Shown: positions 1 to 64,000 of the stretch, one piece after another
How the letters are laid out: each line of letters begins with the position of its first letter
How positions within the stretch are numbered: position 1 is the first letter of the stretch
NCBI RefSeq assembly: GCF_014205635.1
Contig: NZ_JACIIV010000013.1
Location: forward strand, 62,001-126,000
Origin: Polymorphobacter multimanifer
Lineage (GTDB): Bacteria > Pseudomonadota > Alphaproteobacteria > Sphingomonadales > Sphingomonadaceae
DNA length: 64,000 nucleotides
Reading direction: 5' to 3'
Notes under the pieces: model-generated
What the model was told of the DNA's origin: nothing
The model's input: the letters and a program-made list of their open reading frames with translations, nothing else
Databases searched by the model: none
Program-made: the position numbers and the translations under genes

Positions 1-549
1 GTGACGGCGCAGATTCCGGTGCAGCTCGACATTCTGTCCGACCGGCGCCGCAGCCCGAAGGCGCGCGCCGAAGCGCTCGCTTATTTCGTGCATTTCATGG
101 GCGACATGCATCAGCCGCTGCATGTGGGCGAGAAGGACGATCTCGGCGGCAACCGGGTGCTTGCAGACTATGGTGCCAAGGACATGCCGCGCATGAACCT
201 GCATCGCATCTGGGATTCGGATCTGGCGGAACGTGCGCTGACGACGCCGCCGGCGGTGGCGCCGGTTCGGCAGGTTGCACCACCACTTGGCGGCGATGTT
301 GCCACACAGGTGGCGGGCTGGGCGGAGGAGAGCTTCGCCATCTCGCGCGAGCTCGCCTATCCGCTGCTGGGTGGCGATGCAGCGAGCTGCGTCGTGGAGG
401 CGGAACGCGACGTGCGGTACCGCGTTGACGAGGCCTATATCGAAAAAACCAGTGCCGCGGTGCGCCAGCAGGTGCAGCGCGCCGGGCTGCGCACGGCAGC
501 GCTTCTCAACGCCGCTCTCGGCCAGAATATTCCAGACAAGCAGGATTGA
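1..549 (+). CDS. S1/P1-type nuclease, C-terminal part (cut by window start)
   Basis: This is the last 182 codons of a secreted zinc-dependent S1/P1 nuclease, a family that cleaves single-stranded DNA and RNA and removes 3'-phosphates. The visible part carries the block HFMGDMHQPLHVG (about residues 31-43 of the fragment), then DLGGN and NLHRIWD, which supply several of the three-zinc site ligands. Family members are usually 260-300 residues, so roughly a third, including any signal peptide, lies upstream of the window. The GTG at the first base is therefore not taken as the start. The next gene begins 4 bases after the stop. The family call is firm; substrate preference cannot be read. Confidence 0.88.
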   Translation: MTAQIPVQLDILSDRRRSPKARAEALAYFVHFMGDMHQPLHVGEKDDLGGNRVLADYGAKDMPRMNLHRIWDSDLAERALTTPPAVAPVRQVAPPLGGDVATQVAGWAEESFAISRELAYPLLGGDAASCVVEAERDVRYRVDEAYIEKTSAAVRQQVQRAGLRTAALLNAALGQNIPDKQD

Positions 550-553
550 TCGC

Positions 554-1462
554 ATGCGCCTCGATGACCAACGCGAAAGCTCCAATGTCGAAGACCGCCG
601 CGGGATGGGCGGCGGCGGCGGGCGGGGCGGCGGCAATCTGCTCGGCGGGCTGATTGGTGGCCGCATGGGCATCGGCGGGCTGATTGTGGTGGGCATCATC
701 GCGCTGGTGCTCGGCATCAACCCGCTGACCCTGCTTGGCGGTGGCGGTGGTGCGCCGGGGGGTGGTGCGCCGCGCGAGCAGATCGGCCAGCCCAACCCTG
801 CCTCGGGCCCTGCGCTGCAGCCGGCGAGCGACATGGACCGGTTCGTTGCGCGGGTGCTCGCCACCACCGAGGACAGCTGGGGCGAGGCCTTCCCGCGGGA
901 AGTCGGCGCGCCCTACCAGCCGCCCACGCTCGTGCTGTTCAGTGGCGGGGTCGATTCGGCGTGCGGGAGCGCCAGTTCGGCGATGGGGCCTTTCTATTGC
1001 CCGGGGGACCGCAAGGTCTATCTCGACCAGAGCTTCTTCGACCAGCTGGCGCAGCGCTTCGGAGCGCCGGGCGATTTTGCCGCCGCCTATGTGATCGCGC
1101 ATGAGGTGGGGCATCATATCCAGACGATCACCGGCATTTCGGAGCAGGTGCGCGGCGCCCAGGCGCGCGCCAGCAAGACCGAGGGGAATGCGCTGCAGGT
1201 GCGGATGGAGCTGCAGGCCGATTGCCTGGCGGGCGTGTGGGCGCAGGCGCACAAGGACCTGCTCGACGAGGGCGATGTCGATGAAGCACTGGCCGCGGCC
1301 AATGCCATCGGCGACGATACGCTGCAGCGCGCGGCTCAGGGAACGGTCGTTCCAGAAAGCTTCACCCATGGCAGCAGCGCGCAGCGCAAGAGCTGGTTCA
1401 TGAACGGTTTCCGTGGCGGCACGATCGCGAGCTGCGATACCTTTGCGGCGCGGCGCCTCTAG
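554..1462 (+). CDS. ypfJ: Neutral zinc metallopeptidase, YpfJ family
   Basis: This encodes a 302-residue membrane-anchored protein of the YpfJ/KPN_00277 zinc peptidase family. After a short polar head rich in Gly there is one hydrophobic segment (about residues 37-56), a Gly-rich linker, and then the peptidase domain. The zinc motif HEVGHH lies near residue 180 and the third ligand region MELQADCLAGVW follows about 40 residues later. An open frame extends upstream, but it overlaps the nuclease; the ATG at 554 gives the normal family N-terminus. The physiological substrate of the family is unknown. Its stop TAG shares the palindrome CTAG with the stop of the convergent next gene. Confidence 0.9.
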   Translation: MRLDDQRESSNVEDRRGMGGGGGRGGGNLLGGLIGGRMGIGGLIVVGIIALVLGINPLTLLGGGGGAPGGGAPREQIGQPNPASGPALQPASDMDRFVARVLATTEDSWGEAFPREVGAPYQPPTLVLFSGGVDSACGSASSAMGPFYCPGDRKVYLDQSFFDQLAQRFGAPGDFAAAYVIAHEVGHHIQTITGISEQVRGAQARASKTEGNALQVRMELQADCLAGVWAQAHKDLLDEGDVDEALAAANAIGDDTLQRAAQGTVVPESFTHGSSAQRKSWFMNGFRGGTIASCDTFAARRL

Positions 1463-2184
1463 CTGTCCTCGCGGACCCGGAAAAGGCCGGCGGTTCCGCG
1501 ACCCGACGGGCGTGCTGTCAGCTCGAATGCCTTGCCTTCGGTGGTGCGACCGAGGAGACGGTCACCACGTCTCTCGAAGCGCGTCCCCTTTTTACCAAAC
1601 TCGCGCTCATACCAGTTGATCACGGTGCGCGGTGGCGCTGGTGCGTCGAAGCTCATCTCGACCTGCGCGCGTTTGTTATCGCCACTACGGCCGCGGCCAT
1701 CCTCGAAAGCACGGACCCGCAGTCCGTTCATGCTAGCACCGGGGAACGGGCCGACTCCATCGACCTTGAACCTGTCGGCGTCGTCCATCTTTTCGTTGAA
1801 GGGCACCTTGATCCCGAAACCGCCGGGAAGGTTCAGCGCCATGCTGTTCCTGCTGCCGGCGCCGGTATCGAGCGCAAATACTGTGTTCTCTTCATCGTTC
1901 CAGGCCGGATCATCCCAGTCGATCGCAGCTGCGTCGGCGGCGGCAGCACGCGCCCGGCTGGCAGCGTCGAGCACATCGGCACGGGCGTTTGTGGCGGCAT
2001 CGAGCGAATCGGCGCGCGCGTCTTCTGCCGCCTGGCGGGCATCGGCAATTGCCTCGCGGCGGGTATCTTCCATTTCGTCCATCGCGGAGCCTGATCGATC
2101 GAACAGGCGGCTCGGCACTTCGTAATAGGCTCCGGCCGCCGAAAGCCCGAGGACGACGACGACGGCAGCGGGAACCCAACGCAT
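1459..2184 (-). CDS. Membrane-anchored protein of unknown function with Ala/Asp/Arg-rich helix
   Basis: I do not recognise this 241-residue protein. It has one N-terminal hydrophobic segment (about residues 4-20), then an Ala/Asp/Arg-rich stretch (about 34-88) that would form a long charged helix or coiled coil. A folded C-terminal half follows, with a conserved-looking WYEREFG segment. The ATG at 2184 is preferred over a GTG three codons earlier because an AGGAG sits 8 bases before the ATG and overlaps the GTG. It is probably an inner-membrane protein with a periplasmic C-terminus. It converges on the YpfJ gene with a four-base overlap. Confidence 0.6.
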   Translation of the reverse strand: MRWVPAAVVVVLGLSAAGAYYEVPSRLFDRSGSAMDEMEDTRREAIADARQAAEDARADSLDAATNARADVLDAASRARAAAADAAAIDWDDPAWNDEENTVFALDTGAGSRNSMALNLPGGFGIKVPFNEKMDDADRFKVDGVGPFPGASMNGLRVRAFEDGRGRSGDNKRAQVEMSFDAPAPPRTVINWYEREFGKKGTRFERRGDRLLGRTTEGKAFELTARPSGRGTAGLFRVREDS

Positions 2185-2242
2185 TCTGTGCACTCCTGTG
2201 GTATTGGTGCAATACAGCTATTCTCCGCAGGGCGTAAAGCCC

Positions 2243-3202
2243 TCAGTGCTGGCCGGCGGCAGATTCCCTGTTCGGAAGGAGGTGCATCGCCGCGACAATA
2301 ATACCGCCGAGCAGCACGCCGAAGACCCCTGCCCCGGTCGCTCCCGCCAGCCATCCGAGGATGGGGCCGAGGACACTGCCGCCGATGCGGGTGGCCCCCA
2401 CCGCCAGATCGTGGAGTGCATGACTGGGCCAGCCGAGGCCGAATGTCTCGAGCCCGTGGAGAACGATTCCGCCGCCGACCCAGAGCATGGCCGCCATGCC
2501 GATGGTGGCGAGCGCGCTGAGCATTTTCGGAACGGCCAGCACGATGGTGCGGCCGGTGCTGCGACCGAACTGGCCGGTGAAGCCGGGGTTGCGGTAAAGG
2601 GCGACGCCCATGTCGTCCGCTTTCACGATGAGCGCCACGACGCCGTAGACGAGGATAGTGATGGCCACAGCCACCACCGCCAGCACCAGTGCCTGCTGGC
2701 CGATCTCGGCATCGGCGACGGTGCCGAGCGAGATGGCCATGATCTCGGCGGACAGGATGAAATCGGTGCGGATGGCGCCAGCCACCATCATCTTCTCGCG
2801 CGCCACCGGATCGGCATCGAGTATTGCGGCCTCGCCGTCATCGTGTGGGCGGATGAGTTGCAACAGCTTCTCCGCCCCTTCGTAGCAGAGGTAGGAGCCG
2901 CCGAGCATGAGCAGCGGCGTGATCGCCCAGGGCGCGAAGGCGGACAGCGCGAGGCAGCCGGGGAGCAGGAACAGCAGCTTGTTCTTGATCGAGCCGGTCG
3001 CGATCTTGGCGACGATCGGCAGTTCGCGTGCCGCCGAAAAGCCGGTGACATAGCGCGGCGCCACGGCGGCATCGTCGACGACAACGCCGACGGCCTTGGC
3101 GCTGGCCTTGGCGGCCATGCCCGTGACGTCATCGACCGACGCCGCCGCCACCTTGGCGATGACCGCGATATCGTCCAGCAGTGCAAGCAATCCGGCGGCC
3201 AT
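2243..3202 (-). CDS. DUF808 (YedI-like) inner-membrane protein
   Basis: This 319-residue protein of the DUF808/YedI family opens with the diagnostic segment MAAGLLALLDDIAVIAKVAA, followed by several hydrophobic segments and the family block around GSYLCYEGAEKL. The family is predicted to be an integral membrane protein of unknown function in many Proteobacteria. The start at 3202 is supported by an AGGAG seven bases upstream; a longer frame to 3223 lacks a ribosome site. It is transcribed away from the DUF3429 gene, from a gap of about 100 bases. The family call is secure and the function unknown. Confidence 0.85.
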   Translation of the reverse strand: MAAGLLALLDDIAVIAKVAAASVDDVTGMAAKASAKAVGVVVDDAAVAPRYVTGFSAARELPIVAKIATGSIKNKLLFLLPGCLALSAFAPWAITPLLMLGGSYLCYEGAEKLLQLIRPHDDGEAAILDADPVAREKMMVAGAIRTDFILSAEIMAISLGTVADAEIGQQALVLAVVAVAITILVYGVVALIVKADDMGVALYRNPGFTGQFGRSTGRTIVLAVPKMLSALATIGMAAMLWVGGGIVLHGLETFGLGWPSHALHDLAVGATRIGGSVLGPILGWLAGATGAGVFGVLLGGIIVAAMHLLPNRESAAGQH

Positions 3203-3301
3203 CGAACACTCCTGTTTCAACATGCCGTGTTAGGGGCGCCGGTGTCGCACGGCAAGCGGCCTGCTCTTGCCGATGGCGCCGACTCGCGGCACATCGCCGC
3301 C

Positions 3302-3751
3302 ATGACGATGCCCGCCCTCGCCCGCCTCCTCGGCCTTGCCGGGCTCCTGCCGCTGCTTGCGCTGGTGGTGCTGCTTTCAACTGGTGCAGCGCCGGCGTGG
3401 CAGGGTGCGGCGGTTGCGCTGGGGCTGGGCTATGCGATGCTGATCCTGAGCTTTCTGGGCGGGCTGTGGTGGGGGCTGGCGGCGGCCACGCAGCGACCGG
3501 TGCCGGGATGGGTGTGGGTGGTGGCGGTGGTGCCGTCGCTCCTCTGCTGGGGGGTGATGGGGCTGGTCGGGCTGCAGGTCATCGCCGTGCAACAGGGGTT
3601 GGCGATCACCGGTGGCGGGCTGCTGCTGGCGCTGCTGGTGGACCGGGCGCTGGCGGCAGAGGGGCTGGCGCCGGCATGGTGGCTGGCGCTTCGCTATCCG
3701 CTGAGCCTGGGACTTGGCGGGTTGAGCCTGGCGGCGGCAGCGCTCGCCTAG
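3302..3751 (+). CDS. DUF3429 membrane protein
   Basis: This 149-residue, very hydrophobic protein has about four to five membrane helices and fits the DUF3429 family of small integral membrane proteins. It contains a Gly/Trp-rich turn near residue 50 (FLGGLWWGLA) that is characteristic of the family. The start ATG at 3302 has no strong ribosome site; an in-frame ATG two codons later is an alternative. The stop TAG shares CTAG with the stop of the convergent dehydrogenase gene. Function is unknown. Confidence 0.8.
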   Translation: MTMPALARLLGLAGLLPLLALVVLLSTGAAPAWQGAAVALGLGYAMLILSFLGGLWWGLAAATQRPVPGWVWVVAVVPSLLCWGVMGLVGLQVIAVQQGLAITGGGLLLALLVDRALAAEGLAPAWWLALRYPLSLGLGGLSLAAAALA

Positions 3752-5187
3752 AGGATTTTTCCGGGATTCATGATTCCGAGCGGATCGAGCGCGGCCTTGA
3801 TCGCACGCATGGCGGCGAGATGGGCGGGCGGCAGCAGCCGCGCGAGATCGGCGCGCTTGAGCGTGCCGATGCCGTGCTCGGCACTGATGCTGCCGCCGGC
3901 GGCGGTGACGAGATCGTGCACCAGCCGGGTGATGGCGGCGGCCTGATCGGGATCCCAACTGCCGCCGGCGGGGGCGCGGACATTGAAGTGGAGGTTGCCA
4001 TCGCCGAGATGGCCGAAGGCGATGACGCGGCTGCCGGGAATTCGCGACTCCACCTCGGCGGTTGCCGCGAGGCAGAAATCCGGCAGCCTGGCGACCGGGA
4101 CCGAAATGTCGTGATGGACCGCGGGGCCATCGAGGCGCTCGGCGGGGGGCAGGTTTTCGCGCAGGCTCCACAGGGCTTCCACCTGCGCGCCCGATTCAGC
4201 GAGGGTGGCGTCGGCGATCAGCCCATCCTCGAGGGCCGCGCCGAGCGATTCGGCAAGCACCTGCTGCAGGGTGGCCGGACCGGCGAGCTCGATCAACGCA
4301 TGCCAATCATGGGCGTCGGCGAGCGGCGCGCGCTGGCCGGGGATGTGCTTCAGCACCAGAGCGAGGCCGCTGCCGGGCACCAGCTCGAAGCTTTCCACCT
4401 GGCCGGCCGAGGCGGCGCGGAGCCGGGCCAGCAATGCCAGTGCCGCTTGCGGGCTCGCGAGCCCGGCCCAGGCAACGGCGCGGTGCGCCGGGGCCGGAAC
4501 GAGCTTCAAGGTGACTGCGGTGACGATGCCGAGCGTGCCCTCGGCGCCGATGAGGAGCTGCTTCAGATCATAGCCGCGATTGTCCTTGGGCAGGCCGGCG
4601 AGCTGATCGAGCAGTTCGCCATCGGGAAGCACGGCCTGCAGCCCCGCCACCAGCGCGCGCATTGTGCCGTGGCGGAGAACCTGCACGCCGCCTGCGTTGG
4701 TGCTCACCAGCCCGCCGATGGTGGCGCTGCCGCGCGCTGCCAGGCTGAGGGGAAAGGCAAGGCCATGGTCGGCGGCGGCTTCATGGACCGTCTGCAGGAT
4801 GGCGCCGGCCTCCACCACCATCGTCAACCCCGCCGGATCGATGCTGCGGATCGCGGCCATGCGCTTGAGGCTGAGGAGCACGCCGCTGCCGTCGGCGCTG
4901 GGGATGCCGCCGCCGACCAGCCCGGTGTTGCCGCCCTGCGGCACCAGCGGCACCCCATGGGCAGCAGCCGTCCGCACGATCGCCTGCACCTGGGCCGTGG
5001 TGCGTGGCATCAGCAACAGCGCCGAGCGGCCCTGATGCTTGCGGCGCCAATCGATCAGATGCGGTGCCAGCTCGTCGGCATCGGTGCTGCTGTTGCCGGG
5101 GCCGGCGGCAGCGGCAAGGGCTACCAACGCCTCGGGGGCTTGCGCGGTGGCGGGCGTGGAAGGGCTGATCGGCGCAGAAGCGGGCAT
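3748..5187 (-). CDS. FAD-binding 2-hydroxyacid dehydrogenase (GlcD / D-2-hydroxyglutarate dehydrogenase type)
   Basis: This 479-residue protein has the vanillyl-alcohol-oxidase fold. The PCMH-type FAD-binding domain occupies about residues 50-230, with the VPQGGNTGLVGG dinucleotide loop. The FAD-oxidase C-terminal domain carries GHLGDGNLHFN and the EHGIG signature. Such enzymes oxidise D-2-hydroxy acids (D-2-hydroxyglutarate, D-lactate or glycolate) and pass electrons to a quinone or flavoprotein acceptor. The start at 5187 gives a normal-length protein; a much longer upstream frame is spurious. A second member of the family is at 60088-61506. Which hydroxy acid is used cannot be told from sequence alone. 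Confidence 0.88.
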   Translation of the reverse strand: MPASAPISPSTPATAQAPEALVALAAAAGPGNSSTDADELAPHLIDWRRKHQGRSALLLMPRTTAQVQAIVRTAAAHGVPLVPQGGNTGLVGGGIPSADGSGVLLSLKRMAAIRSIDPAGLTMVVEAGAILQTVHEAAADHGLAFPLSLAARGSATIGGLVSTNAGGVQVLRHGTMRALVAGLQAVLPDGELLDQLAGLPKDNRGYDLKQLLIGAEGTLGIVTAVTLKLVPAPAHRAVAWAGLASPQAALALLARLRAASAGQVESFELVPGSGLALVLKHIPGQRAPLADAHDWHALIELAGPATLQQVLAESLGAALEDGLIADATLAESGAQVEALWSLRENLPPAERLDGPAVHHDISVPVARLPDFCLAATAEVESRIPGSRVIAFGHLGDGNLHFNVRAPAGGSWDPDQAAAITRLVHDLVTAAGGSISAEHGIGTLKRADLARLLPPAHLAAMRAIKAALDPLGIMNPGKIL

Positions 5188-5364
5188 CGGCGCAGCATAG
5201 GCACTTCCTTTGCGCGGCTCAAATCGAAGGGCATGGGGGTGGACTTGACGGGGGTGGGCATGACGCGGATGGGCTAGACGGGACGGCGCGATTTTCAAGG
5301 GGTTCAGCCCGGGTTCAAGCGGCGCGGGGCAGTCGCTCCGCTTTTGTGCAACACGAGATGGTGA

Positions 5365-5862
5365 ATGGCTGTTCCGGCGAGGCGAATGATGGCGATGGGG
5401 GTGCCAGCGGTGGCGCTGGCCCTGCTTGCCTCCGCGCTGGCGCCGGCCCTGGCGCAGCGACCCTCGGCGCGCAGCAGCTTCCAGGCGGAACGTGGCCGGC
5501 CGGCACCGCAGCCCGCCGAGAGCTTCGACGTGCTCTCGCCCTGGGAGCGGATGAACGTGGAGCCTGGTGCCCCCCTCAATGTGCGGCCGGAACCGCCGAC
5601 CGAGGGGCGCAAGACTTGCATCCGGGTCGATGGCATCGCCGGTGCACAGATGTTCGGCGACACCGCGATCGAGCTGACGATGCGCAATGGCCAGCATTGG
5701 CGGCTGTTCCTTGCCAACCAGTGCCCGGGGTTGAGCTTTTACCAGGGCTTCTATTATCGCCGCGGCAAGGCTGGGATGCTTTGTGCGGGCCGCGATACAA
5801 TCGGCGCGCGTTCTGGCGGAGAATGCGCGATTGCGAGCATTGTGCGCATCGCTGGCAACTGA
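5365..5862 (+). CDS. Small exported protein of unknown function
   Basis: This 165-residue protein begins with a clear signal peptide (positive MAVPARRM head, hydrophobic core to about residue 28, cleavage near ALAQ). The mature part has a Pro-rich linker followed by a compact domain with four Cys, at CIRVDG, NQCPG, MLCAG and GECA. These may form two disulfides in the periplasm. I do not recognise a named family, although small proteins of this style are frequent in sphingomonads. The gap before it (5188-5364) holds near-repeats of GGGGGTGG and no other gene. A 12-base perfect palindrome follows its stop immediately. Confidence 0.65.
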   Translation: MAVPARRMMAMGVPAVALALLASALAPALAQRPSARSSFQAERGRPAPQPAESFDVLSPWERMNVEPGAPLNVRPEPPTEGRKTCIRVDGIAGAQMFGDTAIELTMRNGQHWRLFLANQCPGLSFYQGFYYRRGKAGMLCAGRDTIGARSGGECAIASIVRIAGN

Positions 5863-5874
5863 TGCATTAATGCA
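5863..5874. promoter_or_regulatory. Perfect 12-base palindrome upstream of the TonB receptor gene
   Basis: TGCATTAATGCA is perfectly self-complementary and starts on the base after the stop of the preceding gene, 177 bases before the receptor ATG. It is AT-rich compared with its surroundings. It could be an operator for the receptor gene or part of a weak transcript end; there is no T-run after it. Confidence 0.35.
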
Positions 5875-5971
5875 ACGCTGGCGTCGGATTGTCGCACTTC
5901 TGAAATAATCGCCGAGGCTCACACTTTAGCCGAGTGGACAGGCTTCGATCGCCGCAGCAGACTGACCCCCG

Positions 5972-5989
5972 TTGGTATGGGAGTGCCAA
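5972..5989. promoter_or_regulatory. Interrupted palindrome TTGGTA-N6-TGCCAA, candidate operator
   Basis: The arms TTGGTA (5972-5977) and TGCCAA (5984-5989) match at five of six positions as an inverted repeat and lie 62 bases before the receptor ATG at 6051. That is a usual place for a regulator of a substrate-inducible TonB receptor. The regulator is unknown. Confidence 0.35.
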
Positions 5990-6050
5990 TATCGCGACCG
6001 GGCGGAAACAACGCTGGCGTGATGAAAGGGCCAATGGGGAGGATTGATAA

Positions 6051-8984
6051 ATGGTGCGCATTTTGGGAGCCCGAGTCCGTCTGGTTGCCGGTGTTTCGGC
6101 AATTTCGTTGATTTCATTGCCGGCTTTTGCACAGACAAGCGCGCAGGCGCCCCAGGACACGGGGATCGAGGAAATTGTCGTTACCGCGCAGCGCACAGCA
6201 CAGAGCCTGCAGGATGTGCCGATTGCCGTGAGCGCCTTTTCGGCTGAAGCGTTGCAGCGACAGCAGATCAACAATCCGCTCGATATCCAGCTCACCCTGC
6301 CCAACATCACCTTCACCAAGGGCAACTTCACCGGATCGAGCTTCACCATCCGCGGCATCGGCGATCTGTGCGTGGGCGTGACGTGCGACAGTGCCACGGC
6401 CATCCATGTCGAGGGGATGCCGCTGTTCGGCACCCGGCTGTTCGAAGCCGAATTCTTCGATCTTGAGCGCGTGGAAGTGCTTCGCGGTCCACAGGGCACG
6501 CTGTTCGGCCGCAACGCCACCGGTGGCGTGGTCAACTTCGTCAACGCCAAGCCGCAGATGGATGCAATCCACGCGACGGGTGAAGTGGAATATGGCAATT
6601 ACAATTCGCTGCGCGTGAAAGGCATGTTCAACCTGCCGATCGGCGACACGCTCGCCATCCGGGTGGCGGGCACCTATCTCAAGCGCGACGGCTTCACCAA
6701 CAACCTGTTCGACAACAGCCGCATCGATGGCCGCGATCTTTACGCGATCCGCGGCTCGATCCGCTGGGAGCCGACGCCGAACACCACGGTCGATGCCATG
6801 GCCTATTATTTCCGCGAGGATGATGACCGCAGCCGCGTCCAGAAGCAGTTGTGCCAGCGTGATCCGACCGGCGTGCTGGGCTGCCTGCCGGGCCGATCCG
6901 AATTCGGGACGACGAATGCGAACTCGACCTTTGCGGGCACGTTGAGCAGCCGGGAATTCTTGACGAGCCAGGCCGGGCCGGCGATCGGCAGCATAGGGCT
7001 TGGCAGCCTTTATGGCCCGGACGCCTATTCGTCGGCAATCAACCCGACCGATGTTCGCACGGTCAACACCGCTTTCACGCCGAACTACTTTGCCGAGGAG
7101 CAGCAGTACATGCTGCGCATCGCGCATGATTTCGGCAGCATGAAGGTGCAGGCGACCGGCATGTACCAGAAGAATGCGGTGGACAGCCAGGTCGACTACA
7201 GCCTGGCCGTGCAGAACCGGGCAGTCTATCAACCCGGCATCAACAATCTGATCGGGCTGGCACAGGTGCTGCCGCAGTTCGCGCCGACGGTGGCGGCGAT
7301 TTTGCCGAACGGCGCAAATGGCGCGATCTGCTCTTCGCAGTCGGAGTTTACCGGCACGGGTGCATTCGGTGGCAACAAGCAGTGCAGCAACGTGCCGCTG
7401 GTGTTCGACAGGTCGAACGAGGAGCGGCGCAGCTGGACGGGCGAGCTGATCCTCAATTCACAGTTCGACGGGCCGTTCAACTTTCTGCTCGGCGGCATTT
7501 ATGTCGATCAGAACCTGCCTGAAAACAGCTATTTCGTGAACGGCTTCGCGATCGACTATGTTGCCGGCGTGCTGGGCGCAGCGACGGCGTTGGGCAATCC
7601 GGCGCTCGGCAACGTCTATCTGGGCACGCCGTTCTTCCGCAACAACACCGACGAATATACGTTGAAGTCCTATGGGTTGTTCGGCGAGCTTTATTACAAC
7701 TTCAGCGACTCGGTGAAACTGACAGTCGGCGGTCGTTACAACAATGACAAGAAGTTCGTGCGAGCGCGCTCGACCTTGGCAAGTTTCCCGGTGCCGGCAA
7801 ACGCGACCAATGCATTCGCTTCGCCTTTTGTCGGCGCGTTCGATGCCGATCCCGGCACACCGGGCAACCAGTTGTTCCAGGAGCGCCGGGTGAGCTTTTC
7901 GGAGTTTACCGGCCGTGCCGTGCTGGACTGGAAGATCAGCGACGACAGCCTGGTCTATGCCTCCTACTCGCGCGGCTACAAGTCGGGGGGCATCAACCCG
8001 CCCTTGCAGCCGATTTTTTCGGTGCCGGACAGCTTTGCACCGGAATTCGTGAATGCCTTCGAGATCGGCTCGAAGAACACCTTCCTCGACGGCGCGCTAC
8101 GGGCGAACATCACGGCTTTCTATTATCAATACAAGGGCTTGCAGCTGAGCCGGATCGTGGCGCGGACCTCGGTGAACGACAATGTCGATGCGACTGTCTA
8201 TGGTCTGGAAGGCGAGTTCATCGTGCAGCCGACGCGGGGCCTCGCGTTCAATTTCGGCGCCAGCTACCTCAAGACCGAAGTGAACCAGGACAAGTTCCTG
8301 TCCAACCCGCGCGATCCTTCGGGCGGGCGGTCGGATGCGGTGATCATCAAGGACATTTCGAATGGCTCGAATTGTGCGGTGATCAACAATGGCGCCGGCG
8401 GGCAGGCGGCCACTGCGGCCTTTGTGACCGGAGCCAACAATGCGATCAACGCCGGGGCTATTCCCGGGTTGCAGGCAGGAGCGGGCTTGCGTGGGCCGAC
8501 CGCCTTTCCGTCTGACTCCGGCATCAATGGCGCCACGGGTGCGTTCGGGATTTGCGGGGTGTTGCAGGCGGTGGGTGCCGGGACCCAGTTCCAGACGCTG
8601 GCAGCCGGCGTCGAGACCAACCTTCGCGGCAACCAGCTGCCGCAGGCGCCGACCTACAAATTCTCGGCCGGCGCGCAATATACGGCCGAATTCGACAATG
8701 GCATGAGCATGGTGCCGCGCGTTGACCTGGCGCACACCGGCGAGAGCTTCGGCAACATCTTCAACGGGCTGATCAACCGCATCGAAGGCTATACGGTGAT
8801 CAATGCGCAGGTGCAGTTGAACGGTCGGGACGACCGCTGGTATCTGCGTGGTTTCGTGCAGAACCTGACGAACAACAATGCGACCACCGGACTGTATGTG
8901 ACCGACCAGTCTTCGGGGCTGTTCACCAACATCTTCACGCTCGAGCCTCGCCGCTATGGCGTGGCGGCCGGCTTCCGCTTCTGA
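6051..8984 (+). CDS. TonB-dependent outer-membrane receptor
   Basis: This 977-residue receptor has a signal peptide (about 1-27), then a TonB-box-like IEEIVVTAQR (about 40-49). The plug domain contains QDVPIAVSAF and VEVLRGPQGTLFGRNATGG, and a long beta-barrel ends in an aromatic residue (GVAAGFRF). Such proteins import ligands (siderophores, saccharides, aromatics) across the outer membrane using TonB. A strong GGGGAGG lies 8 bases before the ATG. The gene stands alone, with its own upstream palindromes and a terminator downstream. Several Cys pairs in barrel loops are notable. The ligand cannot be predicted; membership of the sphingomonad receptors with the VVTAQR motif is clear. Confidence 0.93.
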   Translation: MVRILGARVRLVAGVSAISLISLPAFAQTSAQAPQDTGIEEIVVTAQRTAQSLQDVPIAVSAFSAEALQRQQINNPLDIQLTLPNITFTKGNFTGSSFTIRGIGDLCVGVTCDSATAIHVEGMPLFGTRLFEAEFFDLERVEVLRGPQGTLFGRNATGGVVNFVNAKPQMDAIHATGEVEYGNYNSLRVKGMFNLPIGDTLAIRVAGTYLKRDGFTNNLFDNSRIDGRDLYAIRGSIRWEPTPNTTVDAMAYYFREDDDRSRVQKQLCQRDPTGVLGCLPGRSEFGTTNANSTFAGTLSSREFLTSQAGPAIGSIGLGSLYGPDAYSSAINPTDVRTVNTAFTPNYFAEEQQYMLRIAHDFGSMKVQATGMYQKNAVDSQVDYSLAVQNRAVYQPGINNLIGLAQVLPQFAPTVAAILPNGANGAICSSQSEFTGTGAFGGNKQCSNVPLVFDRSNEERRSWTGELILNSQFDGPFNFLLGGIYVDQNLPENSYFVNGFAIDYVAGVLGAATALGNPALGNVYLGTPFFRNNTDEYTLKSYGLFGELYYNFSDSVKLTVGGRYNNDKKFVRARSTLASFPVPANATNAFASPFVGAFDADPGTPGNQLFQERRVSFSEFTGRAVLDWKISDDSLVYASYSRGYKSGGINPPLQPIFSVPDSFAPEFVNAFEIGSKNTFLDGALRANITAFYYQYKGLQLSRIVARTSVNDNVDATVYGLEGEFIVQPTRGLAFNFGASYLKTEVNQDKFLSNPRDPSGGRSDAVIIKDISNGSNCAVINNGAGGQAATAAFVTGANNAINAGAIPGLQAGAGLRGPTAFPSDSGINGATGAFGICGVLQAVGAGTQFQTLAAGVETNLRGNQLPQAPTYKFSAGAQYTAEFDNGMSMVPRVDLAHTGESFGNIFNGLINRIEGYTVINAQVQLNGRDDRWYLRGFVQNLTNNNATTGLYVTDQSSGLFTNIFTLEPRRYGVAAGFRF

Positions 8985-9002
8985 GGTTTTTGCGGCGCGC
9001 GA

Positions 9003-9037
9003 ATGGGGGTCTGTGGCGACGCAGGCCCCCATTTTTT
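9003..9037 (+). terminator. Intrinsic terminator after the TonB receptor
   Basis: ATGGGGG (9003-9009) pairs with CCCCCAT (9026-9032), with further CTG/CAG pairing inside, followed at once by a run of six T. It lies 19 bases after the receptor stop, which makes that gene a separate transcription unit from the helicase. Confidence 0.85.
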
Positions 9038-9144
9038 GACGGGCGGCTCGCTTTCTCGCGGAAACATGGTAATGCGATTGACTTTCCCGCACTTTGGCGG
9101 GATGCGCCGTGCGACGCGCGCGGTGCGCAGGCATTGGGAAAAGC

Positions 9145-10695
9145 ATGAATTCTACTGAACAGGGCGGCTTCGCTGAACTGGGATTGTCCGACGCGCTGAT
9201 GCGCGCTGTCGAGGACAGCGGCTATACCGTGCCGACGCCGATCCAGAAGGGTGCCATCCCGTCGGTGCTGATGGGGCGCGACATCATCGGCGTAGCGCAG
9301 ACCGGGACCGGCAAGACGGCCAGCTTCGTGCTGCCGATGATCGACATTCTGGCCGAGGGCCGCAGTCGCGCGCTGATGCCGCGCTCGCTCATCCTCGAGC
9401 CGACCCGCGAGCTCGCCCAGCAGGTGAGCGAGAATTTCGACAAATATGGCAAGTATCACAAGCTGAGCATGGCGCTGCTCATCGGCGGCGTTTCGATGGG
9501 GGACCAGCTGGCGGCGCTCGAAAAGGGTGTCGATGTGCTCATCGCCACGCCGGGTCGGCTGATGGACCTGTTCGGGCGCGGCAAGATCATGCTCAACCAG
9601 TGCGGGCTGCTGGTGATCGACGAGGCCGACCGGATGCTCGACATGGGGTTCATTCCCGATATCGAGACGATCTGCACCAAGCTTCCTGCCGTGCGGCAGA
9701 CATTGCTGTTCTCGGCCACCATGCCGCCGCCGATCAAGAAGCTGGCGGACCGGTTCATGACCGACCCGCGCATGATCGAAGTGGCGCGGCCGGCGAGCAC
9801 CAACACCTCGATCACCCAATGGGTGGTGAAGGTGGAGCCACGTGCCAAGCGCGAGACGCTGCGCGCCATGCTCCGCGACGAGGGGCTGAAGAACGCCATC
9901 ATCTTCTGCAACCGCAAGCGCGACATCAAGGAACTGGTCGACAGCCTGGGACGCTCGGGCTTTGCGGTGACGCAGATCCATGGCGACATGGACCAGGGCG
10001 ACCGGATCAAGCAGCTCGACCGCTTCAAGTCGGGCGAAATCAACATCATCGTCGCCTCCGATGTGGCGGCGCGTGGCCTCGATATTCCGGGCGTGAGCCA
10101 TGTCGTCAATTATGACGTGCCGCACCATGCCGAGGATTATGTCCACCGCATCGGCCGCACCGGCCGAGCGGGGCGCACCGGCACCGCCTTCACGCTGATG
10201 ACGGCCGATGAGGCCGAGAACCTGCATGAGGTGGAAAAACTGATCGGCCAGAAGGTGCCGGTCTGGGGCGCGGCACCGGCCAAGGCAGCACCCGCACCCG
10301 CACCCGCAGCCGCAGCCGAACCAGTGGCAGCGCCAGCGGCCAGGGCCGCGCCGCGCGCGGTGGAAGAAGATGAAGCGCGGCCCGAGAAGCGCCCGGGACG
10401 GCGCCGCGGTGGTCGTGGTCGCAGCGCCAGGCCGGATGCCGCCGCACCGGTTGCGCCGGCGCGTATCGCGCCAGCGGAACGCGAAGCACCGCGCGCCGAA
10501 ACGCGGTCTCCGCCGCGGACCGAGGCGCCACGCCGGGACTATCCGCCGCTCGACACCCGTCCGCGTGACAGCCGCGGCCGGGATGACCGCAACCGCGACG
10601 GGCGACGGCGCCAGGATGACGATGGCGACCGCTTCGTCGGTTTCGGCGAGGAGGGCCTGCCCGATTTCCTCACCCGCAAGGCGACGATCGAATAG
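9145..10695 (+). CDS. DEAD-box ATP-dependent RNA helicase, RhlE-like
   Basis: This 516-residue helicase carries the full motif set. There is a Q-motif region near residues 28-34 (VPTPIQ), the Walker A sequence AQTGTGKT (51-58), PTRELA, TPGRL, the DEAD box (VIDEADRMLDMGF), SAT, and the C-terminal motifs DVAARGLDI and HRIGRTGRAGR. The last 130 residues are low-complexity, first Ala/Pro-rich and then rich in Arg, Gly and acidic residues, the style of RNA-binding tails in RhlE/DeaD proteins. It remodels structured RNA in ribosome assembly or mRNA decay. The start at 9145 begins just before the folded core; an earlier frame of 17 codons lacks support. Confidence 0.92.
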   Translation: MNSTEQGGFAELGLSDALMRAVEDSGYTVPTPIQKGAIPSVLMGRDIIGVAQTGTGKTASFVLPMIDILAEGRSRALMPRSLILEPTRELAQQVSENFDKYGKYHKLSMALLIGGVSMGDQLAALEKGVDVLIATPGRLMDLFGRGKIMLNQCGLLVIDEADRMLDMGFIPDIETICTKLPAVRQTLLFSATMPPPIKKLADRFMTDPRMIEVARPASTNTSITQWVVKVEPRAKRETLRAMLRDEGLKNAIIFCNRKRDIKELVDSLGRSGFAVTQIHGDMDQGDRIKQLDRFKSGEINIIVASDVAARGLDIPGVSHVVNYDVPHHAEDYVHRIGRTGRAGRTGTAFTLMTADEAENLHEVEKLIGQKVPVWGAAPAKAAPAPAPAAAAEPVAAPAARAAPRAVEEDEARPEKRPGRRRGGRGRSARPDAAAPVAPARIAPAEREAPRAETRSPPRTEAPRRDYPPLDTRPRDSRGRDDRNRDGRRRQDDDGDRFVGFGEEGLPDFLTRKATIE

Positions 10696-10750
10696 ACCCG
10701 GCGCTGCGGCACGGCTCGCTTCGTACAGCATGGCCCGATACACTGGCGCC

Positions 10751-11542
10751 ATGCCGCACAGCGCAGCCAGCCTTGCCCCGTTCCGTCGCCACCATGCCAC
10801 GTTGCGCCTTGGCCTGACGCGGCTCGACATGGCGGACTGGCTCGATTCCGCGCCCGACATGGCGGCAAGACTGGCATTGCGGCGAGCGCGGCTGGCGCGG
10901 CACCCGGACGCCTTGCAGGCCCTTGCGCATGCAGGGCCGGCAGTGGCCGAGTTCGCGGCGCGTGTCGGCGCGGCGGCGCCAACGCTCGAAGCGATTGCCA
11001 CCACCATCCATGAAGATGTGATGCTGCTCGAGCGACACGGCGAGCAGCATCGATTGCTGGCGGGCATCCTGCTGTTTCCATCGGACTGGCGGGTGGCGGA
11101 CATGATCGGCAAGCCGGTCGCGGCGATCCATGCGCGGGTGCCGGGGTTCGGCGATCGGCTGGCGGCGCCGATCGAGCACATCCTTGGCAATCTGGACCAA
11201 CCGCTGCAGCGCGCCAATTGGGCGATCACCGAAACGCCGGATCTGGTCTATGCGCCCGATCTGGCGCCCGCCCTGCGGTTCGGGCACATCACCCCGGAAA
11301 ACGCCGGATCGGCGCTGGCGTTGCGGGTGGAGCGGCAGACGCTGACCAGGATGCCCGAGACCGGCAGCATCGCTTTCACCATCGGCATCCATACCGCTGC
11401 GCTGGACTCGTTGCCGCTCGATCTGCTGCCGGCGCTGCTCCACGCGCTGGGTGCCATGCCGGCAGCCGAAGCGGCGCGGCGCGCGGTCGCAGCCTTTGCG
11501 CCAGCCATTCGCGGCTGGGCGGCGCAGCGGATGAACGCTTGA
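10751..11542 (+). CDS. DUF3445 protein (heme-dependent oxidative N-demethylase-like)
   Basis: This 263-residue protein fits DUF3445, a family that includes subunits of heme-dependent oxidative N-demethylases. It has the family N-terminal block LRLGLTRLDMADWL, then a central ERHGEQHRLLAGILLFPSDWRVADMIG, and a late RVERQTLTRMPETGSIAFTIGIH segment. The family catalyses or assists oxidative removal of methyl groups from amines, but many members are uncharacterised. The start is uncertain: ATG at 10730 would add seven residues, and neither has a good ribosome site. It lies 56 bases after the helicase and may be co-transcribed. Confidence 0.75.
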   Translation: MPHSAASLAPFRRHHATLRLGLTRLDMADWLDSAPDMAARLALRRARLARHPDALQALAHAGPAVAEFAARVGAAAPTLEAIATTIHEDVMLLERHGEQHRLLAGILLFPSDWRVADMIGKPVAAIHARVPGFGDRLAAPIEHILGNLDQPLQRANWAITETPDLVYAPDLAPALRFGHITPENAGSALALRVERQTLTRMPETGSIAFTIGIHTAALDSLPLDLLPALLHALGAMPAAEAARRAVAAFAPAIRGWAAQRMNA

Positions 11543-11572
11543 GAAGTGCTCGCCAACGACTAGAGTTGTAGC

Positions 11573-12010
11573 ATGCCAGCCATGCTCTCCCCGGCCGTTT
11601 CGGTCAGCCCGCAGATCATGCCGGAGGATTGCGCCGGTCTCGCGGCGCAAGGTTTTGCCTTCATTGTGAACAACCGGCCCGATGGCGAAGCGCCCGGCCA
11701 ACCGGCCGGCGAGGCGATTGCCGCGGAGGCGGATGCGGCGGGAATGGGATATGCCTTCATCCCCATCGATCACAATGGCTTCGCGCCCGAGCAGGTGCAT
11801 GCGATGGCCGACGCGCTGGCGCGGAGTCCGGGGCCGGTGCTGGCCTTTTGCCGTTCGGGCACACGGTCCTGCCACCTCTGGGCGCTTGCCGAGGCCTCGG
11901 TGGGGGCTGATGCGCGGACGCTGATCGAGGCAGCGGCGGCTGCGGGCTATGACATTGCAATGATGGCAGGAACGCTGCGCCATATTGCCCAGGGTGCTGC
12001 GGCGCGATGA
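11573..12010 (+). CDS. TIGR01244 / DUF442 phosphatase-like (BLH domain) protein
   Basis: This 145-residue protein of the dual-specificity-phosphatase fold belongs to the TIGR01244 family, often called beta-lactamase-hydrolase-like or Blh. The active-site loop CRSGTRS has its Cys at residue 93 and Arg at residue 99; an Asp-containing block (PIDHNGF, about 64-70) precedes it. Relatives are linked to sulfur transfer or to phosphatase activity, sometimes fused to a sulfur dioxygenase domain. Its stop overlaps the ATG of the next gene by four bases (ATGA at 12007), so the cluster through 14518 is probably one operon. Confidence 0.8.
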   Translation: MPAMLSPAVSVSPQIMPEDCAGLAAQGFAFIVNNRPDGEAPGQPAGEAIAAEADAAGMGYAFIPIDHNGFAPEQVHAMADALARSPGPVLAFCRSGTRSCHLWALAEASVGADARTLIEAAAAAGYDIAMMAGTLRHIAQGAAAR

Positions 12011-12372
12011 TCTGGACGTCGCTGCTGGGCATTTTCACGTTGGTCGGGCTTGCCTGGGCGCTTGGCTTTCGCAAGAGCGCGTCCCTGACCGATGCCGGAA
12101 TGGCGGCGGCCGAGGCAGCGGTGGCGATCGCGGGCTTTGACCCGGCAGAAGCCGTGGTGTCGGACTCGGCGGATGCAGCAATCGTGGTGGCGCGCGATGG
12201 GCGGTTGGCGCTGGTGCGTTGCTTCGGAGACAGGTTCGTGGTGCGGTTGCTCAAGGGGGCGCAGGCGCGGGTGGAGGGGGGCACCTTGCACCTGCGGCTT
12301 GCCGAGCCCGGCTTTCCGGACGCGGCGCTGGTGCTTGGTGCGGATACAGCGCGATGGGGGGCGCGAGTATGA
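12007..12372 (+). CDS. Small membrane-anchored protein of unknown function
   Basis: This 121-residue protein has a single N-terminal hydrophobic segment (about residues 2-20) and a soluble remainder of alternating short hydrophobic strands. I do not recognise a family. It is supported as a real gene by four-base ATGA overlaps with both neighbours (12007-12010 and 12369-12372), which indicates translational coupling within the operon. Codon use is like that of its neighbours. Confidence 0.65.
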   Translation: MIWTSLLGIFTLVGLAWALGFRKSASLTDAGMAAAEAAVAIAGFDPAEAVVSDSADAAIVVARDGRLALVRCFGDRFVVRLLKGAQARVEGGTLHLRLAEPGFPDAALVLGADTARWGARV

Positions 12373-13274
12373 CGTTTCCCGATCCGGTGCAGCTTGCCGT
12401 ACCGGCTTTCATCATTGCCATGATGCTGGAAATGTTCATGATTCGCGCCGGCGTGCGTGGGGGCCAGCGCGGGCAGTACGAGTGGCGGGATACCGGCACG
12501 TCCTTGGCGATGGGGTTTGGCAACACCATGGTGGCCGTGCTTGTGGGGGGTGGAATCGTCGCCTCGATGCGCTGGCTGGCGGGGTTTGCGCTCTTCGATA
12601 TTCCGCTGGTGTGGTGGGTCGTGCCGTTGTGCTTCGTGGCGGAAGACTTTGCCTATTACTGGTTTCACCGGACCGCGCACCGGGTTCGCTGGTTCTGGGC
12701 CAGCCATATCATCCACCATAGTTCGCAGCATTATAATCTGAGCACCGCCCTGCGGCAGACCTGGACGGGGTGGCTTTCGCTGAGTTTCGTCTTTCGCATG
12801 CCGTTGCTTCTGTTGGGTTTTCCGGTGGAGATGGTGCTGTTCTGCGCAGGGCTGAACCTGGTCTATCAATTCTTCATCCACACCGAAGTGATCGACAAGC
12901 TGCCGTTCGGGATGGAGGGCTGGCTCAATTCGCCGTCGCATCACCGGGTGCATCATGGCACCAACCCGCAATATCTCGATCGCAATTATGGCGGGGTTTT
13001 CATCGTGTGGGACCGGATGTTCGGCACGTTCGAGCCCGAGGTCGAGAAGCCGCGTTATGGCATCATCCACAACCTGGCCAGCTTCAATCCGCTGTGGGTG
13101 GCGGTGCATGAATGGACAGGAATTGCGCGTGACGCGGGTCGTGCGCGGTCGGTCGGGGGGCTTTTCAGGGCAGTTCTGGGTCCTCCTGGGGCAGTTTCCG
13201 GCGAAACTTCGGACACGATCCGGGCAGCTTCGGCCAGTTCCGGGGTGCGCCCGGCCGCTGTTCCGGCTGAATGA
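12369..13274 (+). CDS. Sterol desaturase / fatty-acid hydroxylase family protein
   Basis: This 301-residue integral membrane di-iron protein has about four hydrophobic segments. It carries the full histidine-box set of the family: HRTAH, then HIIHHSSQHYN, then HTE, and finally SPSHHRVHHG. These bind a di-iron centre that hydroxylates or desaturates lipids. The last 40 residues (after the GPPG block) are low-complexity but still in frame with the stop. The gene overlaps both neighbours by four bases (ATGA). Substrate could be a membrane lipid, carotenoid or sterol-like compound; the sequence does not decide. Confidence 0.88.
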   Translation: MTFPDPVQLAVPAFIIAMMLEMFMIRAGVRGGQRGQYEWRDTGTSLAMGFGNTMVAVLVGGGIVASMRWLAGFALFDIPLVWWVVPLCFVAEDFAYYWFHRTAHRVRWFWASHIIHHSSQHYNLSTALRQTWTGWLSLSFVFRMPLLLLGFPVEMVLFCAGLNLVYQFFIHTEVIDKLPFGMEGWLNSPSHHRVHHGTNPQYLDRNYGGVFIVWDRMFGTFEPEVEKPRYGIIHNLASFNPLWVAVHEWTGIARDAGRARSVGGLFRAVLGPPGAVSGETSDTIRAASASSGVRPAAVPAE

Positions 13275-14518
13275 GCCTCAGCCGCCGTCAGGCGATCGGT
13301 TTGGGGGTTGGCGGGGCGGCTTCGCTGCTGGTTGCGCGCGCGGTCGACCAGGGGGTGATCCCGATCCTGGGCAGCCCGGCGCTCAAAGCCTGGGAGGACT
13401 GGAACCGTCGCCGGCATTCGGGGCCGCTGGCGCTGGTGGCGGCGGGGATCCTTTCGGCCAGCCCGCACAACACCCAGCCGTGGCGATTTGCGGTGGGGCG
13501 GCTGGGGGTCGATATCTTCGAAGTGCCCGAGCGGGCGCTGGGGGCAATGGACCCGTTCGGGCGCGAGCGGCTGGCGGGGCTTGGGGGGGCGATCCATACG
13601 ATGGCGCTGGCCTCGACGGGCATCGGACGGCTGGGGACGGTGCGGCTGCTGCCCGACCCCGAGCATCCGGGTCATGTGGCGCGGATCGAGCTCGATACCG
13701 AAAGTGCCGGGGCGCCGCCGCCGCACCCGCTGCTGCCCGCCATCGGGCGGCGCCATACGCACCGGGGGGCCTGGACGGGGGCGGTGCTGACGGCGGAGGA
13801 GATTGCAGCGCTCATGGCGTTTCCGCGGCCGCCGGAGATCGGGCTGCGGCTGTTTGCGGCAACGAGTGCGGACGGGCAGCGGTTCGCGGCGGCCACGACG
13901 GCGGCGACGCAGGCGATTGCCGAGGATGCGGCGATGATGGCGGCGTCGCACCGCTGGTTCCGGCACAGCCGCAGCGAGCAGGACCGGCACAAGGACGGGC
14001 TGACGCTGGCGACTTCGGGGACGCCGCCGCTGCTGGCGGCGGCGGCCGCGATGCTGCCGGCGCCTTCGGCGGAGACCGAGGGGCGCTACTGGCTGGAGGC
14101 GACGCGCGAGGTGCATCTGCCGACCGCGTCGGTGTTCGGCGTGATCACCGCCGCCGACCCCTGGCACCGGCGGCAGGGGCTGCTGGCGGGGATGGCGTGG
14201 CAGCGGCTGCACCTCATCGCCACATCGCTCGGGCTGGTGGCGCAACCGCTAAACCAGTTGCCGGAGATGATCGACCGGGCGCGGCAGCTGGGCGTGGCGT
14301 CGCCGTTTGCGCGCGATGCCGCTTTGCTGGCGGATGCGCCGATCACGTTCGCGTTCCGGCTGGGCCGCGCGGCGGAGGCGGCGGGGGCGGCGCTGCGGCG
14401 GCCGGTTTCGGAAGTGATCGGCGCGCCGGCGCGGCTAGGGTTCGAGATCGACCGGGCGAAAGCGGAGACGGCGGTGCGCGATGCGCAGTTCGATGCGCGC
14501 TATCCGGGGCGGCGCTGA
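13271..14518 (+). CDS. Acg-type nitroreductase-fold protein with twin-arginine-like N-terminus
   Basis: This 415-residue protein of the Acg family is a nitroreductase-fold group with two halves, often flavin-binding. Key segments are SASPHNTQPWRF (about residues 63-74), RRHTHRG (about 159-165) and the late GLVAQPLNQLPEM segment. The N-terminus MSLSRRQAIGLGVGG followed by a hydrophobic run is Tat-like or a membrane anchor, so the protein may act in the periplasm. It is the last gene of the 11573-14518 coupled cluster. Its 3' end overlaps the convergent Doc toxin gene by 19 bases. Family substrates are largely unknown. Confidence 0.82.
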   Translation: MSLSRRQAIGLGVGGAASLLVARAVDQGVIPILGSPALKAWEDWNRRRHSGPLALVAAGILSASPHNTQPWRFAVGRLGVDIFEVPERALGAMDPFGRERLAGLGGAIHTMALASTGIGRLGTVRLLPDPEHPGHVARIELDTESAGAPPPHPLLPAIGRRHTHRGAWTGAVLTAEEIAALMAFPRPPEIGLRLFAATSADGQRFAAATTAATQAIAEDAAMMAASHRWFRHSRSEQDRHKDGLTLATSGTPPLLAAAAAMLPAPSAETEGRYWLEATREVHLPTASVFGVITAADPWHRRQGLLAGMAWQRLHLIATSLGLVAQPLNQLPEMIDRARQLGVASPFARDAALLADAPITFAFRLGRAAEAAGAALRRPVSEVIGAPARLGFEIDRAKAETAVRDAQFDARYPGRR

Positions 14519-14898
14519 TCCTGCACGTTGCGGCGGAACCAGTCTGTCAGCGCGTCTTCGGTGAGGTCTCCGGCGGCGAGGGCGAGTGTTGTCAGGATGC
14601 TGTCGGCATCGCTGCTCACCAGCTTGAAACCGTTCAGGGCCAGGAAGATTTCGGCGACGACATAGGCGGTGCGCTTGTTGCCATCGACGAAGGGATGATT
14701 GCGTGCCAGCCCGAAGGCATAGGCGGCGGCGAGCTGGCTGATGTCGGGCGTGCCATAGGCGGCCAGATTGACCGGCCGCGCCATGGCGGACTCGAAAGCG
14801 CCGGCATCGCGCACGCCGGCAGCACCGCCATGCTCGGCGAGTTGCTCATCGTGGATCGCCAGCGCGACGCCGGCGTCCACCCATGTCCAGCCGGTCAT
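14500..14898 (-). CDS. doc: Doc/Fic-type toxin (death-on-curing family)
   Basis: This 132-residue Fic-fold toxin has an intact Doc motif HPFVDGNKR with catalytic His at residue 68, Asp at 72 and Asn-Lys-Arg at 74-76. Doc proteins phosphorylate elongation factor Tu and halt translation; whether this one phosphorylates or AMPylates is inferred only from the Lys in the motif. It is the downstream partner of the AbrB-type antitoxin, with a four-base ATGA overlap (14895-14898). Length is normal for the family. Its tail overlaps the convergent nitroreductase gene. Confidence 0.9.
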   Translation of the reverse strand: MTGWTWVDAGVALAIHDEQLAEHGGAAGVRDAGAFESAMARPVNLAAYGTPDISQLAAAYAFGLARNHPFVDGNKRTAYVVAEIFLALNGFKLVSSDADSILTTLALAAGDLTEDALTDWFRRNVQDQRRPG

Positions 14899-15119
14899 TT
14901 CGCGAGTTCGCGCAGGACAGCGCGACGCTCCTTCATGATCCGCCGCGCCACCGCCATCTGCTCCTCGAACACCGGATCATGCGGGGTGATCCGATAGCCG
15001 TCGGGCGTCTCGACGAGATAGAGCGCATCGCCCTTGTCCATCTTGAGACGCGCCAGAACCTCCTTGGGGAGGATGATGCCGGCGCTGTTGCCGATGGCGG
15101 TGATCTTGAGGTGGTGCAT
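14895..15119 (-). CDS. AbrB/MazE-type antitoxin
   Basis: This 74-residue protein has an N-terminal swapped-hairpin AbrB domain (residues 2-47, with ITAIGNSAGIILPKEVL and the KGDALYLVE strand) and an acidic then basic C-terminal helix that would wrap the toxin. It should neutralise the Doc-type toxin downstream and repress the pair by binding the promoter. AbrB/SpoVT antitoxins paired with Doc toxins are known, though less common than Phd-Doc. A recognisable promoter lies just upstream at 15147-15175. Confidence 0.88.
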   Translation of the reverse strand: MHHLKITAIGNSAGIILPKEVLARLKMDKGDALYLVETPDGYRITPHDPVFEEQMAVARRIMKERRAVLRELAK

Positions 15120-15146
15120 GGCAGCCTCGAGTGTGTTTGTACGGGC

Positions 15147-15175
15147 GTTATAACAATTTGCAGGGGCTGCTGCAA
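15147..15175 (-). promoter_or_regulatory. Promoter and palindrome of the AbrB-Doc pair
   Basis: On the minus strand TTGCAG (15170-15175) and TATAAC (15147-15152) are separated by exactly 17 bases, a sigma70-like promoter 28 bases before the antitoxin ATG. The -10 box is half of the perfect palindrome GTTATAAC (15147-15154), a good place for antitoxin autorepression. Confidence 0.65.
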
Positions 15176-15198
15176 CACGCCCCTAGAAACTTTGGGGT

Positions 15199-15218
15199 GC
15201 AGGGGACGAATCCCCTGC
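15199..15218. repeat. Palindromic repeat unit (8-base stem, CGAA loop)
   Basis: GCAGGGGA (15199-15206) and TCCCCTGC (15211-15218) form a perfect stem with a four-base loop in the gap between the antitoxin promoter and the mutase gene. The style (short GC-rich hairpin in an intergenic gap, beside other hairpins) is that of a REP-like dispersed element. Copy number elsewhere cannot be seen. Confidence 0.5.
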
Positions 15219-15299
15219 CCGCCGGAGGCGCTTTTCCTTGCCCGGCAGGTGGCGAGGGAGTTGGAGTATTGCCGGCGGGGTGTCGACCCCCTCACCCCG

Positions 15300-15378
15300 C
15301 TCGCCTTTGGCGAGTCGCCCTCTCCCGCGAGGGGAGAGGGTTTCGTCCCCACCCTCCCCCGCGTTGCGGGAGAGGGGG
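15300..15378. repeat. Cluster of three GC-rich hairpins (REP-like element)
   Basis: Three consecutive inverted repeats fill the space downstream of the mutase gene. They are CTCGCC-TTT-GGCGAG (15300-15314), CCCTCTCCC-N5-GGGAGAGGG (15318-15340) and an imperfect CCCTCCCCCGC/GCGGGAGAGGGGG (15352-15378). The middle unit recurs with an even better stem at 25718-25742. As a block it could also stop transcription coming out of the mutase gene. Confidence 0.65.
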
Positions 15379-15388
15379 TTTTTCCGGG

Positions 15389-17524
<2,136 letters not shown>

Positions 17525-17640
17525 TGCATGGTCTCCTGCGCCAAGCTTTATGCAGCCTTGGGCGACTCGTGCAACTGCGCGCGCGCGGAACAAAGGTGCT
17601 GGCGGGCGGTTGTGCGCGTGAGCAGCAGTGAAGGATGACC

Positions 17641-17829
17641 ATGGCCGAACAACCGATCAAGCGCACGACCGATGACGCCCGCGCTGGCGAAACCCGTGGA
17701 AACGTCCGCTGGATCCTCATCATCTCCACCCTGGTTGTGGTTGGAGTGTTCATCTGGATTGCTTTCGGGACGCCCACCGATTCCGACAATGTGGATTCCG
17801 GGCCGGCGCCGGCATCTGAAACGAACTAG
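17641..17829 (+). CDS. Small single-helix membrane protein
   Basis: This 62-residue protein has a polar N-terminus of about 24 residues, one strong hydrophobic helix (about 25-44) and a short acidic tail. Its start is chosen at 17641 because AAGGA lies five bases before the ATG; an ATG two codons earlier overlaps that ribosome site. I do not recognise a family. It is 18 bases ahead of the DedA gene and may be co-transcribed with it. Confidence 0.5.
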
Positions 17830-17847
17830 GGCGCTTGCTGGCGGCGG

Positions 17848-18444
17848 ATGTTCGATCGCATTCTCGAGTTCCTGGGCGAGGCGGGCTATCTCGGGATAGC
17901 GCTGCTGATGTTTCTGGAGAACGTGTTTCCGCCGATCCCGTCGGAGCTGATCGTGCCTTCGGCAGGCTATAGCGCGGGGCAGGGTCGACTGAACCTTGCC
18001 GGGGTAATCGCGGCGGCGACGCTGGGATCGGTGACGGGAGCGCTCTTCTGGTATTTCGTCGGCAAATGGATCGGTGACGACCGGTTGAAGGCCTGGGCGG
18101 CGCGGCATGGGCGCTGGCTGACGCTGCGGCCGCGCGATGTGGAGCGGGTGGACCGCTGGTTCGATGCGCACAGTGGGAGCGCGGTGTTCTTCGGGCGGCT
18201 GGTACCGGCGGTGCGGACGCTGATCTCGGTGCCGGCAGGCATTTTCGGGATGGGGCTGGGGCGCTTCCTGCTGTTCTCGACTTTGGGGTCGGCGCTGTGG
18301 ACGACGCTGCTGGCAGTGGCGGGCTATCAGTTGCAGGGGCAGCATGCGCTGGTGGGCGAATGGCTCAACCCGGTGGCGACGCTGGTGATCGGGGCGATGG
18401 TGGTGTGGTATGTCTGGCGCGTGGCCAGCTGGCGGGCGGAGTGA
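17848..18444 (+). CDS. DedA family membrane protein
   Basis: This 198-residue inner-membrane protein of the DedA/SNARE-associated (VTT) family is implicated in membrane homeostasis and phospholipid or undecaprenyl-phosphate translocation. It contains the family N-terminal block MFLENVFPPIPSELIVPSAG (about 24-43). The second diagnostic motif follows, FFGRLVPAVRTLISVPAGIFGM, with the key Arg residues, then two further helices. Length is standard. It is followed immediately by the convergent GlnD gene (three bases between the stops). Confidence 0.9.
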   Translation: MFDRILEFLGEAGYLGIALLMFLENVFPPIPSELIVPSAGYSAGQGRLNLAGVIAAATLGSVTGALFWYFVGKWIGDDRLKAWAARHGRWLTLRPRDVERVDRWFDAHSGSAVFFGRLVPAVRTLISVPAGIFGMGLGRFLLFSTLGSALWTTLLAVAGYQLQGQHALVGEWLNPVATLVIGAMVVWYVWRVASWRAE

Positions 18445-18447
18445 GCG

Positions 18448-21246
18448 CTACTCTGCGGCCGCGCGTTCCGGCACTGGTGCGGCGACACTGCGCTTCAAGG
18501 TGACGCCGGCGGCGGTGAGGAGGCGTTTTTCCAGCGCGGCGAGGCGGGCGGTGTCGATGATCTTCTGGCCGGTGAGGTCGGTCAGGTAGAAGGTGTCGGT
18601 GGCGCGTTCGCCCCAGGTGGCGATATGGGCGCTGTGGATGGTGGCCTTGCCATCGAAGAGGGCGCGGGTGAGCGCATAGAGGAGTGCGGGGCGATCGGCG
18701 GCGCCGACTTCCACCACCGTGTAGCGGTTCGAGGCGAGGTTATCGAAAATCACATAGGGCTGGACCTGGAAGACCTCGGCGCGGCGGCGCGCCAGCGGGC
18801 GGGCGGCGAGGCGATCGGCGAGGCGGATGCGGCCGGTGAGGACATCGTGGATGATGCGTTCGAGGCGGGCGAGCTGCTGCGCCTCGGAAAAGGGCTGGCC
18901 GAGCGGATCGGCGATGGTGAAATTGTCGACCGCCTGGCCATCGCGGGTGGTGTGGATGCGGGCATCGAGGATGTTGGCGCCGGCGAGGCTGATGGCGCCG
19001 GCGATGCGGTAGAACAGCCCCGGGTGATCGGCGGCGTGAATGGTGACGAGGGTGGTGCCGCTGTCCGGATCGGGGCGGGTTGCGATGGCGAGCGGCTTGC
19101 CCGCGGCTTCGGCCTCGGCGATGAGGGCGGCGTTGGCGGCAAGCACATCGGGGGTTTCGGCGATCCAGTAGCTGTCGGTGAAGCGGCGGGCGTGGCGGCT
19201 GGCGGCGTCGGGCGACCAGCCCATCGCCTGAGCAAGGGCGGTCTGCCGCTCGGCGATGCGCTCCGCCCTGCCCTTCTGCTTGTGGCCGCGGCGCAGCACC
19301 TCCTCGGCGGCTTCGTAGAGCTCGCGCAGCAGCTGGCCCTTCCAGGCGTTCCATACACCCGGGCCGACGGCGCGGATATCGACGACGGTGAGGATGAGCA
19401 GCAGCCGCAGCCGCTCGGGGCTGGCGACGGCTTCGGCAAAGTCGAGGATGGTCTTGAAGTCGGCGAGATCGCGCTTGAAGGCAGTGCGGCTCATCAGGAG
19501 ATGATGGCGCACCAGCCAGGCGACGGTCTCGGTCTCGGCGGCGGTCAGACCGAGGCGGGGGCAGAGCTTCATGGCGATATCGGCACCCAGCTCGCTGTGA
19601 TCGCCGCCGCGGCCCTTGGCGATATCGTGGAGCAGCACCGCCACATGCAGCACGCGCCGGCTGGCGAGCTGCTGGAGCAGGGCGTGGGTGAGCTTGTGCT
19701 CGGCGCGGAGCGTGCCATCGGCGATGCGCGCGATGAGGCCGATGGCGCGGATGCTGTGCTCGTCGACGGTATAATGGTGGTACATGTCATATTGCATGCG
19801 CGCCACGATGCGGCCGAAATCGGGGATGAAACGGCCGAAAACGCCGGCTTCGTTCAGCAGGCGCAGCACCTTGTCGGGCTCCTGCCGGTTGCAGAGGATT
19901 TCGAGGAACCAGCCATTGGCGGCCTTGTCGCGCCGCACGCGATCATCGATCAGCACGCTGTCCCGCGCCGCCTGGCGCATGGCCTGGGGATGGATGGGGA
20001 GCGCCTCGCGTGCGGCCAGCGCGAACATCTCGATGAGGCGGCTCGGCTCGGCGCGGAAGAAATCGTCCGATGGCACGCCGATCTGGCCGCGGCGCAGCGT
20101 GAAGCCGTTGAGGCGGCCGGGCTTGCGGGTGAGGCCGGGGAGCCAGGCAAGGCGCGAGGTCTGCTCCTCGAGCTGGGCCAGGAAAAGCCCGGTGAGATCA
20201 CCAACGGTGCGCACCATGAGGAAATAATGCCGCATGAAACGCTCGACGGCGGCGAGACCGGCACGATCGGCATAGCCCAGCCGGCGGGCGAGCTCGGGCT
20301 GGACATCGAAGGTGAGCCGCTCCTCGGCGCGACCGGCGATATCGTGGAGGTTGATGCGCACTGCCCAGAGGAAACTTTCGGCGCGGCGGAACTGGCGCGC
20401 CTCGGCGGCGGTGAGCAGGCCCTTGTCCACCAGCGCCGAGACGTTTTCGGCATCATGGACGTAGCGGCCGATCCAGCCCAGCGTGTGCAGGTCGCGCAGC
20501 GCGCCCTTGCCCTCCTTGAGGTTGGGCTCGACGAGATAGCGGCTGTCCCCCATCCGCTGGTGGCGGGTGTCGCGCTCGGCAAGCTTGGCGGTGATGAAGG
20601 CGCGCGCGGTGCCGGAAACGACCTCGCGGCGGAAGCGCGCGACGGCCTCTTCGTAAAGGGGCTGGTCGCCCCAGACGAAGCGGGCTTCGAGGAACGCGGT
20701 GCGGGTGCTGACATCCTCGCGGACGAAGCGGATGAGCTCGTCGATCGAGCGGGTGGCATGGCCGACCTTGAGCCCCAGATCCCAGAGCAGATAGAGCATC
20801 GTCTCGATGATCTGCTCGCCCCAGCCGGTGCGCTTCCAGGGGGTGAGGAAGAGCAGGTCGATGTCGGAGAAGGGCGCCATCTGGCCGCGGCCATAGCCGC
20901 CGACGGCGATCAGCGCGATGCGTTCAGCCGAGGTGCGGTTGGATGCTGGATAGAGGCGGGTGGTGATGGCATCGAAGGCGATGCGGATGAGCTGATCGAT
21001 CAGGAAGGCGCGGGCACCGGCGAGTTCAAGCCCCTTGGCGGGGTTTTCATGCAGACGACGGGTGATTTCGGCACTGCCCAGCGCGAGCGCCTCGATGAGC
21101 GTTGCGGTGAGGGCGGCGCGGCGGGAGGTATAATCGGGGAGTGCGGCAAGCGTTGTATCGAGGCCATCGGCCAGCGCGCGACGATCGATGATCGCGCGGC
21201 GCGTGGTGACGGCCATCAAGGCCGGGGAGACTGCACGACTTGCCAT
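18448..21246 (-). CDS. glnD: Bifunctional [protein-PII] uridylyltransferase / uridylyl-removing enzyme
   Basis: This 932-residue nitrogen sensor adds UMP to PII proteins under nitrogen limitation and removes it when glutamine is high. Domain order is complete. The nucleotidyltransferase has GGYGRGQMAPFSDIDLLF (about residues 115-132), then a helical linker. The HD hydrolase domain has LLHDIAKGRGGDHSELG, and two C-terminal ACT domains follow, the first opening at VTIHAADHPGLFYRIAG and the second at VVEVGAADRPALLYALT. The start is not certain: TTG/ATG codons at 21315-21318 would add 23-24 residues, and 21246 gives a length closer to relatives. It diverges from katG. Confidence 0.93.
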   Translation of the reverse strand: MASRAVSPALMAVTTRRAIIDRRALADGLDTTLAALPDYTSRRAALTATLIEALALGSAEITRRLHENPAKGLELAGARAFLIDQLIRIAFDAITTRLYPASNRTSAERIALIAVGGYGRGQMAPFSDIDLLFLTPWKRTGWGEQIIETMLYLLWDLGLKVGHATRSIDELIRFVREDVSTRTAFLEARFVWGDQPLYEEAVARFRREVVSGTARAFITAKLAERDTRHQRMGDSRYLVEPNLKEGKGALRDLHTLGWIGRYVHDAENVSALVDKGLLTAAEARQFRRAESFLWAVRINLHDIAGRAEERLTFDVQPELARRLGYADRAGLAAVERFMRHYFLMVRTVGDLTGLFLAQLEEQTSRLAWLPGLTRKPGRLNGFTLRRGQIGVPSDDFFRAEPSRLIEMFALAAREALPIHPQAMRQAARDSVLIDDRVRRDKAANGWFLEILCNRQEPDKVLRLLNEAGVFGRFIPDFGRIVARMQYDMYHHYTVDEHSIRAIGLIARIADGTLRAEHKLTHALLQQLASRRVLHVAVLLHDIAKGRGGDHSELGADIAMKLCPRLGLTAAETETVAWLVRHHLLMSRTAFKRDLADFKTILDFAEAVASPERLRLLLILTVVDIRAVGPGVWNAWKGQLLRELYEAAEEVLRRGHKQKGRAERIAERQTALAQAMGWSPDAASRHARRFTDSYWIAETPDVLAANAALIAEAEAAGKPLAIATRPDPDSGTTLVTIHAADHPGLFYRIAGAISLAGANILDARIHTTRDGQAVDNFTIADPLGQPFSEAQQLARLERIIHDVLTGRIRLADRLAARPLARRRAEVFQVQPYVIFDNLASNRYTVVEVGAADRPALLYALTRALFDGKATIHSAHIATWGERATDTFYLTDLTGQKIIDTARLAALEKRLLTAAGVTLKRSVAAPVPERAAAE

Positions 21247-21344
21247 TGCTCCCCGCAGATAGGGCCTGCCGGACACTGTGGAAAGGGCTGTCGCTCGCAC
21301 GGCAATTGTCACCATCAATCGAGGTTATCGATAAGCTTCACCAA

Positions 21345-23653
<2,309 letters not shown>

Positions 23654-23674
23654 TCGACGCGCCCGGGTTGAGGA

Positions 23675-23704
23675 ACGGCGGTGCCTGCGGGTGCCGCCGT
23701 TTTT
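23675..23704 (+). terminator. Intrinsic terminator after katG
   Basis: ACGGCGG (23675-23681) pairs with CCGCCGT (23694-23700), followed by a run of T to 23704. It lies 21 bases after the katG stop and just before the end of the convergent ParE gene. Confidence 0.8.
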
Positions 23705-23707
23705 CTG

Positions 23708-24025
23708 TCAGCCGCCTTCGGCAAGCCAGCTGGCGAAATCCCGTTTTTCGTGCAGCAGACGCCAGATGACGATCTGGTCATCCTGCTCCATGTAAAAGGC
23801 GAGAAACGGGAAACTCGGGATGCGGCGGGCGCGCAATCCGGGAATGCCCAGATCATAGCCGATATGCGCCGATCCGATCCCCGGCGCTTCGGCAATCGCT
23901 GCATAACAGGCTGCAAGGCTAGCGAGAAATCGCTGCGCAATATCGGTGCCGACCTCATTCGCGTAATAGGCAAGTGCGCTACGTGCGTCGGCCGTCGCCA
24001 ACTGGCTGCGGACGACAGGCTTCAA
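23708..24025 (-). CDS. ParE/RelE-family toxin
   Basis: This 105-residue protein has the compact ParE/RelE fold: two N-terminal helices (RSALAYYANEVG, RFLASLAACYAAI), then a sheet with RARRIPSFPFLAFY and IVIWRLLHEKRDF. ParE toxins poison DNA gyrase; RelE relatives cut mRNA on the ribosome, and sequence alone does not separate them with certainty. It lies two bases downstream of the ribbon-helix-helix antitoxin gene. Length is normal for the family. Confidence 0.87.
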   Translation of the reverse strand: MKPVVRSQLATADARSALAYYANEVGTDIAQRFLASLAACYAAIAEAPGIGSAHIGYDLGIPGLRARRIPSFPFLAFYMEQDDQIVIWRLLHEKRDFASWLAEGG

Positions 24026-24027
24026 CG

Positions 24028-24258
24028 TCAGCGCTTGATAATTGTGGCTTCGAGATCAGCGAAATAGGCCGCGTCGGCAGGGCCATCGATTGGCGAGCGG
24101 GCGCCAGCGAGCAACAGTGCCCGCAATTGCTCGCGATCCTGCTCCTTGCGGATCAGCGAGCGGACATACTCACTGCTGGTGCCGAAGCCGTGATCTTCGA
24201 CCTGTGCGTCGACGAAGCGCTTCATTGTGTCGGGAAGCGAGATGTTCATCGTGGTCAT
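24028..24258 (-). CDS. ParD-family ribbon-helix-helix antitoxin
   Basis: This 76-residue antitoxin has an N-terminal DNA-binding ribbon (MNISLPDTMKRFVDAQV) and the helix block GTSSEYVRSLIR typical of ParD/CopG antitoxins. A C-terminal segment that would bind the toxin follows. It should repress its own promoter (24266-24293). A longer open frame upstream to 24432 runs through the epimerase gene and is rejected. It is the first gene of a two-gene unit with the ParE-like toxin. Confidence 0.87.
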   Translation of the reverse strand: MTTMNISLPDTMKRFVDAQVEDHGFGTSSEYVRSLIRKEQDREQLRALLLAGARSPIDGPADAAYFADLEATIIKR

Positions 24259-24265
24259 GGTGTCG

Positions 24266-24293
24266 AAAATAGCAGTTTGGCAAAATTTGGCAA
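24266..24293 (-). promoter_or_regulatory. Promoter and direct repeats of the ParD-ParE pair
   Basis: On the minus strand TTGCCA (24288-24293) and TATTTT (24266-24271) are 16 bases apart. The plus strand shows a direct repeat TTTGGCAA at 24276-24283 and 24286-24293, spanning the -35 box, a likely antitoxin operator. The whole promoter fits in the 37-base gap between the antitoxin start and the epimerase stop. Confidence 0.55.
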
Positions 24294-24295
24294 GA

Positions 24296-25285
24296 TCATC
24301 CCCAAAGCTCGGGCGATGGTGGCCAGACGTCGGAGTGTTCGAAGCGCAGGCCGCCGGGGCGGTCTTCGATGAGCAGTGGCCCGTCAAGGTCGGCGAACTC
24401 ACTCTGGACGGCGATGTGGAAGGCGGGGGCAATGGCGAGCGAGGAGCCGAGCATGCAGCCGGTCATCACGCCGAGGCCGCGCTGGCGGGCGGCGTGGACG
24501 AGTGCATGCGCTTCGGTGAGGCCGCCGGATTTGTCGAGCTTGATGTTGATGAAGCGGTAGCGGCCGATGATGGCATCGAGGCTGGCGCGATCGTGGCAGC
24601 TTTCATCGGCGCAGAGCGGCACGGGGCTGTTGACGCCATCGAGCTGCGCATCCTGGCCGGCGGGGACGGGCTGTTCGATCAGCTCGACATTGAGCGCGGC
24701 AAGCGCCGCGGCGGTGCAGGCGATGTCGGTGCCGCCCCAGGCTTCGTTGGCATCGACGATGAAGCGCGCATCGGGAGCGGCGGCGCGGACGGCGGCCATG
24801 CGCTCGATATCGGCCGCCGGGCCGCCCTCGCCACCGAGCTTGACCTTGATGAGCTCGCGGCCGCGCACGGCGGCGGCCGCATCGGCCATGGCGGCGGGGG
24901 TGCCGAGGCTGATGGTGAAGGCGGTGAGCAACGGCCGGAACGCCGGCAGCCCGAGCAGCTCGCGGACGCTGGTGGCGGCGGCCTTGGCCTCCAGATCCCA
25001 GAGCGCGCAATCAAGGGCATTGCGCGCGGCACCCGGCGGCATCAGCGCGAGCAGATCGGCACGCGACGCGCCCGACGCGATGGCATCGGCCTGGGCGCTG
25101 GCGGCGGCGGCGACGCTCTCGGCGGTTTCGCCATGGTAATAGATGGCGGTGGCTTCGCCGCGTCCGCTGTTGGGGCCTTGCGCGATGGTGGCGGTGACGA
25201 CATCGACATGGGTTTTCGCACCCCGGGCGATGATGAAGGCGCCGCGCACGGGCAGGCGATCGATGGCGACATGAAGGCTGCGCAT
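24296..25285 (-). CDS. L-Ala-D/L-Glu (dipeptide) epimerase, enolase superfamily
   Basis: This 329-residue member of the mandelate racemase/muconate-lactonising branch of the enolase superfamily has a capping domain at 1-110, then a barrel with the catalytic KVK motif (LIKVKLGG). Metal ligands sit in FIVDANEAWG, ELIEQPV and CADESC, and a second Lys in INIKLDKSGG. Members with this pattern epimerise the L-Ala-D-Glu dipeptide released from peptidoglycan, for reuse. Other dipeptides are possible. The start MRSLHVAID at 25285 gives the standard length. No peptidoglycan gene flanks it. Confidence 0.85.
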   Translation of the reverse strand: MRSLHVAIDRLPVRGAFIIARGAKTHVDVVTATIAQGPNSGRGEATAIYYHGETAESVAAAASAQADAIASGASRADLLALMPPGAARNALDCALWDLEAKAAATSVRELLGLPAFRPLLTAFTISLGTPAAMADAAAAVRGRELIKVKLGGEGGPAADIERMAAVRAAAPDARFIVDANEAWGGTDIACTAAALAALNVELIEQPVPAGQDAQLDGVNSPVPLCADESCHDRASLDAIIGRYRFINIKLDKSGGLTEAHALVHAARQRGLGVMTGCMLGSSLAIAPAFHIAVQSEFADLDGPLLIEDRPGGLRFEHSDVWPPSPELWG

Positions 25286-25362
25286 GGTGGCTGGTTTGGC
25301 GGGTTTTTTGGCGCCGTGAAAGCCCCCTTCCCTTTCGGGCTCGCATGCATACACTCGGGTGG

Positions 25363-25665
25363 ATGAGTGACGAGCGTGATGTCGAGCTGGATGCAGTGGC
25401 CGCGGTGGCGCGGATAACAGCACTTGAGATGCTGGTGCGGCAGATGATGATCGTGCAGCTTCGGATTCTCGACAAGATGGGCGAGATCAAGCTCGATGGC
25501 GATTACATCAAGGGCATGGCGGCCGCCTATTCGGAGAAGGTGGACGAAAGTCCGATCATCGAATCGAATTGGCCCGAGGTGAATTACGAATTCAAGGCGA
25601 ATGTGCTGCACAATCTCGAGCGGTTTTTCGATGAGCTTGAGGGGCATATAAGAGAACACCCCTGA
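25363..25665 (+). CDS. Small cytosolic protein of unknown function
   Basis: This 100-residue, acidic, mostly helical protein has hydrophobic heptads around residues 20-40 (ITALEMLVRQMMIVQLRIL) that suggest a coiled coil. No family is recognised. The start at 25363 (MSDERD) is preferred over an ATG six codons earlier. It is likely real given its codon use and its position between the divergent epimerase gene and a REP-like repeat. Confidence 0.55.
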   Translation: MSDERDVELDAVAAVARITALEMLVRQMMIVQLRILDKMGEIKLDGDYIKGMAAAYSEKVDESPIIESNWPEVNYEFKANVLHNLERFFDELEGHIREHP

Positions 25666-25691
25666 AGCGGTTGCCAGCCCTCACCCTCCCA

Positions 25692-25742
25692 CCCGCTGAA
25701 AGAGCGGGCGGGCCCCTCCCTCTCCCGCGATGCGGGAGAGGG
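25692..25742. repeat. Paired hairpins (REP-like element, second copy)
   Basis: CCCGCT-N5-AGCGGG (25692-25708) is followed by a perfect 11-base stem CCCTCTCCCGC/GCGGGAGAGGG with a three-base loop (25718-25742). The second hairpin matches the middle unit of the cluster at 15300-15378, so this is a dispersed palindromic repeat. It sits between a small gene and the thiolase operon. Confidence 0.7.
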
Positions 25743-25806
25743 GAAGGGTTTGCGCTACATGCAATCGCTTGTATAACCGAACCAACAATATCCGGGGAGA
25801 AGCGCC

Positions 25807-27030
25807 ATGGTCTATGTGCTGGGCGGGTGGCAGAGCGATTTTGCGGCGAACTGGGACCGGCAGGGCATGGAGATTGCCGATGCCTTTGCAGTGACGCTGC
25901 GCGAGGGGATGGACGCGGCGAAGCTCGATGCGAGCGAGATCGAGACCGGGCATGTCGGCAATTTCGTGGCCGAACTGTTTGCGCGGCAGGGGCTGCTTGG
26001 CGGGTTTTTCGGCCAGGTCGATCCGGCGTTCGATGGGCTGCCGACGTCGCGGCATGAAGCAGCCTGCGCTTCGGGGAGCATCGCCATATTGGCGGCGGCG
26101 GCGGAGATCGAGGCCGGGCGCTATGGGCTGGCGGCGGTGATCGGGCTTGAGCAGATGCGCAATGTGCCGGGGCAGCAGGCGGCCGAGCATCTGGGCGCTG
26201 CGGCCTGGACGGGGCATGAATTCAGCGAAGCGCGCTATGTGTGGCCGCGAGCGTTTTCGGACCTGGCCGATGAATATGACCGGCGCTACGGGCTCGATTA
26301 CAAGCATCTGATGGGCATTTCGGAGATCAACTTCGGCAATGCCAAGCGCAACCCCAATGCGCAGTCGCGCGCCTGGGCGTTCACGCCGGAAAGCTTCACG
26401 GCGAATGACGACGCCAACCCGGTGGTGGAGGGGCGCACGCGCAAGATGGATTGCGGGCAGGTGACCGATGGGACGGCGGTGGTGTTCCTGGCTTCGGCCG
26501 AGCGCGCGGCGGAATATGCGGCGAAGCGGGGCCTGAGCCTTGAGGACCTGCCGCGCATTTCGGGCTGGGGGCATCGCTCGGCGCCGATCTCGCAGTCGAC
26601 CAAGATGCGCGCCAGTGCGGGCGAGGATTATGTGTTTCCGCAGGTGCGGCGTGCCGTGCTGGAGGCGCGGGCGCGGGCCGGGGTGGAGCTCGACGGCATC
26701 GACGCGGTGGAGACGCATGATTGCTTCACGGTGACCGAATATATGGCGATCGACCATCTCGGGCTGACCGCGCCCGGCGAGGCGTGGAAGGCGGTGGAGG
26801 ACGGCACGATTGCCATGGGTGGGCGCTGCCCGGTGAACCCCTCGGGCGGGCTGATCGGGCTTGGGCATCCGGTGGGGGCGACGGGCGTGCGGATGGTGCT
26901 CGATGCCGCCAAGCAGGTGACAGGCACCGCCGGCGATTACCAGGTGGAGGGGGCGCAGCGGATGCAGACGCTCAACATTGGCGGCTCGACGACGACGACG
27001 GTGAGCTTTGTCGTGGAGCGGGGGGCGTGA
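25807..27030 (+). CDS. Thiolase-family acetyl-CoA acyltransferase (SCP2-type)
   Basis: This 407-residue thiolase-fold protein has the nucleophilic Cys at residue 87 in EAACASGS. The late active-site block is NPSGGLIGLGHPVGATG, with the catalytic His. The C-terminal motif that usually has a second Cys reads NIGGSTTTTVSF, as in the SCP2-like and lipid-transfer thiolases, so its reaction may differ from classical beta-ketothiolysis. A GGGGAGA precedes the ATG. It starts a three-gene coupled unit with an NTF2-like protein and a CoA ligase, which points to degradation of an acid activated as CoA ester. Confidence 0.85.
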   Translation: MVYVLGGWQSDFAANWDRQGMEIADAFAVTLREGMDAAKLDASEIETGHVGNFVAELFARQGLLGGFFGQVDPAFDGLPTSRHEAACASGSIAILAAAAEIEAGRYGLAAVIGLEQMRNVPGQQAAEHLGAAAWTGHEFSEARYVWPRAFSDLADEYDRRYGLDYKHLMGISEINFGNAKRNPNAQSRAWAFTPESFTANDDANPVVEGRTRKMDCGQVTDGTAVVFLASAERAAEYAAKRGLSLEDLPRISGWGHRSAPISQSTKMRASAGEDYVFPQVRRAVLEARARAGVELDGIDAVETHDCFTVTEYMAIDHLGLTAPGEAWKAVEDGTIAMGGRCPVNPSGGLIGLGHPVGATGVRMVLDAAKQVTGTAGDYQVEGAQRMQTLNIGGSTTTTVSFVVERGA

Positions 27031-27515
27031 AGTTTTTTGCGGCGGCAATCGCTTTACTGATGGCAACGAGTGCGGGAGCGCAGGACATGAAGCGGTATGA
27101 GCAGTTCAAGGCGGTGATCGATGCCTGGGGCAAGAAGGACAAGGCTTTCGTGCTTTCGAAGATGGATGACGACATCGTCTGGCACATGGCGGCGACCGCC
27201 AAGCCGCCGCTGATGGGCAAGGCGGCGGCGTCGAAGTTTCTCGATGCGTTTGGTGCCAATATTTCGGACAAGCCGGGAAGCGTGCGCTGGCGGATCATCC
27301 ACCATTCCGAAACGGCCGACCGGCTGTTTGTCGAGGGCGTGGATGAGTATGATGATGTGAGCGGCAAGACGATCACCGCACCTTATGTGGGGGTGATCGA
27401 GTTCAAGGGCGATCTGATCACCGGCTGGCGGGATTATGTCGACTATGGGACGATCGACCGGCAGCGGCTGGGTGAGCCGCTGCCGGCGCATGTGAAGGCG
27501 CTGGCGGAAAGGTGA
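27027..27515 (+). CDS. NTF2-like (SnoaL / limonene-epoxide-hydrolase fold) protein, possibly exported
   Basis: This 162-residue protein carries a nuclear-transport-factor-2 fold: an N-terminal helix YEQFKAVIDAWGKKD, the strand DDDIVWHMA, and the C-terminal VGVIEFKGDLITGWRDYVDYG, typical of the limonene-1,2-epoxide hydrolase group. If translation starts at the GTG at 27027 (GTGA overlap with the thiolase stop), there is a signal peptide (about 1-19). Starting at the ATG at 27087 would give a cytosolic enzyme. Cytosolic action would make more sense beside a CoA ligase, so the start matters. Role in the operon is inferred only. Confidence 0.7.
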   Translation: MKFFAAAIALLMATSAGAQDMKRYEQFKAVIDAWGKKDKAFVLSKMDDDIVWHMAATAKPPLMGKAAASKFLDAFGANISDKPGSVRWRIIHHSETADRLFVEGVDEYDDVSGKTITAPYVGVIEFKGDLITGWRDYVDYGTIDRQRLGEPLPAHVKALAER

Positions 27516-29239
27516 GCGACGTTCCTTTTCGTGAGGCGAAGTTCATGCCCGTGGACCTCGATGTCCGGCGGGAGGGGGGCATTGTCTGGCTGAAGAGCCG
27601 CGTGCCGCTGCCGCCGCACGAGGCCAATCTGGCGGCGGCGCTGATGGCGCGCGCCGAGACCCAGGGCGAGGCGGCGGCGTTGCGCTTCCGCGATGGAGAC
27701 GGCTGGACTTCGGTGAGCTATGCCACGTTTGCCGGGCTGGTGTGCGCTGCAACCCAATATCTGATCGCCAACAAGATGGCGGGGCGGCCGCTGATCGTGA
27801 TGGCGGGGAACACGCTGCCCGCCGCGGTCTGGGTGTTCGCCTGTTATGCCAGCGGGGCGATCCACACGCCGGTGGGGCTGGCCTATGGGCTGGCGGGGGG
27901 TGACTTTGCGCGGCTGAAGCATGTGATCGCCAAGACCGGGGCGGCGATGATCTATGCCGATCCGCACCCGGCCCTGCAGGCCGCGGTGGCGGCGTGCCGG
28001 ACCCCCGACATGCTGGTGGCGGATTTTGGCGAGGCGGTGACCTGCGAGCCGACCGCGATGGTGGATTTGAGCATCGAGGCCCGCGACGTGGAAGCGGTGG
28101 CGAGCTATATGCTGACTTCGGGCTCGACCGGGCTGCCCAAGGTGGTGCCGCAGACGCTGGCGATGATCGCGGCGGGCGGCGCGCAGGCGATTGCCAGCAT
28201 CGGACAGGCGGCGAACTGGGGGGGCACGATGCTCGACTGGCTGCCCTGGCACCATGCCGCCGGTGCTTCGGTGCTGCGGTGCACGCTGCTTGAAGGCGGC
28301 ACGCTGCATGTCGATGATGGCAAGCCGATGCCGGGGCTGTTCGACACGACGATCCGCAATCTGCGCGAGGTGTCGGTGGCCTATTTCAACAATGTGCCGA
28401 GCGGCTATGCGATGCTGGTCGATGCGCTCGACGTTGATCCGGTGCTGCGGAAGAGCTTTTTCAAGGACATGCGGCTGATGCTCTATGGCGGCGCGGGGCT
28501 GCCGCAGGCGGTGTATGATCGCCTGCAGGCGCATGCCATCGCCGAGACGGGCCACCGCATCCACATGACCACCGGCTATGGCATGACCGAGACGGTGACG
28601 GGGTGCATGGTGATCCACTTCCCCACGACCAAGGTCGGCATCGGGCTGCCGGCCCCCGGTCTCGAGGTGAAGCTGGTGCCGCATGATGCGCGCTATGAGG
28701 TGCGGCTGCGCGGGCCCAATGTGATGAAGGGCTATCTCGATGACCCGGTGAAGAATGCAGCGGTATTCGATGACGAGGGCTATTATCGGACCGGCGATCT
28801 GGCGGTGTTCCATGATGATGCCGACCCCGGGCAGGGGCTGGCTTTTGCCGGGCGGCTGGCGGAGGAGTTCAAGCTTGCGTCGGGGGCCTGGGTTTATGGT
28901 GGGCAGCTCCGCGAGCAGTTGCTGGGGGCACTCGACGGGCTGGTGAGCGACCTTGTACTCGCCGATGACAACCGGCCGTATCTGGCTGTTCTTGCATGGC
29001 CCAAGGGCGGGGCGACGATGGAGATGGTGCTGGAGCGGGTGCGGGGCTTCAACGCGGCGGCGCATGGTGGCAGCTCGCGGATTGCGCGGGTGTTGCTGCT
29101 GGAACGGCCGCCGAGCGTCGATGCGCATGAGGTGAGCGACAAGGGCAGCATCAACCGCCGCGCGGTGCTCGATGGCCGGGTGGCGGAGGTGGAGCGGCTG
29201 TTTGCCGAGCCTGTAGGCGTTGGGGTTGGCGTGGCGTAG
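27512..29239 (+). CDS. Feruloyl-CoA synthase-like AMP-forming ligase
   Basis: This 575-residue adenylate-forming enzyme would activate an aromatic or phenylpropanoid acid to its CoA ester using ATP. The AMP-binding loop is YMLTSGSTGLPKVVPQ, the adenine motif TTGYGMTETVTG, and the hinge region YYRTGDLAVF followed by FAGRLAEEFKLASGAW, the pattern of feruloyl-CoA synthases. The catalytic Lys region is DKGSINRRAVL near the C-terminus. It begins with GTG at 27512 in a four-base overlap with the preceding gene. It is the terminal gene of the thiolase unit. Exact substrate is unknown. Confidence 0.85.
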   Translation: MSDVPFREAKFMPVDLDVRREGGIVWLKSRVPLPPHEANLAAALMARAETQGEAAALRFRDGDGWTSVSYATFAGLVCAATQYLIANKMAGRPLIVMAGNTLPAAVWVFACYASGAIHTPVGLAYGLAGGDFARLKHVIAKTGAAMIYADPHPALQAAVAACRTPDMLVADFGEAVTCEPTAMVDLSIEARDVEAVASYMLTSGSTGLPKVVPQTLAMIAAGGAQAIASIGQAANWGGTMLDWLPWHHAAGASVLRCTLLEGGTLHVDDGKPMPGLFDTTIRNLREVSVAYFNNVPSGYAMLVDALDVDPVLRKSFFKDMRLMLYGGAGLPQAVYDRLQAHAIAETGHRIHMTTGYGMTETVTGCMVIHFPTTKVGIGLPAPGLEVKLVPHDARYEVRLRGPNVMKGYLDDPVKNAAVFDDEGYYRTGDLAVFHDDADPGQGLAFAGRLAEEFKLASGAWVYGGQLREQLLGALDGLVSDLVLADDNRPYLAVLAWPKGGATMEMVLERVRGFNAAAHGGSSRIARVLLLERPPSVDAHEVSDKGSINRRAVLDGRVAEVERLFAEPVGVGVGVA

Positions 29240-29278
29240 AATGGGAACCGCACCGGCGTCTGCCGGGGGGGAAATGCC

Positions 29279-30049
29279 ATGGTTGCCACCGAACAGGCGA
29301 GGATTGCCCCTGCCAGGGTATCGCATGATCTGCAATTGGCGGACCTGCGAGCCGCCCTTGCCGCCGGCTGGCGCGATTACCGCGCGCACCCCGGCTATGG
29401 GCTGTTCTTTGCCGGAATCCATGTGGTGTCGGGGCTGCTGATCGGCTTTGTGCTGGTGACGCGCGGTGAGCTTTCGTGGCTGGCATCGGCGGCGGCGGGT
29501 TTTCCGATCCTCGCACCCTTTGCGGCAGTGGGGCTGTATGAGGTGAGCCGGCGCCGCGAACTGGGGCTGCCGCTCGGCTGGGGGGTGGTGCTGGGCGCCG
29601 TCCGCGGGCGCGGCGACGAGCAGATCCTGTCGATGGGAGTGATCCTGTTCGTGGCGTTCGCCTTCTGGCTGATGGTGGCGCACGGCATCTTCGCGGTGTT
29701 CATGGCCGATGCGGCTGTGGGCGGTGATTTGCTGGCGGCGTTGGGCACGCGGGCGGGCGCAATGATGCTGGCGTTCGGCGGCGGGGTGGGGGCGCTGATG
29801 GCGCTGGGCTTTTACGCGATCACCGTGATGAGCCTGCCGATGCTCGTCGACCGCGAGGTGGACTTCATCACCGCGATCATCATGAGCCTTGCGACGGTGC
29901 GCGCGAACCCCGCAGTGATGCTCGGCTGGGCGGTGGTGATCGCGGTGCTGCTGGTGGTGGCGATGCTGCCGCTGCTGCTGGGGCTGTTCGTGGTGCTGCC
30001 GGTGCTTGGCCATGCCACCTGGCATCTGTATCGGCGCGTGGTGCGCTGA
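29279..30049 (+). CDS. DUF2189 integral membrane protein
   Basis: This 256-residue protein of the DUF2189 family has six predicted membrane helices after a soluble N-terminus of about 50 residues. The loop GFPILAPFAAVGLYEVSRRRELG (split here at about residues 78-100) is the family hallmark. The family is common in Alphaproteobacteria and its function unknown. A GGGGGGGAAA run precedes the ATG. It is not obviously tied to the catabolic genes around it. Confidence 0.82.
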   Translation: MVATEQARIAPARVSHDLQLADLRAALAAGWRDYRAHPGYGLFFAGIHVVSGLLIGFVLVTRGELSWLASAAAGFPILAPFAAVGLYEVSRRRELGLPLGWGVVLGAVRGRGDEQILSMGVILFVAFAFWLMVAHGIFAVFMADAAVGGDLLAALGTRAGAMMLAFGGGVGALMALGFYAITVMSLPMLVDREVDFITAIIMSLATVRANPAVMLGWAVVIAVLLVVAMLPLLLGLFVVLPVLGHATWHLYRRVVR

Positions 30050-30096
30050 CCGGCGGACGCGCTTCGCGATTTGCATTCGGTTTCGGCAGCGGGCAT

Positions 30097-30978
30097 GTGG
30101 CGGCGTTGCTTGTTGCAAGAGTATCGGCGTTGAGTGTTTCGCAGAAAATTGCGCGGTTCCGGGCGATTGCACGCGATGAAGGCAGTGATGAAGCCTGGGC
30201 GGCAATGCGCTTCTGGCTGCGAATGCAGCTGGGACTGCGGGTGCATGATCCGGTCGAGGATCGGCGGGTGGTGCTCGCCCGCCGGATCGAGCGCATTTTC
30301 GGTTCGACCGTTGCGCATGGGCCGTTTGCGGGGCTGAAGCTGGCCGGCGACAGCTGGTGGGGTGGTGCCGACCGCGCGGCGATGCTGCTGGGGCTTTACG
30401 AGCAGGATCTGTTGCACGCGCTGATAGCGGTGCCCGATCGCTATCGGCTGTTCGTCGATCTGGGTGCGGCCGATGGCTATTACGGGATCGGCATGCTGCT
30501 GAACGGGCGCTTCGACACATCATGGTGCTTCGAGATCAACCCCAAGGGCCGCGAGGTGATTGCCCGCAATGCCGCCCTCAACGGCGTGGCGGAGCGGGTG
30601 GTGATCGAGGGCGAGGCGCTGCCCGATTTCCACACCCGGCTGAGCGATGCCGAGCGCGCGCAAACCGTGCTGCTGGTCGATATCGAGGGGGGCGAGTTCG
30701 GGCTGCTCACCGCCGACGTGTTCCGGGCTTTCTCTGGCGCGATGATCTTCATCGAGGTGCATGATTGGGCCGTGAAGGATGGTGCGCGAAAGCTGGCCGG
30801 ATTGCGTGCCGATGCCGCGCAAACGCATGATATCAAGGTGATCCGCACGGGTGCTCGCGATCTTTCGGGCTTTGCCGAACTGCAGGGCTGGACCGATACC
30901 GACCGCTGGCTGCTCTGCTCGGAAGGCCGGCCGGAGCTGATGCAGTGGCTGCAGCTGACGCCGAGGACCGGCGCCTAG
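30097..30978 (+). CDS. FkbM-like SAM-dependent methyltransferase
   Basis: This protein of up to 293 residues has a Rossmann methyltransferase core: LFVDLGAADGYYGIGM (SAM-binding motif I), CFEINPKGREVIARNAALNG (acidic motif II and following helix) and VLLVDIEGGEFGLL with the FkbM-type DIEGGE signature. The first 110 residues are helical and poorly characterised. The start is uncertain: GTG at 30097 or TTG at 30130 (giving MSVSQKIARF). FkbM proteins often O-methylate sugars or natural products. Its stop shares CTAG with the convergent monooxygenase gene. Confidence 0.75.
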   Translation: MAALLVARVSALSVSQKIARFRAIARDEGSDEAWAAMRFWLRMQLGLRVHDPVEDRRVVLARRIERIFGSTVAHGPFAGLKLAGDSWWGGADRAAMLLGLYEQDLLHALIAVPDRYRLFVDLGAADGYYGIGMLLNGRFDTSWCFEINPKGREVIARNAALNGVAERVVIEGEALPDFHTRLSDAERAQTVLLVDIEGGEFGLLTADVFRAFSGAMIFIEVHDWAVKDGARKLAGLRADAAQTHDIKVIRTGARDLSGFAELQGWTDTDRWLLCSEGRPELMQWLQLTPRTGA

Positions 30979-31907
30979 CGCCTGAACAGCTTCGCTTTCG
31001 CCACAGAGACGGCCAGCGCTGCATCATACTCGCGGACAAGCTGGTCGGCGATCATGGCCAGTGGCTCGGTGCCGTGGATGGCGTGGAGGCCCTGGCCGGC
31101 GGACCAGACGTCTTTCCACCGCTTCTGGACGTCGCCGCCATAATCGCGCGCGATGGGTGCGGACAGGTTTTCAAGATCATAGCCGGCAGCCTTGAGGCTG
31201 GGCTTGAGCCAGCTTGCCGCGGTGCCGGTGACGGCCGGGCTGACGACGAGATCGTCGATCGCGCAATCGGCGAGCATGGCCTTGTAGGCGGGCTGGGCGA
31301 GGCTTTCTTCGGCCGCGATGAAGCGCGTGCCCATGTAGACGAGATCGGCGCCTGCTGCGGTGGCGCCGAGGATGCCGGCACCATCGGCGATGCCGCCGCC
31401 GACGCAGACCGGTCCGTGGAAGAACTGGCGCAGCGCCGATACGAAGGCGAAGGGCGAGAGCTGGCCGGTGTGGCCCCCTGCCCCCGCACTCACGCACACC
31501 AGGCCATCGGCGCCGACCACCGCCGCCTTGCGCGCGAGGCTGATGGTGGTGACATCGGCGAACACCAGCCCGCCATAGCCGTGCACGACCTCGATTGCGG
31601 GCTTCGGGCTGCCGAGTGCCGTGATGACCATCGGCGGCTTGTGCTTGGCGACGAGTGCGAGATCCTCGGAGAGCCGCGGATTGCTGGCGTGGGTGACGAG
31701 GTTGGCAGCCCAGGGGGCATCGCCGACGGCGGCGGTGATCTGCGCCATCCAGCCATCGAGCTCGGCCGCGGTGCGGGCATTGGGGGCGGGGAAGCTGCCG
31801 ATGAGCCCGGCCTTGCATGCGGCGATGACCATCTCCGGGCCGGAGACGAGGAACATGGGTGCGACGACCACAGGCAGCCGCAGGCGGTGGAGAATATTGC
31901 GGAGCAT
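30975..31907 (-). CDS. Nitronate monooxygenase / 2-nitropropane dioxygenase-like flavoprotein
   Basis: This 310-residue FMN-dependent TIM-barrel protein has PVVVAPMFLVSG at the N-terminus, SAGAGGHTG (FMN/substrate loop), and GGIADGAGILGATAAGADLVYMGTRF split between phosphate-binding strands at about residues 185-210. Family members oxidise nitronates, but many in catabolic clusters act as enoyl reductases or have unknown roles. It is the last gene of a three-gene minus-strand operon with a thiolase and a DapB-like dehydrogenase (overlaps of one and four bases). The neighbourhood suggests a role in CoA-ester catabolism. Confidence 0.85.
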   Translation of the reverse strand: MLRNILHRLRLPVVVAPMFLVSGPEMVIAACKAGLIGSFPAPNARTAAELDGWMAQITAAVGDAPWAANLVTHASNPRLSEDLALVAKHKPPMVITALGSPKPAIEVVHGYGGLVFADVTTISLARKAAVVGADGLVCVSAGAGGHTGQLSPFAFVSALRQFFHGPVCVGGGIADGAGILGATAAGADLVYMGTRFIAAEESLAQPAYKAMLADCAIDDLVVSPAVTGTAASWLKPSLKAAGYDLENLSAPIARDYGGDVQKRWKDVWSAGQGLHAIHGTEPLAMIADQLVREYDAALAVSVAKAKLFRR

Positions 31908-33070
31908 CAGAGCCTTTCCCCGAGGCGTTCAACGATCATCGCGACGCCGACGCCCTGCGCGCCGCTGGCCACCACCAGCCCGTAGCGACCATCGACATGA
32001 TCGAGCGCATCGAGCAGCGTTGCGGTGAGGATGGCGCCGGTGGCGCCCATCGGGTGGCCGCGCGCGACATGGCCGCCGGCGATGTTCACCCGCGCCGGAT
32101 CGACCGGAAAATCGCGCAGGAATTTGGCTTGCGTCACGGCAAAGGCCTCCATGAACTCGGTGGCGTCCATCTGTTCGAGGGTAAGGCCGGTGCGGGCGAG
32201 GACGCGCTCCATGGCGGTGAAGCCGGCGGTGAGCGAGGCGCGGACATCGCCGCCGGCCTCGGCAAAGGCCAGGATGCGGGCGCGGGGAGGCGGCAGCGCG
32301 GCGTCGGCGGGGCCGATGAGGGCGACGGCGGCGCCATCGGCGAGCGGTGGCGCATGGCCCATGGTGTGGCGATGATCGATGGGCGCATCGCCGAGGATCG
32401 ACCGATATTGCGCGGCGAGGCCGGGGAAGGCGGGCGGCAGCGCGGCCAGCGATGCGGCGCTGGTGGTGCGCGGGGTTTCGTCGGCGGTGAGGCCGGCCAT
32501 CGGGACCACCGAGGCGTTCATTGCAGCGGGGGCGGCGGCGGCGCGGGACTGGCTGGTGAGAGCGACGGCATCGAGCTCGGCACGGGTGATGCCCTCGGCT
32601 TGCGCCAGCAGGTCGGCGGCGAGGGCGACGGGGATGTAGCGACTGAGGTCGGGAAGATCGGTGGCGGTATAATGGGCGGCATTGTCGGCCATGAAGGGCA
32701 CGCGGCTGAGCATTTCCACACCGCCGGCGAGGCTGTGGATGCTCTGGCCGCTGTCGGCGGCGGCATGGGCGATGCCGATGGCGGTGAGGCCACCGGCGCA
32801 GAAATTGTTGAGGCTCTGCGCGGCGGTGGTGGCGGGGAGCCCGGCCTTGAGCTTGGCGACCATGGCGATATGGCCGCCCTGGGCTGCCACCTGGCCAACG
32901 CAGGAGAGGATGAGCCGCTCGGCACGCGCGCGGACCGGACGGCCGCGGGCTTCGAGATGATCGATGCAGGCGGCGACAAGCTCCTCGGGCATCATGCCGG
33001 CGAGGGCGCCGCCGGGCTTGCCCTTGCCGCGCGGGGTGCGGACGGCATCGTGGATGAAGATTTCGGTCAT
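31907..33070 (-). CDS. Thiolase (acetyl-CoA C-acyltransferase) with altered C-terminal active site
   Basis: This 387-residue protein has the thiolase fold with nucleophilic Cys91 in LNNFCAGG and catalytic His339 in GGHVARGHPMGATG. The position of the second catalytic Cys (CxGxGxG in classical thiolases) aligns with Ser369 in VVASGAQGVGVAM, so the general acid/base may be replaced. It could still act as a thiolase with altered chemistry or have another acyl-transfer role. It lies mid-operon, overlapping the DapB-like gene by four bases and the flavoprotein gene by one. Confidence 0.87.
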   Translation of the reverse strand: MTEIFIHDAVRTPRGKGKPGGALAGMMPEELVAACIDHLEARGRPVRARAERLILSCVGQVAAQGGHIAMVAKLKAGLPATTAAQSLNNFCAGGLTAIGIAHAAADSGQSIHSLAGGVEMLSRVPFMADNAAHYTATDLPDLSRYIPVALAADLLAQAEGITRAELDAVALTSQSRAAAAPAAMNASVVPMAGLTADETPRTTSAASLAALPPAFPGLAAQYRSILGDAPIDHRHTMGHAPPLADGAAVALIGPADAALPPPRARILAFAEAGGDVRASLTAGFTAMERVLARTGLTLEQMDATEFMEAFAVTQAKFLRDFPVDPARVNIAGGHVARGHPMGATGAILTATLLDALDHVDGRYGLVVASGAQGVGVAMIVERLGERL

Positions 33071-34113
33071 GCGAAACGGCCCTTCCAGGGCGAGGCGGGC
33101 ATGTGCGCGAACAGCCCGGGCGGGGCGGCGAGCACATCGGGAATGGCGTTGAGGGCGACCGCGATGGTGGCATCGGAGAGGGCGCGGCTGGGCGGGGCAG
33201 CGGGATCGGCCTCGGAAATGTCGAGCGTCATGTGCACATCGGGGCGGCCCTTGATGGTGATGGTCCAGTGGCCGGGGGCAGTGTCGCCGTGGAGGGCGCG
33301 GTCGGCGGTCCAGAGGATCGACATGGTGAGGGCAATGCCGTTGCCGTAGTGGCCGGTCCAGCGCCAGCGGGTGGCAGCGACGGTGCCTTGCGCGATGCGG
33401 CCGGCGGCGATGGCCATGTCGTGCGGGGCAAGGGTGAGCTCGTGATCGGGATCGAGCCGGTCGAGCGAGGTGCCGAGGGCGGCGGCGGCGTGGTGGAAGA
33501 CCTCGCTGAACAGCGCCGTGTAGAGCGTGGCGAGCGGGCCTTGGCGAATGTCTCCGGCGGCGGGATCGGAGCCGAGGCCCATCAGATCGAAGACGAAGGC
33601 GGGGCTCGCCATCGCGCTGGCGTCGACGGTTTCCTGCATGGTGATGCTTTCGACATGGCTGCAGAGTGCCGTGGCGCCGAGCGCCAGCCGCTCGACGACG
33701 AAGCCGGGGGAGACGCCGATGCCCGCCAGGGTGACACCGCCTTCGATGGCGGCGGCCTTGAGCTTGTCGGCATAAGCCGCACCTTGGGCGGCGGGCCAGT
33801 GGAATCCCGCGGTGCTGATGACGTTCTTGCCCGAGGCGAGCAGGCGGCAGACATCCTCGGCGAGCGCATCATAGGGCAGCGTGATGCGCGGGGTGTGGAT
33901 GACGATGTCGGCCGGGGTGGCGAGCGTGGCTTCGATGTCGCTGGTCGCGAGCACGCCGGTGAGCGGGCGGCGGGCAATGGTGCCGGCATCGACACCGGCC
34001 TTGGCGGCGCCATAGACATGGACGCCGACGAGCTCGATATCCGGGGCGTCGATGAGGCGGCGAAGCGATGTGCGGCCGAGCGCGCCGGTGGCCCATTGGA
34101 TGGCGCGAATCAT
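33067..34113 (-). CDS. DapB-like NAD(P)-binding dehydrogenase
   Basis: This 348-residue protein has an N-terminal Rossmann fold (MIRAIQWATGALGRTSLRRL) and a dihydrodipicolinate-reductase-like C-terminal domain. It matches a group of uncharacterised oxidoreductases found in steroid, lipid and aromatic degradation clusters, sometimes labelled 2,4-diaminopentanoate dehydrogenase-like. The segment VISTAGFHWPAAQG and the hinge ITLAGIGVSPGFVVE fit that group. It heads the three-gene operon and diverges from a CoA ligase across a 77-base gap that contains a perfect palindrome AGTCGACT (34157-34164). The reaction is unknown. Confidence 0.75.
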   Translation of the reverse strand: MIRAIQWATGALGRTSLRRLIDAPDIELVGVHVYGAAKAGVDAGTIARRPLTGVLATSDIEATLATPADIVIHTPRITLPYDALAEDVCRLLASGKNVISTAGFHWPAAQGAAYADKLKAAAIEGGVTLAGIGVSPGFVVERLALGATALCSHVESITMQETVDASAMASPAFVFDLMGLGSDPAAGDIRQGPLATLYTALFSEVFHHAAAALGTSLDRLDPDHELTLAPHDMAIAAGRIAQGTVAATRWRWTGHYGNGIALTMSILWTADRALHGDTAPGHWTITIKGRPDVHMTLDISEADPAAPPSRALSDATIAVALNAIPDVLAAPPGLFAHMPASPWKGRFA

Positions 34114-34190
34114 TCTTTGCCCCTCATGGTTGCACCTTGCATTGTCTGCCCGAGTGAGTCGACTTATGAAAGTGGCGGGGAGAGAGCAGC

Positions 34191-35831
34191 ATGTATCTGA
34201 CGTCGAAAACGCGGATTGCCGACTATGAAGCGCGCGGCTGGTGGCAGGGCCGGTCGGTCGATGCGCTGTTCCAGCAGGTCGGGCTGACCGGCGGTGACGA
34301 GCTGGCGCTGTGCGATCCGCTTAACCGCGAGGCGCTCGATGGCCGGCCGGCGGAGCGGCTGAGCTGGGCGGCGCTGCATGACCGGGTGGAGCGGGTGGCG
34401 GGGAGCCTGCTGGGCGCCGGGTTGGCCAAGGACGATGTGGTGGTGGCGCAGCTGCCCAACACGGTGGATGCGGTGGCGCTGGTGCTGGCGTGCGCGCGGC
34501 TGGGGGTGATCATCTCGCCGGTGGTGATGCAATATCGCGCGCATGAGCTGGGGCATATCGTCGGCAAGACGCGCCCCAAGGCGTTCGTGACGGTTGAGCG
34601 GTTCGGCGGGCATGACCATGCGGCGATGGCGGCGGCGCTGGGCGTGCGCGTGCTGCTGGCGCATGAGCTGGCGGCGGGCGATCCCGCGCCGGTTGTCGAC
34701 TATGTGATGGCACACCCGACCGAGGGCGGCGAGGTGATGACGATCTGCTGGACGAGCGGCACCGAGAGTGCCCCCAAGGGCGTGCCGCGCGACCATAACC
34801 ACTGGATATTGAACGCGCAGGTGGTGGCGGAAGCGGCGGGGATGGCGGACGGCGATGTGATCCTCAACCCCTTCCCGCTGGTGAACATCGCTTCCATCGG
34901 CGGAATGATGCTGCCCTGGCTGTGGCTCAGGGGACGGATGGTGCTGCATCATCCTTTCGATCTGCCGCTGTTTTTACAGCAGATTGCCGCCGAGCGGGTG
35001 ACTTACACGATTGCGCCGCCGGCGGTGCTGACGGCGTTGCTGATGCAGCCGGCGATTTTGGCGGCGACCGATATTTCCAGCTTGCGGGCAATCGGCTCGG
35101 GGTCGGCGCCGCTCTCGCCGTTCCTGATCGGCGGGTGGCGGGACAAGCATGGGATCGAGATCTGCAACATCTTCGGGTCGAACGAGGGGTGTTCGCTGTT
35201 CTGCGGGCCGGTCGATGTGCCCGACCCGGAGCTGCGCGCGCGCTATTTCGTCCACACGGGCCAGAAGGGCATTACCGGCGAGGTGGTGCACACGCGGCTG
35301 GTCGACGCGGCAACCGAGGCGGAGATCACGGCGCCGGGGCAGGTCGGCGAGTTGCGGCTGGCGGGGGGCAATGTGTTCTCGGGCTATTGGGAAGACACCG
35401 AGCTCAACGCCCGCGCCTTTGACGACAAGGGCTATTTCCGCACCGGGGACCTGTTCGAGATTGCCGGCGAAGGTGAGCTGGCGCGCTTCTACCGCTTTGT
35501 GGGCCGCTCGAAGGAGATCATCGTGCGCGGCGGGGTGAACATCTCGCCGGCCGAAATCGACGATCTGCTGGTGGGGGCGCCCGACCTGCTCGAAGCGGCG
35601 ACAGTGGGCATTCCCGACGAGGTGCTCGGCGAGCGCGTGGCGGTGGCGGTGGTGCCGCGCGAGGGGGCGACGCCGTCGATCGCGTCACTCGGCGCCTGGC
35701 TGGAGGGCAAGGGCTGCGCGATCTTCAAGCGCCCCGAACGGCTCGTGGTGGTGGAAAAACTGCCGCGCAATGCGATGAACAAGGTGGTGCGCGATGTGCT
35801 GCGGGCGGAGGTGGTCAAGCGGATGGGGTGA
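34191..35831 (+). CDS. AMP-forming acyl/aryl-CoA ligase
   Basis: This 546-residue class I adenylate-forming enzyme has the P-loop ICWTSGTESAPKGVPRDHNHW, the adenine motif NIFGSNEGCSLF, the hinge YFRTGDLFEI and FYRFVGRSKEIIVRGGVNISPAEID, and the catalytic Lys in LPRNAMNKVVRDVL. All key residues are present. It would activate a carboxylic acid as its CoA thioester. A GGGGAGAGAG ribosome site is seen. It diverges from the DapB/thiolase/flavoprotein operon, which suggests shared control and a shared pathway. Substrate unknown. Confidence 0.88.
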   Translation: MYLTSKTRIADYEARGWWQGRSVDALFQQVGLTGGDELALCDPLNREALDGRPAERLSWAALHDRVERVAGSLLGAGLAKDDVVVAQLPNTVDAVALVLACARLGVIISPVVMQYRAHELGHIVGKTRPKAFVTVERFGGHDHAAMAAALGVRVLLAHELAAGDPAPVVDYVMAHPTEGGEVMTICWTSGTESAPKGVPRDHNHWILNAQVVAEAAGMADGDVILNPFPLVNIASIGGMMLPWLWLRGRMVLHHPFDLPLFLQQIAAERVTYTIAPPAVLTALLMQPAILAATDISSLRAIGSGSAPLSPFLIGGWRDKHGIEICNIFGSNEGCSLFCGPVDVPDPELRARYFVHTGQKGITGEVVHTRLVDAATEAEITAPGQVGELRLAGGNVFSGYWEDTELNARAFDDKGYFRTGDLFEIAGEGELARFYRFVGRSKEIIVRGGVNISPAEIDDLLVGAPDLLEAATVGIPDEVLGERVAVAVVPREGATPSIASLGAWLEGKGCAIFKRPERLVVVEKLPRNAMNKVVRDVLRAEVVKRMG

Positions 35832-35904
35832 GTGCGGCTGGCTGTGCAACGCTTCTGTCATGTTTGGCAGACCAGATGGCGGCGTTTTCAAAAGGAGGCA
35901 GACC

Positions 35905-36729
35905 ATGCCCTATGTGACCGCAAGCACCGACAAAACGCAGATCCATTATGTCGAGCAGGGCGAAGGCCGGCCGGTGGTGCTGGTGCATGGCTGGCCGCTG
36001 AGCCACCGGATGTGGGAGGCGCAGATCGCAGCCCTCGTCGATGCGGGATATCGCGTGATCGCCTATAATCGCCGCGGCTTCGGCGACTCGGGCAAGCCCG
36101 GCGGCGGCTATGATTATGACGTGTTCGCGGCCGATCTCGACGATCTTGTGACAGCACTCGACCTGCACGACCTGGCGCTGGTCGGCTTCTCGATGGGGGG
36201 CGGCGAGGTGGCGCGCTACATCGGAAGGTATGGAACCGGCCGCCTTGCCAGGGCAGCGTTGCTCGGCGCGGTGCCGCCCTTCCTTCTCCAGACCGACGAC
36301 AATCCGCATGGCGCGCCGCGCGAAATGTTCGAGGGCATGGTGGCGGGGCTGAAGGCGGATCGGATCGGCTTTCTCGACCAGTTCTTTCCCAATTTCTACA
36401 ACAGCGACGCCGGCTATCCGGGGCATGGAGCCGACCTCATCGCGTTCAGCAAGTGGATCGCCTGGGCGGCCTCCCCGCTGGCGACACAGGCTTGCGTGAT
36501 GGCGTTCGGCACGACCGACTTCCGCGCCGATCTTGCGCGGTTCGACGTGCCGACGCTGATCGCGCATGGCGATGCCGACCGGATCGTGCCGATCGAGGGG
36601 TCGGCGCTGCTTTCACACGCGCTCATCCCGGGCAGCCGGCTGGAGGTTCTGGAGGGAGCGCCGCATGGGTTTGCCGCGACGCATGCGGGGGCGCTGAATG
36701 CGCTGCTGATCGACTTCTTGCGCGATTGA
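35905..36729 (+). CDS. Alpha/beta hydrolase (non-heme chloroperoxidase/arylesterase type)
   Basis: This 274-residue alpha/beta hydrolase has the oxyanion-hole segment VVLVHGWPLSHRMW, the nucleophile elbow GFSMGG with Ser96, the acid in HGDADRIVP, and the catalytic His at about residue 254 in APHGFAATH. The close pattern to cofactor-free chloroperoxidases and arylesterases is clear; physiological reactions are generally ester or lactone hydrolysis. A very strong AAAGGAGG lies seven bases before the ATG, which fixes the start. It could hydrolyse an ester in the adjacent pathway or be independent. Confidence 0.88.
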   Translation: MPYVTASTDKTQIHYVEQGEGRPVVLVHGWPLSHRMWEAQIAALVDAGYRVIAYNRRGFGDSGKPGGGYDYDVFAADLDDLVTALDLHDLALVGFSMGGGEVARYIGRYGTGRLARAALLGAVPPFLLQTDDNPHGAPREMFEGMVAGLKADRIGFLDQFFPNFYNSDAGYPGHGADLIAFSKWIAWAASPLATQACVMAFGTTDFRADLARFDVPTLIAHGDADRIVPIEGSALLSHALIPGSRLEVLEGAPHGFAATHAGALNALLIDFLRD

Positions 36730-36898
36730 GGGCGCTGCTTTTGGCTTGGGGAACGGCTTGGCGGGAGTGGTGGATAAAAGCGGGATGGATGATTTTCGGA
36801 GGTCGATGCAAGCGAAGCGGACGCAGTTTGGCGATATCGGTAATGACCGAAAGCGACCAAATTGCGAACATGCGCGAGCTAGTCGCAAATGTGGATGG
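36730..36898. other. Gap at the edge of a lower-GC pocket, no gene seen
   Basis: After the hydrolase gene base composition drops and codon structure disappears. I see no convincing coding frame, promoter or hairpin here. The pocket continues into the HEPN-like gene and to about 37.8 kb, and its composition suggests acquired DNA. Confidence 0.4.
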
Positions 36899-37519
36899 TC
36901 ACTCGCCCCCCTGAGGAGGGTTCATCTGCTTCGGCCAGATAACCTGACCAGGACTTTCCGATCCAGGGAATTGAAAGCCAAGGGAAGTCACCGTATCGAG
37001 GACATCGCAAGCAAGGCCCACAACGGCCTTGCGGGTAGCACGAAGAAAGTCAATGTCGACCAAGGTCTCGAAGACTGCCAGCTTACGATTGACGAACTTA
37101 GGCAACGTCTTTCCTTGATCATCAGGCTTTCCCCAAGAACCATGACAAAGGACGTTCCGAATGTCTTTCGCATTCATCAAGTTATCGATGAGGCCTTCGT
37201 AGTCCTGCCCCTTAGTTTTGTCGTTCTCGGCGAGCGCTTTCTTATATGCGAAGAGGAGACCTCCAAGCTGATCGGTCAGCGTCTTTTCAAGCGTCTTGAT
37301 CCATTCGCTCAAAGCATCGGGGTCTGCGTCGGGATCGAACTCCTTCATACCCGTGAGCGCAAATATCGCCTTGCCAAGCATCTCTTCTAGGAAGCCAAAA
37401 ACTGCCACCGTGCGGCCCAATTCCTCCCAAAACTGCGCACTGTGAGCGTTCGTGGGATAATCGTCCGGTAGCTTTTCTCGGGCGATGATATGCCCGCGAT
37501 GTTGTTCTACGTGTGGCAT
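36899..37519 (-). CDS. Protein of unknown function with HEPN-like RX4H motif
   Basis: This 206-residue mostly helical protein is coded in DNA of clearly lower GC than its neighbours. Residues 121-126 (R-N-V-L-C-H, within KDIRNVLCHGSW) match the R-phi-X3-H motif of HEPN-domain ribonucleases and toxins. They lie at the start of a predicted helix after long amphipathic helices (about 30-56 and 70-98), as in that fold. No nucleotidyltransferase or other antitoxin gene is adjacent. The start MPHVEQ at 37519 is preferred over a frame eight codons longer. HEPN assignment rests on the motif and helical pattern only. It looks like a horizontally acquired single gene. Confidence 0.6.
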   Translation of the reverse strand: MPHVEQHRGHIIAREKLPDDYPTNAHSAQFWEELGRTVAVFGFLEEMLGKAIFALTGMKEFDPDADPDALSEWIKTLEKTLTDQLGGLLFAYKKALAENDKTKGQDYEGLIDNLMNAKDIRNVLCHGSWGKPDDQGKTLPKFVNRKLAVFETLVDIDFLRATRKAVVGLACDVLDTVTSLGFQFPGSESPGQVIWPKQMNPPQGGE

Positions 37520-37883
37520 CTTTGACCTCCGTCGCCTCCACAAATCAACTAACTATCGAACCATGACTTTTCGTATACATAGATACAACCGTCTGGACCA
37601 ATGCTACTCTTCGCGATGTCAGCTTTACCCAAATTCGGCCATCGAGTTTCTAATCAGTCTCGTCCGCTTTAAGGTTGAAGGCCCGCTGCCGCCCGTCCGT
37701 CGGCCAGCTCCTGCCACCATCCAGCCCGCGCTCTGGAGCCGTCGACCCTGCCCAGAGCGGAGTGCAACAGAAGCAAGAACCACCGTCTTCGCCTGATTGA
37801 CGCGGGGTACCGCTTTGCTTGGGGAGCAAATCGATCGGGATGCGATCTAATGCATTGCAGCGTTGGAGAAGCGGGGCCCCGGA
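37520..37883. other. 364-base gap without a recognised gene
   Basis: The stretch begins in lower-GC DNA upstream of the HEPN-like gene, where its promoter should lie. It then passes into ordinary GC-rich sequence around 37680. An open frame at 37485-37796 (plus) has no ribosome site, no family resemblance and poor codon pattern, so I do not call it. The composition step near 37.68 kb probably marks the edge of an acquired segment. A palindromic repeat starts at its right edge. Confidence 0.5.
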
Positions 37884-37895
37884 TCAAGTCCGGGG
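37877..37895. repeat. Palindromic repeat overlapping a gene end (7-base stem, 5-base loop)
   Basis: CCCCGGA (37877-37883) and TCCGGGG (37889-37895) form a perfect hairpin. The loop contains the stop codon of the minus-strand DUF59 gene (37884-37886). Palindromes of this type with a CTTGA/TCAAG loop are a familiar dispersed intergenic repeat in Alphaproteobacteria. Here the element appears to have supplied the last codons of the gene. Confidence 0.6.
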
Positions 37896-38252
37896 CGACG
37901 GGTGGGTGATTACCTTGCGCGGTGTAGACCGCCACGCCTGCGGGATGCCTGTCATCAGCGGGGCCGGGTGGCGGATGAGGTCGGGGGTCCAGGCGAAATC
38001 GGTGTCGATGGTGACGTGGACGTGGGCGATGGCGGGGATGGCGAGCAGGGCTTCGCGGGCGGCTTGGGCGAAGTGGGGGGCCATGGTGCAGCCGGCGAAG
38101 GTGACGGCGAGGTGGAGGTGGAGGGTGCCGGCGGCGTAGCTCCAGCCGCGGACGAGGCCCATGTCGGGGAGCGAAAGGGGGCGGCCGGCGGCGACGCTGC
38201 AGGGATCGTGGATGCGGGCAAGCGTGGCTTCGATGGCGGGGCGGAGGCTCAT
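37884..38252 (-). CDS. MIP18/DUF59 iron-sulfur cluster assembly-type protein
   Basis: This 122-residue protein has a DUF59 (PaaD/SufT-like) fold: the N-terminal helix RPAIEATLARIHDPCS, then GLVRGWSYAAGTLHLHLAVTF, then the Cys-containing AGCTMAPHFAQAAREAL. The family helps insert Fe-S clusters into client proteins. It overlaps the amidohydrolase gene by four bases (ATGA), and the nearby Rieske oxygenase (39476) is an obvious candidate client, which is inference. The last residues (SPRT) are encoded by a palindromic repeat, so the natural C-terminus may have been altered. Confidence 0.72.
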   Translation of the reverse strand: MSLRPAIEATLARIHDPCSVAAGRPLSLPDMGLVRGWSYAAGTLHLHLAVTFAGCTMAPHFAQAAREALLAIPAIAHVHVTIDTDFAWTPDLIRHPAPLMTGIPQAWRSTPRKVITHPSPRT

Positions 38253-39331
38253 GCGGCGGTCCAGATCGACCATGGGGCTTTGAGGGGGGCACCTGTATCG
38301 AAGGCGTCACCGGCCTGGGCGGCGGCGAGGGTGGCGGTGGTGAGCCCAAGCATCCGCGCGTAATTTTCGCCGAGGATCATGCGCTTGACCGCGTCGGTGA
38401 TCGGCGGAATGCCGTGGCGGTCCTGCGTTTGCGCGCTGAACGCGAACGCCCACATGAGCTCGATGAGGTGCTGGGGGTGGGTGACGGTGCAGCCGGTGCC
38501 CCAAAGCAACTTCTCAGGCCCGCCCCATTGCATGAGCAGCGCCAGGGCGGCTTCGAAGCGGCCGGGGGCCTGCCAGAGGAGGGCCGTGGTGGTTTCCAGA
38601 TTGGCATAGACGTTGGGGAAGCGGCTGATGGCGAGGGCCGTCTCCTCGATGAAAGCCATGCCCGAGTGGACGATTTCGAACGCCATGCCGGGGAAATTGT
38701 CGGCCGCGGTCTCGAAATCCTCGCCGATGCGGTAGGGGGCGAGCGGCACCGAGCCGTTGGGGAGCGCCTTGTGGATGGCGACCGACTTCAGCCCGAGCGC
38801 CTGGGCGCGCGCGATGACGGCGCTCGCCACTTCGCCATCGGTGCGCCAGGGGCGATAGGGGTCCATCTGGTGCGGGTAGAGCTTGACGCCGACCGCGCTT
38901 GGCAGGGCGGCGACCTGGGCTTCGAGATCGTCGAGGACAGCGTTTTTCTCGCCGCTGGGGTCGACGCCGACATAGCCGAGGACGCGGCTGGGCCAGCCGC
39001 GCACCATCGCCTCGGTCTTGTGGCGGGCGGCGAAGCCATCCTTGAACCAGCTGTCGAGCGTGAGGGTGTGGGTGGCGACCATGCGCGTGGCGCTCTCCTC
39101 GAACATGGTGCGGACGAGCGTTTCGGGGGCCATATCGGTCATGTAGGTGGCCTGGGGGACGTGACGATCGGGCGGGGTCATCATGCAATGCAGGCCGTAG
39201 CTCATCTGCCAGAGCTGCTCGCCGTAGCGCGAGGCGATGTTGGCGGGATCGAGGTTGAGCGCATGGACCACGGCATCGATGACGAACAGGTCGGCCGGCA
39301 GCGGCGGGAGATTGTCGAGAGCAGCGGGCAT
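38249..39331 (-). CDS. Amidohydrolase-2 family protein (ACMSD-like) with atypical metal site
   Basis: This 360-residue TIM-barrel protein of the amidohydrolase-2 (ACMSD / gamma-resorcylate decarboxylase) group has conserved strands at LFVIDAVVHALN, VGVKLYPHQMDPYRPW, SVAIHKALP, FEIVHSGMAF and KLLWGTGCTVTHPQ. The first strand usually carries HxH or ExH; here it reads DAVVH with a single His, and the last strand lacks the usual SDYPH Asp. Metal binding, and so decarboxylation or hydrolysis, may be changed. The start MPAALDNL at 39331 gives normal length. It diverges from the Rieske oxygenase genes across a 144-base region with a strong palindrome. Confidence 0.8.
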   Translation of the reverse strand: MPAALDNLPPLPADLFVIDAVVHALNLDPANIASRYGEQLWQMSYGLHCMMTPPDRHVPQATYMTDMAPETLVRTMFEESATRMVATHTLTLDSWFKDGFAARHKTEAMVRGWPSRVLGYVGVDPSGEKNAVLDDLEAQVAALPSAVGVKLYPHQMDPYRPWRTDGEVASAVIARAQALGLKSVAIHKALPNGSVPLAPYRIGEDFETAADNFPGMAFEIVHSGMAFIEETALAISRFPNVYANLETTTALLWQAPGRFEAALALLMQWGGPEKLLWGTGCTVTHPQHLIELMWAFAFSAQTQDRHGIPPITDAVKRMILGENYARMLGLTTATLAAAQAGDAFDTGAPLKAPWSIWTAA

Positions 39332-39378
39332 GGGTGTCTCCGGGGTGTGGAACCATAGTGCGCGGGCGGGGGGGCTGC

Positions 39379-39395
39379 CGCCAAGCCCCTTGGCG
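39379..39395. promoter_or_regulatory. Palindrome in the divergent amidohydrolase/oxygenase promoter region
   Basis: CGCCAAG (39379-39385) and CTTGGCG (39389-39395) form a perfect inverted repeat with a three-base centre. It lies 47 bases from the amidohydrolase start and 80 bases from the oxygenase start. It is a candidate shared operator for the two divergent units. Confidence 0.4.
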
Positions 39396-39475
39396 CCCGG
39401 CCCGATAACCGGAATGCATGGGGGCAAGGGTCGGGGCGATTAGCCGGGCCGGGCGGCGTGCTTATGGTCGGCGGC

Positions 39476-40786
39476 ATGGCGACCTTGCTCAATTCTCCCC
39501 CCCGCTTGGACCCTTCGGCGCTGGTGCGGCCGGGGCGGGTGCATCGCTCGGTTTATACCGACGCCGAGATCTTCCGGCTGGAGATGGAGCGCATCTTTTC
39601 GCGCGCCTGGATTTATCTGGCGCATGAGAGCGAGATGCCGGCGGCGGGCGATTATGTTCGGCGGCATATCGGCAGCCGCCAGGTAATCCTGACGCGGGAC
39701 CGCGACGGGGCGGTGCATGCGATTCCCAACCGCTGCTCGCACCGGGGAACCACGCTGTGCGCCTTCGATCGCGGCTCGGCGCCCGGCGGGCACAGCTGCC
39801 CCTATCATGGCTGGAACTTTGCCGCCGATGGCCGGCTGCGCGGGGTGCCGCAGCGGAGCAATTATGAGGGCGTGCTGGAACTGGGCGACTATGACCTGCA
39901 GCCGGTGCGGGTGGCGGCGTATCGCGGCTTTCTGTTCGGGACGCTCGACGCCGAGGCGGTGCCGCTGGTGGAGTTTCTCGGGCATATGGCGACGTCGATC
40001 GATGATCTGGTCGATCGCTCGCCTTCGGGCGAGGTGGTGTGTTCGCCGCATGTGCTGCGCCACCATTATCGCGGCAACTGGAAGCTGAGCTTCGAGAACC
40101 TCAATGACACCATCCATCCGGGCTTTGCGCATTCGGCCTCGGTGGTCTCGGCCAAGGCGGTGGCGGCGGGGCTGGAGGAGGGCGAGCCACTGGCGGCGTC
40201 GCTGGGGATGATGCTCGCCAACGGCAAGCCGATCCAGTTTTTCCAGGATCTTGACATGGTGACCACGCCGCGCGGCCACAGCTATATCGGCGGGCATATG
40301 GGGGCCAGTTACACGGCGGACACGCAGAGCGCCTATGCGCAGGCGCTGATCGCGCATCATGGGCCCGACAAGGCGGCGCGGGTGCTGGGCACCGACCGGC
40401 ATCTGATGCTGCTCTACCCGAGCTCGACCTGGCATGCGCGTTACCAGACGGTGCGGATCGTGCGGCCGGTGCGGCACGATCTGACCGAGATCATCGGCTA
40501 TACCTTCCGGCTGCCGGGGGCGCCGGAGGAGACGTATCGCAACGCGGTGGAATATTGCACCGGCGCCAACAGTGCGGCGTCGCCGGTGATTGCCGATGAT
40601 CTTGAAGTTTATGAGCGGATCATGGACGGCAACGGGTTTGACGCGCGCGAATGGGTGCCGATGAGCCGGGGGTTGCGCGAGGACCGCGAGGCAGTGCCGG
40701 GGTTGACGCGCAGCCCGGCGACCTCGGAGGCGTTCATCCGCAACCAGTTTGCGGCATGGGCCGATTATATGGGCGCTGCGGCATGA
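39476..40786 (+). CDS. Rieske ring-hydroxylating dioxygenase, alpha subunit
   Basis: This 436-residue catalytic subunit of an aromatic-ring dioxygenase has Rieske [2Fe-2S] ligands Cys87-His89 and Cys108-His111 (CSHRG and CPYHGW). The mononuclear iron region FENLNDTIHPGFAH supplies His214 and His219, with Asp211 as the electron-bridge residue; an Asp-rich late segment (about 373-378) should give the third ligand. Such enzymes insert O2 into an aromatic ring using electrons from a ferredoxin/reductase, neither of which is nearby. The start at 39476 is preferred over one six codons earlier. The beta subunit follows with an ATGA overlap. Confidence 0.93.
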   Translation: MATLLNSPPRLDPSALVRPGRVHRSVYTDAEIFRLEMERIFSRAWIYLAHESEMPAAGDYVRRHIGSRQVILTRDRDGAVHAIPNRCSHRGTTLCAFDRGSAPGGHSCPYHGWNFAADGRLRGVPQRSNYEGVLELGDYDLQPVRVAAYRGFLFGTLDAEAVPLVEFLGHMATSIDDLVDRSPSGEVVCSPHVLRHHYRGNWKLSFENLNDTIHPGFAHSASVVSAKAVAAGLEEGEPLAASLGMMLANGKPIQFFQDLDMVTTPRGHSYIGGHMGASYTADTQSAYAQALIAHHGPDKAARVLGTDRHLMLLYPSSTWHARYQTVRIVRPVRHDLTEIIGYTFRLPGAPEETYRNAVEYCTGANSAASPVIADDLEVYERIMDGNGFDAREWVPMSRGLREDREAVPGLTRSPATSEAFIRNQFAAWADYMGAAA

Positions 40787-41280
40787 GCGACGCGGGTTTG
40801 CGCGAGCGGGTTCGTGCGCTGATCGAGGATGAGGCGCGGCTGCTCGATGACCAGGATTTCGAGGCCTGGCTGGCGCTGTTCACGCCCGATTGCCGCTATT
40901 GGGTGCCGGTAAGCCTGGACCAGACGACGCCGGGGGACGGGGTGGCGCACTTCAATGATGACAAGCAGTTGATGGCGGCGCGCACGCACCGGCTGCTCAA
41001 CCCGCGGGCCTTTGGGGCGGAGCCCTCCCCGCGCACGGCGCATGTGGTTTCGGGGGTGCGGATCGATGCGGTGGATGACGACGGGACGGTGCATGCCAGC
41101 TCGTCGCAGATCATCCTCGAATATCGGCGGCGCGACCGTTTCGAGGAGGATAGCCGGGTGTTTGGCGGGCGGGTGCGGCATGTGCTGCGGGCGACCGGGA
41201 GCGGGCTGCGGATTGCCTTGAAGCGCGTCGATCTGGTGAACGCCGAAGGCTCGATGAACGCGCTGGCGGCGCCGTTTTGA
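40783..41280 (+). CDS. Ring-hydroxylating dioxygenase, beta subunit
   Basis: This 165-residue small subunit has the NTF2-like fold: helix ALIEDEARLLDDQDFEAWLALF, strand CRYWVPVS, then SSQIILEYRRRD and a late RIALKRVDLVNAE. Beta subunits stabilise the alpha3beta3 mushroom and affect substrate fit. The gene overlaps the alpha gene (ATGA) and the following thiolase gene (TTGA), so all are coupled. Length is normal. Confidence 0.92.
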   Translation: MSDAGLRERVRALIEDEARLLDDQDFEAWLALFTPDCRYWVPVSLDQTTPGDGVAHFNDDKQLMAARTHRLLNPRAFGAEPSPRTAHVVSGVRIDAVDDDGTVHASSSQIILEYRRRDRFEEDSRVFGGRVRHVLRATGSGLRIALKRVDLVNAEGSMNALAAPF

Positions 41281-42449
41281 ACGCGTTTCTGCCTTATGGG
41301 GCGTGGTGGTCGACGCCGTTCGCGCGCTGGCAGGGGCCGCTGGCGCATCTGCATTCGCTGCGCTTTGCGGCGTTCACGGCGCGGGGTGCCTTGGCGGCGC
41401 GGGGGATTGGCGCCGACGCGCTCGATTTCGGGGTGCTGGGGTTCACTGTCCCGCAGCCGGGGAGTTTTTACGGGCTGCCGTGGGTGGCGGCGGAAGCGGG
41501 GGCGGCGCATCTGGCGGGGCCGAGCATCATGCAGGCGTGTGCCACCTCGGCGCGGTGCTTGCAGGTGGCGGCGGCCGAGGTTGCGGGCGGCGGGGCAACG
41601 GCGGCGCTGGTGCTGGCGGCGGACCGGGTGTCGAACGGGCCGACGCTGGTTTACCCGCGGTCCGATGGGCCGGGCGGGGCGGCGCAGGTGGAGAATTGGG
41701 TGCTCGACAATTTTGCCGCTGACCCCTGGGCGAAGTGCGCGATGGTGCAGACGGCGGAGAATGTGGCGGCGAAATGGGGGCTGCAGCGCGAGGCACAGGA
41801 TGACCTCGTGCTGATGCGGCTGGCGCAATATCATGGCGCCCGCGAGCGGGGGTTTCATGGCAGCTTCCTGATGACCGCGCTTCCGGAGGGGCATCTGGAG
41901 GGTGATTTCGGGGTGCAGCCGGTCAATGCGGGCAAGGTGCGGGGGCTGCGGCCGGTGCAGCCGGGGGGCATCGTGACCTATGCGGGGCAGACGCACCCTG
42001 CCGATGGCAATGCGGGGGCGATTGTGGCGACGCGCGATGCGGCGCGGGCGCTGAGCCGGCGGCCGGAGATCGAGGTGGCGCTGCTCGGCTTTGGCACGGC
42101 GCGGGTGGAGGCGGCGATGATGCCGGCCGCACCCGTACCCGCAACGGCGCGTGCGCTGAAAGCGGCGGGGCTTGAAATGGCGGCGGTGGATGCGGTGACG
42201 AGCCACAATCCGTTTGCGGTGAATGATCTGGTGTTTGCGCATGAGACGGGGTTTCCGCTCGAGCGGATGAATGTGAACGGGTGCAGCCTCGTGTTCGGGC
42301 ATCCGCAGGGGCCGACGGGGTTGCGCTGCACGATCGAGCTGATCGAGACGCTGGCCGAGCGCGGGGGGGGCGTGGGGCTGTTCCAGGGGTGTGCGGCGGG
42401 GGATACGGCGATGGCGCTGGTGCTCGAGGTGCGCGATGCACGGCACTGA
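41277..42449 (+). CDS. Thiolase-family protein
   Basis: This 390-residue thiolase-fold protein begins at a TTG in a four-base overlap with the dioxygenase beta gene. The nucleophile Cys88 lies in MQACATSARC, the catalytic His in VFGHPQGPTG, and the C-terminal Cys in QGCAAGDTAMA, so both Cys and the His are present although the motifs depart from the textbook consensus. It probably performs a CoA-dependent cleavage or acyl transfer late in the pathway. It overlaps the next CoA-ligase gene by 14 bases. The unusual motifs leave room for a non-classical reaction. Confidence 0.82.
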   Translation: MNAFLPYGAWWSTPFARWQGPLAHLHSLRFAAFTARGALAARGIGADALDFGVLGFTVPQPGSFYGLPWVAAEAGAAHLAGPSIMQACATSARCLQVAAAEVAGGGATAALVLAADRVSNGPTLVYPRSDGPGGAAQVENWVLDNFAADPWAKCAMVQTAENVAAKWGLQREAQDDLVLMRLAQYHGARERGFHGSFLMTALPEGHLEGDFGVQPVNAGKVRGLRPVQPGGIVTYAGQTHPADGNAGAIVATRDAARALSRRPEIEVALLGFGTARVEAAMMPAAPVPATARALKAAGLEMAAVDAVTSHNPFAVNDLVFAHETGFPLERMNVNGCSLVFGHPQGPTGLRCTIELIETLAERGGGVGLFQGCAAGDTAMALVLEVRDARH

Positions 42450-43944
42450 GGCGCTGCCGAGCCCGTTGGCGCTGCTGGCGCGCGCGGCGGCGCAGGCGCC
42501 CGAGGCGCTGGCGCTGGCGGCGGGGGCGGTGCGGCTGAATTATCGCTGCTATGCTGCCGCCGTGGCGAGCCTGGCGGCGCAGCTGGTGGCGGCGGGGGCG
42601 CGCGGGCGGGCAGTCGTGCTGCTGCTGCGGAACGGTGTGGAACTGCCGATCGGGATTTTCGGCGCACAGGCGGCGGGAGGGCAGGCTTGTGCGCTCAACC
42701 CCGATTATACCGAGCGCGAGCTGGCGGAGATGCTGGCGGTGGCGCGGACGGCGGTGGCGATTACCCATGTCGATCTGGCCGAGCGGTTGCGGGCCGCACT
42801 TGGGGCGGAGTTCCACGGCACGTTGCTGGTGTTGCCCGATGATGCGGCGGCCTGGGTGGCGAGTTTGCAGGGGGTGGCGCCCGCCCTGCCGGCGCCCGAT
42901 CCGGACAGCATTGCGACGCTGCAGTTTACCGGCGGCACCGCCGGGGTTCCCAAGGCGGTGATGCTGAGCCACCGCGCGATTGCCGCCAATGTGGCGCAGC
43001 GCGAGGCGGTGCTGCCGACACTTTGGCAGGATGAGCGGGTGATCTGCATGATGCCGCTGTTCCACAGCTTTGCTGCCGCCATGGGGCTGCATCTGGCGGC
43101 GAATTGCGCGGGGAGCTTGCACATCCTGCCGCGCTACCGGCCCGACTGGGTGGTGGAGACGATTGCCGCCGAGCGCATCACAAGGTTGCCGGCGGGGCCG
43201 ACGGTGTTCAACAGCCTGCTCGCGTATGACGGGCTGGCGGGGGCGGATCTTGCGTCGTTGCGGAGCGCCTGGTCGGGATCGGCGCCGCTGTCGGCCGAAA
43301 CGCTGCGGCGGTGGCAGGCGCAGACCGGGGTGCCGGTTCTTGAAGGCTATGGCCAGTCTGAGGCGGGGCCGATCCTGACGTATCACGGTCCGGGGATGGT
43401 GCAGAAGCTCGGGAGTGTGGGGCCGGCGGTGCCGGGGACCGAGGTGCAGATCGTCGATGTCGAGACGGGGGTGCGGGTGCTGGGGCCGGGCGACCTCGGC
43501 GAGGTGCGGGTGCGGGGACCGCAGATCATGGCGGGGTATCTGGACGATGCGGCAGCGACGGCTGAGGCGCTGCGGGATGGGTGGCTGCATACCGGCGATA
43601 TTGGACGGCTCGATGGGGATGGCTGGCTGTTCATCGAGGATCGCAAGAAGGATATGGCGATCATCGGCGGCTACAATGTCTATCCCCGCGAGGTGGATGA
43701 GGTGCTGATGGCGTGCCCCGGCGTAGGCGAGGCGGCGGCGGTGGGGGTGCCCGATGCGTATCGGGGTGAGCTGCTCTGGGCGTTTTACAGTGCCGATGCG
43801 GAGCTGCCGCTGGCGGAGTGGGTGGCGGCGCGGCTGGTGAAGTACAAGCATCCGGCGCGGTTCGTGCGGCTGGACGCACTGCCGAAGACGGCGGTGGGGA
43901 AGATCGACAAGCAGGCGCTGAAAGCGCTGGCGGCGGCCGGCTGA
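42436..43944 (+). CDS. AMP-forming acyl/aryl-CoA ligase
   Basis: This 502-residue class I adenylate-forming ligase has the P-loop TLQFTGGTAGVPKAVMLSH, the adenine motif EGYGQSEAGP, the hinge GWLHTGDIGRLDGDGWLFIEDR followed by KKDMAIIGGYNVYPREVDEVL, and the catalytic Lys in LPKTAVGKIDKQAL. All key residues are intact. Start ATG at 42436 overlaps the thiolase gene by 14 bases; the stop overlaps the following hydrolase gene (TGATG). Sitting in the dioxygenase operon, it probably activates the aromatic acid that enters the pathway or a ring-cleavage product. Confidence 0.9.
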   Translation: MHGTEALPSPLALLARAAAQAPEALALAAGAVRLNYRCYAAAVASLAAQLVAAGARGRAVVLLLRNGVELPIGIFGAQAAGGQACALNPDYTERELAEMLAVARTAVAITHVDLAERLRAALGAEFHGTLLVLPDDAAAWVASLQGVAPALPAPDPDSIATLQFTGGTAGVPKAVMLSHRAIAANVAQREAVLPTLWQDERVICMMPLFHSFAAAMGLHLAANCAGSLHILPRYRPDWVVETIAAERITRLPAGPTVFNSLLAYDGLAGADLASLRSAWSGSAPLSAETLRRWQAQTGVPVLEGYGQSEAGPILTYHGPGMVQKLGSVGPAVPGTEVQIVDVETGVRVLGPGDLGEVRVRGPQIMAGYLDDAAATAEALRDGWLHTGDIGRLDGDGWLFIEDRKKDMAIIGGYNVYPREVDEVLMACPGVGEAAAVGVPDAYRGELLWAFYSADAELPLAEWVAARLVKYKHPARFVRLDALPKTAVGKIDKQALKALAAAG

Positions 43945-44801
43945 TGTCACTGGCGCAGGTCGAGGCGTTGCGGGCGATGTTGGCGGGGCGGCCGAAGGAT
44001 GCGCCGCTCGCAGCCCGGCGCGCCGGGTTCGAGGCGATGATGGCGCGGGATGTGCCGCCGAAGGAGACGCGGGTGGAGACGGTGGCGATCGGCCCTGCCC
44101 TGTCCGGCGAGTTGGTGATGGCGGCGGGGGCGGACCCTGGGCGGCTGCTGGTGTGGTTGCATGGCGGGCAGTTCGCGCTCGGGTCGGCGGCGAGCTACCG
44201 GGCGTTTGCCGCGCGGGTTTCGGCGGCTAACGGCTGTGCGGTGCTGACGCCGGATTATCGGCTGGCGCCCGAGCATCGCTATCCCGCCGCGCATGACGAT
44301 GCGGAAGCGGCGCTGCGCTGGGGGCTGGCAAATGCTGGGCGGGTGGCGATTGGCGGGGATTCGGCGGGGGCCAATCTGGCGCTGGCGGCGGCGCAGCGGG
44401 TGGCAGGGGCGGCGGCTTTGTGGCTGCTTTCGCCGTATCTCGATCTGACACACACAGCACCGAGCATAAACGCACGGAGTCCGCGCGATCCGTTCGTCGA
44501 TCCGGCGGAGATGGATGCGGTGGCGGCGCGCTATCTGGGGGATGCCGACCCGGCCGGCACGCGTGCATCGCCGCTGTTGGGGCCGCTGGACGCACTGCCA
44601 CCGGTGCTGGTGCAAGTGGGCTCGGATGAGGCGCTGTTCGATGATGCGGCGCGACTGGCGGCGCTGGTGCCGGGGACGGTGTTCCAGGAGTGGGTCGGGA
44701 TGATTCATGTCTGGCCGCTGTTTGCAGCGCAGATCGACGAGGGGGCGCAGGCGATTGCGCAGGCGGGGGCCTTCCTGCAGCGGGCGATGGTTGAAGCCTG
44801 A
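43944..44801 (+). CDS. HSL-type alpha/beta hydrolase with HGGQ oxyanion motif
   Basis: This 285-residue esterase/lipase of the hormone-sensitive-lipase group has the nucleophile Ser140 in IGGDSAGAN, LTPDYRLAPEHRYPAA as a family block, and late acid and His segments. The oxyanion motif, normally HGGG, reads HGGQ (residues 73-76 in VWLHGGQF). The gene is the last of the coupled unit 39476-44801. It may cleave an ester or thioester intermediate. The Gln substitution is unusual and may alter activity. Confidence 0.83.
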   Translation: MSLAQVEALRAMLAGRPKDAPLAARRAGFEAMMARDVPPKETRVETVAIGPALSGELVMAAGADPGRLLVWLHGGQFALGSAASYRAFAARVSAANGCAVLTPDYRLAPEHRYPAAHDDAEAALRWGLANAGRVAIGGDSAGANLALAAAQRVAGAAALWLLSPYLDLTHTAPSINARSPRDPFVDPAEMDAVAARYLGDADPAGTRASPLLGPLDALPPVLVQVGSDEALFDDAARLAALVPGTVFQEWVGMIHVWPLFAAQIDEGAQAIAQAGAFLQRAMVEA

Positions 44802-44818
44802 AACATATGCCTTGCAAT

Positions 44819-44835
44819 CATTCCTGATTGGAATG
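44819..44835. promoter_or_regulatory. LysR-type binding site (T-N11-A palindrome)
   Basis: CATTCC-TGATT-GGAATG is a perfect six-base inverted repeat with a five-base centre. It includes T at 44821 and A at 44833 with eleven bases between, the classical LysR box. It lies 12 bases before the LysR ATG, fitting autoregulation. Confidence 0.6.
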
Positions 44836-44846
44836 ACACTCAAGCC

Positions 44847-45758
44847 ATGGAACTGCGCCAGCTTCGCCATTTTCAGGAGATCGTCCGCTGCTCGAGCTTC
44901 GGCCAGGCGGCGGAGAAGCTGAACATCACCCAGCCGGCGCTTTCGAAAAGCATCCGCAATCTGGAGCGGTCGCTGGGGTGCCAGCTGCTCGAGCGGCATC
45001 CATCGGGGGTGACGCCGACCGAATATGGTCTGGTGTTCCTCGATTATGCCGCCCTTGTCATTTCCGAGCTCGAGCGCGCGGTGGAGGAGCTGAATGCGCT
45101 GCGCGGGCGCGGGCGCGGTGTGGTGCGGGTGGGGGCCGGCTCGACGATGATGCGCTATCTGCTGCCGCAGGCGGTGCGGCGCTTCATGGCGCAGGCCGAG
45201 GGCAATTCGGTGAGCTTTCGCCAGGGGCTGAAGGACGAGCTGATGGCCTCGCTGCGGCGTGGGGACATCGACATCATGGTGGGCAGCACCAACCCCGACC
45301 AGCTTCCCGACGACATGCGCCATGAGGCGGTGCTGCAGGACCGGATCGTGGTGGTGGCCGATGCCAAGCACCCGCTGGTAGCCGAGCGCCGGATCGCGTT
45401 GGCGGCGCTGGCGGCATGCCAATGGGTGCTGCCCGAAGGCAATGAGCCCGAGGGCGAGCGGCTGGTGCGCAGCCTGCGCCGCGAAGGGCTGGCACCGCCG
45501 CGCGTGGCGGTGCGGACTGGAAGCTCGGTGTTCATGGCGGCGCTTCTGAAGGACAGCAGCTATTTGAGCTATCTGCCGGCCGCGCTGATTTCGCTCGATC
45601 CCGACTTTGCGCATCTGGTCCCGCTCGATCTGGCCGAGCCGATCTGGCCGCCGGTGCTGGTGGGGGTGACCTATCGCCGGCGCGGGGTGATGCTGGCCCC
45701 GGTGCGGCGCTTCATCAACCGGCTCAAGGATGTCGCAGGCGAGGTGCCGGCGAACTGA
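44847..45758 (+). CDS. LysR-family transcriptional regulator
   Basis: This 303-residue regulator has an N-terminal winged helix (residues 1-60, with SFGQAAEKLNITQPALSKSI as the recognition helix region) and a periplasmic-binding-protein-like effector domain from about 90. It lies between the dioxygenase operon and the SDR-to-RidA operon, on the same strand as both, so it probably controls one or both in response to an aromatic or CoA-ester intermediate. A T-N11-A palindrome lies right upstream. Length is standard. Confidence 0.92.
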   Translation: MELRQLRHFQEIVRCSSFGQAAEKLNITQPALSKSIRNLERSLGCQLLERHPSGVTPTEYGLVFLDYAALVISELERAVEELNALRGRGRGVVRVGAGSTMMRYLLPQAVRRFMAQAEGNSVSFRQGLKDELMASLRRGDIDIMVGSTNPDQLPDDMRHEAVLQDRIVVVADAKHPLVAERRIALAALAACQWVLPEGNEPEGERLVRSLRREGLAPPRVAVRTGSSVFMAALLKDSSYLSYLPAALISLDPDFAHLVPLDLAEPIWPPVLVGVTYRRRGVMLAPVRRFINRLKDVAGEVPAN

Positions 45759-45762
45759 CCGG

Positions 45763-45791
45763 TTGGCGCGGGACGATATTTCAACTATAAA
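45763..45791 (+). promoter_or_regulatory. Sigma70-like promoter of the SDR-MarR operon
   Basis: TTGGCG (45763-45768) and TATAAA (45786-45791) are separated by exactly 17 bases and lie 30 bases before the SDR start. The -10 box is inside an inverted repeat (45779-45806), so a bound repressor would block RNA polymerase. Confidence 0.7.
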
Positions 45792-45806
45792 ATGTCCAAG
45801 TTGAAA
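45779..45806. promoter_or_regulatory. Inverted repeat TTTCAACT-N12-AGTTGAAA, likely MarR operator
   Basis: The two eight-base arms (45779-45786 and 45799-45806) are perfect reverse complements, with centres 20 bases apart, about two helical turns. The repeat covers the -10 box and likely transcription start. A MarR-family gene is the second gene of the operon, which makes it the first candidate to bind here. Confidence 0.65.
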
Positions 45807-45820
45807 CTATCGAGTCGCTG

Positions 45821-46588
45821 ATGCCCGAGGCTGCTTCTCCCCGCCATGCGCTGATCACCGGTGGTGGCACCGGCATCGGTGCTGCGATTGCGACGGCCCT
45901 TGCCGCCGAGGGTTGCCGGGTGACGCTGCTGGGGCGCCGCGAGGGGCCGCTGCGGGCGGTGGCGGAGGGATTGCCCGACGCCGGTTTTGTGACGGGCGAT
46001 GTGACCTGCCCCGAGAGCATCGACACCGCCTTTTGCGCGGCGCGGGCGGCGCGGGGGCCGATCGACATCCTGGTGGCCAATGCGGGGGCGGCGGAGAGCG
46101 GGCGCTTCGCGGCGCAAGGCCGGGCGGTGTGGCGACGGATGATGGCGGTCAACCTCGATGCCGTGCATGATTGCGCACAGGCCGCCCTCCCCGACCTGCT
46201 GGCGAGCCCGGCAGGGCGTCTGGTGGTGGTGGCGAGCACCGCGGGACTGAAGGGCTATGGTTTTTCGGTGGCCTATAGTGCCGCCAAGCATGGCGCCATC
46301 GGGCTGGTGCGGTCGCTGGCGATGGAACTGGCGGGGACGAAGGTGACGGTGAATGCCGTATGCCCGGGCTTTACCGATACCGACATCGTGGCCGAGGCGG
46401 TGGCGACGATCAGCGGCAAGACCGGGCGGTCGGCGCAAGCGGCACGCGCCGAGCTGGCGCGGTTCAACCCGCAGGGACGGCTGATCGACCCTTTGGAGGT
46501 GGCGCGCGCGGTGGCGTGGCTGGCGTGCACGGACAGTCGCAGCATCACCGGACAAAGCATTATCGTGGCAGGCGGAGAGATCATGTGA
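45821..46588 (+). CDS. SDR-family NAD(P)-dependent dehydrogenase
   Basis: This 255-residue short-chain dehydrogenase has the cofactor loop TGGGTGIG (13-20), the NAGA motif, and a catalytic triad of Ser139, Tyr152 and Lys156 (YSAAK). A 3-hydroxyacyl-CoA dehydrogenase-like oxidation would fit between hydratase and thiolase steps, which is inference from the operon. It is the first gene of a coupled unit and overlaps the MarR gene by four bases (GTGA). Its promoter with operator is directly upstream. Confidence 0.92.
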   Translation: MPEAASPRHALITGGGTGIGAAIATALAAEGCRVTLLGRREGPLRAVAEGLPDAGFVTGDVTCPESIDTAFCAARAARGPIDILVANAGAAESGRFAAQGRAVWRRMMAVNLDAVHDCAQAALPDLLASPAGRLVVVASTAGLKGYGFSVAYSAAKHGAIGLVRSLAMELAGTKVTVNAVCPGFTDTDIVAEAVATISGKTGRSAQAARAELARFNPQGRLIDPLEVARAVAWLACTDSRSITGQSIIVAGGEIM

Positions 46589-47106
46589 CCGATAGCATTG
46601 TGACGTTCCGCGAAAAGCATGATGGCGAATTGGGGGATGCAGCACTCGATTCCGAGACGCGCGAGGCGGTGCGGCTTTGGCTGCGGCTGCTCAGTTGCAC
46701 GATGGTGATCGAGAAGCGGGTGCGGCGCGGGCTGGCGGAGCAGTTTCAGACGACGCTGCCGCGCTTTGACATATTGGCCGCGCTCGACCGTGCCGAACAG
46801 GGCCTCAGTATGGGCGCGCTTGGTCGGGCGCTGCTGGTGTCCAACGGCAACATCACCGGGCTGGTACAGACGCTCGTGCGCGATGGCGACGTGCGGCTGT
46901 CGAATGCACCGGGGGACCGGCGGACGGCGATCGTGCAGTTGACGCCCGAGGGCCGTGAGCGGTTCCGGGCGATGGCAGCGACGCATCATGGCTGGATTGC
47001 CGAGTTGCTGGGGGGGCTGACCGGGCCCGACAGGGCCGCCCTGCTCAAGCAATTGGGCGGGCTGCAGGCGTCGATTGCGGCGGCGGGCACGGAGTTCGAC
47101 CAGTGA
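46585..47106 (+). CDS. MarR-family transcriptional regulator
   Basis: This 173-residue regulator has the winged-helix core [24 protein letters not shown] and the beta wing with the [13 protein letters not shown] signature. It starts at GTG (46585) inside the SDR stop and ends overlapping the hydratase start. MarR-type proteins inside aromatic-CoA operons are usually repressors released by an aryl-CoA ligand. The inverted repeat at 45779-45806 is a likely target, so autoregulation of the whole operon is expected. Confidence 0.9.
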
Positions 47107-47912
47107 GTGCGGCGGATTTTTCGCCGCGGCATTTTGGCTGGGGGCTGGCGGACGGCGTGGCGACGATCACGCTGAACCGGCCCGAGCGCAAGAACCCGCT
47201 GACCTTCGAGAGCTATGCCGAGCTGCGCGACCTGTTCCGGGCGCTGGTCTATTGGCCGGAGGTGAAGGCGGTGGTGCTGACCGGGGCGGGCGGCAATTTT
47301 TCGAGCGGTGGCGATGTGTTCGAGATCATCGGGCCGCTGACGAAGATGGCGATGCCCGAGCTGCTGGCGTTCACGCGGATGACCGGCGATCTCGTCAAGG
47401 CGATGCGCGGCTGCCCGCAGCCGATCGTCGCGGCACTGGACGGCGTGTGCGTGGGAGCCGGCGCGATCATGGCAATGGCCTCCGACCTGCGGCTGGCGAC
47501 GGAGCGCACGAAGACGGCGTTCCTGTTCACCCGCGTCGGGCTGGCAGGATGCGACATGGGGGCGTGTGCAATCCTGCCGCGGATCATCGGCCAGGGGCGT
47601 GCGTCCGAGCTGCTGTTCACCGGGCGGACGATGAGTGCCGAGGAAGGCGAGCGCTGGGGGTTTCACAACCGGCTGGTGGCGGCTGACGCGTTGATTGACG
47701 AGGCGCAGGCGCTGGCAGCGAGCCTCGCGGCGGGGCCGGGCTTTGCGCATGGGATCACCAAGACGCAGCTCAATATGGAATGGGCGGTGAGCCTTGATGT
47801 GGCGATCGAGATGGAGGCGCAGGCGCAGGCGATCTGCATGAAGACGCAGGATTTTGTTCGCGCGTTCGAGGCGTTTGCGGCGAAGCGGTCGCCGGTGTTC
47901 GAGGGCAATTGA
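47103..47912 (+). CDS. Enoyl-CoA hydratase/isomerase family protein
   Basis: This 269-residue crotonase-fold protein, starting at GTG, has [18 protein letters not shown] (first oxyanion NH region) and [22 protein letters not shown] (second oxyanion segment and helix dipole). The later [20 protein letters not shown] carries the region of catalytic acids; the usual pair of Glu is not both visible. It should hydrate or otherwise process an enoyl-CoA after ring dearomatisation. One base separates its stop from the next start. Confidence 0.88.
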
Positions 47913-47913
47913 C

Positions 47914-49095
47914 ATGGCCGACCGCAGCTTTCTCGACTGGCCGTTTCTGGGCGCGCAGCATCAGGACCTGGCCTGTGCGCTGGAGGATTGGTGCGCGCGG
48001 GTGCTGGGGCCCCTGCCCCACTCGGACGATGATATCGATGGGCAATGCCGGGTGCTGCTGGGGCTGTTGGGGGATGGTGGATGGCTGCGCCATGCCGTGC
48101 CGGCGGCCTATGGTGGGGCACATGAGGGCTTTGACGTGCGGTCGCTGTGCCTGATCCGCGAGACGCTGGCGCGCTGGTCGGGGCTCGCCGATTTCGTGTT
48201 TGCGATGCAGGGGCTGGGATCGGGGACGATCAGCCTGTTCGGCAGCGAGGCGCAGAAAGCTTTGGTGCTTCCGGGCATCGCCTCGGGTGCGCGGATGGGG
48301 GCGTTTGCGCTGACCGAGCCCGAGAGCGGCTCGGATGTGGCGGCGATGACGACGATGGCGCGGCGCGACGGCGATGAGTGGATTATCGACGGCGCCAAGA
48401 CCTATATCTCGAACGGCGGAATCGCATCGCAATATGTGCTGTTCGCGCGGACCGGCGAGGCGCCGGGGGCCAAGGGGATTTCGGCGTTTCTGGTGCCGGC
48501 CGACACGCCGGGGCTGGAGATTGCCGCACGCATCCGGGTGATGGCGCCGCATCCGCTGGCGACTTTGCGCTTCGACGGGATGCGGCTGCCCGGCGATGCG
48601 CTGATCGGCGAGGCGGGGCGCGGCTTCCAGCAGGCGATGGCGACGCTCGACATCTTCCGCACGACCGTGGGGGCGGCCGCACTTGGGTTTGCGCGCCGCG
48701 CGCTCGACGAGGCGACGGCGCGGGTGCAGGCGCGCACCCTGCAGGGCCGGCCGCTGGCGGAGAATGCGGTGGTGCAGGCGCAGCTGGCGGACATGGCATT
48801 GGATGTCGATACCTCGGCGCTGCTCATTTATCGCGCGGCGTGGCTGCGCGATGTGATGGGGCAGCGCAACACGCGGGAAGCGGCGATGGCGAAGCTGCAT
48901 GCGACCGATGCGGCGCAGCAGGTGATCGACAAGGCGGTGCAGCTGCATGGCGGGCTGGGGGTGGAGCATGGGCATATCGTCGAAAGCCTGTTCCGCGAGG
49001 TGCGGGCGCTGCGGATTTATGAGGGCGCTTCGGAGGTGCAGCGGATGGTGATTGCGCGCGAGCATCTGGCGCAGGCGAAGGGAGGCAATCGGTGA
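47914..49095 (+). CDS. Acyl-CoA dehydrogenase
   Basis: This 393-residue FAD enzyme of the acyl-CoA dehydrogenase family has the FAD/substrate segment [32 protein letters not shown], and the late [20 protein letters not shown]. The C-terminal [17 protein letters not shown] contains the catalytic Glu. It oxidises a CoA thioester at C2-C3 and passes electrons to electron-transfer flavoprotein. Start ATG at 47914 follows the hydratase stop by one base. Its stop overlaps a GTG that begins a 26-codon mini-frame (49092). Confidence 0.93.
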
Positions 49096-49172
49096 AGATC
49101 GAGGTTATCGGCGCCCGCGCGCGCAGGCGCGCAAACAGGGAAACCGCCGCCCGTCATGGAGCTGGAGCATGA
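49092..49172 (+). other. Translationally coupled 26-codon mini-frame resembling the start of the next gene
   Basis: GTG at 49092 overlaps the acyl-CoA dehydrogenase stop as GTGA, and the frame ends in TGA at 49170-49172, overlapping the flavoprotein ATG as ATGA. Its first bases (49092-49115) match the first 24 bases of the flavoprotein gene (49169-49192) at 20 of 24 positions, and the encoded KIEVIG mirrors KIEIIG. The rest is Arg/Ala-rich with no family resemblance. It looks like a relic of the former gene start left by a 77-base insertion or duplication, or a coupling leader. Confidence 0.55.
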
Positions 49173-51556
49173 AGATCGAAATTATCGGCGGCGGCCCGGG
49201 TGGATTGTATCTGGCCATCCTGACCAAGAAGGCGCGGCCCGATTGGCAGGTGGCGGTGCATGAGCAGAACCGCGAGGGGGATACGTTCGGCTTTGGCGTG
49301 GTGTTTTCGGATGACACGCTCGACGAGTTCCTGAGCCGTGATCCGGAATCCTATGCGATGATCCGCGACCGCTTTGCCTATTGGGACGATATTCGGATCG
49401 TGCGGAGCGGGACGGAAGTGCGCTGCGGGGGCAATGGCTTTGCCGGCTGTGCGCGGCTGGCGCTGCTCGAGGTGCTGTTTGCGCGGTGCCGGCAGCTTGG
49501 GGTGGCGCTGTCCTTCGGCGAGGTGATCGATCCTGCGGAGCTTTCCACCCGCTTTGCCGATGCCGATGTGATCGTGGCGTCGGACGGGATCAACAGCCGC
49601 ATCCGGACGCATTTTGCGCAAGCGTTCCAGCCCGAAGTGCGGCTGATGGCGAACCAGTTCACCTGGATGGGGAGCACGCGGCCGCTGACCGACTTCACCT
49701 ATTTCTTCCGCGAAACGCCGCACGGGATCATCACCGCGCACACCTACCAATATGAGCCGGGGCGCTCGACCTGGATTTTCGAGACCGATCCGGCGACCTG
49801 GGCGGGGCACGGTTTTGCCGGCATGGGCGAGGACGAGGCAGCGCGCTATCTGGAGGGGGTGTTTGCCGACGAGTTGCAGGGGCATGGGCTGATCACCAAC
49901 CGCTCATTGTGGCGCAATTTTCCGCGCGTGGAGTGCAAGGCCTGGTCGCATGGCAACATCGTGCTGCTCGGCGATGCCAAGGCGACGGCGCATTATTCGA
50001 TCGGCTCGGGCACCAAGCTGGCGATGGAATGCGCGATTGCGCTGGCCGATGCGCTGCTGGCGCACGAGCATGATGTGGGGGCTGCGTTTGCGGCGTATGA
50101 GGCGGCGCGGCGGACGCCGGTGGAGATCACCCAGCACAATGCCGCAGTGAGCCTGGCCTGGTTCGAGCATGTGCGGCGCAGCTGGGACATGCCGGTGATG
50201 CAGTTTGCCAATGTGGTGATGAGCCGGGCCAAGGCGATCACCTATGACAATCTGCTGCTGCGTGACCCGGATTTCGTGGACGCGGTGGACAGCGAGTTTT
50301 ACGACACGCTGCTTGCCGAGACGGGGCATGATGCGAGGGATTCGCGCCCCACCCCGATGTTCACGCCGTTGACGTTGCGCGGGCTGACGCTGGCGAACCG
50401 CGTGGTGGTTTCGCCAATGGCGCAATATCGCGCGGTGGCGGGCGAGTTCACCGACTGGCATCTGATGCATTATGGGGCGCGGGCGCAGGGCGGGGCCGGG
50501 CTGGTTTACCTGGAGATGACCTGCCCGAGTGCGGACGCGCGGATCACGCTCGGGTGCCCGGGGCTCTGGAACGATGCGCAGGAAGCGAGCCTGAAGCGGA
50601 TTATCGACTTTGCGCATGCCGATGGCGGGGCGCGGATTGCGCTGCAGCTGGGGCATGCCGGGCGCAAGGGCTCGACGCAGCTTGGCTGGGAGAAGATGGA
50701 CCATCCGATTGCGCGGGCAGAGGACAATTGGCCGCTGGTTTCAGCGTCGCCGATCGCATGGTTCGAGGGCGAGAGCCAGGTGCCCGCCGAACTGGACGAA
50801 GCCGGGATGGCGCGGATCACGGCGGATTTCGTGGGCGCCACGGAACGTGCGGCGCGGGCGGGGGTCGATCTGCTCGAGCTGCACTGTGCGCATGGCTATC
50901 TGCTGGCGAGCTTCCTGTCGCCGCTGACCAACCTGCGCACCGATGGCTATGGCGGTGCAATCGAGAACCGGCTGCGGTTTCCGCTTGAGCTTTTTCGGGC
51001 GATGCGGGCGGTCTGGCCCGAGGAGCGGCCGATGGCGGTGCGCATTTCGGCGTCGGACTGGGCCGAGGGCGGCTTGAGCGAGGCCGATTGCTTTGCGATC
51101 GCGCGCGGCTTTGCGGACGCGGGCGTGGACCTGATCGATGTGAGCAGCGGGCAGACGGTGCCGCACCAGGCGCCGACCTATGGCCGCATGTATCAGGTGC
51201 CGTTTGCCGAAAGCCTGAAGAACGAGTTGGGGGTGAAGACGATATGCGTGGGTGCCATCACCGAGCCGGGGCAGGTCAACACCATCATCGCCTGCCGGCG
51301 CGCCGATCTGGTGGCGGTGGGGCGGCCGCATCTGACGCACCCCAATTGGACGATGCACGCGGCGGCCTGGTATGGGACGAAGCGCGGGCTGGCGGTGCCG
51401 AAGCCCTATCTTTCCGGCGCGGCGCAGCTTTGGCGCGAGACCGAAAGGACCCGCGAGAAACAGGCCGAGCTGCAGCGCAAGGCCAAGCCCAAGCGCCACC
51501 ACACCGAGCGGACGCTGGCGTTCAAGACCGGCGTGCAACGGGCGGCGGCGGAATGA
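49169..51556 (+). CDS. Two-domain flavoprotein: 2-aminobenzoyl-CoA monooxygenase/reductase (or salicylyl-CoA 5-hydroxylase) type
   Basis: This 795-residue fusion has an N-terminal FAD monooxygenase domain (about 1-385) with IGGGPGGLYLA and VLLGDAKATAHYSIGSGTK. The C-terminal old-yellow-enzyme-type FMN barrel (about 390-770) has FTPLTLRGLTLANRVVVSPM, LQLGHAGRKGS, ELHCAHGYLLASFLSP and TDGYGGAIENRLRFP. This architecture is that of the enzyme that hydroxylates and partly reduces 2-aminobenzoyl-CoA, also annotated as salicylyl-CoA 5-hydroxylase. A GGAG seven bases before the ATG supports the start. Neighbouring hydratase, dehydrogenases and RidA match such a pathway. Substrate (amino- or hydroxy-benzoyl-CoA) is not decided by sequence. 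Confidence 0.9.
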   Translation: MKIEIIGGGPGGLYLAILTKKARPDWQVAVHEQNREGDTFGFGVVFSDDTLDEFLSRDPESYAMIRDRFAYWDDIRIVRSGTEVRCGGNGFAGCARLALLEVLFARCRQLGVALSFGEVIDPAELSTRFADADVIVASDGINSRIRTHFAQAFQPEVRLMANQFTWMGSTRPLTDFTYFFRETPHGIITAHTYQYEPGRSTWIFETDPATWAGHGFAGMGEDEAARYLEGVFADELQGHGLITNRSLWRNFPRVECKAWSHGNIVLLGDAKATAHYSIGSGTKLAMECAIALADALLAHEHDVGAAFAAYEAARRTPVEITQHNAAVSLAWFEHVRRSWDMPVMQFANVVMSRAKAITYDNLLLRDPDFVDAVDSEFYDTLLAETGHDARDSRPTPMFTPLTLRGLTLANRVVVSPMAQYRAVAGEFTDWHLMHYGARAQGGAGLVYLEMTCPSADARITLGCPGLWNDAQEASLKRIIDFAHADGGARIALQLGHAGRKGSTQLGWEKMDHPIARAEDNWPLVSASPIAWFEGESQVPAELDEAGMARITADFVGATERAARAGVDLLELHCAHGYLLASFLSPLTNLRTDGYGGAIENRLRFPLELFRAMRAVWPEERPMAVRISASDWAEGGLSEADCFAIARGFADAGVDLIDVSSGQTVPHQAPTYGRMYQVPFAESLKNELGVKTICVGAITEPGQVNTIIACRRADLVAVGRPHLTHPNWTMHAAAWYGTKRGLAVPKPYLSGAAQLWRETERTREKQAELQRKAKPKRHHTERTLAFKTGVQRAAAE

Positions 51557-51960
51557 GCATGGTGCATTTGCAGCCGGCTGGGTGGCCGCGGCCCAAGGGC
51601 TATGCGAACGGCGTTGCGGTGACGATTCAGCCCGGTGACAGGCTGATCGTGACGGCCGGCGTGGTGGGGTGGGATGCCGAGGAGCGTTTTCCCGCAGGGA
51701 TGACGGCGCAGGCAGAGCAGGCGTTCCGCAACATTGCCGCGATTCTGGCCGAAGCCAGTGCTGGGCCGCATCATATCGTGCGGATGACCTGGTACATCAC
51801 CAGCCGCGAGGCCTATCTCTCCGAGGCGCGGGCGATCGGCGAGGCGTGGCGCGCGGTATTTGGCAAGCTGTTTCCGGCGATGGCGGTGGTGGAAGTGACG
51901 GCGTTGATGGAAGCCGACGCGATGATCGAGATCGAAGCGACGGCGGTGGCGGGCGCCTAG
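51553..51960 (+). CDS. RidA-family (YjgF/YER057c) protein
   Basis: This 135-residue RidA-fold protein has RLIVTAGVVGWDAEERFPAG, EQAFRNIAAILAEASAGPHHIVRMTWYIT and the late FPAMAVVEVTALMEADAMIEIE. The usual catalytic Arg near the C-terminal strand is not obvious, so it may belong to a RidA-like subgroup with altered chemistry. RidA proteins hydrolyse enamine or imine intermediates. As last gene of the operon (ATGA overlap), it would fit removal of an amino group from a 2-aminobenzoyl-CoA product. Its stop shares CTAG with the convergent toxin gene. Confidence 0.87.
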   Translation: MSMVHLQPAGWPRPKGYANGVAVTIQPGDRLIVTAGVVGWDAEERFPAGMTAQAEQAFRNIAAILAEASAGPHHIVRMTWYITSREAYLSEARAIGEAWRAVFGKLFPAMAVVEVTALMEADAMIEIEATAVAGA

Positions 51961-52247
51961 AACTGCTCGCTGCCGATGTCGCGGGCTGCGTGCAGGATGC
52001 GGACAAGCTCGATGCCGTGGCCGGTGGGACAATAGAACAGGGTGTAGCGCCCGACGACGAACGACCGGAGGCCGGTTGCCAGCTCTGGTCTGGGTGAGCC
52101 CACAAGCGGCTCGTCGCGCAGCATCGTCAATTTGCTGTCGAAGAGCCGGACAAGCCGGTCAGCTGCCGTGCGGTCGTGCTGCGCGACGTAGCGCCAGATT
52201 TCGATCGTGTCCCGCCGTGCAGCCGGACTGCGGACGATGTGCGCCAC
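51957..52247 (-). CDS. ParE/RelE-family toxin
   Basis: This 96-residue toxin-fold protein has VRSPAARRDTIEIWRYVAQH as helix one, FDSKLTMLRDEPLVGSPRPEL as the second helix and loop, and LRSFVVGRYTLFYCP followed by IELVRILHAARDI as the sheet. This sequence pattern is closest to ParE toxins. It starts at GTG (52247), the first base overlapping the antitoxin stop (TAGTG), so translation is coupled. It converges on the RidA gene. Confidence 0.9.
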   Translation of the reverse strand: MAHIVRSPAARRDTIEIWRYVAQHDRTAADRLVRLFDSKLTMLRDEPLVGSPRPELATGLRSFVVGRYTLFYCPTGHGIELVRILHAARDIGSEQF

Positions 52248-52504
52248 TAGCGACCGGCGGTCGATGCCCGGGCTTCAGCGAGCAGGGCTTCCACATCCCA
52301 GGGTTCGGCCGGGCCGCTGGCAAGGCCCTCCTCGATGGCGCCGCGCAGCCAGGCGAGGCGTTCGGCGTGCTCGGCTTCGCGGGCTTGCAGCAGTCGCAGC
52401 GCATCGCGGACGACTTCACTCGATGTGGCGTAGCGGCCGCCTTCGACAGCGGTGCGGACGAAGCTGTCGAGCTCGGGGGTGAGCGATACGTTCATTGCGG
52501 CCAT
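52247..52504 (-). CDS. ParD-family antitoxin
   Basis: This 85-residue ribbon-helix-helix protein has the DNA-binding strand MNVSLTPELDSFVRTAVEGG and the helix block YATSSEVVRDALRLLQ. An acidic C-terminal region (EEGLASGPAEPWDVEALLAEA) should wrap the toxin. Start at 52504 is set by AGGAG seven bases upstream (52511-52515); an in-frame ATG at 52495 is an alternative. A near-consensus promoter lies at 52522-52549. Confidence 0.9.
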   Translation of the reverse strand: MAAMNVSLTPELDSFVRTAVEGGRYATSSEVVRDALRLLQAREAEHAERLAWLRGAIEEGLASGPAEPWDVEALLAEARASTAGR

Positions 52505-52521
52505 GGCAATCTCCTGAGTGG

Positions 52522-52549
52522 AAGATACCATCCGCAAAGGCTATGTCAA
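52522..52549 (-). promoter_or_regulatory. Promoter of the second ParD-ParE pair
   Basis: On the minus strand an exact -35 consensus TTGACA (52544-52549) and TATCTT (52522-52527) are 16 bases apart, 17 bases before the antitoxin start. It is one of the best sigma70 matches in the window and lies just beyond the end of the paralogue operon. Confidence 0.65.
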
Positions 52550-52559
52550 AGACTGACAA

Positions 52560-53336
52560 TCAGCCGAGCTTGAGCTCGAAATCGAAGCGGTAGTTGGGGG
52601 CATAGGCGCCGGGGAAGTTGGAGAAGCTGCGCAGCGTGCTGCTGTTGCGGCCGTTGCGCGATTCGACGACCTGGCCGGTGACGAAGCGGAAGCGGCCGGT
52701 GCCGCCGGTGATGGCGCGGACGAGCACTTCCTTGTCGACATCATTGCCGTCTTCGACGCCGCTCGAGATGAGCATTTCGGGGGAGAGATTGTCGGGGCCG
52801 AAGCGACCAAACACGTAGTTGTGTTCGGACAGGAGGTGCGGCTCGGTGCGGGCGGTTTCGATGACCGTGCCCCTGGTGTCCTTCGCCGGCTCGCGGTTGC
52901 CGTTGATGAGCACCCAGCCGCGGCTGAGCCAATGGCCGACGGGTTCGGCACCCTTGAAATCCCAGTTGATCTGATATTGCACGCTCGATTTGCCGCCGGG
53001 CCGGCCGGGCGTCATCACGCTGGCCCTGGGGATGGTGCCGCCGGGATAAAGCGCGCCTTCGACCTGATAGGTGTCCCCGCGCACATCGATGTTGAAATAA
53101 TCCTGGCTGTCCTTCGGCCCGATGCGCCCCGATGCGTCGATGGCATCGCTGTTGCCGATCACCGCCACATCGATGGCGAAGCGGACGATGCCGCGCGCAT
53201 CGGGGGTGAGGCTGAGCCAATCGGCAGGGCCGGGCATCACCATCTGCGTTTGCTGCGCCAGCAGCGGCCGGCCGGCGGCGAGCAGCCCCATGGAGCCGGC
53301 GAGCCCCAGCATCGTGCGGCGCGAAGCATCGGTCAT
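52560..53336 (-). CDS. Exported protein of unknown function, paralogue 1 (Tat-like signal)
   Basis: This 258-residue protein has a twin-arginine-like signal (ASRRTMLGLAGSMGLLAAG, about residues 4-22; cleavage near LLAQ at 27). The mature part is beta-rich with blocks ASGRIGPKDSQDYFNID, EGALYPGGTIP, SRGWVLINGNREP, EDGNDVDKEVLVRAITGGTG and RSFSNFPGAYAPNYRF. It is a clear paralogue of the gene upstream; about 34 of 53 residues are identical by eye in the first conserved block. I do not recognise a named family; a small beta-barrel is possible. GAGG lies upstream of the start. It is the last gene of the TonB-receptor operon. Confidence 0.72.
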   Translation of the reverse strand: MTDASRRTMLGLAGSMGLLAAGRPLLAQQTQMVMPGPADWLSLTPDARGIVRFAIDVAVIGNSDAIDASGRIGPKDSQDYFNIDVRGDTYQVEGALYPGGTIPRASVMTPGRPGGKSSVQYQINWDFKGAEPVGHWLSRGWVLINGNREPAKDTRGTVIETARTEPHLLSEHNYVFGRFGPDNLSPEMLISSGVEDGNDVDKEVLVRAITGGTGRFRFVTGQVVESRNGRNSSTLRSFSNFPGAYAPNYRFDFELKLG

Positions 53337-53347
53337 GGTGGCGTTCC

Positions 53348-54043
53348 TCACAGCAGCAGGTCGAAGGTGAAACGGTAGTTGGGCGACATCACATCGCCCA
53401 GATTGGAGAAGCTGCGCAGCGGGCTGGTGTTGCGGCCGATGCGATCCTGACGGCAGCTGCCGCGCGCGAAGCGGAACGGGCCGGTGCCGCCGGCGATCGC
53501 GCGGACGACCACCTCGTCATCGGGATCATTGCCGTTCTCGACCCCCTTGGCGATGAGCATGGGCGGCGAAAGCTGGTCTGCAGTGAAATCGCCGAAGAAG
53601 AAGCTGTGGGTGCCGAGAAGGTGTGGAACCTGGCGTGGGAGATCGATGGGCGTGCCGCGGGTATCGAGGCCGGGCTGGCTGCCGTTGATGAGCACCCAGC
53701 CGCGGTCGAAGTGGTGGCCGATCGGCCTGGTGGCGGTGAAATCCCACACCACTTCATTGTTGAGCCTGGGTGGCGCGCCGCGAAAGGCGCTCACCGGCAT
53801 CGGCTTTGTCGGTTTGGGGATGATGCCGCCGGGATAGAGCAGCCCGGCGACGAAATAGCTGTCCCCGCGCGTGTCGAGCGCGAAATAGTTCTGGCTGGTC
53901 TTGTCGCCGATGCGGCCCGAGGGATCGGGAGCATCGGTGTGGCCGAGCACTGCCATGTCGATGATGAAGCGGGCGCGGCTGCCCGCCACCTCGACCGGGA
54001 ACGGCAGGGCTTGCAACGCCGCCAGATCGTCGGCCTCCAGCAT
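53348..54043 (-). CDS. Protein of unknown function, paralogue 2 (no signal peptide seen)
   Basis: This 231-residue protein shares all main blocks with paralogue 1 (PSGRIGDKTSQNYFALD, AGLLYPGGIIP, DRGWVLING, GVENGNDPDDEVVVRAIAGGTG, RSFSN, SPNYRFTF). It starts directly with the folded region, so no export signal is visible. The start ATG overlaps the receptor stop as ATGA (54043-54046 region), fixing it firmly. It may act in the cytosol, or be exported in complex with its partner, or the signal may have been lost. Function unknown; the pairing with a TonB receptor suggests uptake or handling of the same ligand. Confidence 0.7.
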   Translation of the reverse strand: MLEADDLAALQALPFPVEVAGSRARFIIDMAVLGHTDAPDPSGRIGDKTSQNYFALDTRGDSYFVAGLLYPGGIIPKPTKPMPVSAFRGAPPRLNNEVVWDFTATRPIGHHFDRGWVLINGSQPGLDTRGTPIDLPRQVPHLLGTHSFFFGDFTADQLSPPMLIAKGVENGNDPDDEVVVRAIAGGTGPFRFARGSCRQDRIGRNTSPLRSFSNLGDVMSPNYRFTFDLLL

Positions 54044-56220
54044 CAGAACGCGACCCGGCCCTGCAGCGTGAAGCTGCGGCGCGGATCGGGGACATGGGCG
54101 CGATCATTGGGGCCGACGCCGACGGGGAAGACCTCGAAGATGAGCGACGAGGTGCGCACGTCGAAGAGGTTGCGCACGAGCAATGCCAGCTCCCATTTGC
54201 GGTCGGCGCTGCCGACGCCGAGGCGCACATCGGTCCTGGCGAAGCCGGTCTGCACTTCGAGCGGGCTGCCCGATTCCTGATAGTTGATGTCCGACTGGAA
54301 ATTGAGGAAGCCGCTGCCGAACACCCGCAGCGAGTCACTCACCGGGCGGTCGTAATCGATGGCGAGATTGCCGGTCCAGGTCGGCGAACTTTGCAGCCGG
54401 TCCCCCTGCCGGCTCTGGGTGCAGCCCGGCACCAGCCGTGCCGGGTTGTCGAAGCGGCAGGGGCCGTTGGGCCAGCTGGTGTAAAAGGCATCGAGATACG
54501 CCGCGGCCGCCGAGAGGCGCAGCCCCTCCACCGGCGACACGCTCGCTTCCAGCTCGACACCGCGGGTGCGCGCGCCGGCGGCGTTGCTGGTGATGAAGCT
54601 GGCGGTGTTGATGTCGAGGGCCGACTTCTGCAGGTCCGAATAGTCGGTGGTGAAGGCGACGAGGCTGAAGAAGCCGTTCACTTCAGGGAATTGCGCCTTG
54701 AGGCCGGCCTCGAACACGTCCGACTTTTCGGGCGCCAGGATGAATGTGTCGGCGGTGACGTTCTGGAACTCGCTGAAGGCGCCGCCCTTGTCCCCGCGTG
54801 CATAGCGCAGGAACAGGTTGAGATCGCGGTTGGGGGACCAGCTGAGCGTGGCGGAGGGCGCCCAGGCGTTTTCGGTGAAGCGGCCTTCGAGATCGGCGCG
54901 CGGGATGGTGAGGCTGGCGGGGGCGGGGGGCACGTTGAACAGCCGGGTAAAGCCGGTGACGAGGCCGCGCTTGCGGATGTTGGTCCAGCGCAGGCCGCCG
55001 CTGAGCTTCAAGGTATCGGTGAGCTTGTAGCCGGCCTGGGCGAAGGCAGCGAGGACATCGGTATCCTGATCGAAGGTGCGGAAGGTGATGGTGTTGATGC
55101 CCGGCGGTGCCGGGGTGTCGATGGTCGATTGCCGGCGCACGCGGCTGCGGCCCCATTCGGCATAGGCACCGACGATGTAATCGAACGCGGTGTCGCTGGG
55201 CGAGACCAGCCGCACCTCCTGCGACCATTGCGAGAAGCGCTCGCTGTTGTCGACGACGAGCCGGGCGGGGCGGCGCGCCTGGATGTTGAACGCCTGCTCA
55301 TAGCCATAATAGGAATAGCCGGTGATGGCGGTGAGGGTGTGGGTGCCCAGCTCGACATCGAGCTGCACGGCACCGTTCCAGTTGTCGCTGTTGTCACGCT
55401 CTGGGGAGAAGGCGTCGTCGGTGTCTTTCAGATAATCGGGACGGGTGCCGGCGGGGACGAATTCGAAGGCCGAGCCGGTGATATCCTGCTTGGTATATTC
55501 GAGCTTGGCAAACAGGGTGACCGTGTCCGAAGGGGTGAACAGCAGCGAGCCGCGCAGCAGATACTGGTCGGCGACGGGCTCCTTGCGGTCGAGCGTCGTG
55601 TTGTCGAGCCAGCCGTTGTTCAGCGCGTAGCGGCCCGCCAGGCGGACGGCGAGCTTGTCCGACACCGGGGCATTGATGATGCCGGTGACGTTGGTGCTGC
55701 CGCGCACGGTTTCGTATTCGGCCGAAACTTCGCCGCCGAGCGTTTGCGTCGGGCGGGTCGAACGGATGGCGATGGCGCCCGCACTTGTGTTGCGGCCGAA
55801 GAGTGCGCCTTGCGGGCCGCGCAGCACCTCGATCTGCTCCACATCGAGGAAAGGCTGGTTGTACTGGCGGTTGCGGCCGCCGTAGACGCCATCGACGAAC
55901 AGCGCCACCGATTGCTCGAACGAGAAGCTGTTGCCGCTGGTGCCGATGCCGCGGATGGTGATCGACTTGTTGGCCGGGGTGTCCACGACCACAAGATTGG
56001 GCACGCGGCTCATGATCTGGTTGAAATCGTTGATGCCGCCGTTCTTGAGCTCTTCGCCGGTGCGGACGACGATCGAGAGGGGCACGTCGACGAGGCGCTC
56101 GGCGCGCTTCTGGGCGGTGACGATGATCTCGCCGCCCTCCGCCTCGGACGCCGTGGCTGTTTGCGCGATCGCCGGGCTTGCGACACCGGCGAGCAGGGCC
56201 GCCATGATCATCGTCCGCAT
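54043..56220 (-). CDS. TonB-dependent outer-membrane receptor
   Basis: This 725-residue receptor has a signal peptide (MRTMIMAALLAGVASPAIA, 1-19), a TonB-box-like GGEIIVTAQKR, and a plug with LVDVPLSIVV, NKSITIRGIGTSGNSFSFEQS and IEVLRGPQGALFGRNTSAGA. The beta-barrel ends in an aromatic residue (SFTLQGRVAF). The start at 56220 has a strong GGAGGGGGAAAG upstream. It heads an operon with two paralogous unknown proteins. Receptors of this group in sphingomonads often take up hydrophobic or aromatic compounds, and the surrounding catabolic genes fit that, but the ligand is not known. Confidence 0.93.
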   Translation of the reverse strand: MRTMIMAALLAGVASPAIAQTATASEAEGGEIIVTAQKRAERLVDVPLSIVVRTGEELKNGGINDFNQIMSRVPNLVVVDTPANKSITIRGIGTSGNSFSFEQSVALFVDGVYGGRNRQYNQPFLDVEQIEVLRGPQGALFGRNTSAGAIAIRSTRPTQTLGGEVSAEYETVRGSTNVTGIINAPVSDKLAVRLAGRYALNNGWLDNTTLDRKEPVADQYLLRGSLLFTPSDTVTLFAKLEYTKQDITGSAFEFVPAGTRPDYLKDTDDAFSPERDNSDNWNGAVQLDVELGTHTLTAITGYSYYGYEQAFNIQARRPARLVVDNSERFSQWSQEVRLVSPSDTAFDYIVGAYAEWGRSRVRRQSTIDTPAPPGINTITFRTFDQDTDVLAAFAQAGYKLTDTLKLSGGLRWTNIRKRGLVTGFTRLFNVPPAPASLTIPRADLEGRFTENAWAPSATLSWSPNRDLNLFLRYARGDKGGAFSEFQNVTADTFILAPEKSDVFEAGLKAQFPEVNGFFSLVAFTTDYSDLQKSALDINTASFITSNAAGARTRGVELEASVSPVEGLRLSAAAAYLDAFYTSWPNGPCRFDNPARLVPGCTQSRQGDRLQSSPTWTGNLAIDYDRPVSDSLRVFGSGFLNFQSDINYQESGSPLEVQTGFARTDVRLGVGSADRKWELALLVRNLFDVRTSSLIFEVFPVGVGPNDRAHVPDPRRSFTLQGRVAF

Positions 56221-56413
56221 TGTCTTTCCCCCTCCGGACCGGCCGCATGTGGCGCGGCCGCACTTGCAAGGGCAGACTGACTGCAGGCGCAGTTGTGCCC
56301 AAATCACTAATCCCGCCGCAGCCATGAATTTTAGTTCCGCCGCCGGGTGTGGAAGTGCGCTTGTGCGGGGTCCCCTGCCCCTGCAGCCTTGCGAAAATCG
56401 CTCGGAGACCTGC
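56221..56413. promoter_or_regulatory. Divergent promoter region between the TonB receptor and small monooxygenase-like gene
   Basis: This 193-base region should hold both promoters. An inverted repeat GGCCGC-N7-GCGGCC lies at 56241-56259, close to the receptor start, and could be an operator. An AT-rich patch (about 56310-56335) in the middle is the likeliest promoter core. No clear -10/-35 pair stands out. Confidence 0.35.
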
Positions 56414-56725
56414 ATGATCACTACCATTGTCCGCTTCAGGCTGGCGCCCGGCGAGAGCCATGAGGCGGCGCTGGAGGAAATTCGCCGCACGATTCCCATT
56501 TATCAGGCGGCGGGGCCGGCGCTCATTCGCAAGGCGATCCATCTTGATGCTGCGAAGGGGGAAGGCCGCAGCATCTATCTCTGGGCGGACCGGGCTTCGG
56601 CGGAGGCGTTCTTTGCGCGCGCAAGCGTGATGATCGAGGCGAAGACCGGCCATGCTCCGCAAGTCGAATATCTCGATTGCCATGTGCTGGTGGACAATGC
56701 GGCCGGCGAGGTGCGCTTTGGTTGA
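56414..56725 (+). CDS. YdhR/ABM-type small monooxygenase-like protein
   Basis: This 103-residue protein has the dimeric ferredoxin-like alpha/beta barrel fold: ITTIVRFRLAPGESHEAALEEI, then GPALIRKAIHLD, SIYLWADRASAEAFF and VEYLDCHVLVD. Relatives include YdhR-type putative monooxygenases without known cofactors. It is coupled to the next NTF2-like gene by an eight-base overlap and diverges from the TonB receptor operon. It could act on a quinone or polyaromatic compound; that is a family-level guess. Confidence 0.72.
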   Translation: MITTIVRFRLAPGESHEAALEEIRRTIPIYQAAGPALIRKAIHLDAAKGEGRSIYLWADRASAEAFFARASVMIEAKTGHAPQVEYLDCHVLVDNAAGEVRFG

Positions 56726-57215
56726 GGCTCACGCTGCCGAGGCGATCCGCCAGGCGCTCTACACCTATGCGCGCGGGGTGGACCGGCGTGACCCCGACCT
56801 GATCGCGGCGGCCTTCTGGCCCGATGCGGTGATCACGCTGGGGAGCATCTATTCGGGCGCGCCCGCGGGCTTTGTCGAGGTGGCGATGGGGTTCATGGGG
56901 ATGTTCGCGGCCACGCGGCATGACATCGGCAATGTGCTGCTGGTGCCTGTGGGGGACGGGCGGATCGCTTATGAGGCCTATGTGCGCACCTGGCATTGGC
57001 AGGAGGCAGACGGGCGCGAGCTGGTGGTGCTGGGGCGTTATCTTGGCCATGCAGAGCAGCGCGACGGCGTGTGGCGGAGCGTGGCGCACACCGAGGCGAT
57101 GGACTGGGGCGAGACCCGTGCGGTCGATGCCGGATGGTTCGAGGCGAATGGCGAGCTGCCCAAGGGACGGCGTGACCGGGATGATGAAAGCTATCGCTGG
57201 CTGGCGGCCAGATAG
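56718..57215 (+). CDS. NTF2-like (SnoaL-type) protein
   Basis: This 165-residue protein has a SnoaL-like fold: helix EAIRQALYTYARGVDRRDPDLIAAAFWPDAV at about residues 8-38 (split into two helices with a bend), then IYSGAPAGFVEVAMGF, the strand MFAATRHDIGNVLL, and the late WRSVAHTEAMDWGE. The family includes small hydratases, isomerases and dehydratases such as scytalone dehydratase-type enzymes. The start is taken as TTG at 56718, the only start near the overlap with the previous gene. Its 3' end overlaps the convergent MFS gene by 25 bases. Confidence 0.72.
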   Translation: MVEAHAAEAIRQALYTYARGVDRRDPDLIAAAFWPDAVITLGSIYSGAPAGFVEVAMGFMGMFAATRHDIGNVLLVPVGDGRIAYEAYVRTWHWQEADGRELVVLGRYLGHAEQRDGVWRSVAHTEAMDWGETRAVDAGWFEANGELPKGRRDRDDESYRWLAAR

Positions 57216-58498
57216 GGTTTGCGCGCCCGGTGGAGGAGCCAGGCTGACGGCAGGCCGGTGATGGCGGCGGTGAGCGCCAGCGACAGGCCGAGCTTTGCTT
57301 CGTCTCCGAACAGGAAATCGGTGAACAGGGCGGGCAAGGTGGGGCCGAGGCCGATGCCGAGCAGGTTGATGACCAGCAGATAGAGCGCCGACACCTGGCC
57401 GCGCATTTCGTTGGGCACCACGGCACCGATGGCCGAAGGAGCCGCACCGCTGGCGAAGGCGCCGAAGAAGAACAGCGGTGCCAGCAGCGCCTTGGCAAGG
57501 GCTGGATCATCGACAAGCGGGAACATCACGCCGGGCACCATGCCGCCGAGGCAGGCGAGGGCGCCGGCGATCAGCGTGCCGTCCCGCCGGCCGCGGCTGG
57601 CGAGCCAATCGGCGAACCAGCCGCCCGCCAGCACGCCGACCGAGCCGGCGACCGCCATGATGAGGCCGATCTGCACCCCGGCATCGCGCGGTGATACGCC
57701 GTGGCGGCGGATGAAGAATTCGGGCGTCCAGGCGAGGGTGGCGAAATTGGCGAGCACGACGATGCCGAAGCCGAAGAACCAGGGGCCGAACAGCGCGCGC
57801 CGTGTCCAGACATAGCGGAGGGTTTCGCGGACGCGGAGCTGCTCGGGGGTTTCGGCGCGGCCGCGGCGCACTGGCTCGGGGAGGAGCAGCAGGAAGGGGG
57901 CGAGGAGGAAGGCCGGGGCGGCGATGACGAGGAAGACGGCCTGCCATGCCTGCACCGTGCCGATGAGCGGCAGCGTGACCTGCGGGTTTTCCGCCACGGC
58001 ACCCACCACCAGCCCGCCGGCGCCGAACGCCAGGCCGGCGCCGAAATAGATGCCGAGGCTGTAGACCGAAAAGGCGCGGGCGCGGCTGGCGGGGGGGAAG
58101 AGATCGGCGAGCATCGAGAAGACCGAAGGCCCGAGCGCGGCATCGGCGGTGCCGGCGAAAACCCGGCCGCCGAACAGGGCCGCAAAACTGTTGGCGAGGC
58201 CGCACGCCGCCGCTGCCATGCCGCCGGCGAGGGTGCCGACCACGACGATGAGGCGACGGCTGGCGCGGTCCGCCAGCCGGCCGAAGGGCAGGCCCATCAC
58301 CGTGTAGAAGATGGCGAAGGCAAGACCGGCGAGCAGGCTGAACTGGGTGTCGGAGATCTGCAAGTCTGCCTTGATGGGGCCAACCAGCAGGCTGAGGATC
58401 TGCCTGTCGGCGAAGGAGACGATATAGGCGAGCAGCAGTGCCGCCACCGACCCCCAGGCGATTGCAGGCGACGGCCAGTCGCCATCGGGATCGCTCAT
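57191..58498 (-). CDS. MFS transporter, spinster-like
   Basis: This 435-residue major-facilitator protein has twelve predicted helices. The first segment has AYIVSFADRQILSLLVGPIK, typical of the spinster-like/aromatic-acid MFS group, and the loop 2-3 motif GLPFGRLADRASRRL is the family signature. It could import or export an organic anion such as an aromatic acid. It overlaps the DsbA-family gene by four bases (ATGA), so the two are co-transcribed. Substrate unknown. Confidence 0.9.
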   Translation of the reverse strand: MSDPDGDWPSPAIAWGSVAALLLAYIVSFADRQILSLLVGPIKADLQISDTQFSLLAGLAFAIFYTVMGLPFGRLADRASRRLIVVVGTLAGGMAAAACGLANSFAALFGGRVFAGTADAALGPSVFSMLADLFPPASRARAFSVYSLGIYFGAGLAFGAGGLVVGAVAENPQVTLPLIGTVQAWQAVFLVIAAPAFLLAPFLLLLPEPVRRGRAETPEQLRVRETLRYVWTRRALFGPWFFGFGIVVLANFATLAWTPEFFIRRHGVSPRDAGVQIGLIMAVAGSVGVLAGGWFADWLASRGRRDGTLIAGALACLGGMVPGVMFPLVDDPALAKALLAPLFFFGAFASGAAPSAIGAVVPNEMRGQVSALYLLVINLLGIGLGPTLPALFTDFLFGDEAKLGLSLALTAAITGLPSAWLLHRARKPYLAASQR

Positions 58499-59151
58499 GC
58501 AGCGCGTGCCGTGCGCGCGCGGTCGAAGGCCTGCGCGAAGGCGGCGATGCTCGTCTGGTTGATGATCTCGGACCGGCCACCGCCCGAGGTGAGGATGTAG
58601 TGCGGCATCGAGCTGACACCGGAAGCGCGCCAGGCCTCGGTTTCGCGGAAGGGGGCTTCGAGATCGGCGTCGGATTCAAGATGCGCGCGGGCGGCGGCGG
58701 CGTCGAAGCCATGGCGACCGGCGAGGGCGGCGAGAAAGTCCATGTCGATGACCTTGGCGTGTTCGAAGAAGCTGCCGGCGATCTCCTCGATCATGGCGCC
58801 GGCAACGCCGGGGTGCTGTGCCTCGGCCCAGCGGACGAGGCGGTGACCGTCGATCGAGGGGGGTCCGCGGGTGATCTTCTCGAAGACGAAGTTGATACCG
58901 ACGGGCTCGGCGACGCTGCGGATGCGGTCCCACATCGGCACGCGCAGGCCTTCGCCATATTTCTCGCGAAAGAAGTCGAGAAATACATGCCCGGCGCGGT
59001 CGAAGTGCGGATAGAGCATGAACTGGCGCCAATGGACCTGAATGGGAAGCGCATCCGCGCACCCGGCCTCGGCGGCGAGCGCCAGATCGAGATGCCGCTT
59101 CCCGACATGGCACCAGGGGCAGAGGAAATCGTAAACGGCATCGATACGCAT
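58495..59151 (-). CDS. DsbA-family (FrnE-like) thiol oxidoreductase / 2-hydroxychromene-2-carboxylate isomerase-like protein
   Basis: This 218-residue thioredoxin-fold protein has a CPWC motif at residues 11-14 (VYDFLCPWCHVGKRHLDLAL), a large helical insertion, and a C-terminal GVSSMPHYIL with the cis-Pro. FrnE-like proteins are cytosolic disulfide oxidoreductases or polyketide-modifying enzymes; the superfamily also includes chromene carboxylate isomerases of naphthalene pathways, but those lack the CxxC. Being first in a unit with an MFS transporter links it to export or catabolism. Start at 59151 gives standard length. Confidence 0.87.
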   Translation of the reverse strand: MRIDAVYDFLCPWCHVGKRHLDLALAAEAGCADALPIQVHWRQFMLYPHFDRAGHVFLDFFREKYGEGLRVPMWDRIRSVAEPVGINFVFEKITRGPPSIDGHRLVRWAEAQHPGVAGAMIEEIAGSFFEHAKVIDMDFLAALAGRHGFDAAAARAHLESDADLEAPFRETEAWRASGVSSMPHYILTSGGGRSEIINQTSIAAFAQAFDRARTARAA

Positions 59152-59287
59152 CGGTGGGGCTCCCTGATGAGCCGCTATTCGGCCCTTTCGGGCGGCCTCA
59201 CGCAAATAGCCTGTGCAGCGGTGGCCATCACTGCCGGGCATGGGGATGGGGGATTGCGAACGGCTGCCGGACGTGCAGGATGAATGC

Positions 59288-59821
59288 ATGGACCTCAACG
59301 CTGCCCAGCAAGACATGCGCGCCGCCTTTGTGCGCGGAGCACCGGGGGTCCTGGTGTCCGGGCTGGTCTGGCTTGCCAGCGGGCTCGTCTGGCTGCGCGC
59401 CGGGGTCGACATGGCGTTTGCGGTGCTGTTCTTCGGTGGCATGGCGATCGTGCCGCTGTCCCTCCTCATCGCGCGGACCGGGTTTCGGGCGCCGAAGCTG
59501 GCGAAGGGCAATCCGCTCGAACGGCTCGGGCTGGAAAGCACCTTCATTCTCTTTGCCGGCATCTTCATCGCCTATGGGCTGCTCGGCATGCTCCCGACAG
59601 CGGTGTTTCCGGTGATGGCGATCATCATCGGCGCGCGCTATTTCGTGTTTCGCACGGTGTATGGCGAGGCGCTTTACTGGGCGCTGGGGGCAGCACTTGT
59701 GGCCGCCGGCGTAGTGGCGACGGTGCTGGGGCCGATCTGGCCGGGCAATCTGGCGCTGATCGTGGGTGCAATCGAATGCGGATTTTCCGCATTGATCTTC
59801 AGCCGTCGCGGCCGTGGCTAG
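59288..59821 (+). CDS. Membrane protein of unknown function (DUF7010-like)
   Basis: This 177-residue protein has six hydrophobic segments after a short helical N-terminus (MDLNAAQQDMRAAFVRGAPG). This opening and the GVLVSGLVWLASGLVWL helix resemble a widespread small membrane family (probably DUF7010, not certain). The function is unknown. The start at 59288 is preferred over a frame 25 codons longer that has no ribosome site. Its stop shares CTAG with the convergent regulator-domain gene. Confidence 0.65.
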   Translation: MDLNAAQQDMRAAFVRGAPGVLVSGLVWLASGLVWLRAGVDMAFAVLFFGGMAIVPLSLLIARTGFRAPKLAKGNPLERLGLESTFILFAGIFIAYGLLGMLPTAVFPVMAIIIGARYFVFRTVYGEALYWALGAALVAAGVVATVLGPIWPGNLALIVGAIECGFSALIFSRRGRG

Positions 59822-60078
59822 AAGAACACATCGTCGGGATTATAGACGAAATACGCCACCTGCGTCTTGGTGCGCCGGATTCCGGGCACGGCAGCAAGCT
59901 TTTCGTTGACGAGCTGGCCGACGTCGAAACCTTCCTCGATCACCAGCTTTACCAGCAGATCCCATTTGCCGCTGATGGCCGAGACTTCGCGGACGCCGGG
60001 GACAGCTTTGAGGATTTCGCGGCCCACGGTGTAGGTCTGGCCGCGCTCGCAACTGACCGAGATGAAGAATGTCTGCAT
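59818..60078 (-). CDS. Stand-alone Lrp/AsnC-type ligand-binding (RAM) domain protein
   Basis: This 86-residue protein is a single RAM domain: MQTFFISVSCERGQTYTVG, then VREVSAISGKWDLLVKLVIE, then the helix and closing strand RRTKTQVAYFVYNP. There is no DNA-binding helix-turn-helix, so it cannot act as a normal Lrp repressor. Such proteins bind amino acids and may modulate an enzyme or a full-length Lrp partner. It is nine bases after the FAD dehydrogenase gene and is the end of that operon. Confidence 0.85.
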   Translation of the reverse strand: MQTFFISVSCERGQTYTVGREILKAVPGVREVSAISGKWDLLVKLVIEEGFDVGQLVNEKLAAVPGIRRTKTQVAYFVYNPDDVFF

Positions 60079-60087
60079 GGGGTGAAC

Positions 60088-61506
60088 CTAGCCGAGCGGA
60101 GGCAACGAGGGAACGGTCTTGCCGGGGTTCATGATGCCATGGGGATCGAGGGCGGCCTTGATCGCCTGCATCACCGCCACCGCCTCGGCGCCATGTTCGA
60201 GCAGCAGCGCATCGAGCTTGTGGACGCCGATGCCATGCTCGCCGGTGCAGGTGCCGCCCATGCGGATGGCGCGCTCGGAGACGCTGGCGGCGAGCTTGTC
60301 GGCGCGGGCGCGCTCGTCCGGATCGGCGGGGTCGAACAGCACCAGCATGTGGAAATTGCCGTCCCCGACATGGCCGACGATCGGGGCGACAAGGCCCAGC
60401 GCCTGCGCCTCGGCATGGCTTTCGGCGATGCAATCGGCAAGCCGCGAGATGGGGACACAGGCATCGGTCGTGAAACTGTCCTTCCCCGGCGCCAGCCCGC
60501 GTGCGGCGTGATAGGCCTCGTGGCGGGCGCGCCACATCGCCGAGCGCGCCTCGGTGGTGGTGGCGAAAGCGAAGGCGCTGCCGCCATGCTCGCCGGCCAG
60601 CGCCTCGACCATGGCGATCTGCTCGGCGACGGCGGCTTCCGACCCGTGGAATTCGAGGAACAGCGTGGGTGCCACGGCGAAGCCTTCGAGCCTCGACCAG
60701 GCGATGCATGCCTGCATCTGCAGCGCATCGAGCAGCTCGATGCGCGCCACGGCGATGCCGCACGCCATCACCGCCATCACCGTCTGCACGGCACTGGCGA
60801 GATCGGGGAATTGCACGCGCGCCGCGGAAATGACTTCGGGGACGCCGAACAGCCGCAATTGCAGCTCGGTGATGACGCCGAGCGTGCCTTCCGAGCCGAT
60901 GTAGAGGCGTGTGAGATCATAGCCGGCGGAGGATTTGCGGGCGCGGCCGCCGGTACGGATGATGCGGCCTTGCGGGGTGACGACGGTCAGCCCCAGTGTC
61001 ACCTCGCGCATGGTGCCGTAGCGGACGGCGTTGGTGCCGCTGGCACGGGTGGCGGCCATACCGCCGAGGCTGGCATTGGCGCCGGGATCGAGCGGGAAGA
61101 ACAGCCCCTGGTCGCGAATGGCATGGTTGAGGGCTTCGCGGGTGACGCCGGCTTGCACGCGGCAATCCATGTCGGGGGCGTTGATGGCGAGCACCTTGTC
61201 CATGCGGCCGAGATCGAGCGAGATGCCGCCGCCGAGGGCCTGCAGCTGGCCTTCGAGCGAGGTGCCGGTGCCGAACGGGATGACCGGCACGCGCGCTTCG
61301 TGGCAGAGGGCGAGCACGGCGGCGACATCTTCGGTCGTCTCGGCGAACACCACGGCGGAGGGGGCGGCGAGATCGCGCAGGCCCTCGCCGCGGCCATGGG
61401 CTTCGCGGATGGCGGGCGAGGTGCTCAGCCGGTCGCCGAAGCGCGCTTGCAGGGCGGCGATGACGGCGGCGGTGTTCGGCGCTTCGATGATGGTGGGGGC
61501 GTTCAT
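60088..61506 (-). CDS. FAD-linked D-2-hydroxyacid dehydrogenase (glycolate oxidase GlcD-like)
   Basis: This 472-residue protein of the same fold as the gene at 3748 has an FAD-binding PCMH domain with VIPFGTGTSLEGQLQALGGG, SLGGMAATRASGTNAVRYG and DLTRLYIGSEGTLGVITELQ. The C-terminal FAD-oxidase domain has GHVGDGNFHMLV and TGEHGIGVHK. The GTGTSLEG loop marks the D-lactate dehydrogenase/glycolate oxidase side of the family. It overlaps the preceding unrecognised gene (ATGA at 61503-61506), so they work together; D-2-hydroxy acid oxidation is the likely reaction. Confidence 0.9.
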   Translation of the reverse strand: MNAPTIIEAPNTAAVIAALQARFGDRLSTSPAIREAHGRGEGLRDLAAPSAVVFAETTEDVAAVLALCHEARVPVIPFGTGTSLEGQLQALGGGISLDLGRMDKVLAINAPDMDCRVQAGVTREALNHAIRDQGLFFPLDPGANASLGGMAATRASGTNAVRYGTMREVTLGLTVVTPQGRIIRTGGRARKSSAGYDLTRLYIGSEGTLGVITELQLRLFGVPEVISAARVQFPDLASAVQTVMAVMACGIAVARIELLDALQMQACIAWSRLEGFAVAPTLFLEFHGSEAAVAEQIAMVEALAGEHGGSAFAFATTTEARSAMWRARHEAYHAARGLAPGKDSFTTDACVPISRLADCIAESHAEAQALGLVAPIVGHVGDGNFHMLVLFDPADPDERARADKLAASVSERAIRMGGTCTGEHGIGVHKLDALLLEHGAEAVAVMQAIKAALDPHGIMNPGKTVPSLPPLG

Positions 61507-62822
61507 GCCGCTGCACTCACATCTTTTCGGGGATCGAGCTTGCGCAGCACGCCGTCGATGCCGGGCATGTTGAAGCCCTTGTAGCCATCGTTACGCTCGA
61601 GGTTTTCGAGGTGCGCGGCGATGGTGCCGCCCAGGCGGATCTCCTCGGCTTCGGCCGCCGACAGATGCCCGCCGGCTTCGAGCGCATCGAGGCGGGCGGG
61701 TTCGACCGCGGCCACATCGCCGGTGGTCAGCTCCTGGTAGAGGAAGGGGAAATCGGAGAAGGGCGCCATGACTTCCTGCCCTGCTTCGGACAGGATGCGG
61801 CGCAGCGCGCGCTGGTCGTACATGCCCGCGACATGGTTGAGGCCGCCTTCGAGGATCGATTCGCCGTGCATGATCGAGATGATGCCCGCGCGGCGGTGCT
61901 TGTCCAGCGGCGGCAGCGGCTGATGGGCAAAATCGACGTCGGTTTCGTGGGGGGCGAGGTCGACATCGGCGAAGATCGTGCTCTTGAGGGCGGGCTGTTC
62001 GAGGATCTGCGAACCCCAGCCGGCGAGCGCGCCGGCGTAGAGCATCTCGCGCAGTTCGTATCCGAGCTTTTCGAGGATGCGGATGGTGGCGGCGAAATGC
62101 TCGCGCGAGCCATCATAGGTGTGGTGATCGATGTTCGACCAGCCGATGCCGGCACGGTTCTGGCGCTCGGCCTGCACACGGCCTGCAGGGCAGCGGCTCA
62201 TCCAATAGTCGCGCTCGGCGACGAACCAGAGGTGGCAGGCGCGGTGCGGGCCGATTTCGGCGACGGCGGCATCGACGAGTGCCTCGGTGTGCGCGAGCCC
62301 CGCCGCGACATGCTCGAAGCGGCGACGGCGGGTGCGGAAGATCTGCAGGTGCAGCCGGCCGGCGCGGATACTGGCAGCGGGGAGTGCTTCGGGCGTGTGG
62401 CCGAGGCCGCCGGCGCGCTCGACGGCGCGGATGGTCCAGCCGCCGCCGGTGAAGGCGTCTGCCAGGCGCAGCGGTCCGTGTTCGGCGCCGTCTATGGCGG
62501 CATCGGTGCCGGTGGCGGCCTGAAATCGCGCGAGCGATTCGACGCGGAATGCCAGGGCGGGGGCGCCTTCGAGAACGGTCGGGAAGAAGCCGAGCGGGTT
62601 GGCGAGGGCTTCGTTTTCGGGGAGCCAGCCGAGGCTGCGCGCTTCGGCCACTGCATCGGCGGGCAGCACCAGATGATCGAGAATATCACGCAGCCGCACG
62701 CCGGTGGTGGTGCGCAGCGCTTGCGCATAGCGCGCGGCTTGCGGCACGGCGGCGAGGGCGGCGGCAAGCTGGGCTTGCACAAAGGCTTCGGCGTCAGGTT
62801 GCGGGGTCCAGATGCGGGTCAT
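61503..62822 (-). CDS. Unrecognised protein, possibly VOC/DUF1338-like metal enzyme
   Basis: This 439-residue cytosolic protein is not one I can name with confidence. Segments SNIDHHTYDGSREHFAATIR (about 250-270) and ILEKLGYELREMLYAGALAG resemble vicinal-oxygen-chelate modules. The phrases EHGPLRLADAFTGGGWTIRA and MHGESILEGGLNHVAGMYD add conserved His and Glu residues. The HglS/YdcJ (DUF1338) family, which converts 2-oxoadipate to D-2-hydroxyglutarate, is a possible relative and would fit the adjacent D-2-hydroxyacid dehydrogenase, but this is inference. Start at 62822 gives a tight promoter gap to the divergent AraC gene. Confidence 0.55.
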   Translation of the reverse strand: MTRIWTPQPDAEAFVQAQLAAALAAVPQAARYAQALRTTTGVRLRDILDHLVLPADAVAEARSLGWLPENEALANPLGFFPTVLEGAPALAFRVESLARFQAATGTDAAIDGAEHGPLRLADAFTGGGWTIRAVERAGGLGHTPEALPAASIRAGRLHLQIFRTRRRRFEHVAAGLAHTEALVDAAVAEIGPHRACHLWFVAERDYWMSRCPAGRVQAERQNRAGIGWSNIDHHTYDGSREHFAATIRILEKLGYELREMLYAGALAGWGSQILEQPALKSTIFADVDLAPHETDVDFAHQPLPPLDKHRRAGIISIMHGESILEGGLNHVAGMYDQRALRRILSEAGQEVMAPFSDFPFLYQELTTGDVAAVEPARLDALEAGGHLSAAEAEEIRLGGTIAAHLENLERNDGYKGFNMPGIDGVLRKLDPRKDVSAAA

Positions 62823-62904
62823 GGTCGGGCTCCTCCAGAATCCAGGTTCGACGTCATGCCGCATTGTCATGGCGGCGACCGCATTAGTCTTGTTGCCTCC
62901 GCGC

Positions 62905-63639
62905 ATGGCCGGTGCCGATATCGGCACAATGCATGCCGCGGTCGCCCTTGCCTCCAGCCTGTTCGAACGGCTCGATGATTGTCCGTTCTTCATCAAGGAT
63001 GCCGGGCTGCGCTATGTCGCGGCCAATCCGGCGATGGCGCGGCTGTGCGGGGTGAGGGATGCCGCGGCACTCCTCGGCGCGCGGGCATCGGCGTTCTTTC
63101 CGCCGCTGGTGGCCGCGCGCTACGAGGCGCTCGATGCGCAGGTGCTGGCGAGCGGCGAGCCGCTGACCGACCGGCTCGATCTGGCCGCGGCCGGGCGCGG
63201 GTCGGCGGCCTGGCTGCTGTTTTCGCGGCATCCGCTGCGCGGCGAGGATGGCAGCATTATCGGCGTTGCGGCGAGTGCGCGGCGGCTGGCGGCATCGGAA
63301 GCGCGGCAGCCGATGTATGCGCGGCTGGCGCGGGCGGTGGCGCAGCTGGAGGCGCGGCCGTCGGGAGCACTCGATCTGGAGGGGCTGGCGGCGCTGGTGG
63401 GCGTGTCGCCGTCGCAGCTGGAGCGGGATTTCCGCAGCGCCTTCGGCATGTCCCCCATGCGATTCCTGCACAAGCTGCGGATCGACCGGGCGCTGCCGCT
63501 GATCCGCGATGGCCAGCCGATCGCCGAAGTGGCGCAGGCGGTGGGCTATACCGACCAATCGGCCTTCACCCGGCGGTTCGGGCTGGTGATGGGGTGCACG
63601 CCGACCGAATGGCGGCGGGATCGGGGGCAGCATGGATGA
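62905..63639 (+). CDS. AraC-family regulator with N-terminal PAS-like domain
   Basis: This 244-residue regulator has an N-terminal PAS-like sensor (about 15-125; DDCPFFIKDAGLRYVAANPAM split over two strands). The C-terminal AraC DNA-binding domain has two helix-turn-helices: LEGLAALVGVSPSQLERDFR and PIAEVAQAVGYTDQSAFTRRF, ending in PTEWRRDR. The start could also be 62929. It diverges from the dehydrogenase operon over 82 bases, which suggests it regulates that operon and the following hydratase gene it overlaps. Confidence 0.87.
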   Translation: MAGADIGTMHAAVALASSLFERLDDCPFFIKDAGLRYVAANPAMARLCGVRDAAALLGARASAFFPPLVAARYEALDAQVLASGEPLTDRLDLAAAGRGSAAWLLFSRHPLRGEDGSIIGVAASARRLAASEARQPMYARLARAVAQLEARPSGALDLEGLAALVGVSPSQLERDFRSAFGMSPMRFLHKLRIDRALPLIRDGQPIAEVAQAVGYTDQSAFTRRFGLVMGCTPTEWRRDRGQHG

Positions 63640-64000
63640 GTTTGTGAGGGCATTGGCAGCGGCACGGCTGGGGGGCGGGCTGGTCGATGAGGTGCCGGCG
63701 CTGACGCTGGCGCAGGGGTATGCGGTGGCAGCGGCGCTGGCCGGGCGAATGGGGTCGGTGTCGGGGTGGAAGGTGGGGGCGACGAGTGCGGGGGCGATGG
63801 CGTTCCTGGGGGTGGAGGCGCCGATCCATGGGCGGCTGTTCCGCCTGTTCCGCGATGGCGACATTGCGGTTTTTCCAGGCGAGCGGCCGCTCGAAGTCGA
63901 GCCCGAGGTGCTGCTGTTGCTCGGCGACGATCTTCAGCCGGTGGCGGCGCATGCCGGGGCCGAGTTCAACCGGCCGAGCTTTGCCGCGCCCTTTGCGCAC
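63632..64000 (+). CDS. 2-keto-4-pentenoate hydratase-like FAH-family protein, N-terminal part (cut by window end)
   Basis: The first 123 codons are visible and open to the last base. The start ATG at 63632 overlaps the AraC stop by eight bases. SGWKVGATSAGAMAFLGV (about residues 45-62) and PLEVEPEVLLLLGDDL (about 90-105) fit the MhpD-type fumarylacetoacetate-hydrolase-fold hydratases, which add water to 2-hydroxypenta-2,4-dienoate after meta-cleavage of aromatic rings; related 4-oxalocrotonate decarboxylases share these motifs. The C-terminal metal site region is outside the window, so hydratase versus decarboxylase cannot be told. Confidence 0.82.
   Translation, partial: MDEFVRALAAARLGGGLVDEVPALTLAQGYAVAAALAGRMGSVSGWKVGATSAGAMAFLGVEAPIHGRLFRLFRDGDIAVFPGERPLEVEPEVLLLLGDDLQPVAAHAGAEFNRPSFAAPFAH

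Follow-up and report, generated by a model that had tools for sequence, protein, structure and literature searches.

Introduction

In Azoarcus evansii, the monooxygenase/reductase of the aerobic 2-aminobenzoyl-CoA pathway is described as forming 2-amino-5-oxocyclohex-1-enecarbonyl-CoA, which then enters beta-oxidation (PMC4539516). For the pAL1 cluster of Arthrobacter sp. Rue61a, the excerpt of the account drawn on here reports anthranilate-CoA ligase activity for the ligase gene and CoA esters of C7H7NO3 and C7H8O4 in anthranilate-grown cells only, the second being possibly cyclohexanedione-carboxyl-CoA; the fusion itself is given as putative (PMC3534580). In RidA proteins, an arginine binds the free carboxylate of the substrate (PMC4433059, PMC4960622). 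Rid proteins without this residue are predicted to be unable to hydrolyse imines, and such groups are still called mysterious (PMC4433059). The operon of Polymorphobacter multimanifer analysed here is probably the lower part of an aerobic CoA-dependent 2-aminobenzoyl-CoA (anthranilate) pathway, a degree of confidence that covers the substrate and the pathway.

Results

Organization of the operon

The window is a stretch of 64,000 nucleotides, in which the operon occupies positions 45821-51960 (Table 1). The preliminary description is right about all six genes, their order (SDR-MarR-ECH-ACAD-fusion-Rid) and their strand. The junctions, from SDR through Rid, are -4, -4, +1, +73 and -4 bases (the MarR start, a GTG, is assumed and was picked by its overlap with the preceding gene); the four-base or near-zero spacings claimed earlier hold for four of the five, the exception being the 73 bp between ACAD and fusion. 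Here a leader ORF begins, with GTG, on the stop codon of ACAD and ends in an ATGA overlap with the start of the fusion. Its N-terminus, VKIEVIG, resembles the MKIEIIG of the fusion, and a 29-nt direct repeat (49093/49170) matches at 83%, so that the ORF looks like a duplicate of the fusion start.

In a synteny search of 120 related loci, some of them truncated by the end of a contig, 43 had the fusion surrounded by homologs of every one of its five partners; because the set recurs in this manner, the grouping goes beyond chance. TDO is found close to the fusion in 18 of the 120. Residues Ser139, Tyr152 and Lys156 of the SDR, presumably catalytic, are at least 93% conserved (90 rows), as is Glu370 of the ACAD (79 rows), which we also take to be catalytic.

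Table 1. Features of the operon and its surroundings, in window coordinates
Feature	Position	Strand	Evidence or remark
AMP-ligase	27512-29239		upstream of operon
AMP-ligase	34191-35831		upstream of operon
Rieske alpha/beta pair	39458-41280
AMP-ligase	42391-43944		upstream of operon
Perfect inverted repeat TTTCAACT-N12-AGTTGAAA	45779-45806		14 bp ahead of SDR start
SDR-family dehydrogenase, 255 aa	45821-46588	+	PF00106, 179.9 bits
MarR-family regulator, 173 aa	46585-47106	+	PF12802, 37.4 bits (cut-off 27)
Crotonase-fold protein labelled enoyl-CoA hydratase (ECH), 269 aa, GTG start	47103-47912	+	NF006107, 479.1 bits (cut-off 330)
Acyl-CoA dehydrogenase (ACAD), 393 aa	47914-49095	+	PF00441, PF02770, PF02771
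26-codon leader ORF	49092-49172	+	translation; 29-nt direct repeat
FAD monooxygenase/Old-Yellow-Enzyme (OYE) fusion, 795 aa, clade A	49169-51556	+	profiles, tree
Rid-family protein, 135 aa, Met110 at RidA catalytic Arg position	51553-51960	+	profile, alignment, structure comparison

The inverted repeat ahead of the SDR gene is a candidate operator for the MarR or LysR protein, and MarR would control the operon, perhaps through this site. Shuffled sequences gave an expectation of 0.01 for a pattern that was defined from the repeat already found. The half-site strings matched at most 23 of 122 related loci, and the positions common to several loci lie inside the fusion gene, the upstream regions not having been inspected individually. 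No match is seen at the host ligase locus, and an operator common to both loci was discarded. A scan of 44750-52300 returned no terminator and no plus-strand promoter above chance.

The fusion and its substrate

Domain analysis bears out the claimed monooxygenase/OYE architecture: an FAD monooxygenase is joined to an OYE-type reductase, as in the aerobic 2-aminobenzoyl-CoA pathway, and the SDR, ECH and ACAD provide beta-oxidation genes in the same operon. We propose that the fusion is a 2-aminobenzoyl-CoA monooxygenase/reductase. Its residues 1-767 match NCBIfam model NF006101, named salicylyl-CoA 5-hydroxylase/oxidoreductase, with 1012.2 bits, under the cut-off of 1078. This shortfall counts against the proposal, as does an identity of only 45.6% to the pAL1 fusion, itself putative. 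The model name speaks for salicylyl-CoA, or another ortho-substituted benzoyl-CoA, as substrate, which we nonetheless regard as very unlikely. CehH, the annotated salicylyl-CoA hydroxylase (the roles of CehH and CehG are record annotations), is a single-domain protein adjoining a thioesterase and CehG, and a cluster resembling its own also has an isomerase and an FAH hydrolase. The match of CehH to NF006101 is confined to the N-terminal half of the model (387 bits, far under the cut-off), whereas the pAL1 fusion, which adjoins an anthranilate-CoA ligase, passes with 1228.5. In an N-domain tree of 135 rows, a branch of seven single-domain hydroxylases that includes CehH is separated from 128 fusion-side rows with an SH-aLRT of 98 (all trees are quick searches with SH-aLRT support only), and the two-domain protein of this operon lies with the fusions, apart from the CehH type. 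Salicylate is thus disfavoured by architecture, tree and ligase type. The earlier preference for anthraniloyl-CoA over salicylyl-CoA is upheld, because the N-domain sides with the fusions and the genome holds a pAL1-type ligase.

As the preliminary description noted, three ligases lie near the operon and no dedicated one within it. The dedicated ligase is elsewhere, on another contig of the genome (C5:164381-165961). This protein shares 51.6% identity with the pAL1 ligase over 529 aa (the latter was linked, through its location and product, to the gene of the publication) and about 32% with CehG; two of the nearby ligases show 25% and 30% identity to the pAL1 protein and one gave no match. The protein on the other contig is an ortholog-grade relative of the pAL1 anthranilate-CoA ligase and presumably shares its activity. 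Its family is found in 73 of 106 fusion-bearing genomes versus 2 of 290 others, with association p-values that ignore the relatedness of genomes. Against the pathway, 33 of the 106 have no ligase of this type at the threshold used, 16 have neither it nor kynureninase, and kynureninase shows no association with the fusion (75/106 versus 185/290; p 0.23, ignoring relatedness). Family searches gave no kynureninase or TDO match in the host genome; the same searches found kynureninase in 260 and TDO in 262 of 396 genomes, and among the congeners in 5/5 and 0/5, respectively. Tryptophan is disfavoured as the host's source of anthranilate because both matches are missing.

The lack of these two matches would suit a different source, namely that a substituted anthranilate is made by the neighbouring Rieske, thiolase and ligase genes, with the operon as the lower half of a longer route, as had been suggested. 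The genes at 39458-44801 indeed lie directly upstream, in the same direction and with apparent four-base overlaps (start codons assumed). However, this block is set off from the operon by a LysR gene and by gaps of 45 and 62 bp, and at the thresholds used the Rieske subunits (at least 35% identity), the ligase of the block, the hydrolase and the LysR gene occur at none of the 120 related loci, the thiolase at one. Against the model of anthranilate 1,2-dioxygenase (cut-off 671.9), the Rieske alpha subunit reaches 178.3 bits. A Rieske pair is present nearby, as reported, but its role as an upstream half was rejected for lack of linkage among these loci, and we consider the longer route unlikely.

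The fusion falls in clade A, with about 48% identity to the commoner clade B (the 106 fusion-bearing genomes were assigned to clades by identity, not from an all-genome tree). Because its ECH and ACAD neighbours nevertheless group with B-type operons in trees, the A-type fusion looks like a replacement inside an operon with ECH and ACAD of B descent. The AU test was confined to the ACAD; it followed inspection of the ACAD tree, and the grouping came from the fusion tree. ECH accompanies only 36 and ACAD only 24 of 57 A-type loci, which also counts against the pathway. The low identity between clades, the longer C-terminal tail of clade A and an insert near residue 245 (8/8 B-type versus 0/11 A-type rows examined) might mean that the two catalyse different reactions, in which case the mosaic operon would encode a new pathway and the swap would not be between equivalents. 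This seems improbable, since the pAL1 fusion likewise has no such insert, both clades adjoin homologs of ECH, ACAD, SDR, MarR, Rid, ligase and TDO, and each of the 106 genomes has one fusion match (at most two candidates scored per genome).

The Rid protein and the proposed route

RidA had been taken to favour an amino-substituted substrate. The argument is unusable as stated because the operon Rid has Met110 at the position of the catalytic Arg that RidA needs to hydrolyse imines; it would hold only if a CoA-thioester substrate lies behind the missing Arg. Met stands there in 84 of 87 Rid proteins of the lineage. The protein reaches 48 bits against TIGR00004 (cut-off 106.25) and has the RidA fold, with a TM of 0.82 to goat RidA (8qos). 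With the window's protein counted twice, Tyr17 is kept in 84 of 88 rows, the other four having Phe, and Glu120 in 81 of 88. The lineage is found in 99 of 106 fusion-bearing versus 4 of 290 other genomes, a tighter association than that of the ligase.

The crotonase-fold protein has Asp151 in 96 of 96 rows (the window's protein counted twice). Ile122 and Phe142 appear to occupy the presumed positions of the two Glu residues of enoyl-CoA hydratase. The protein may be a ring-opening enzyme or an isomerase that relies on Asp.

Our proposal is that the Met-type Rid hydrolyses the enamine of a CoA-thioester substrate. In its full form this reading is tentative and falls somewhat short of likely: an Arg-less lineage would be dedicated to hydrolysis of a CoA-bound cyclic enamine, the Arg having been lost because the carboxylate is masked as a thioester, and the neighbouring ECH may be an Asp-dependent ring opener. 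Rid and ECH would then account for the central part of the anthraniloyl-CoA pathway, which two interchangeable clades of the fusion would serve. The protein could instead have a binding, protective or sensory role, with the enamine hydrolysing unaided or on some other operon-encoded enzyme; we find this doubtful on balance, though to be taken seriously. It agrees with the prediction for Arg-less Rid proteins, with the reported inactivity of Salmonella Rid7 on a leucine-derived imine (PMC4433059) and with the instability below pH 5 of the monooxygenase/reductase product (PMC3534580). Against it, the free carboxylate that Arg grips is absent from a CoA thioester (PMC4433059, PMC4960622), Tyr17 and Glu120 are retained, and Rid is tied to the fusion more tightly than the ligase is.

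In the proposed route, the ligase on the other contig would make 2-aminobenzoyl-CoA, judging by its 52% identity to an active ligase. The FAD domain of the fusion would hydroxylate the ring and the OYE domain reduce it to 2-amino-5-oxocyclohex-1-enecarbonyl-CoA. Rid would release ammonia to leave 2,5-dioxocyclohexanecarbonyl-CoA, and the crotonase-fold protein would open the beta-keto ring, the weakest step; these two reactions stand outside the confidence placed in substrate and pathway. ACAD, SDR and a thiolase would complete the breakdown by beta-oxidation.

Discussion

In the part of the Azoarcus account cited, what follows the monooxygenase/reductase is described only as beta-oxidation (PMC4539516). 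The Rid, which may remove the nitrogen, is now a concrete candidate gene for this step and for the Arg-less Rid groups. The database name salicylyl-CoA hydroxylase is suggested to be misleading for monooxygenase/OYE fusions, and this clade A member scores under the NF006101 cut-off. The key ring-breaking enzyme has apparently been swapped within a conserved operon.

Comparison with known systems

The Azoarcus evansii pathway, known from descriptions, shares the expected fusion architecture, a CoA ligase and beta-oxidation genes (PMC4539516, PMC3534580); in the present host the ligase lies outside the operon and the fate of the amino group is provisionally assigned to Rid. The pAL1 cluster likewise has a fusion, there adjoining the ligase; its Rid also carries Met where RidA has Arg, and it includes an FAH-family gene, whose host counterpart (37% identical) adjoins the ligase on the other contig. 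Its fusion, however, is 45.6% identical to that of the host and on another branch, PaaX-type regulators replace MarR, a cupin and a thioesterase are present, and no SDR, ECH or ACAD lies beside the fusion within the stretch examined. CehGHI-type salicylyl-CoA clusters (roles as annotated) have a related FAD hydroxylase domain (42.3% identity over 376 aa), but in a single-domain protein without the OYE part and with a ligase of another family. RidA imine deaminases share the fold and the Tyr and Glu positions of the operon Rid, and differ in the catalytic Arg, where the latter has Met. The B-type clusters of Ruegeria pomeroyi and Paracoccus denitrificans contain fusion, SDR, MarR, ECH, ACAD and Rid, but there the fusion comes first and belongs to clade B, and an AMP-ligase lies within the cluster; the Paracoccus cluster has an extra thioesterase, and that of Ruegeria an extra cupin gene, with TDO next door. 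The pathway type is already known, and the variant seen here combines a divergent ring-breaking fusion with a small partner whose active site is altered.

Organization of the operon

The six genes of the operon are present in the order given in the preliminary description. The four-base or near-zero spacing that it reported holds at four junctions and fails at the fifth, as the intergenic distances from SDR to Rid are -4, -4, +1, +73 and -4 bases, with the +73 lying between ACAD and the gene for the monooxygenase/OYE fusion.

Positions of the operon genes in the window
Gene	Position
SDR	45821-46588
MarR	46585-47106
ECH	47103-47912
ACAD	47914-49095
fusion	49169-51556
Rid	51553-51960

Within the 73-bp gap the start of the fusion gene is repeated (29 nt, 83% identical), and a 26-codon ORF begins on the ACAD stop and ends with an ATGA overlapping the fusion start. 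We infer that this ORF is a duplicated fusion start, retained for translational coupling. A perfect inverted repeat is found upstream of SDR, its end 14 bp from the SDR start. Directly 3' of the operon, on the minus strand, are two small overlapping-type ORFs (51957-52537), which by eye resemble a ParE/RelE-type toxin and its antitoxin.

The fusion flavoprotein and its relatives

The fusion protein matches FAD_binding_3 over residues 131-315 and Oxidored_FMN over residues 397-731, and its AlphaFold model has a pLDDT of 88.9 and pTM of 0.88. The phylogeny proposed earlier as a check places its N-terminal domain on the fusion side, apart from CehH-type hydroxylases: in a quick-search tree of 135 rows, seven single-domain hydroxylases, including the annotated salicylyl-CoA hydroxylase CehH, are separated from 128 fusion-side rows (SH-aLRT 98). 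The latter include clade A (58 rows, counting the window protein; SH-aLRT 98), clade B (66 rows, SH-aLRT 99) and an actinobacterial pair containing the fusion of Arthrobacter plasmid pAL1 (SH-aLRT 100); the remaining two are archaeal and from Gemmatimonadota. Among 25 rows aligned whole, a short insert near residue 245 is present in 8/8 B-type and 0/11 A-type rows, and in neither pAL1 nor CehH.

The family model NF006101, which carries a salicylyl-CoA name, matches residues 1-767 with 1012.2 bits, under its cut-off of 1078. It is passed by the pAL1 fusion (L167:26656-29049), which adjoins an anthranilate-CoA ligase, yet failed by the annotated CehH (L168:5983-7125); the name is therefore probably misleading for fusions, including that at 49169-51556. 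A single ORF on Nitratireductor plasmid pOM-1 (L171:4986-7736) apparently carries both a CehH-type hydroxylase and a benzoate-CoA ligase. A haloarchaeal plasmid of Halomicrococcus gelatinilyticus (L173:5063-11144+) encodes a 716-aa fusion relative with Rid, ACAD, MaoC, SDR and ECH, and trpB close by; this is an archaeal form of the cluster.

With at most two candidates scored per genome, fusion matches (E 1e-150 or better) were returned for 106 of 396 genomes of the order, one per genome; grouped by identity, 30 of them reach 57% or more and count as A-like, and the other 76 as B-like. The fusion, the window-type Rid and the anthranilate-type ligase are absent from the five congeners sampled.

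Gene neighbourhood and probable mosaic descent

We surveyed 120 related loci around the fusion (57 A, 63 B), some of which end at contig ends and which apparently count at least one genome (L041/L096) twice. Near A-type and B-type fusions, respectively, were ECH in 36 and 55 loci, ACAD in 24 and 52, SDR in 38 and 55, MarR in 41 and 42, Rid in 37 and 43, an anthranilate-type ligase in 26 and 40, and TDO in 4 and 14. Five A-type fusions (L087, L088, L091, L092 and L095) have few or no ECH, ACAD, SDR or MarR partners; in L091, TDO, a formamidase-like gene and a Rid are close to the fusion, a hint of other downstream genes.

The window ECH shares 85% identity with that of L068, which is B-type and comes from the same family, and with that of L036, which is A-type. 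It falls in a starred set of seven rows (five B, two A; 95), and the window ACAD in one of four (three B, one A; 99). At least eight changes of fusion type are required on the ECH tree, three of them forced by starred branches, and at least seven on the ACAD tree, four of them forced. Constraining all 24 A-type ACADs to one group was rejected (p 9.8e-6; AU test run after the tree had been seen, on a grouping defined by the fusion tree). This is most simply read as the replacement of a B-type fusion by an A-type one within a B-type operon, which suggests that the two types are equal in function.

Substrate supply and the CoA ligase

The block at 39458-44801 encodes Rieske alpha and beta subunits, a thiolase, an AMP-ligase and a hydrolase. 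On assumed start codons these genes apparently overlap by four bases, and a PcaQ-like LysR gene comes next. The earlier suggestion that this operon forms part of a longer route found no support, as neither Rieske subunit occurs near the fusion in any A-type (0/57) or B-type (0/63) locus; apart from one thiolase, the genes of the block are missing from all 120. Kynureninase and TDO have no match in the host genome, so anthranilate would be supplied from elsewhere.

A ligase from a Ruegeria cluster returned one strong host match, on another contig (C5:164381-165961, 52% identical, E 1.6e-163; second-best 32%). Over 529 aa it shares 51.6% identity with the ligase of pAL1, whose gene, tied to the sequence record by position and product, conferred anthranilate-CoA ligase activity when expressed in E. 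coli, according to PMC3534580. The window ligases at 34191-35831 and 42391-43944 are 25% and 30% identical to the C5 ligase, and that at 27512-29239 gave no match; CehG, the ligase of the CehH-type clusters, is 31-34% identical to the anthranilate type. Relatives of the C5 ligase (E 1e-100) occur in 73/106 fusion-bearing versus 2/290 other genomes (p 8e-51, kinship between genomes ignored). Of these 73 genomes, 45 have the ligase no more than 20 kb from the fusion and 28 have it farther away, some on other contigs. A ligase far from the fusion is therefore no exception. The host ligase gene overlaps an FAH-family gene by four bases, with a LysR gene on the opposite strand. At this locus (L084:9378-11803) the FAH-family protein is 37% identical to that of pAL1, and a TonB-receptor-like ORF and the LysR gene are close, as is the contig end.

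ECH and Rid

The solved structures closest to ECH by sequence are 3g64, a putative enoyl-CoA hydratase, and then PaaG (4fzw_C). All 96 rows (the window included twice) carry Asp151, and PaaG has an Asp at the aligned position; what we take to be the hydratase Glu positions seem occupied by Ile122 and Phe142. Judged from sequence, ring opening or isomerisation would be no less possible than hydration.

Rid matches PF01042, and its model (pLDDT 96.6) superposes on goat RidA with TM 0.82. Met110 aligns with the Arg of solved RidA proteins; the best sequence match, Rv2704, likewise lacks the Arg. Of 87 Rid rows, 84 have Met at this position, two Val and one Ile. These rows were selected from loci around the fusion for their resemblance (E 1e-8) to five cluster Rids, a choice that favours like proteins, and a nearby Arg-type Rid could escape. 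The pAL1 Rid has Met and the archaeal Rid Val; by eye in unaligned sequence, the host's two other Rids have Arg (L180) and Thr (L182). Relatives of the window Rid (E 1e-20) occur in 99/106 fusion-bearing versus 4/290 other genomes (p 4e-79).

According to PMC4433059, the Arg of RidA grips the substrate carboxylate and its change nearly abolishes activity; groups Rid4-7 lack it, their role remaining mysterious, and Salmonella Rid7 was inactive. The carboxylate contact is likewise described in PMC4960622. In the present pathway the carboxylate would be a CoA thioester, which, we infer, would leave an Arg nothing to bind. A CoA ester of C7H8O4, perhaps cyclohexanedione-carboxyl-CoA, is reported in PMC3534580 from anthranilate-grown cells only; this may be the expected deamination product, and spontaneous hydrolysis would yield the same. 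A non-exhaustive search, with subscription journals mostly outside it, found no literature linking Rid to the anthraniloyl-CoA pathway.

The pathway is of a known kind, and this form of it is new, combining a fusion from a divergent clade with an operon of apparently mosaic descent, a ligase encoded far from it and a Rid lineage that lacks the Arg, the last with a candidate role that can be tested.
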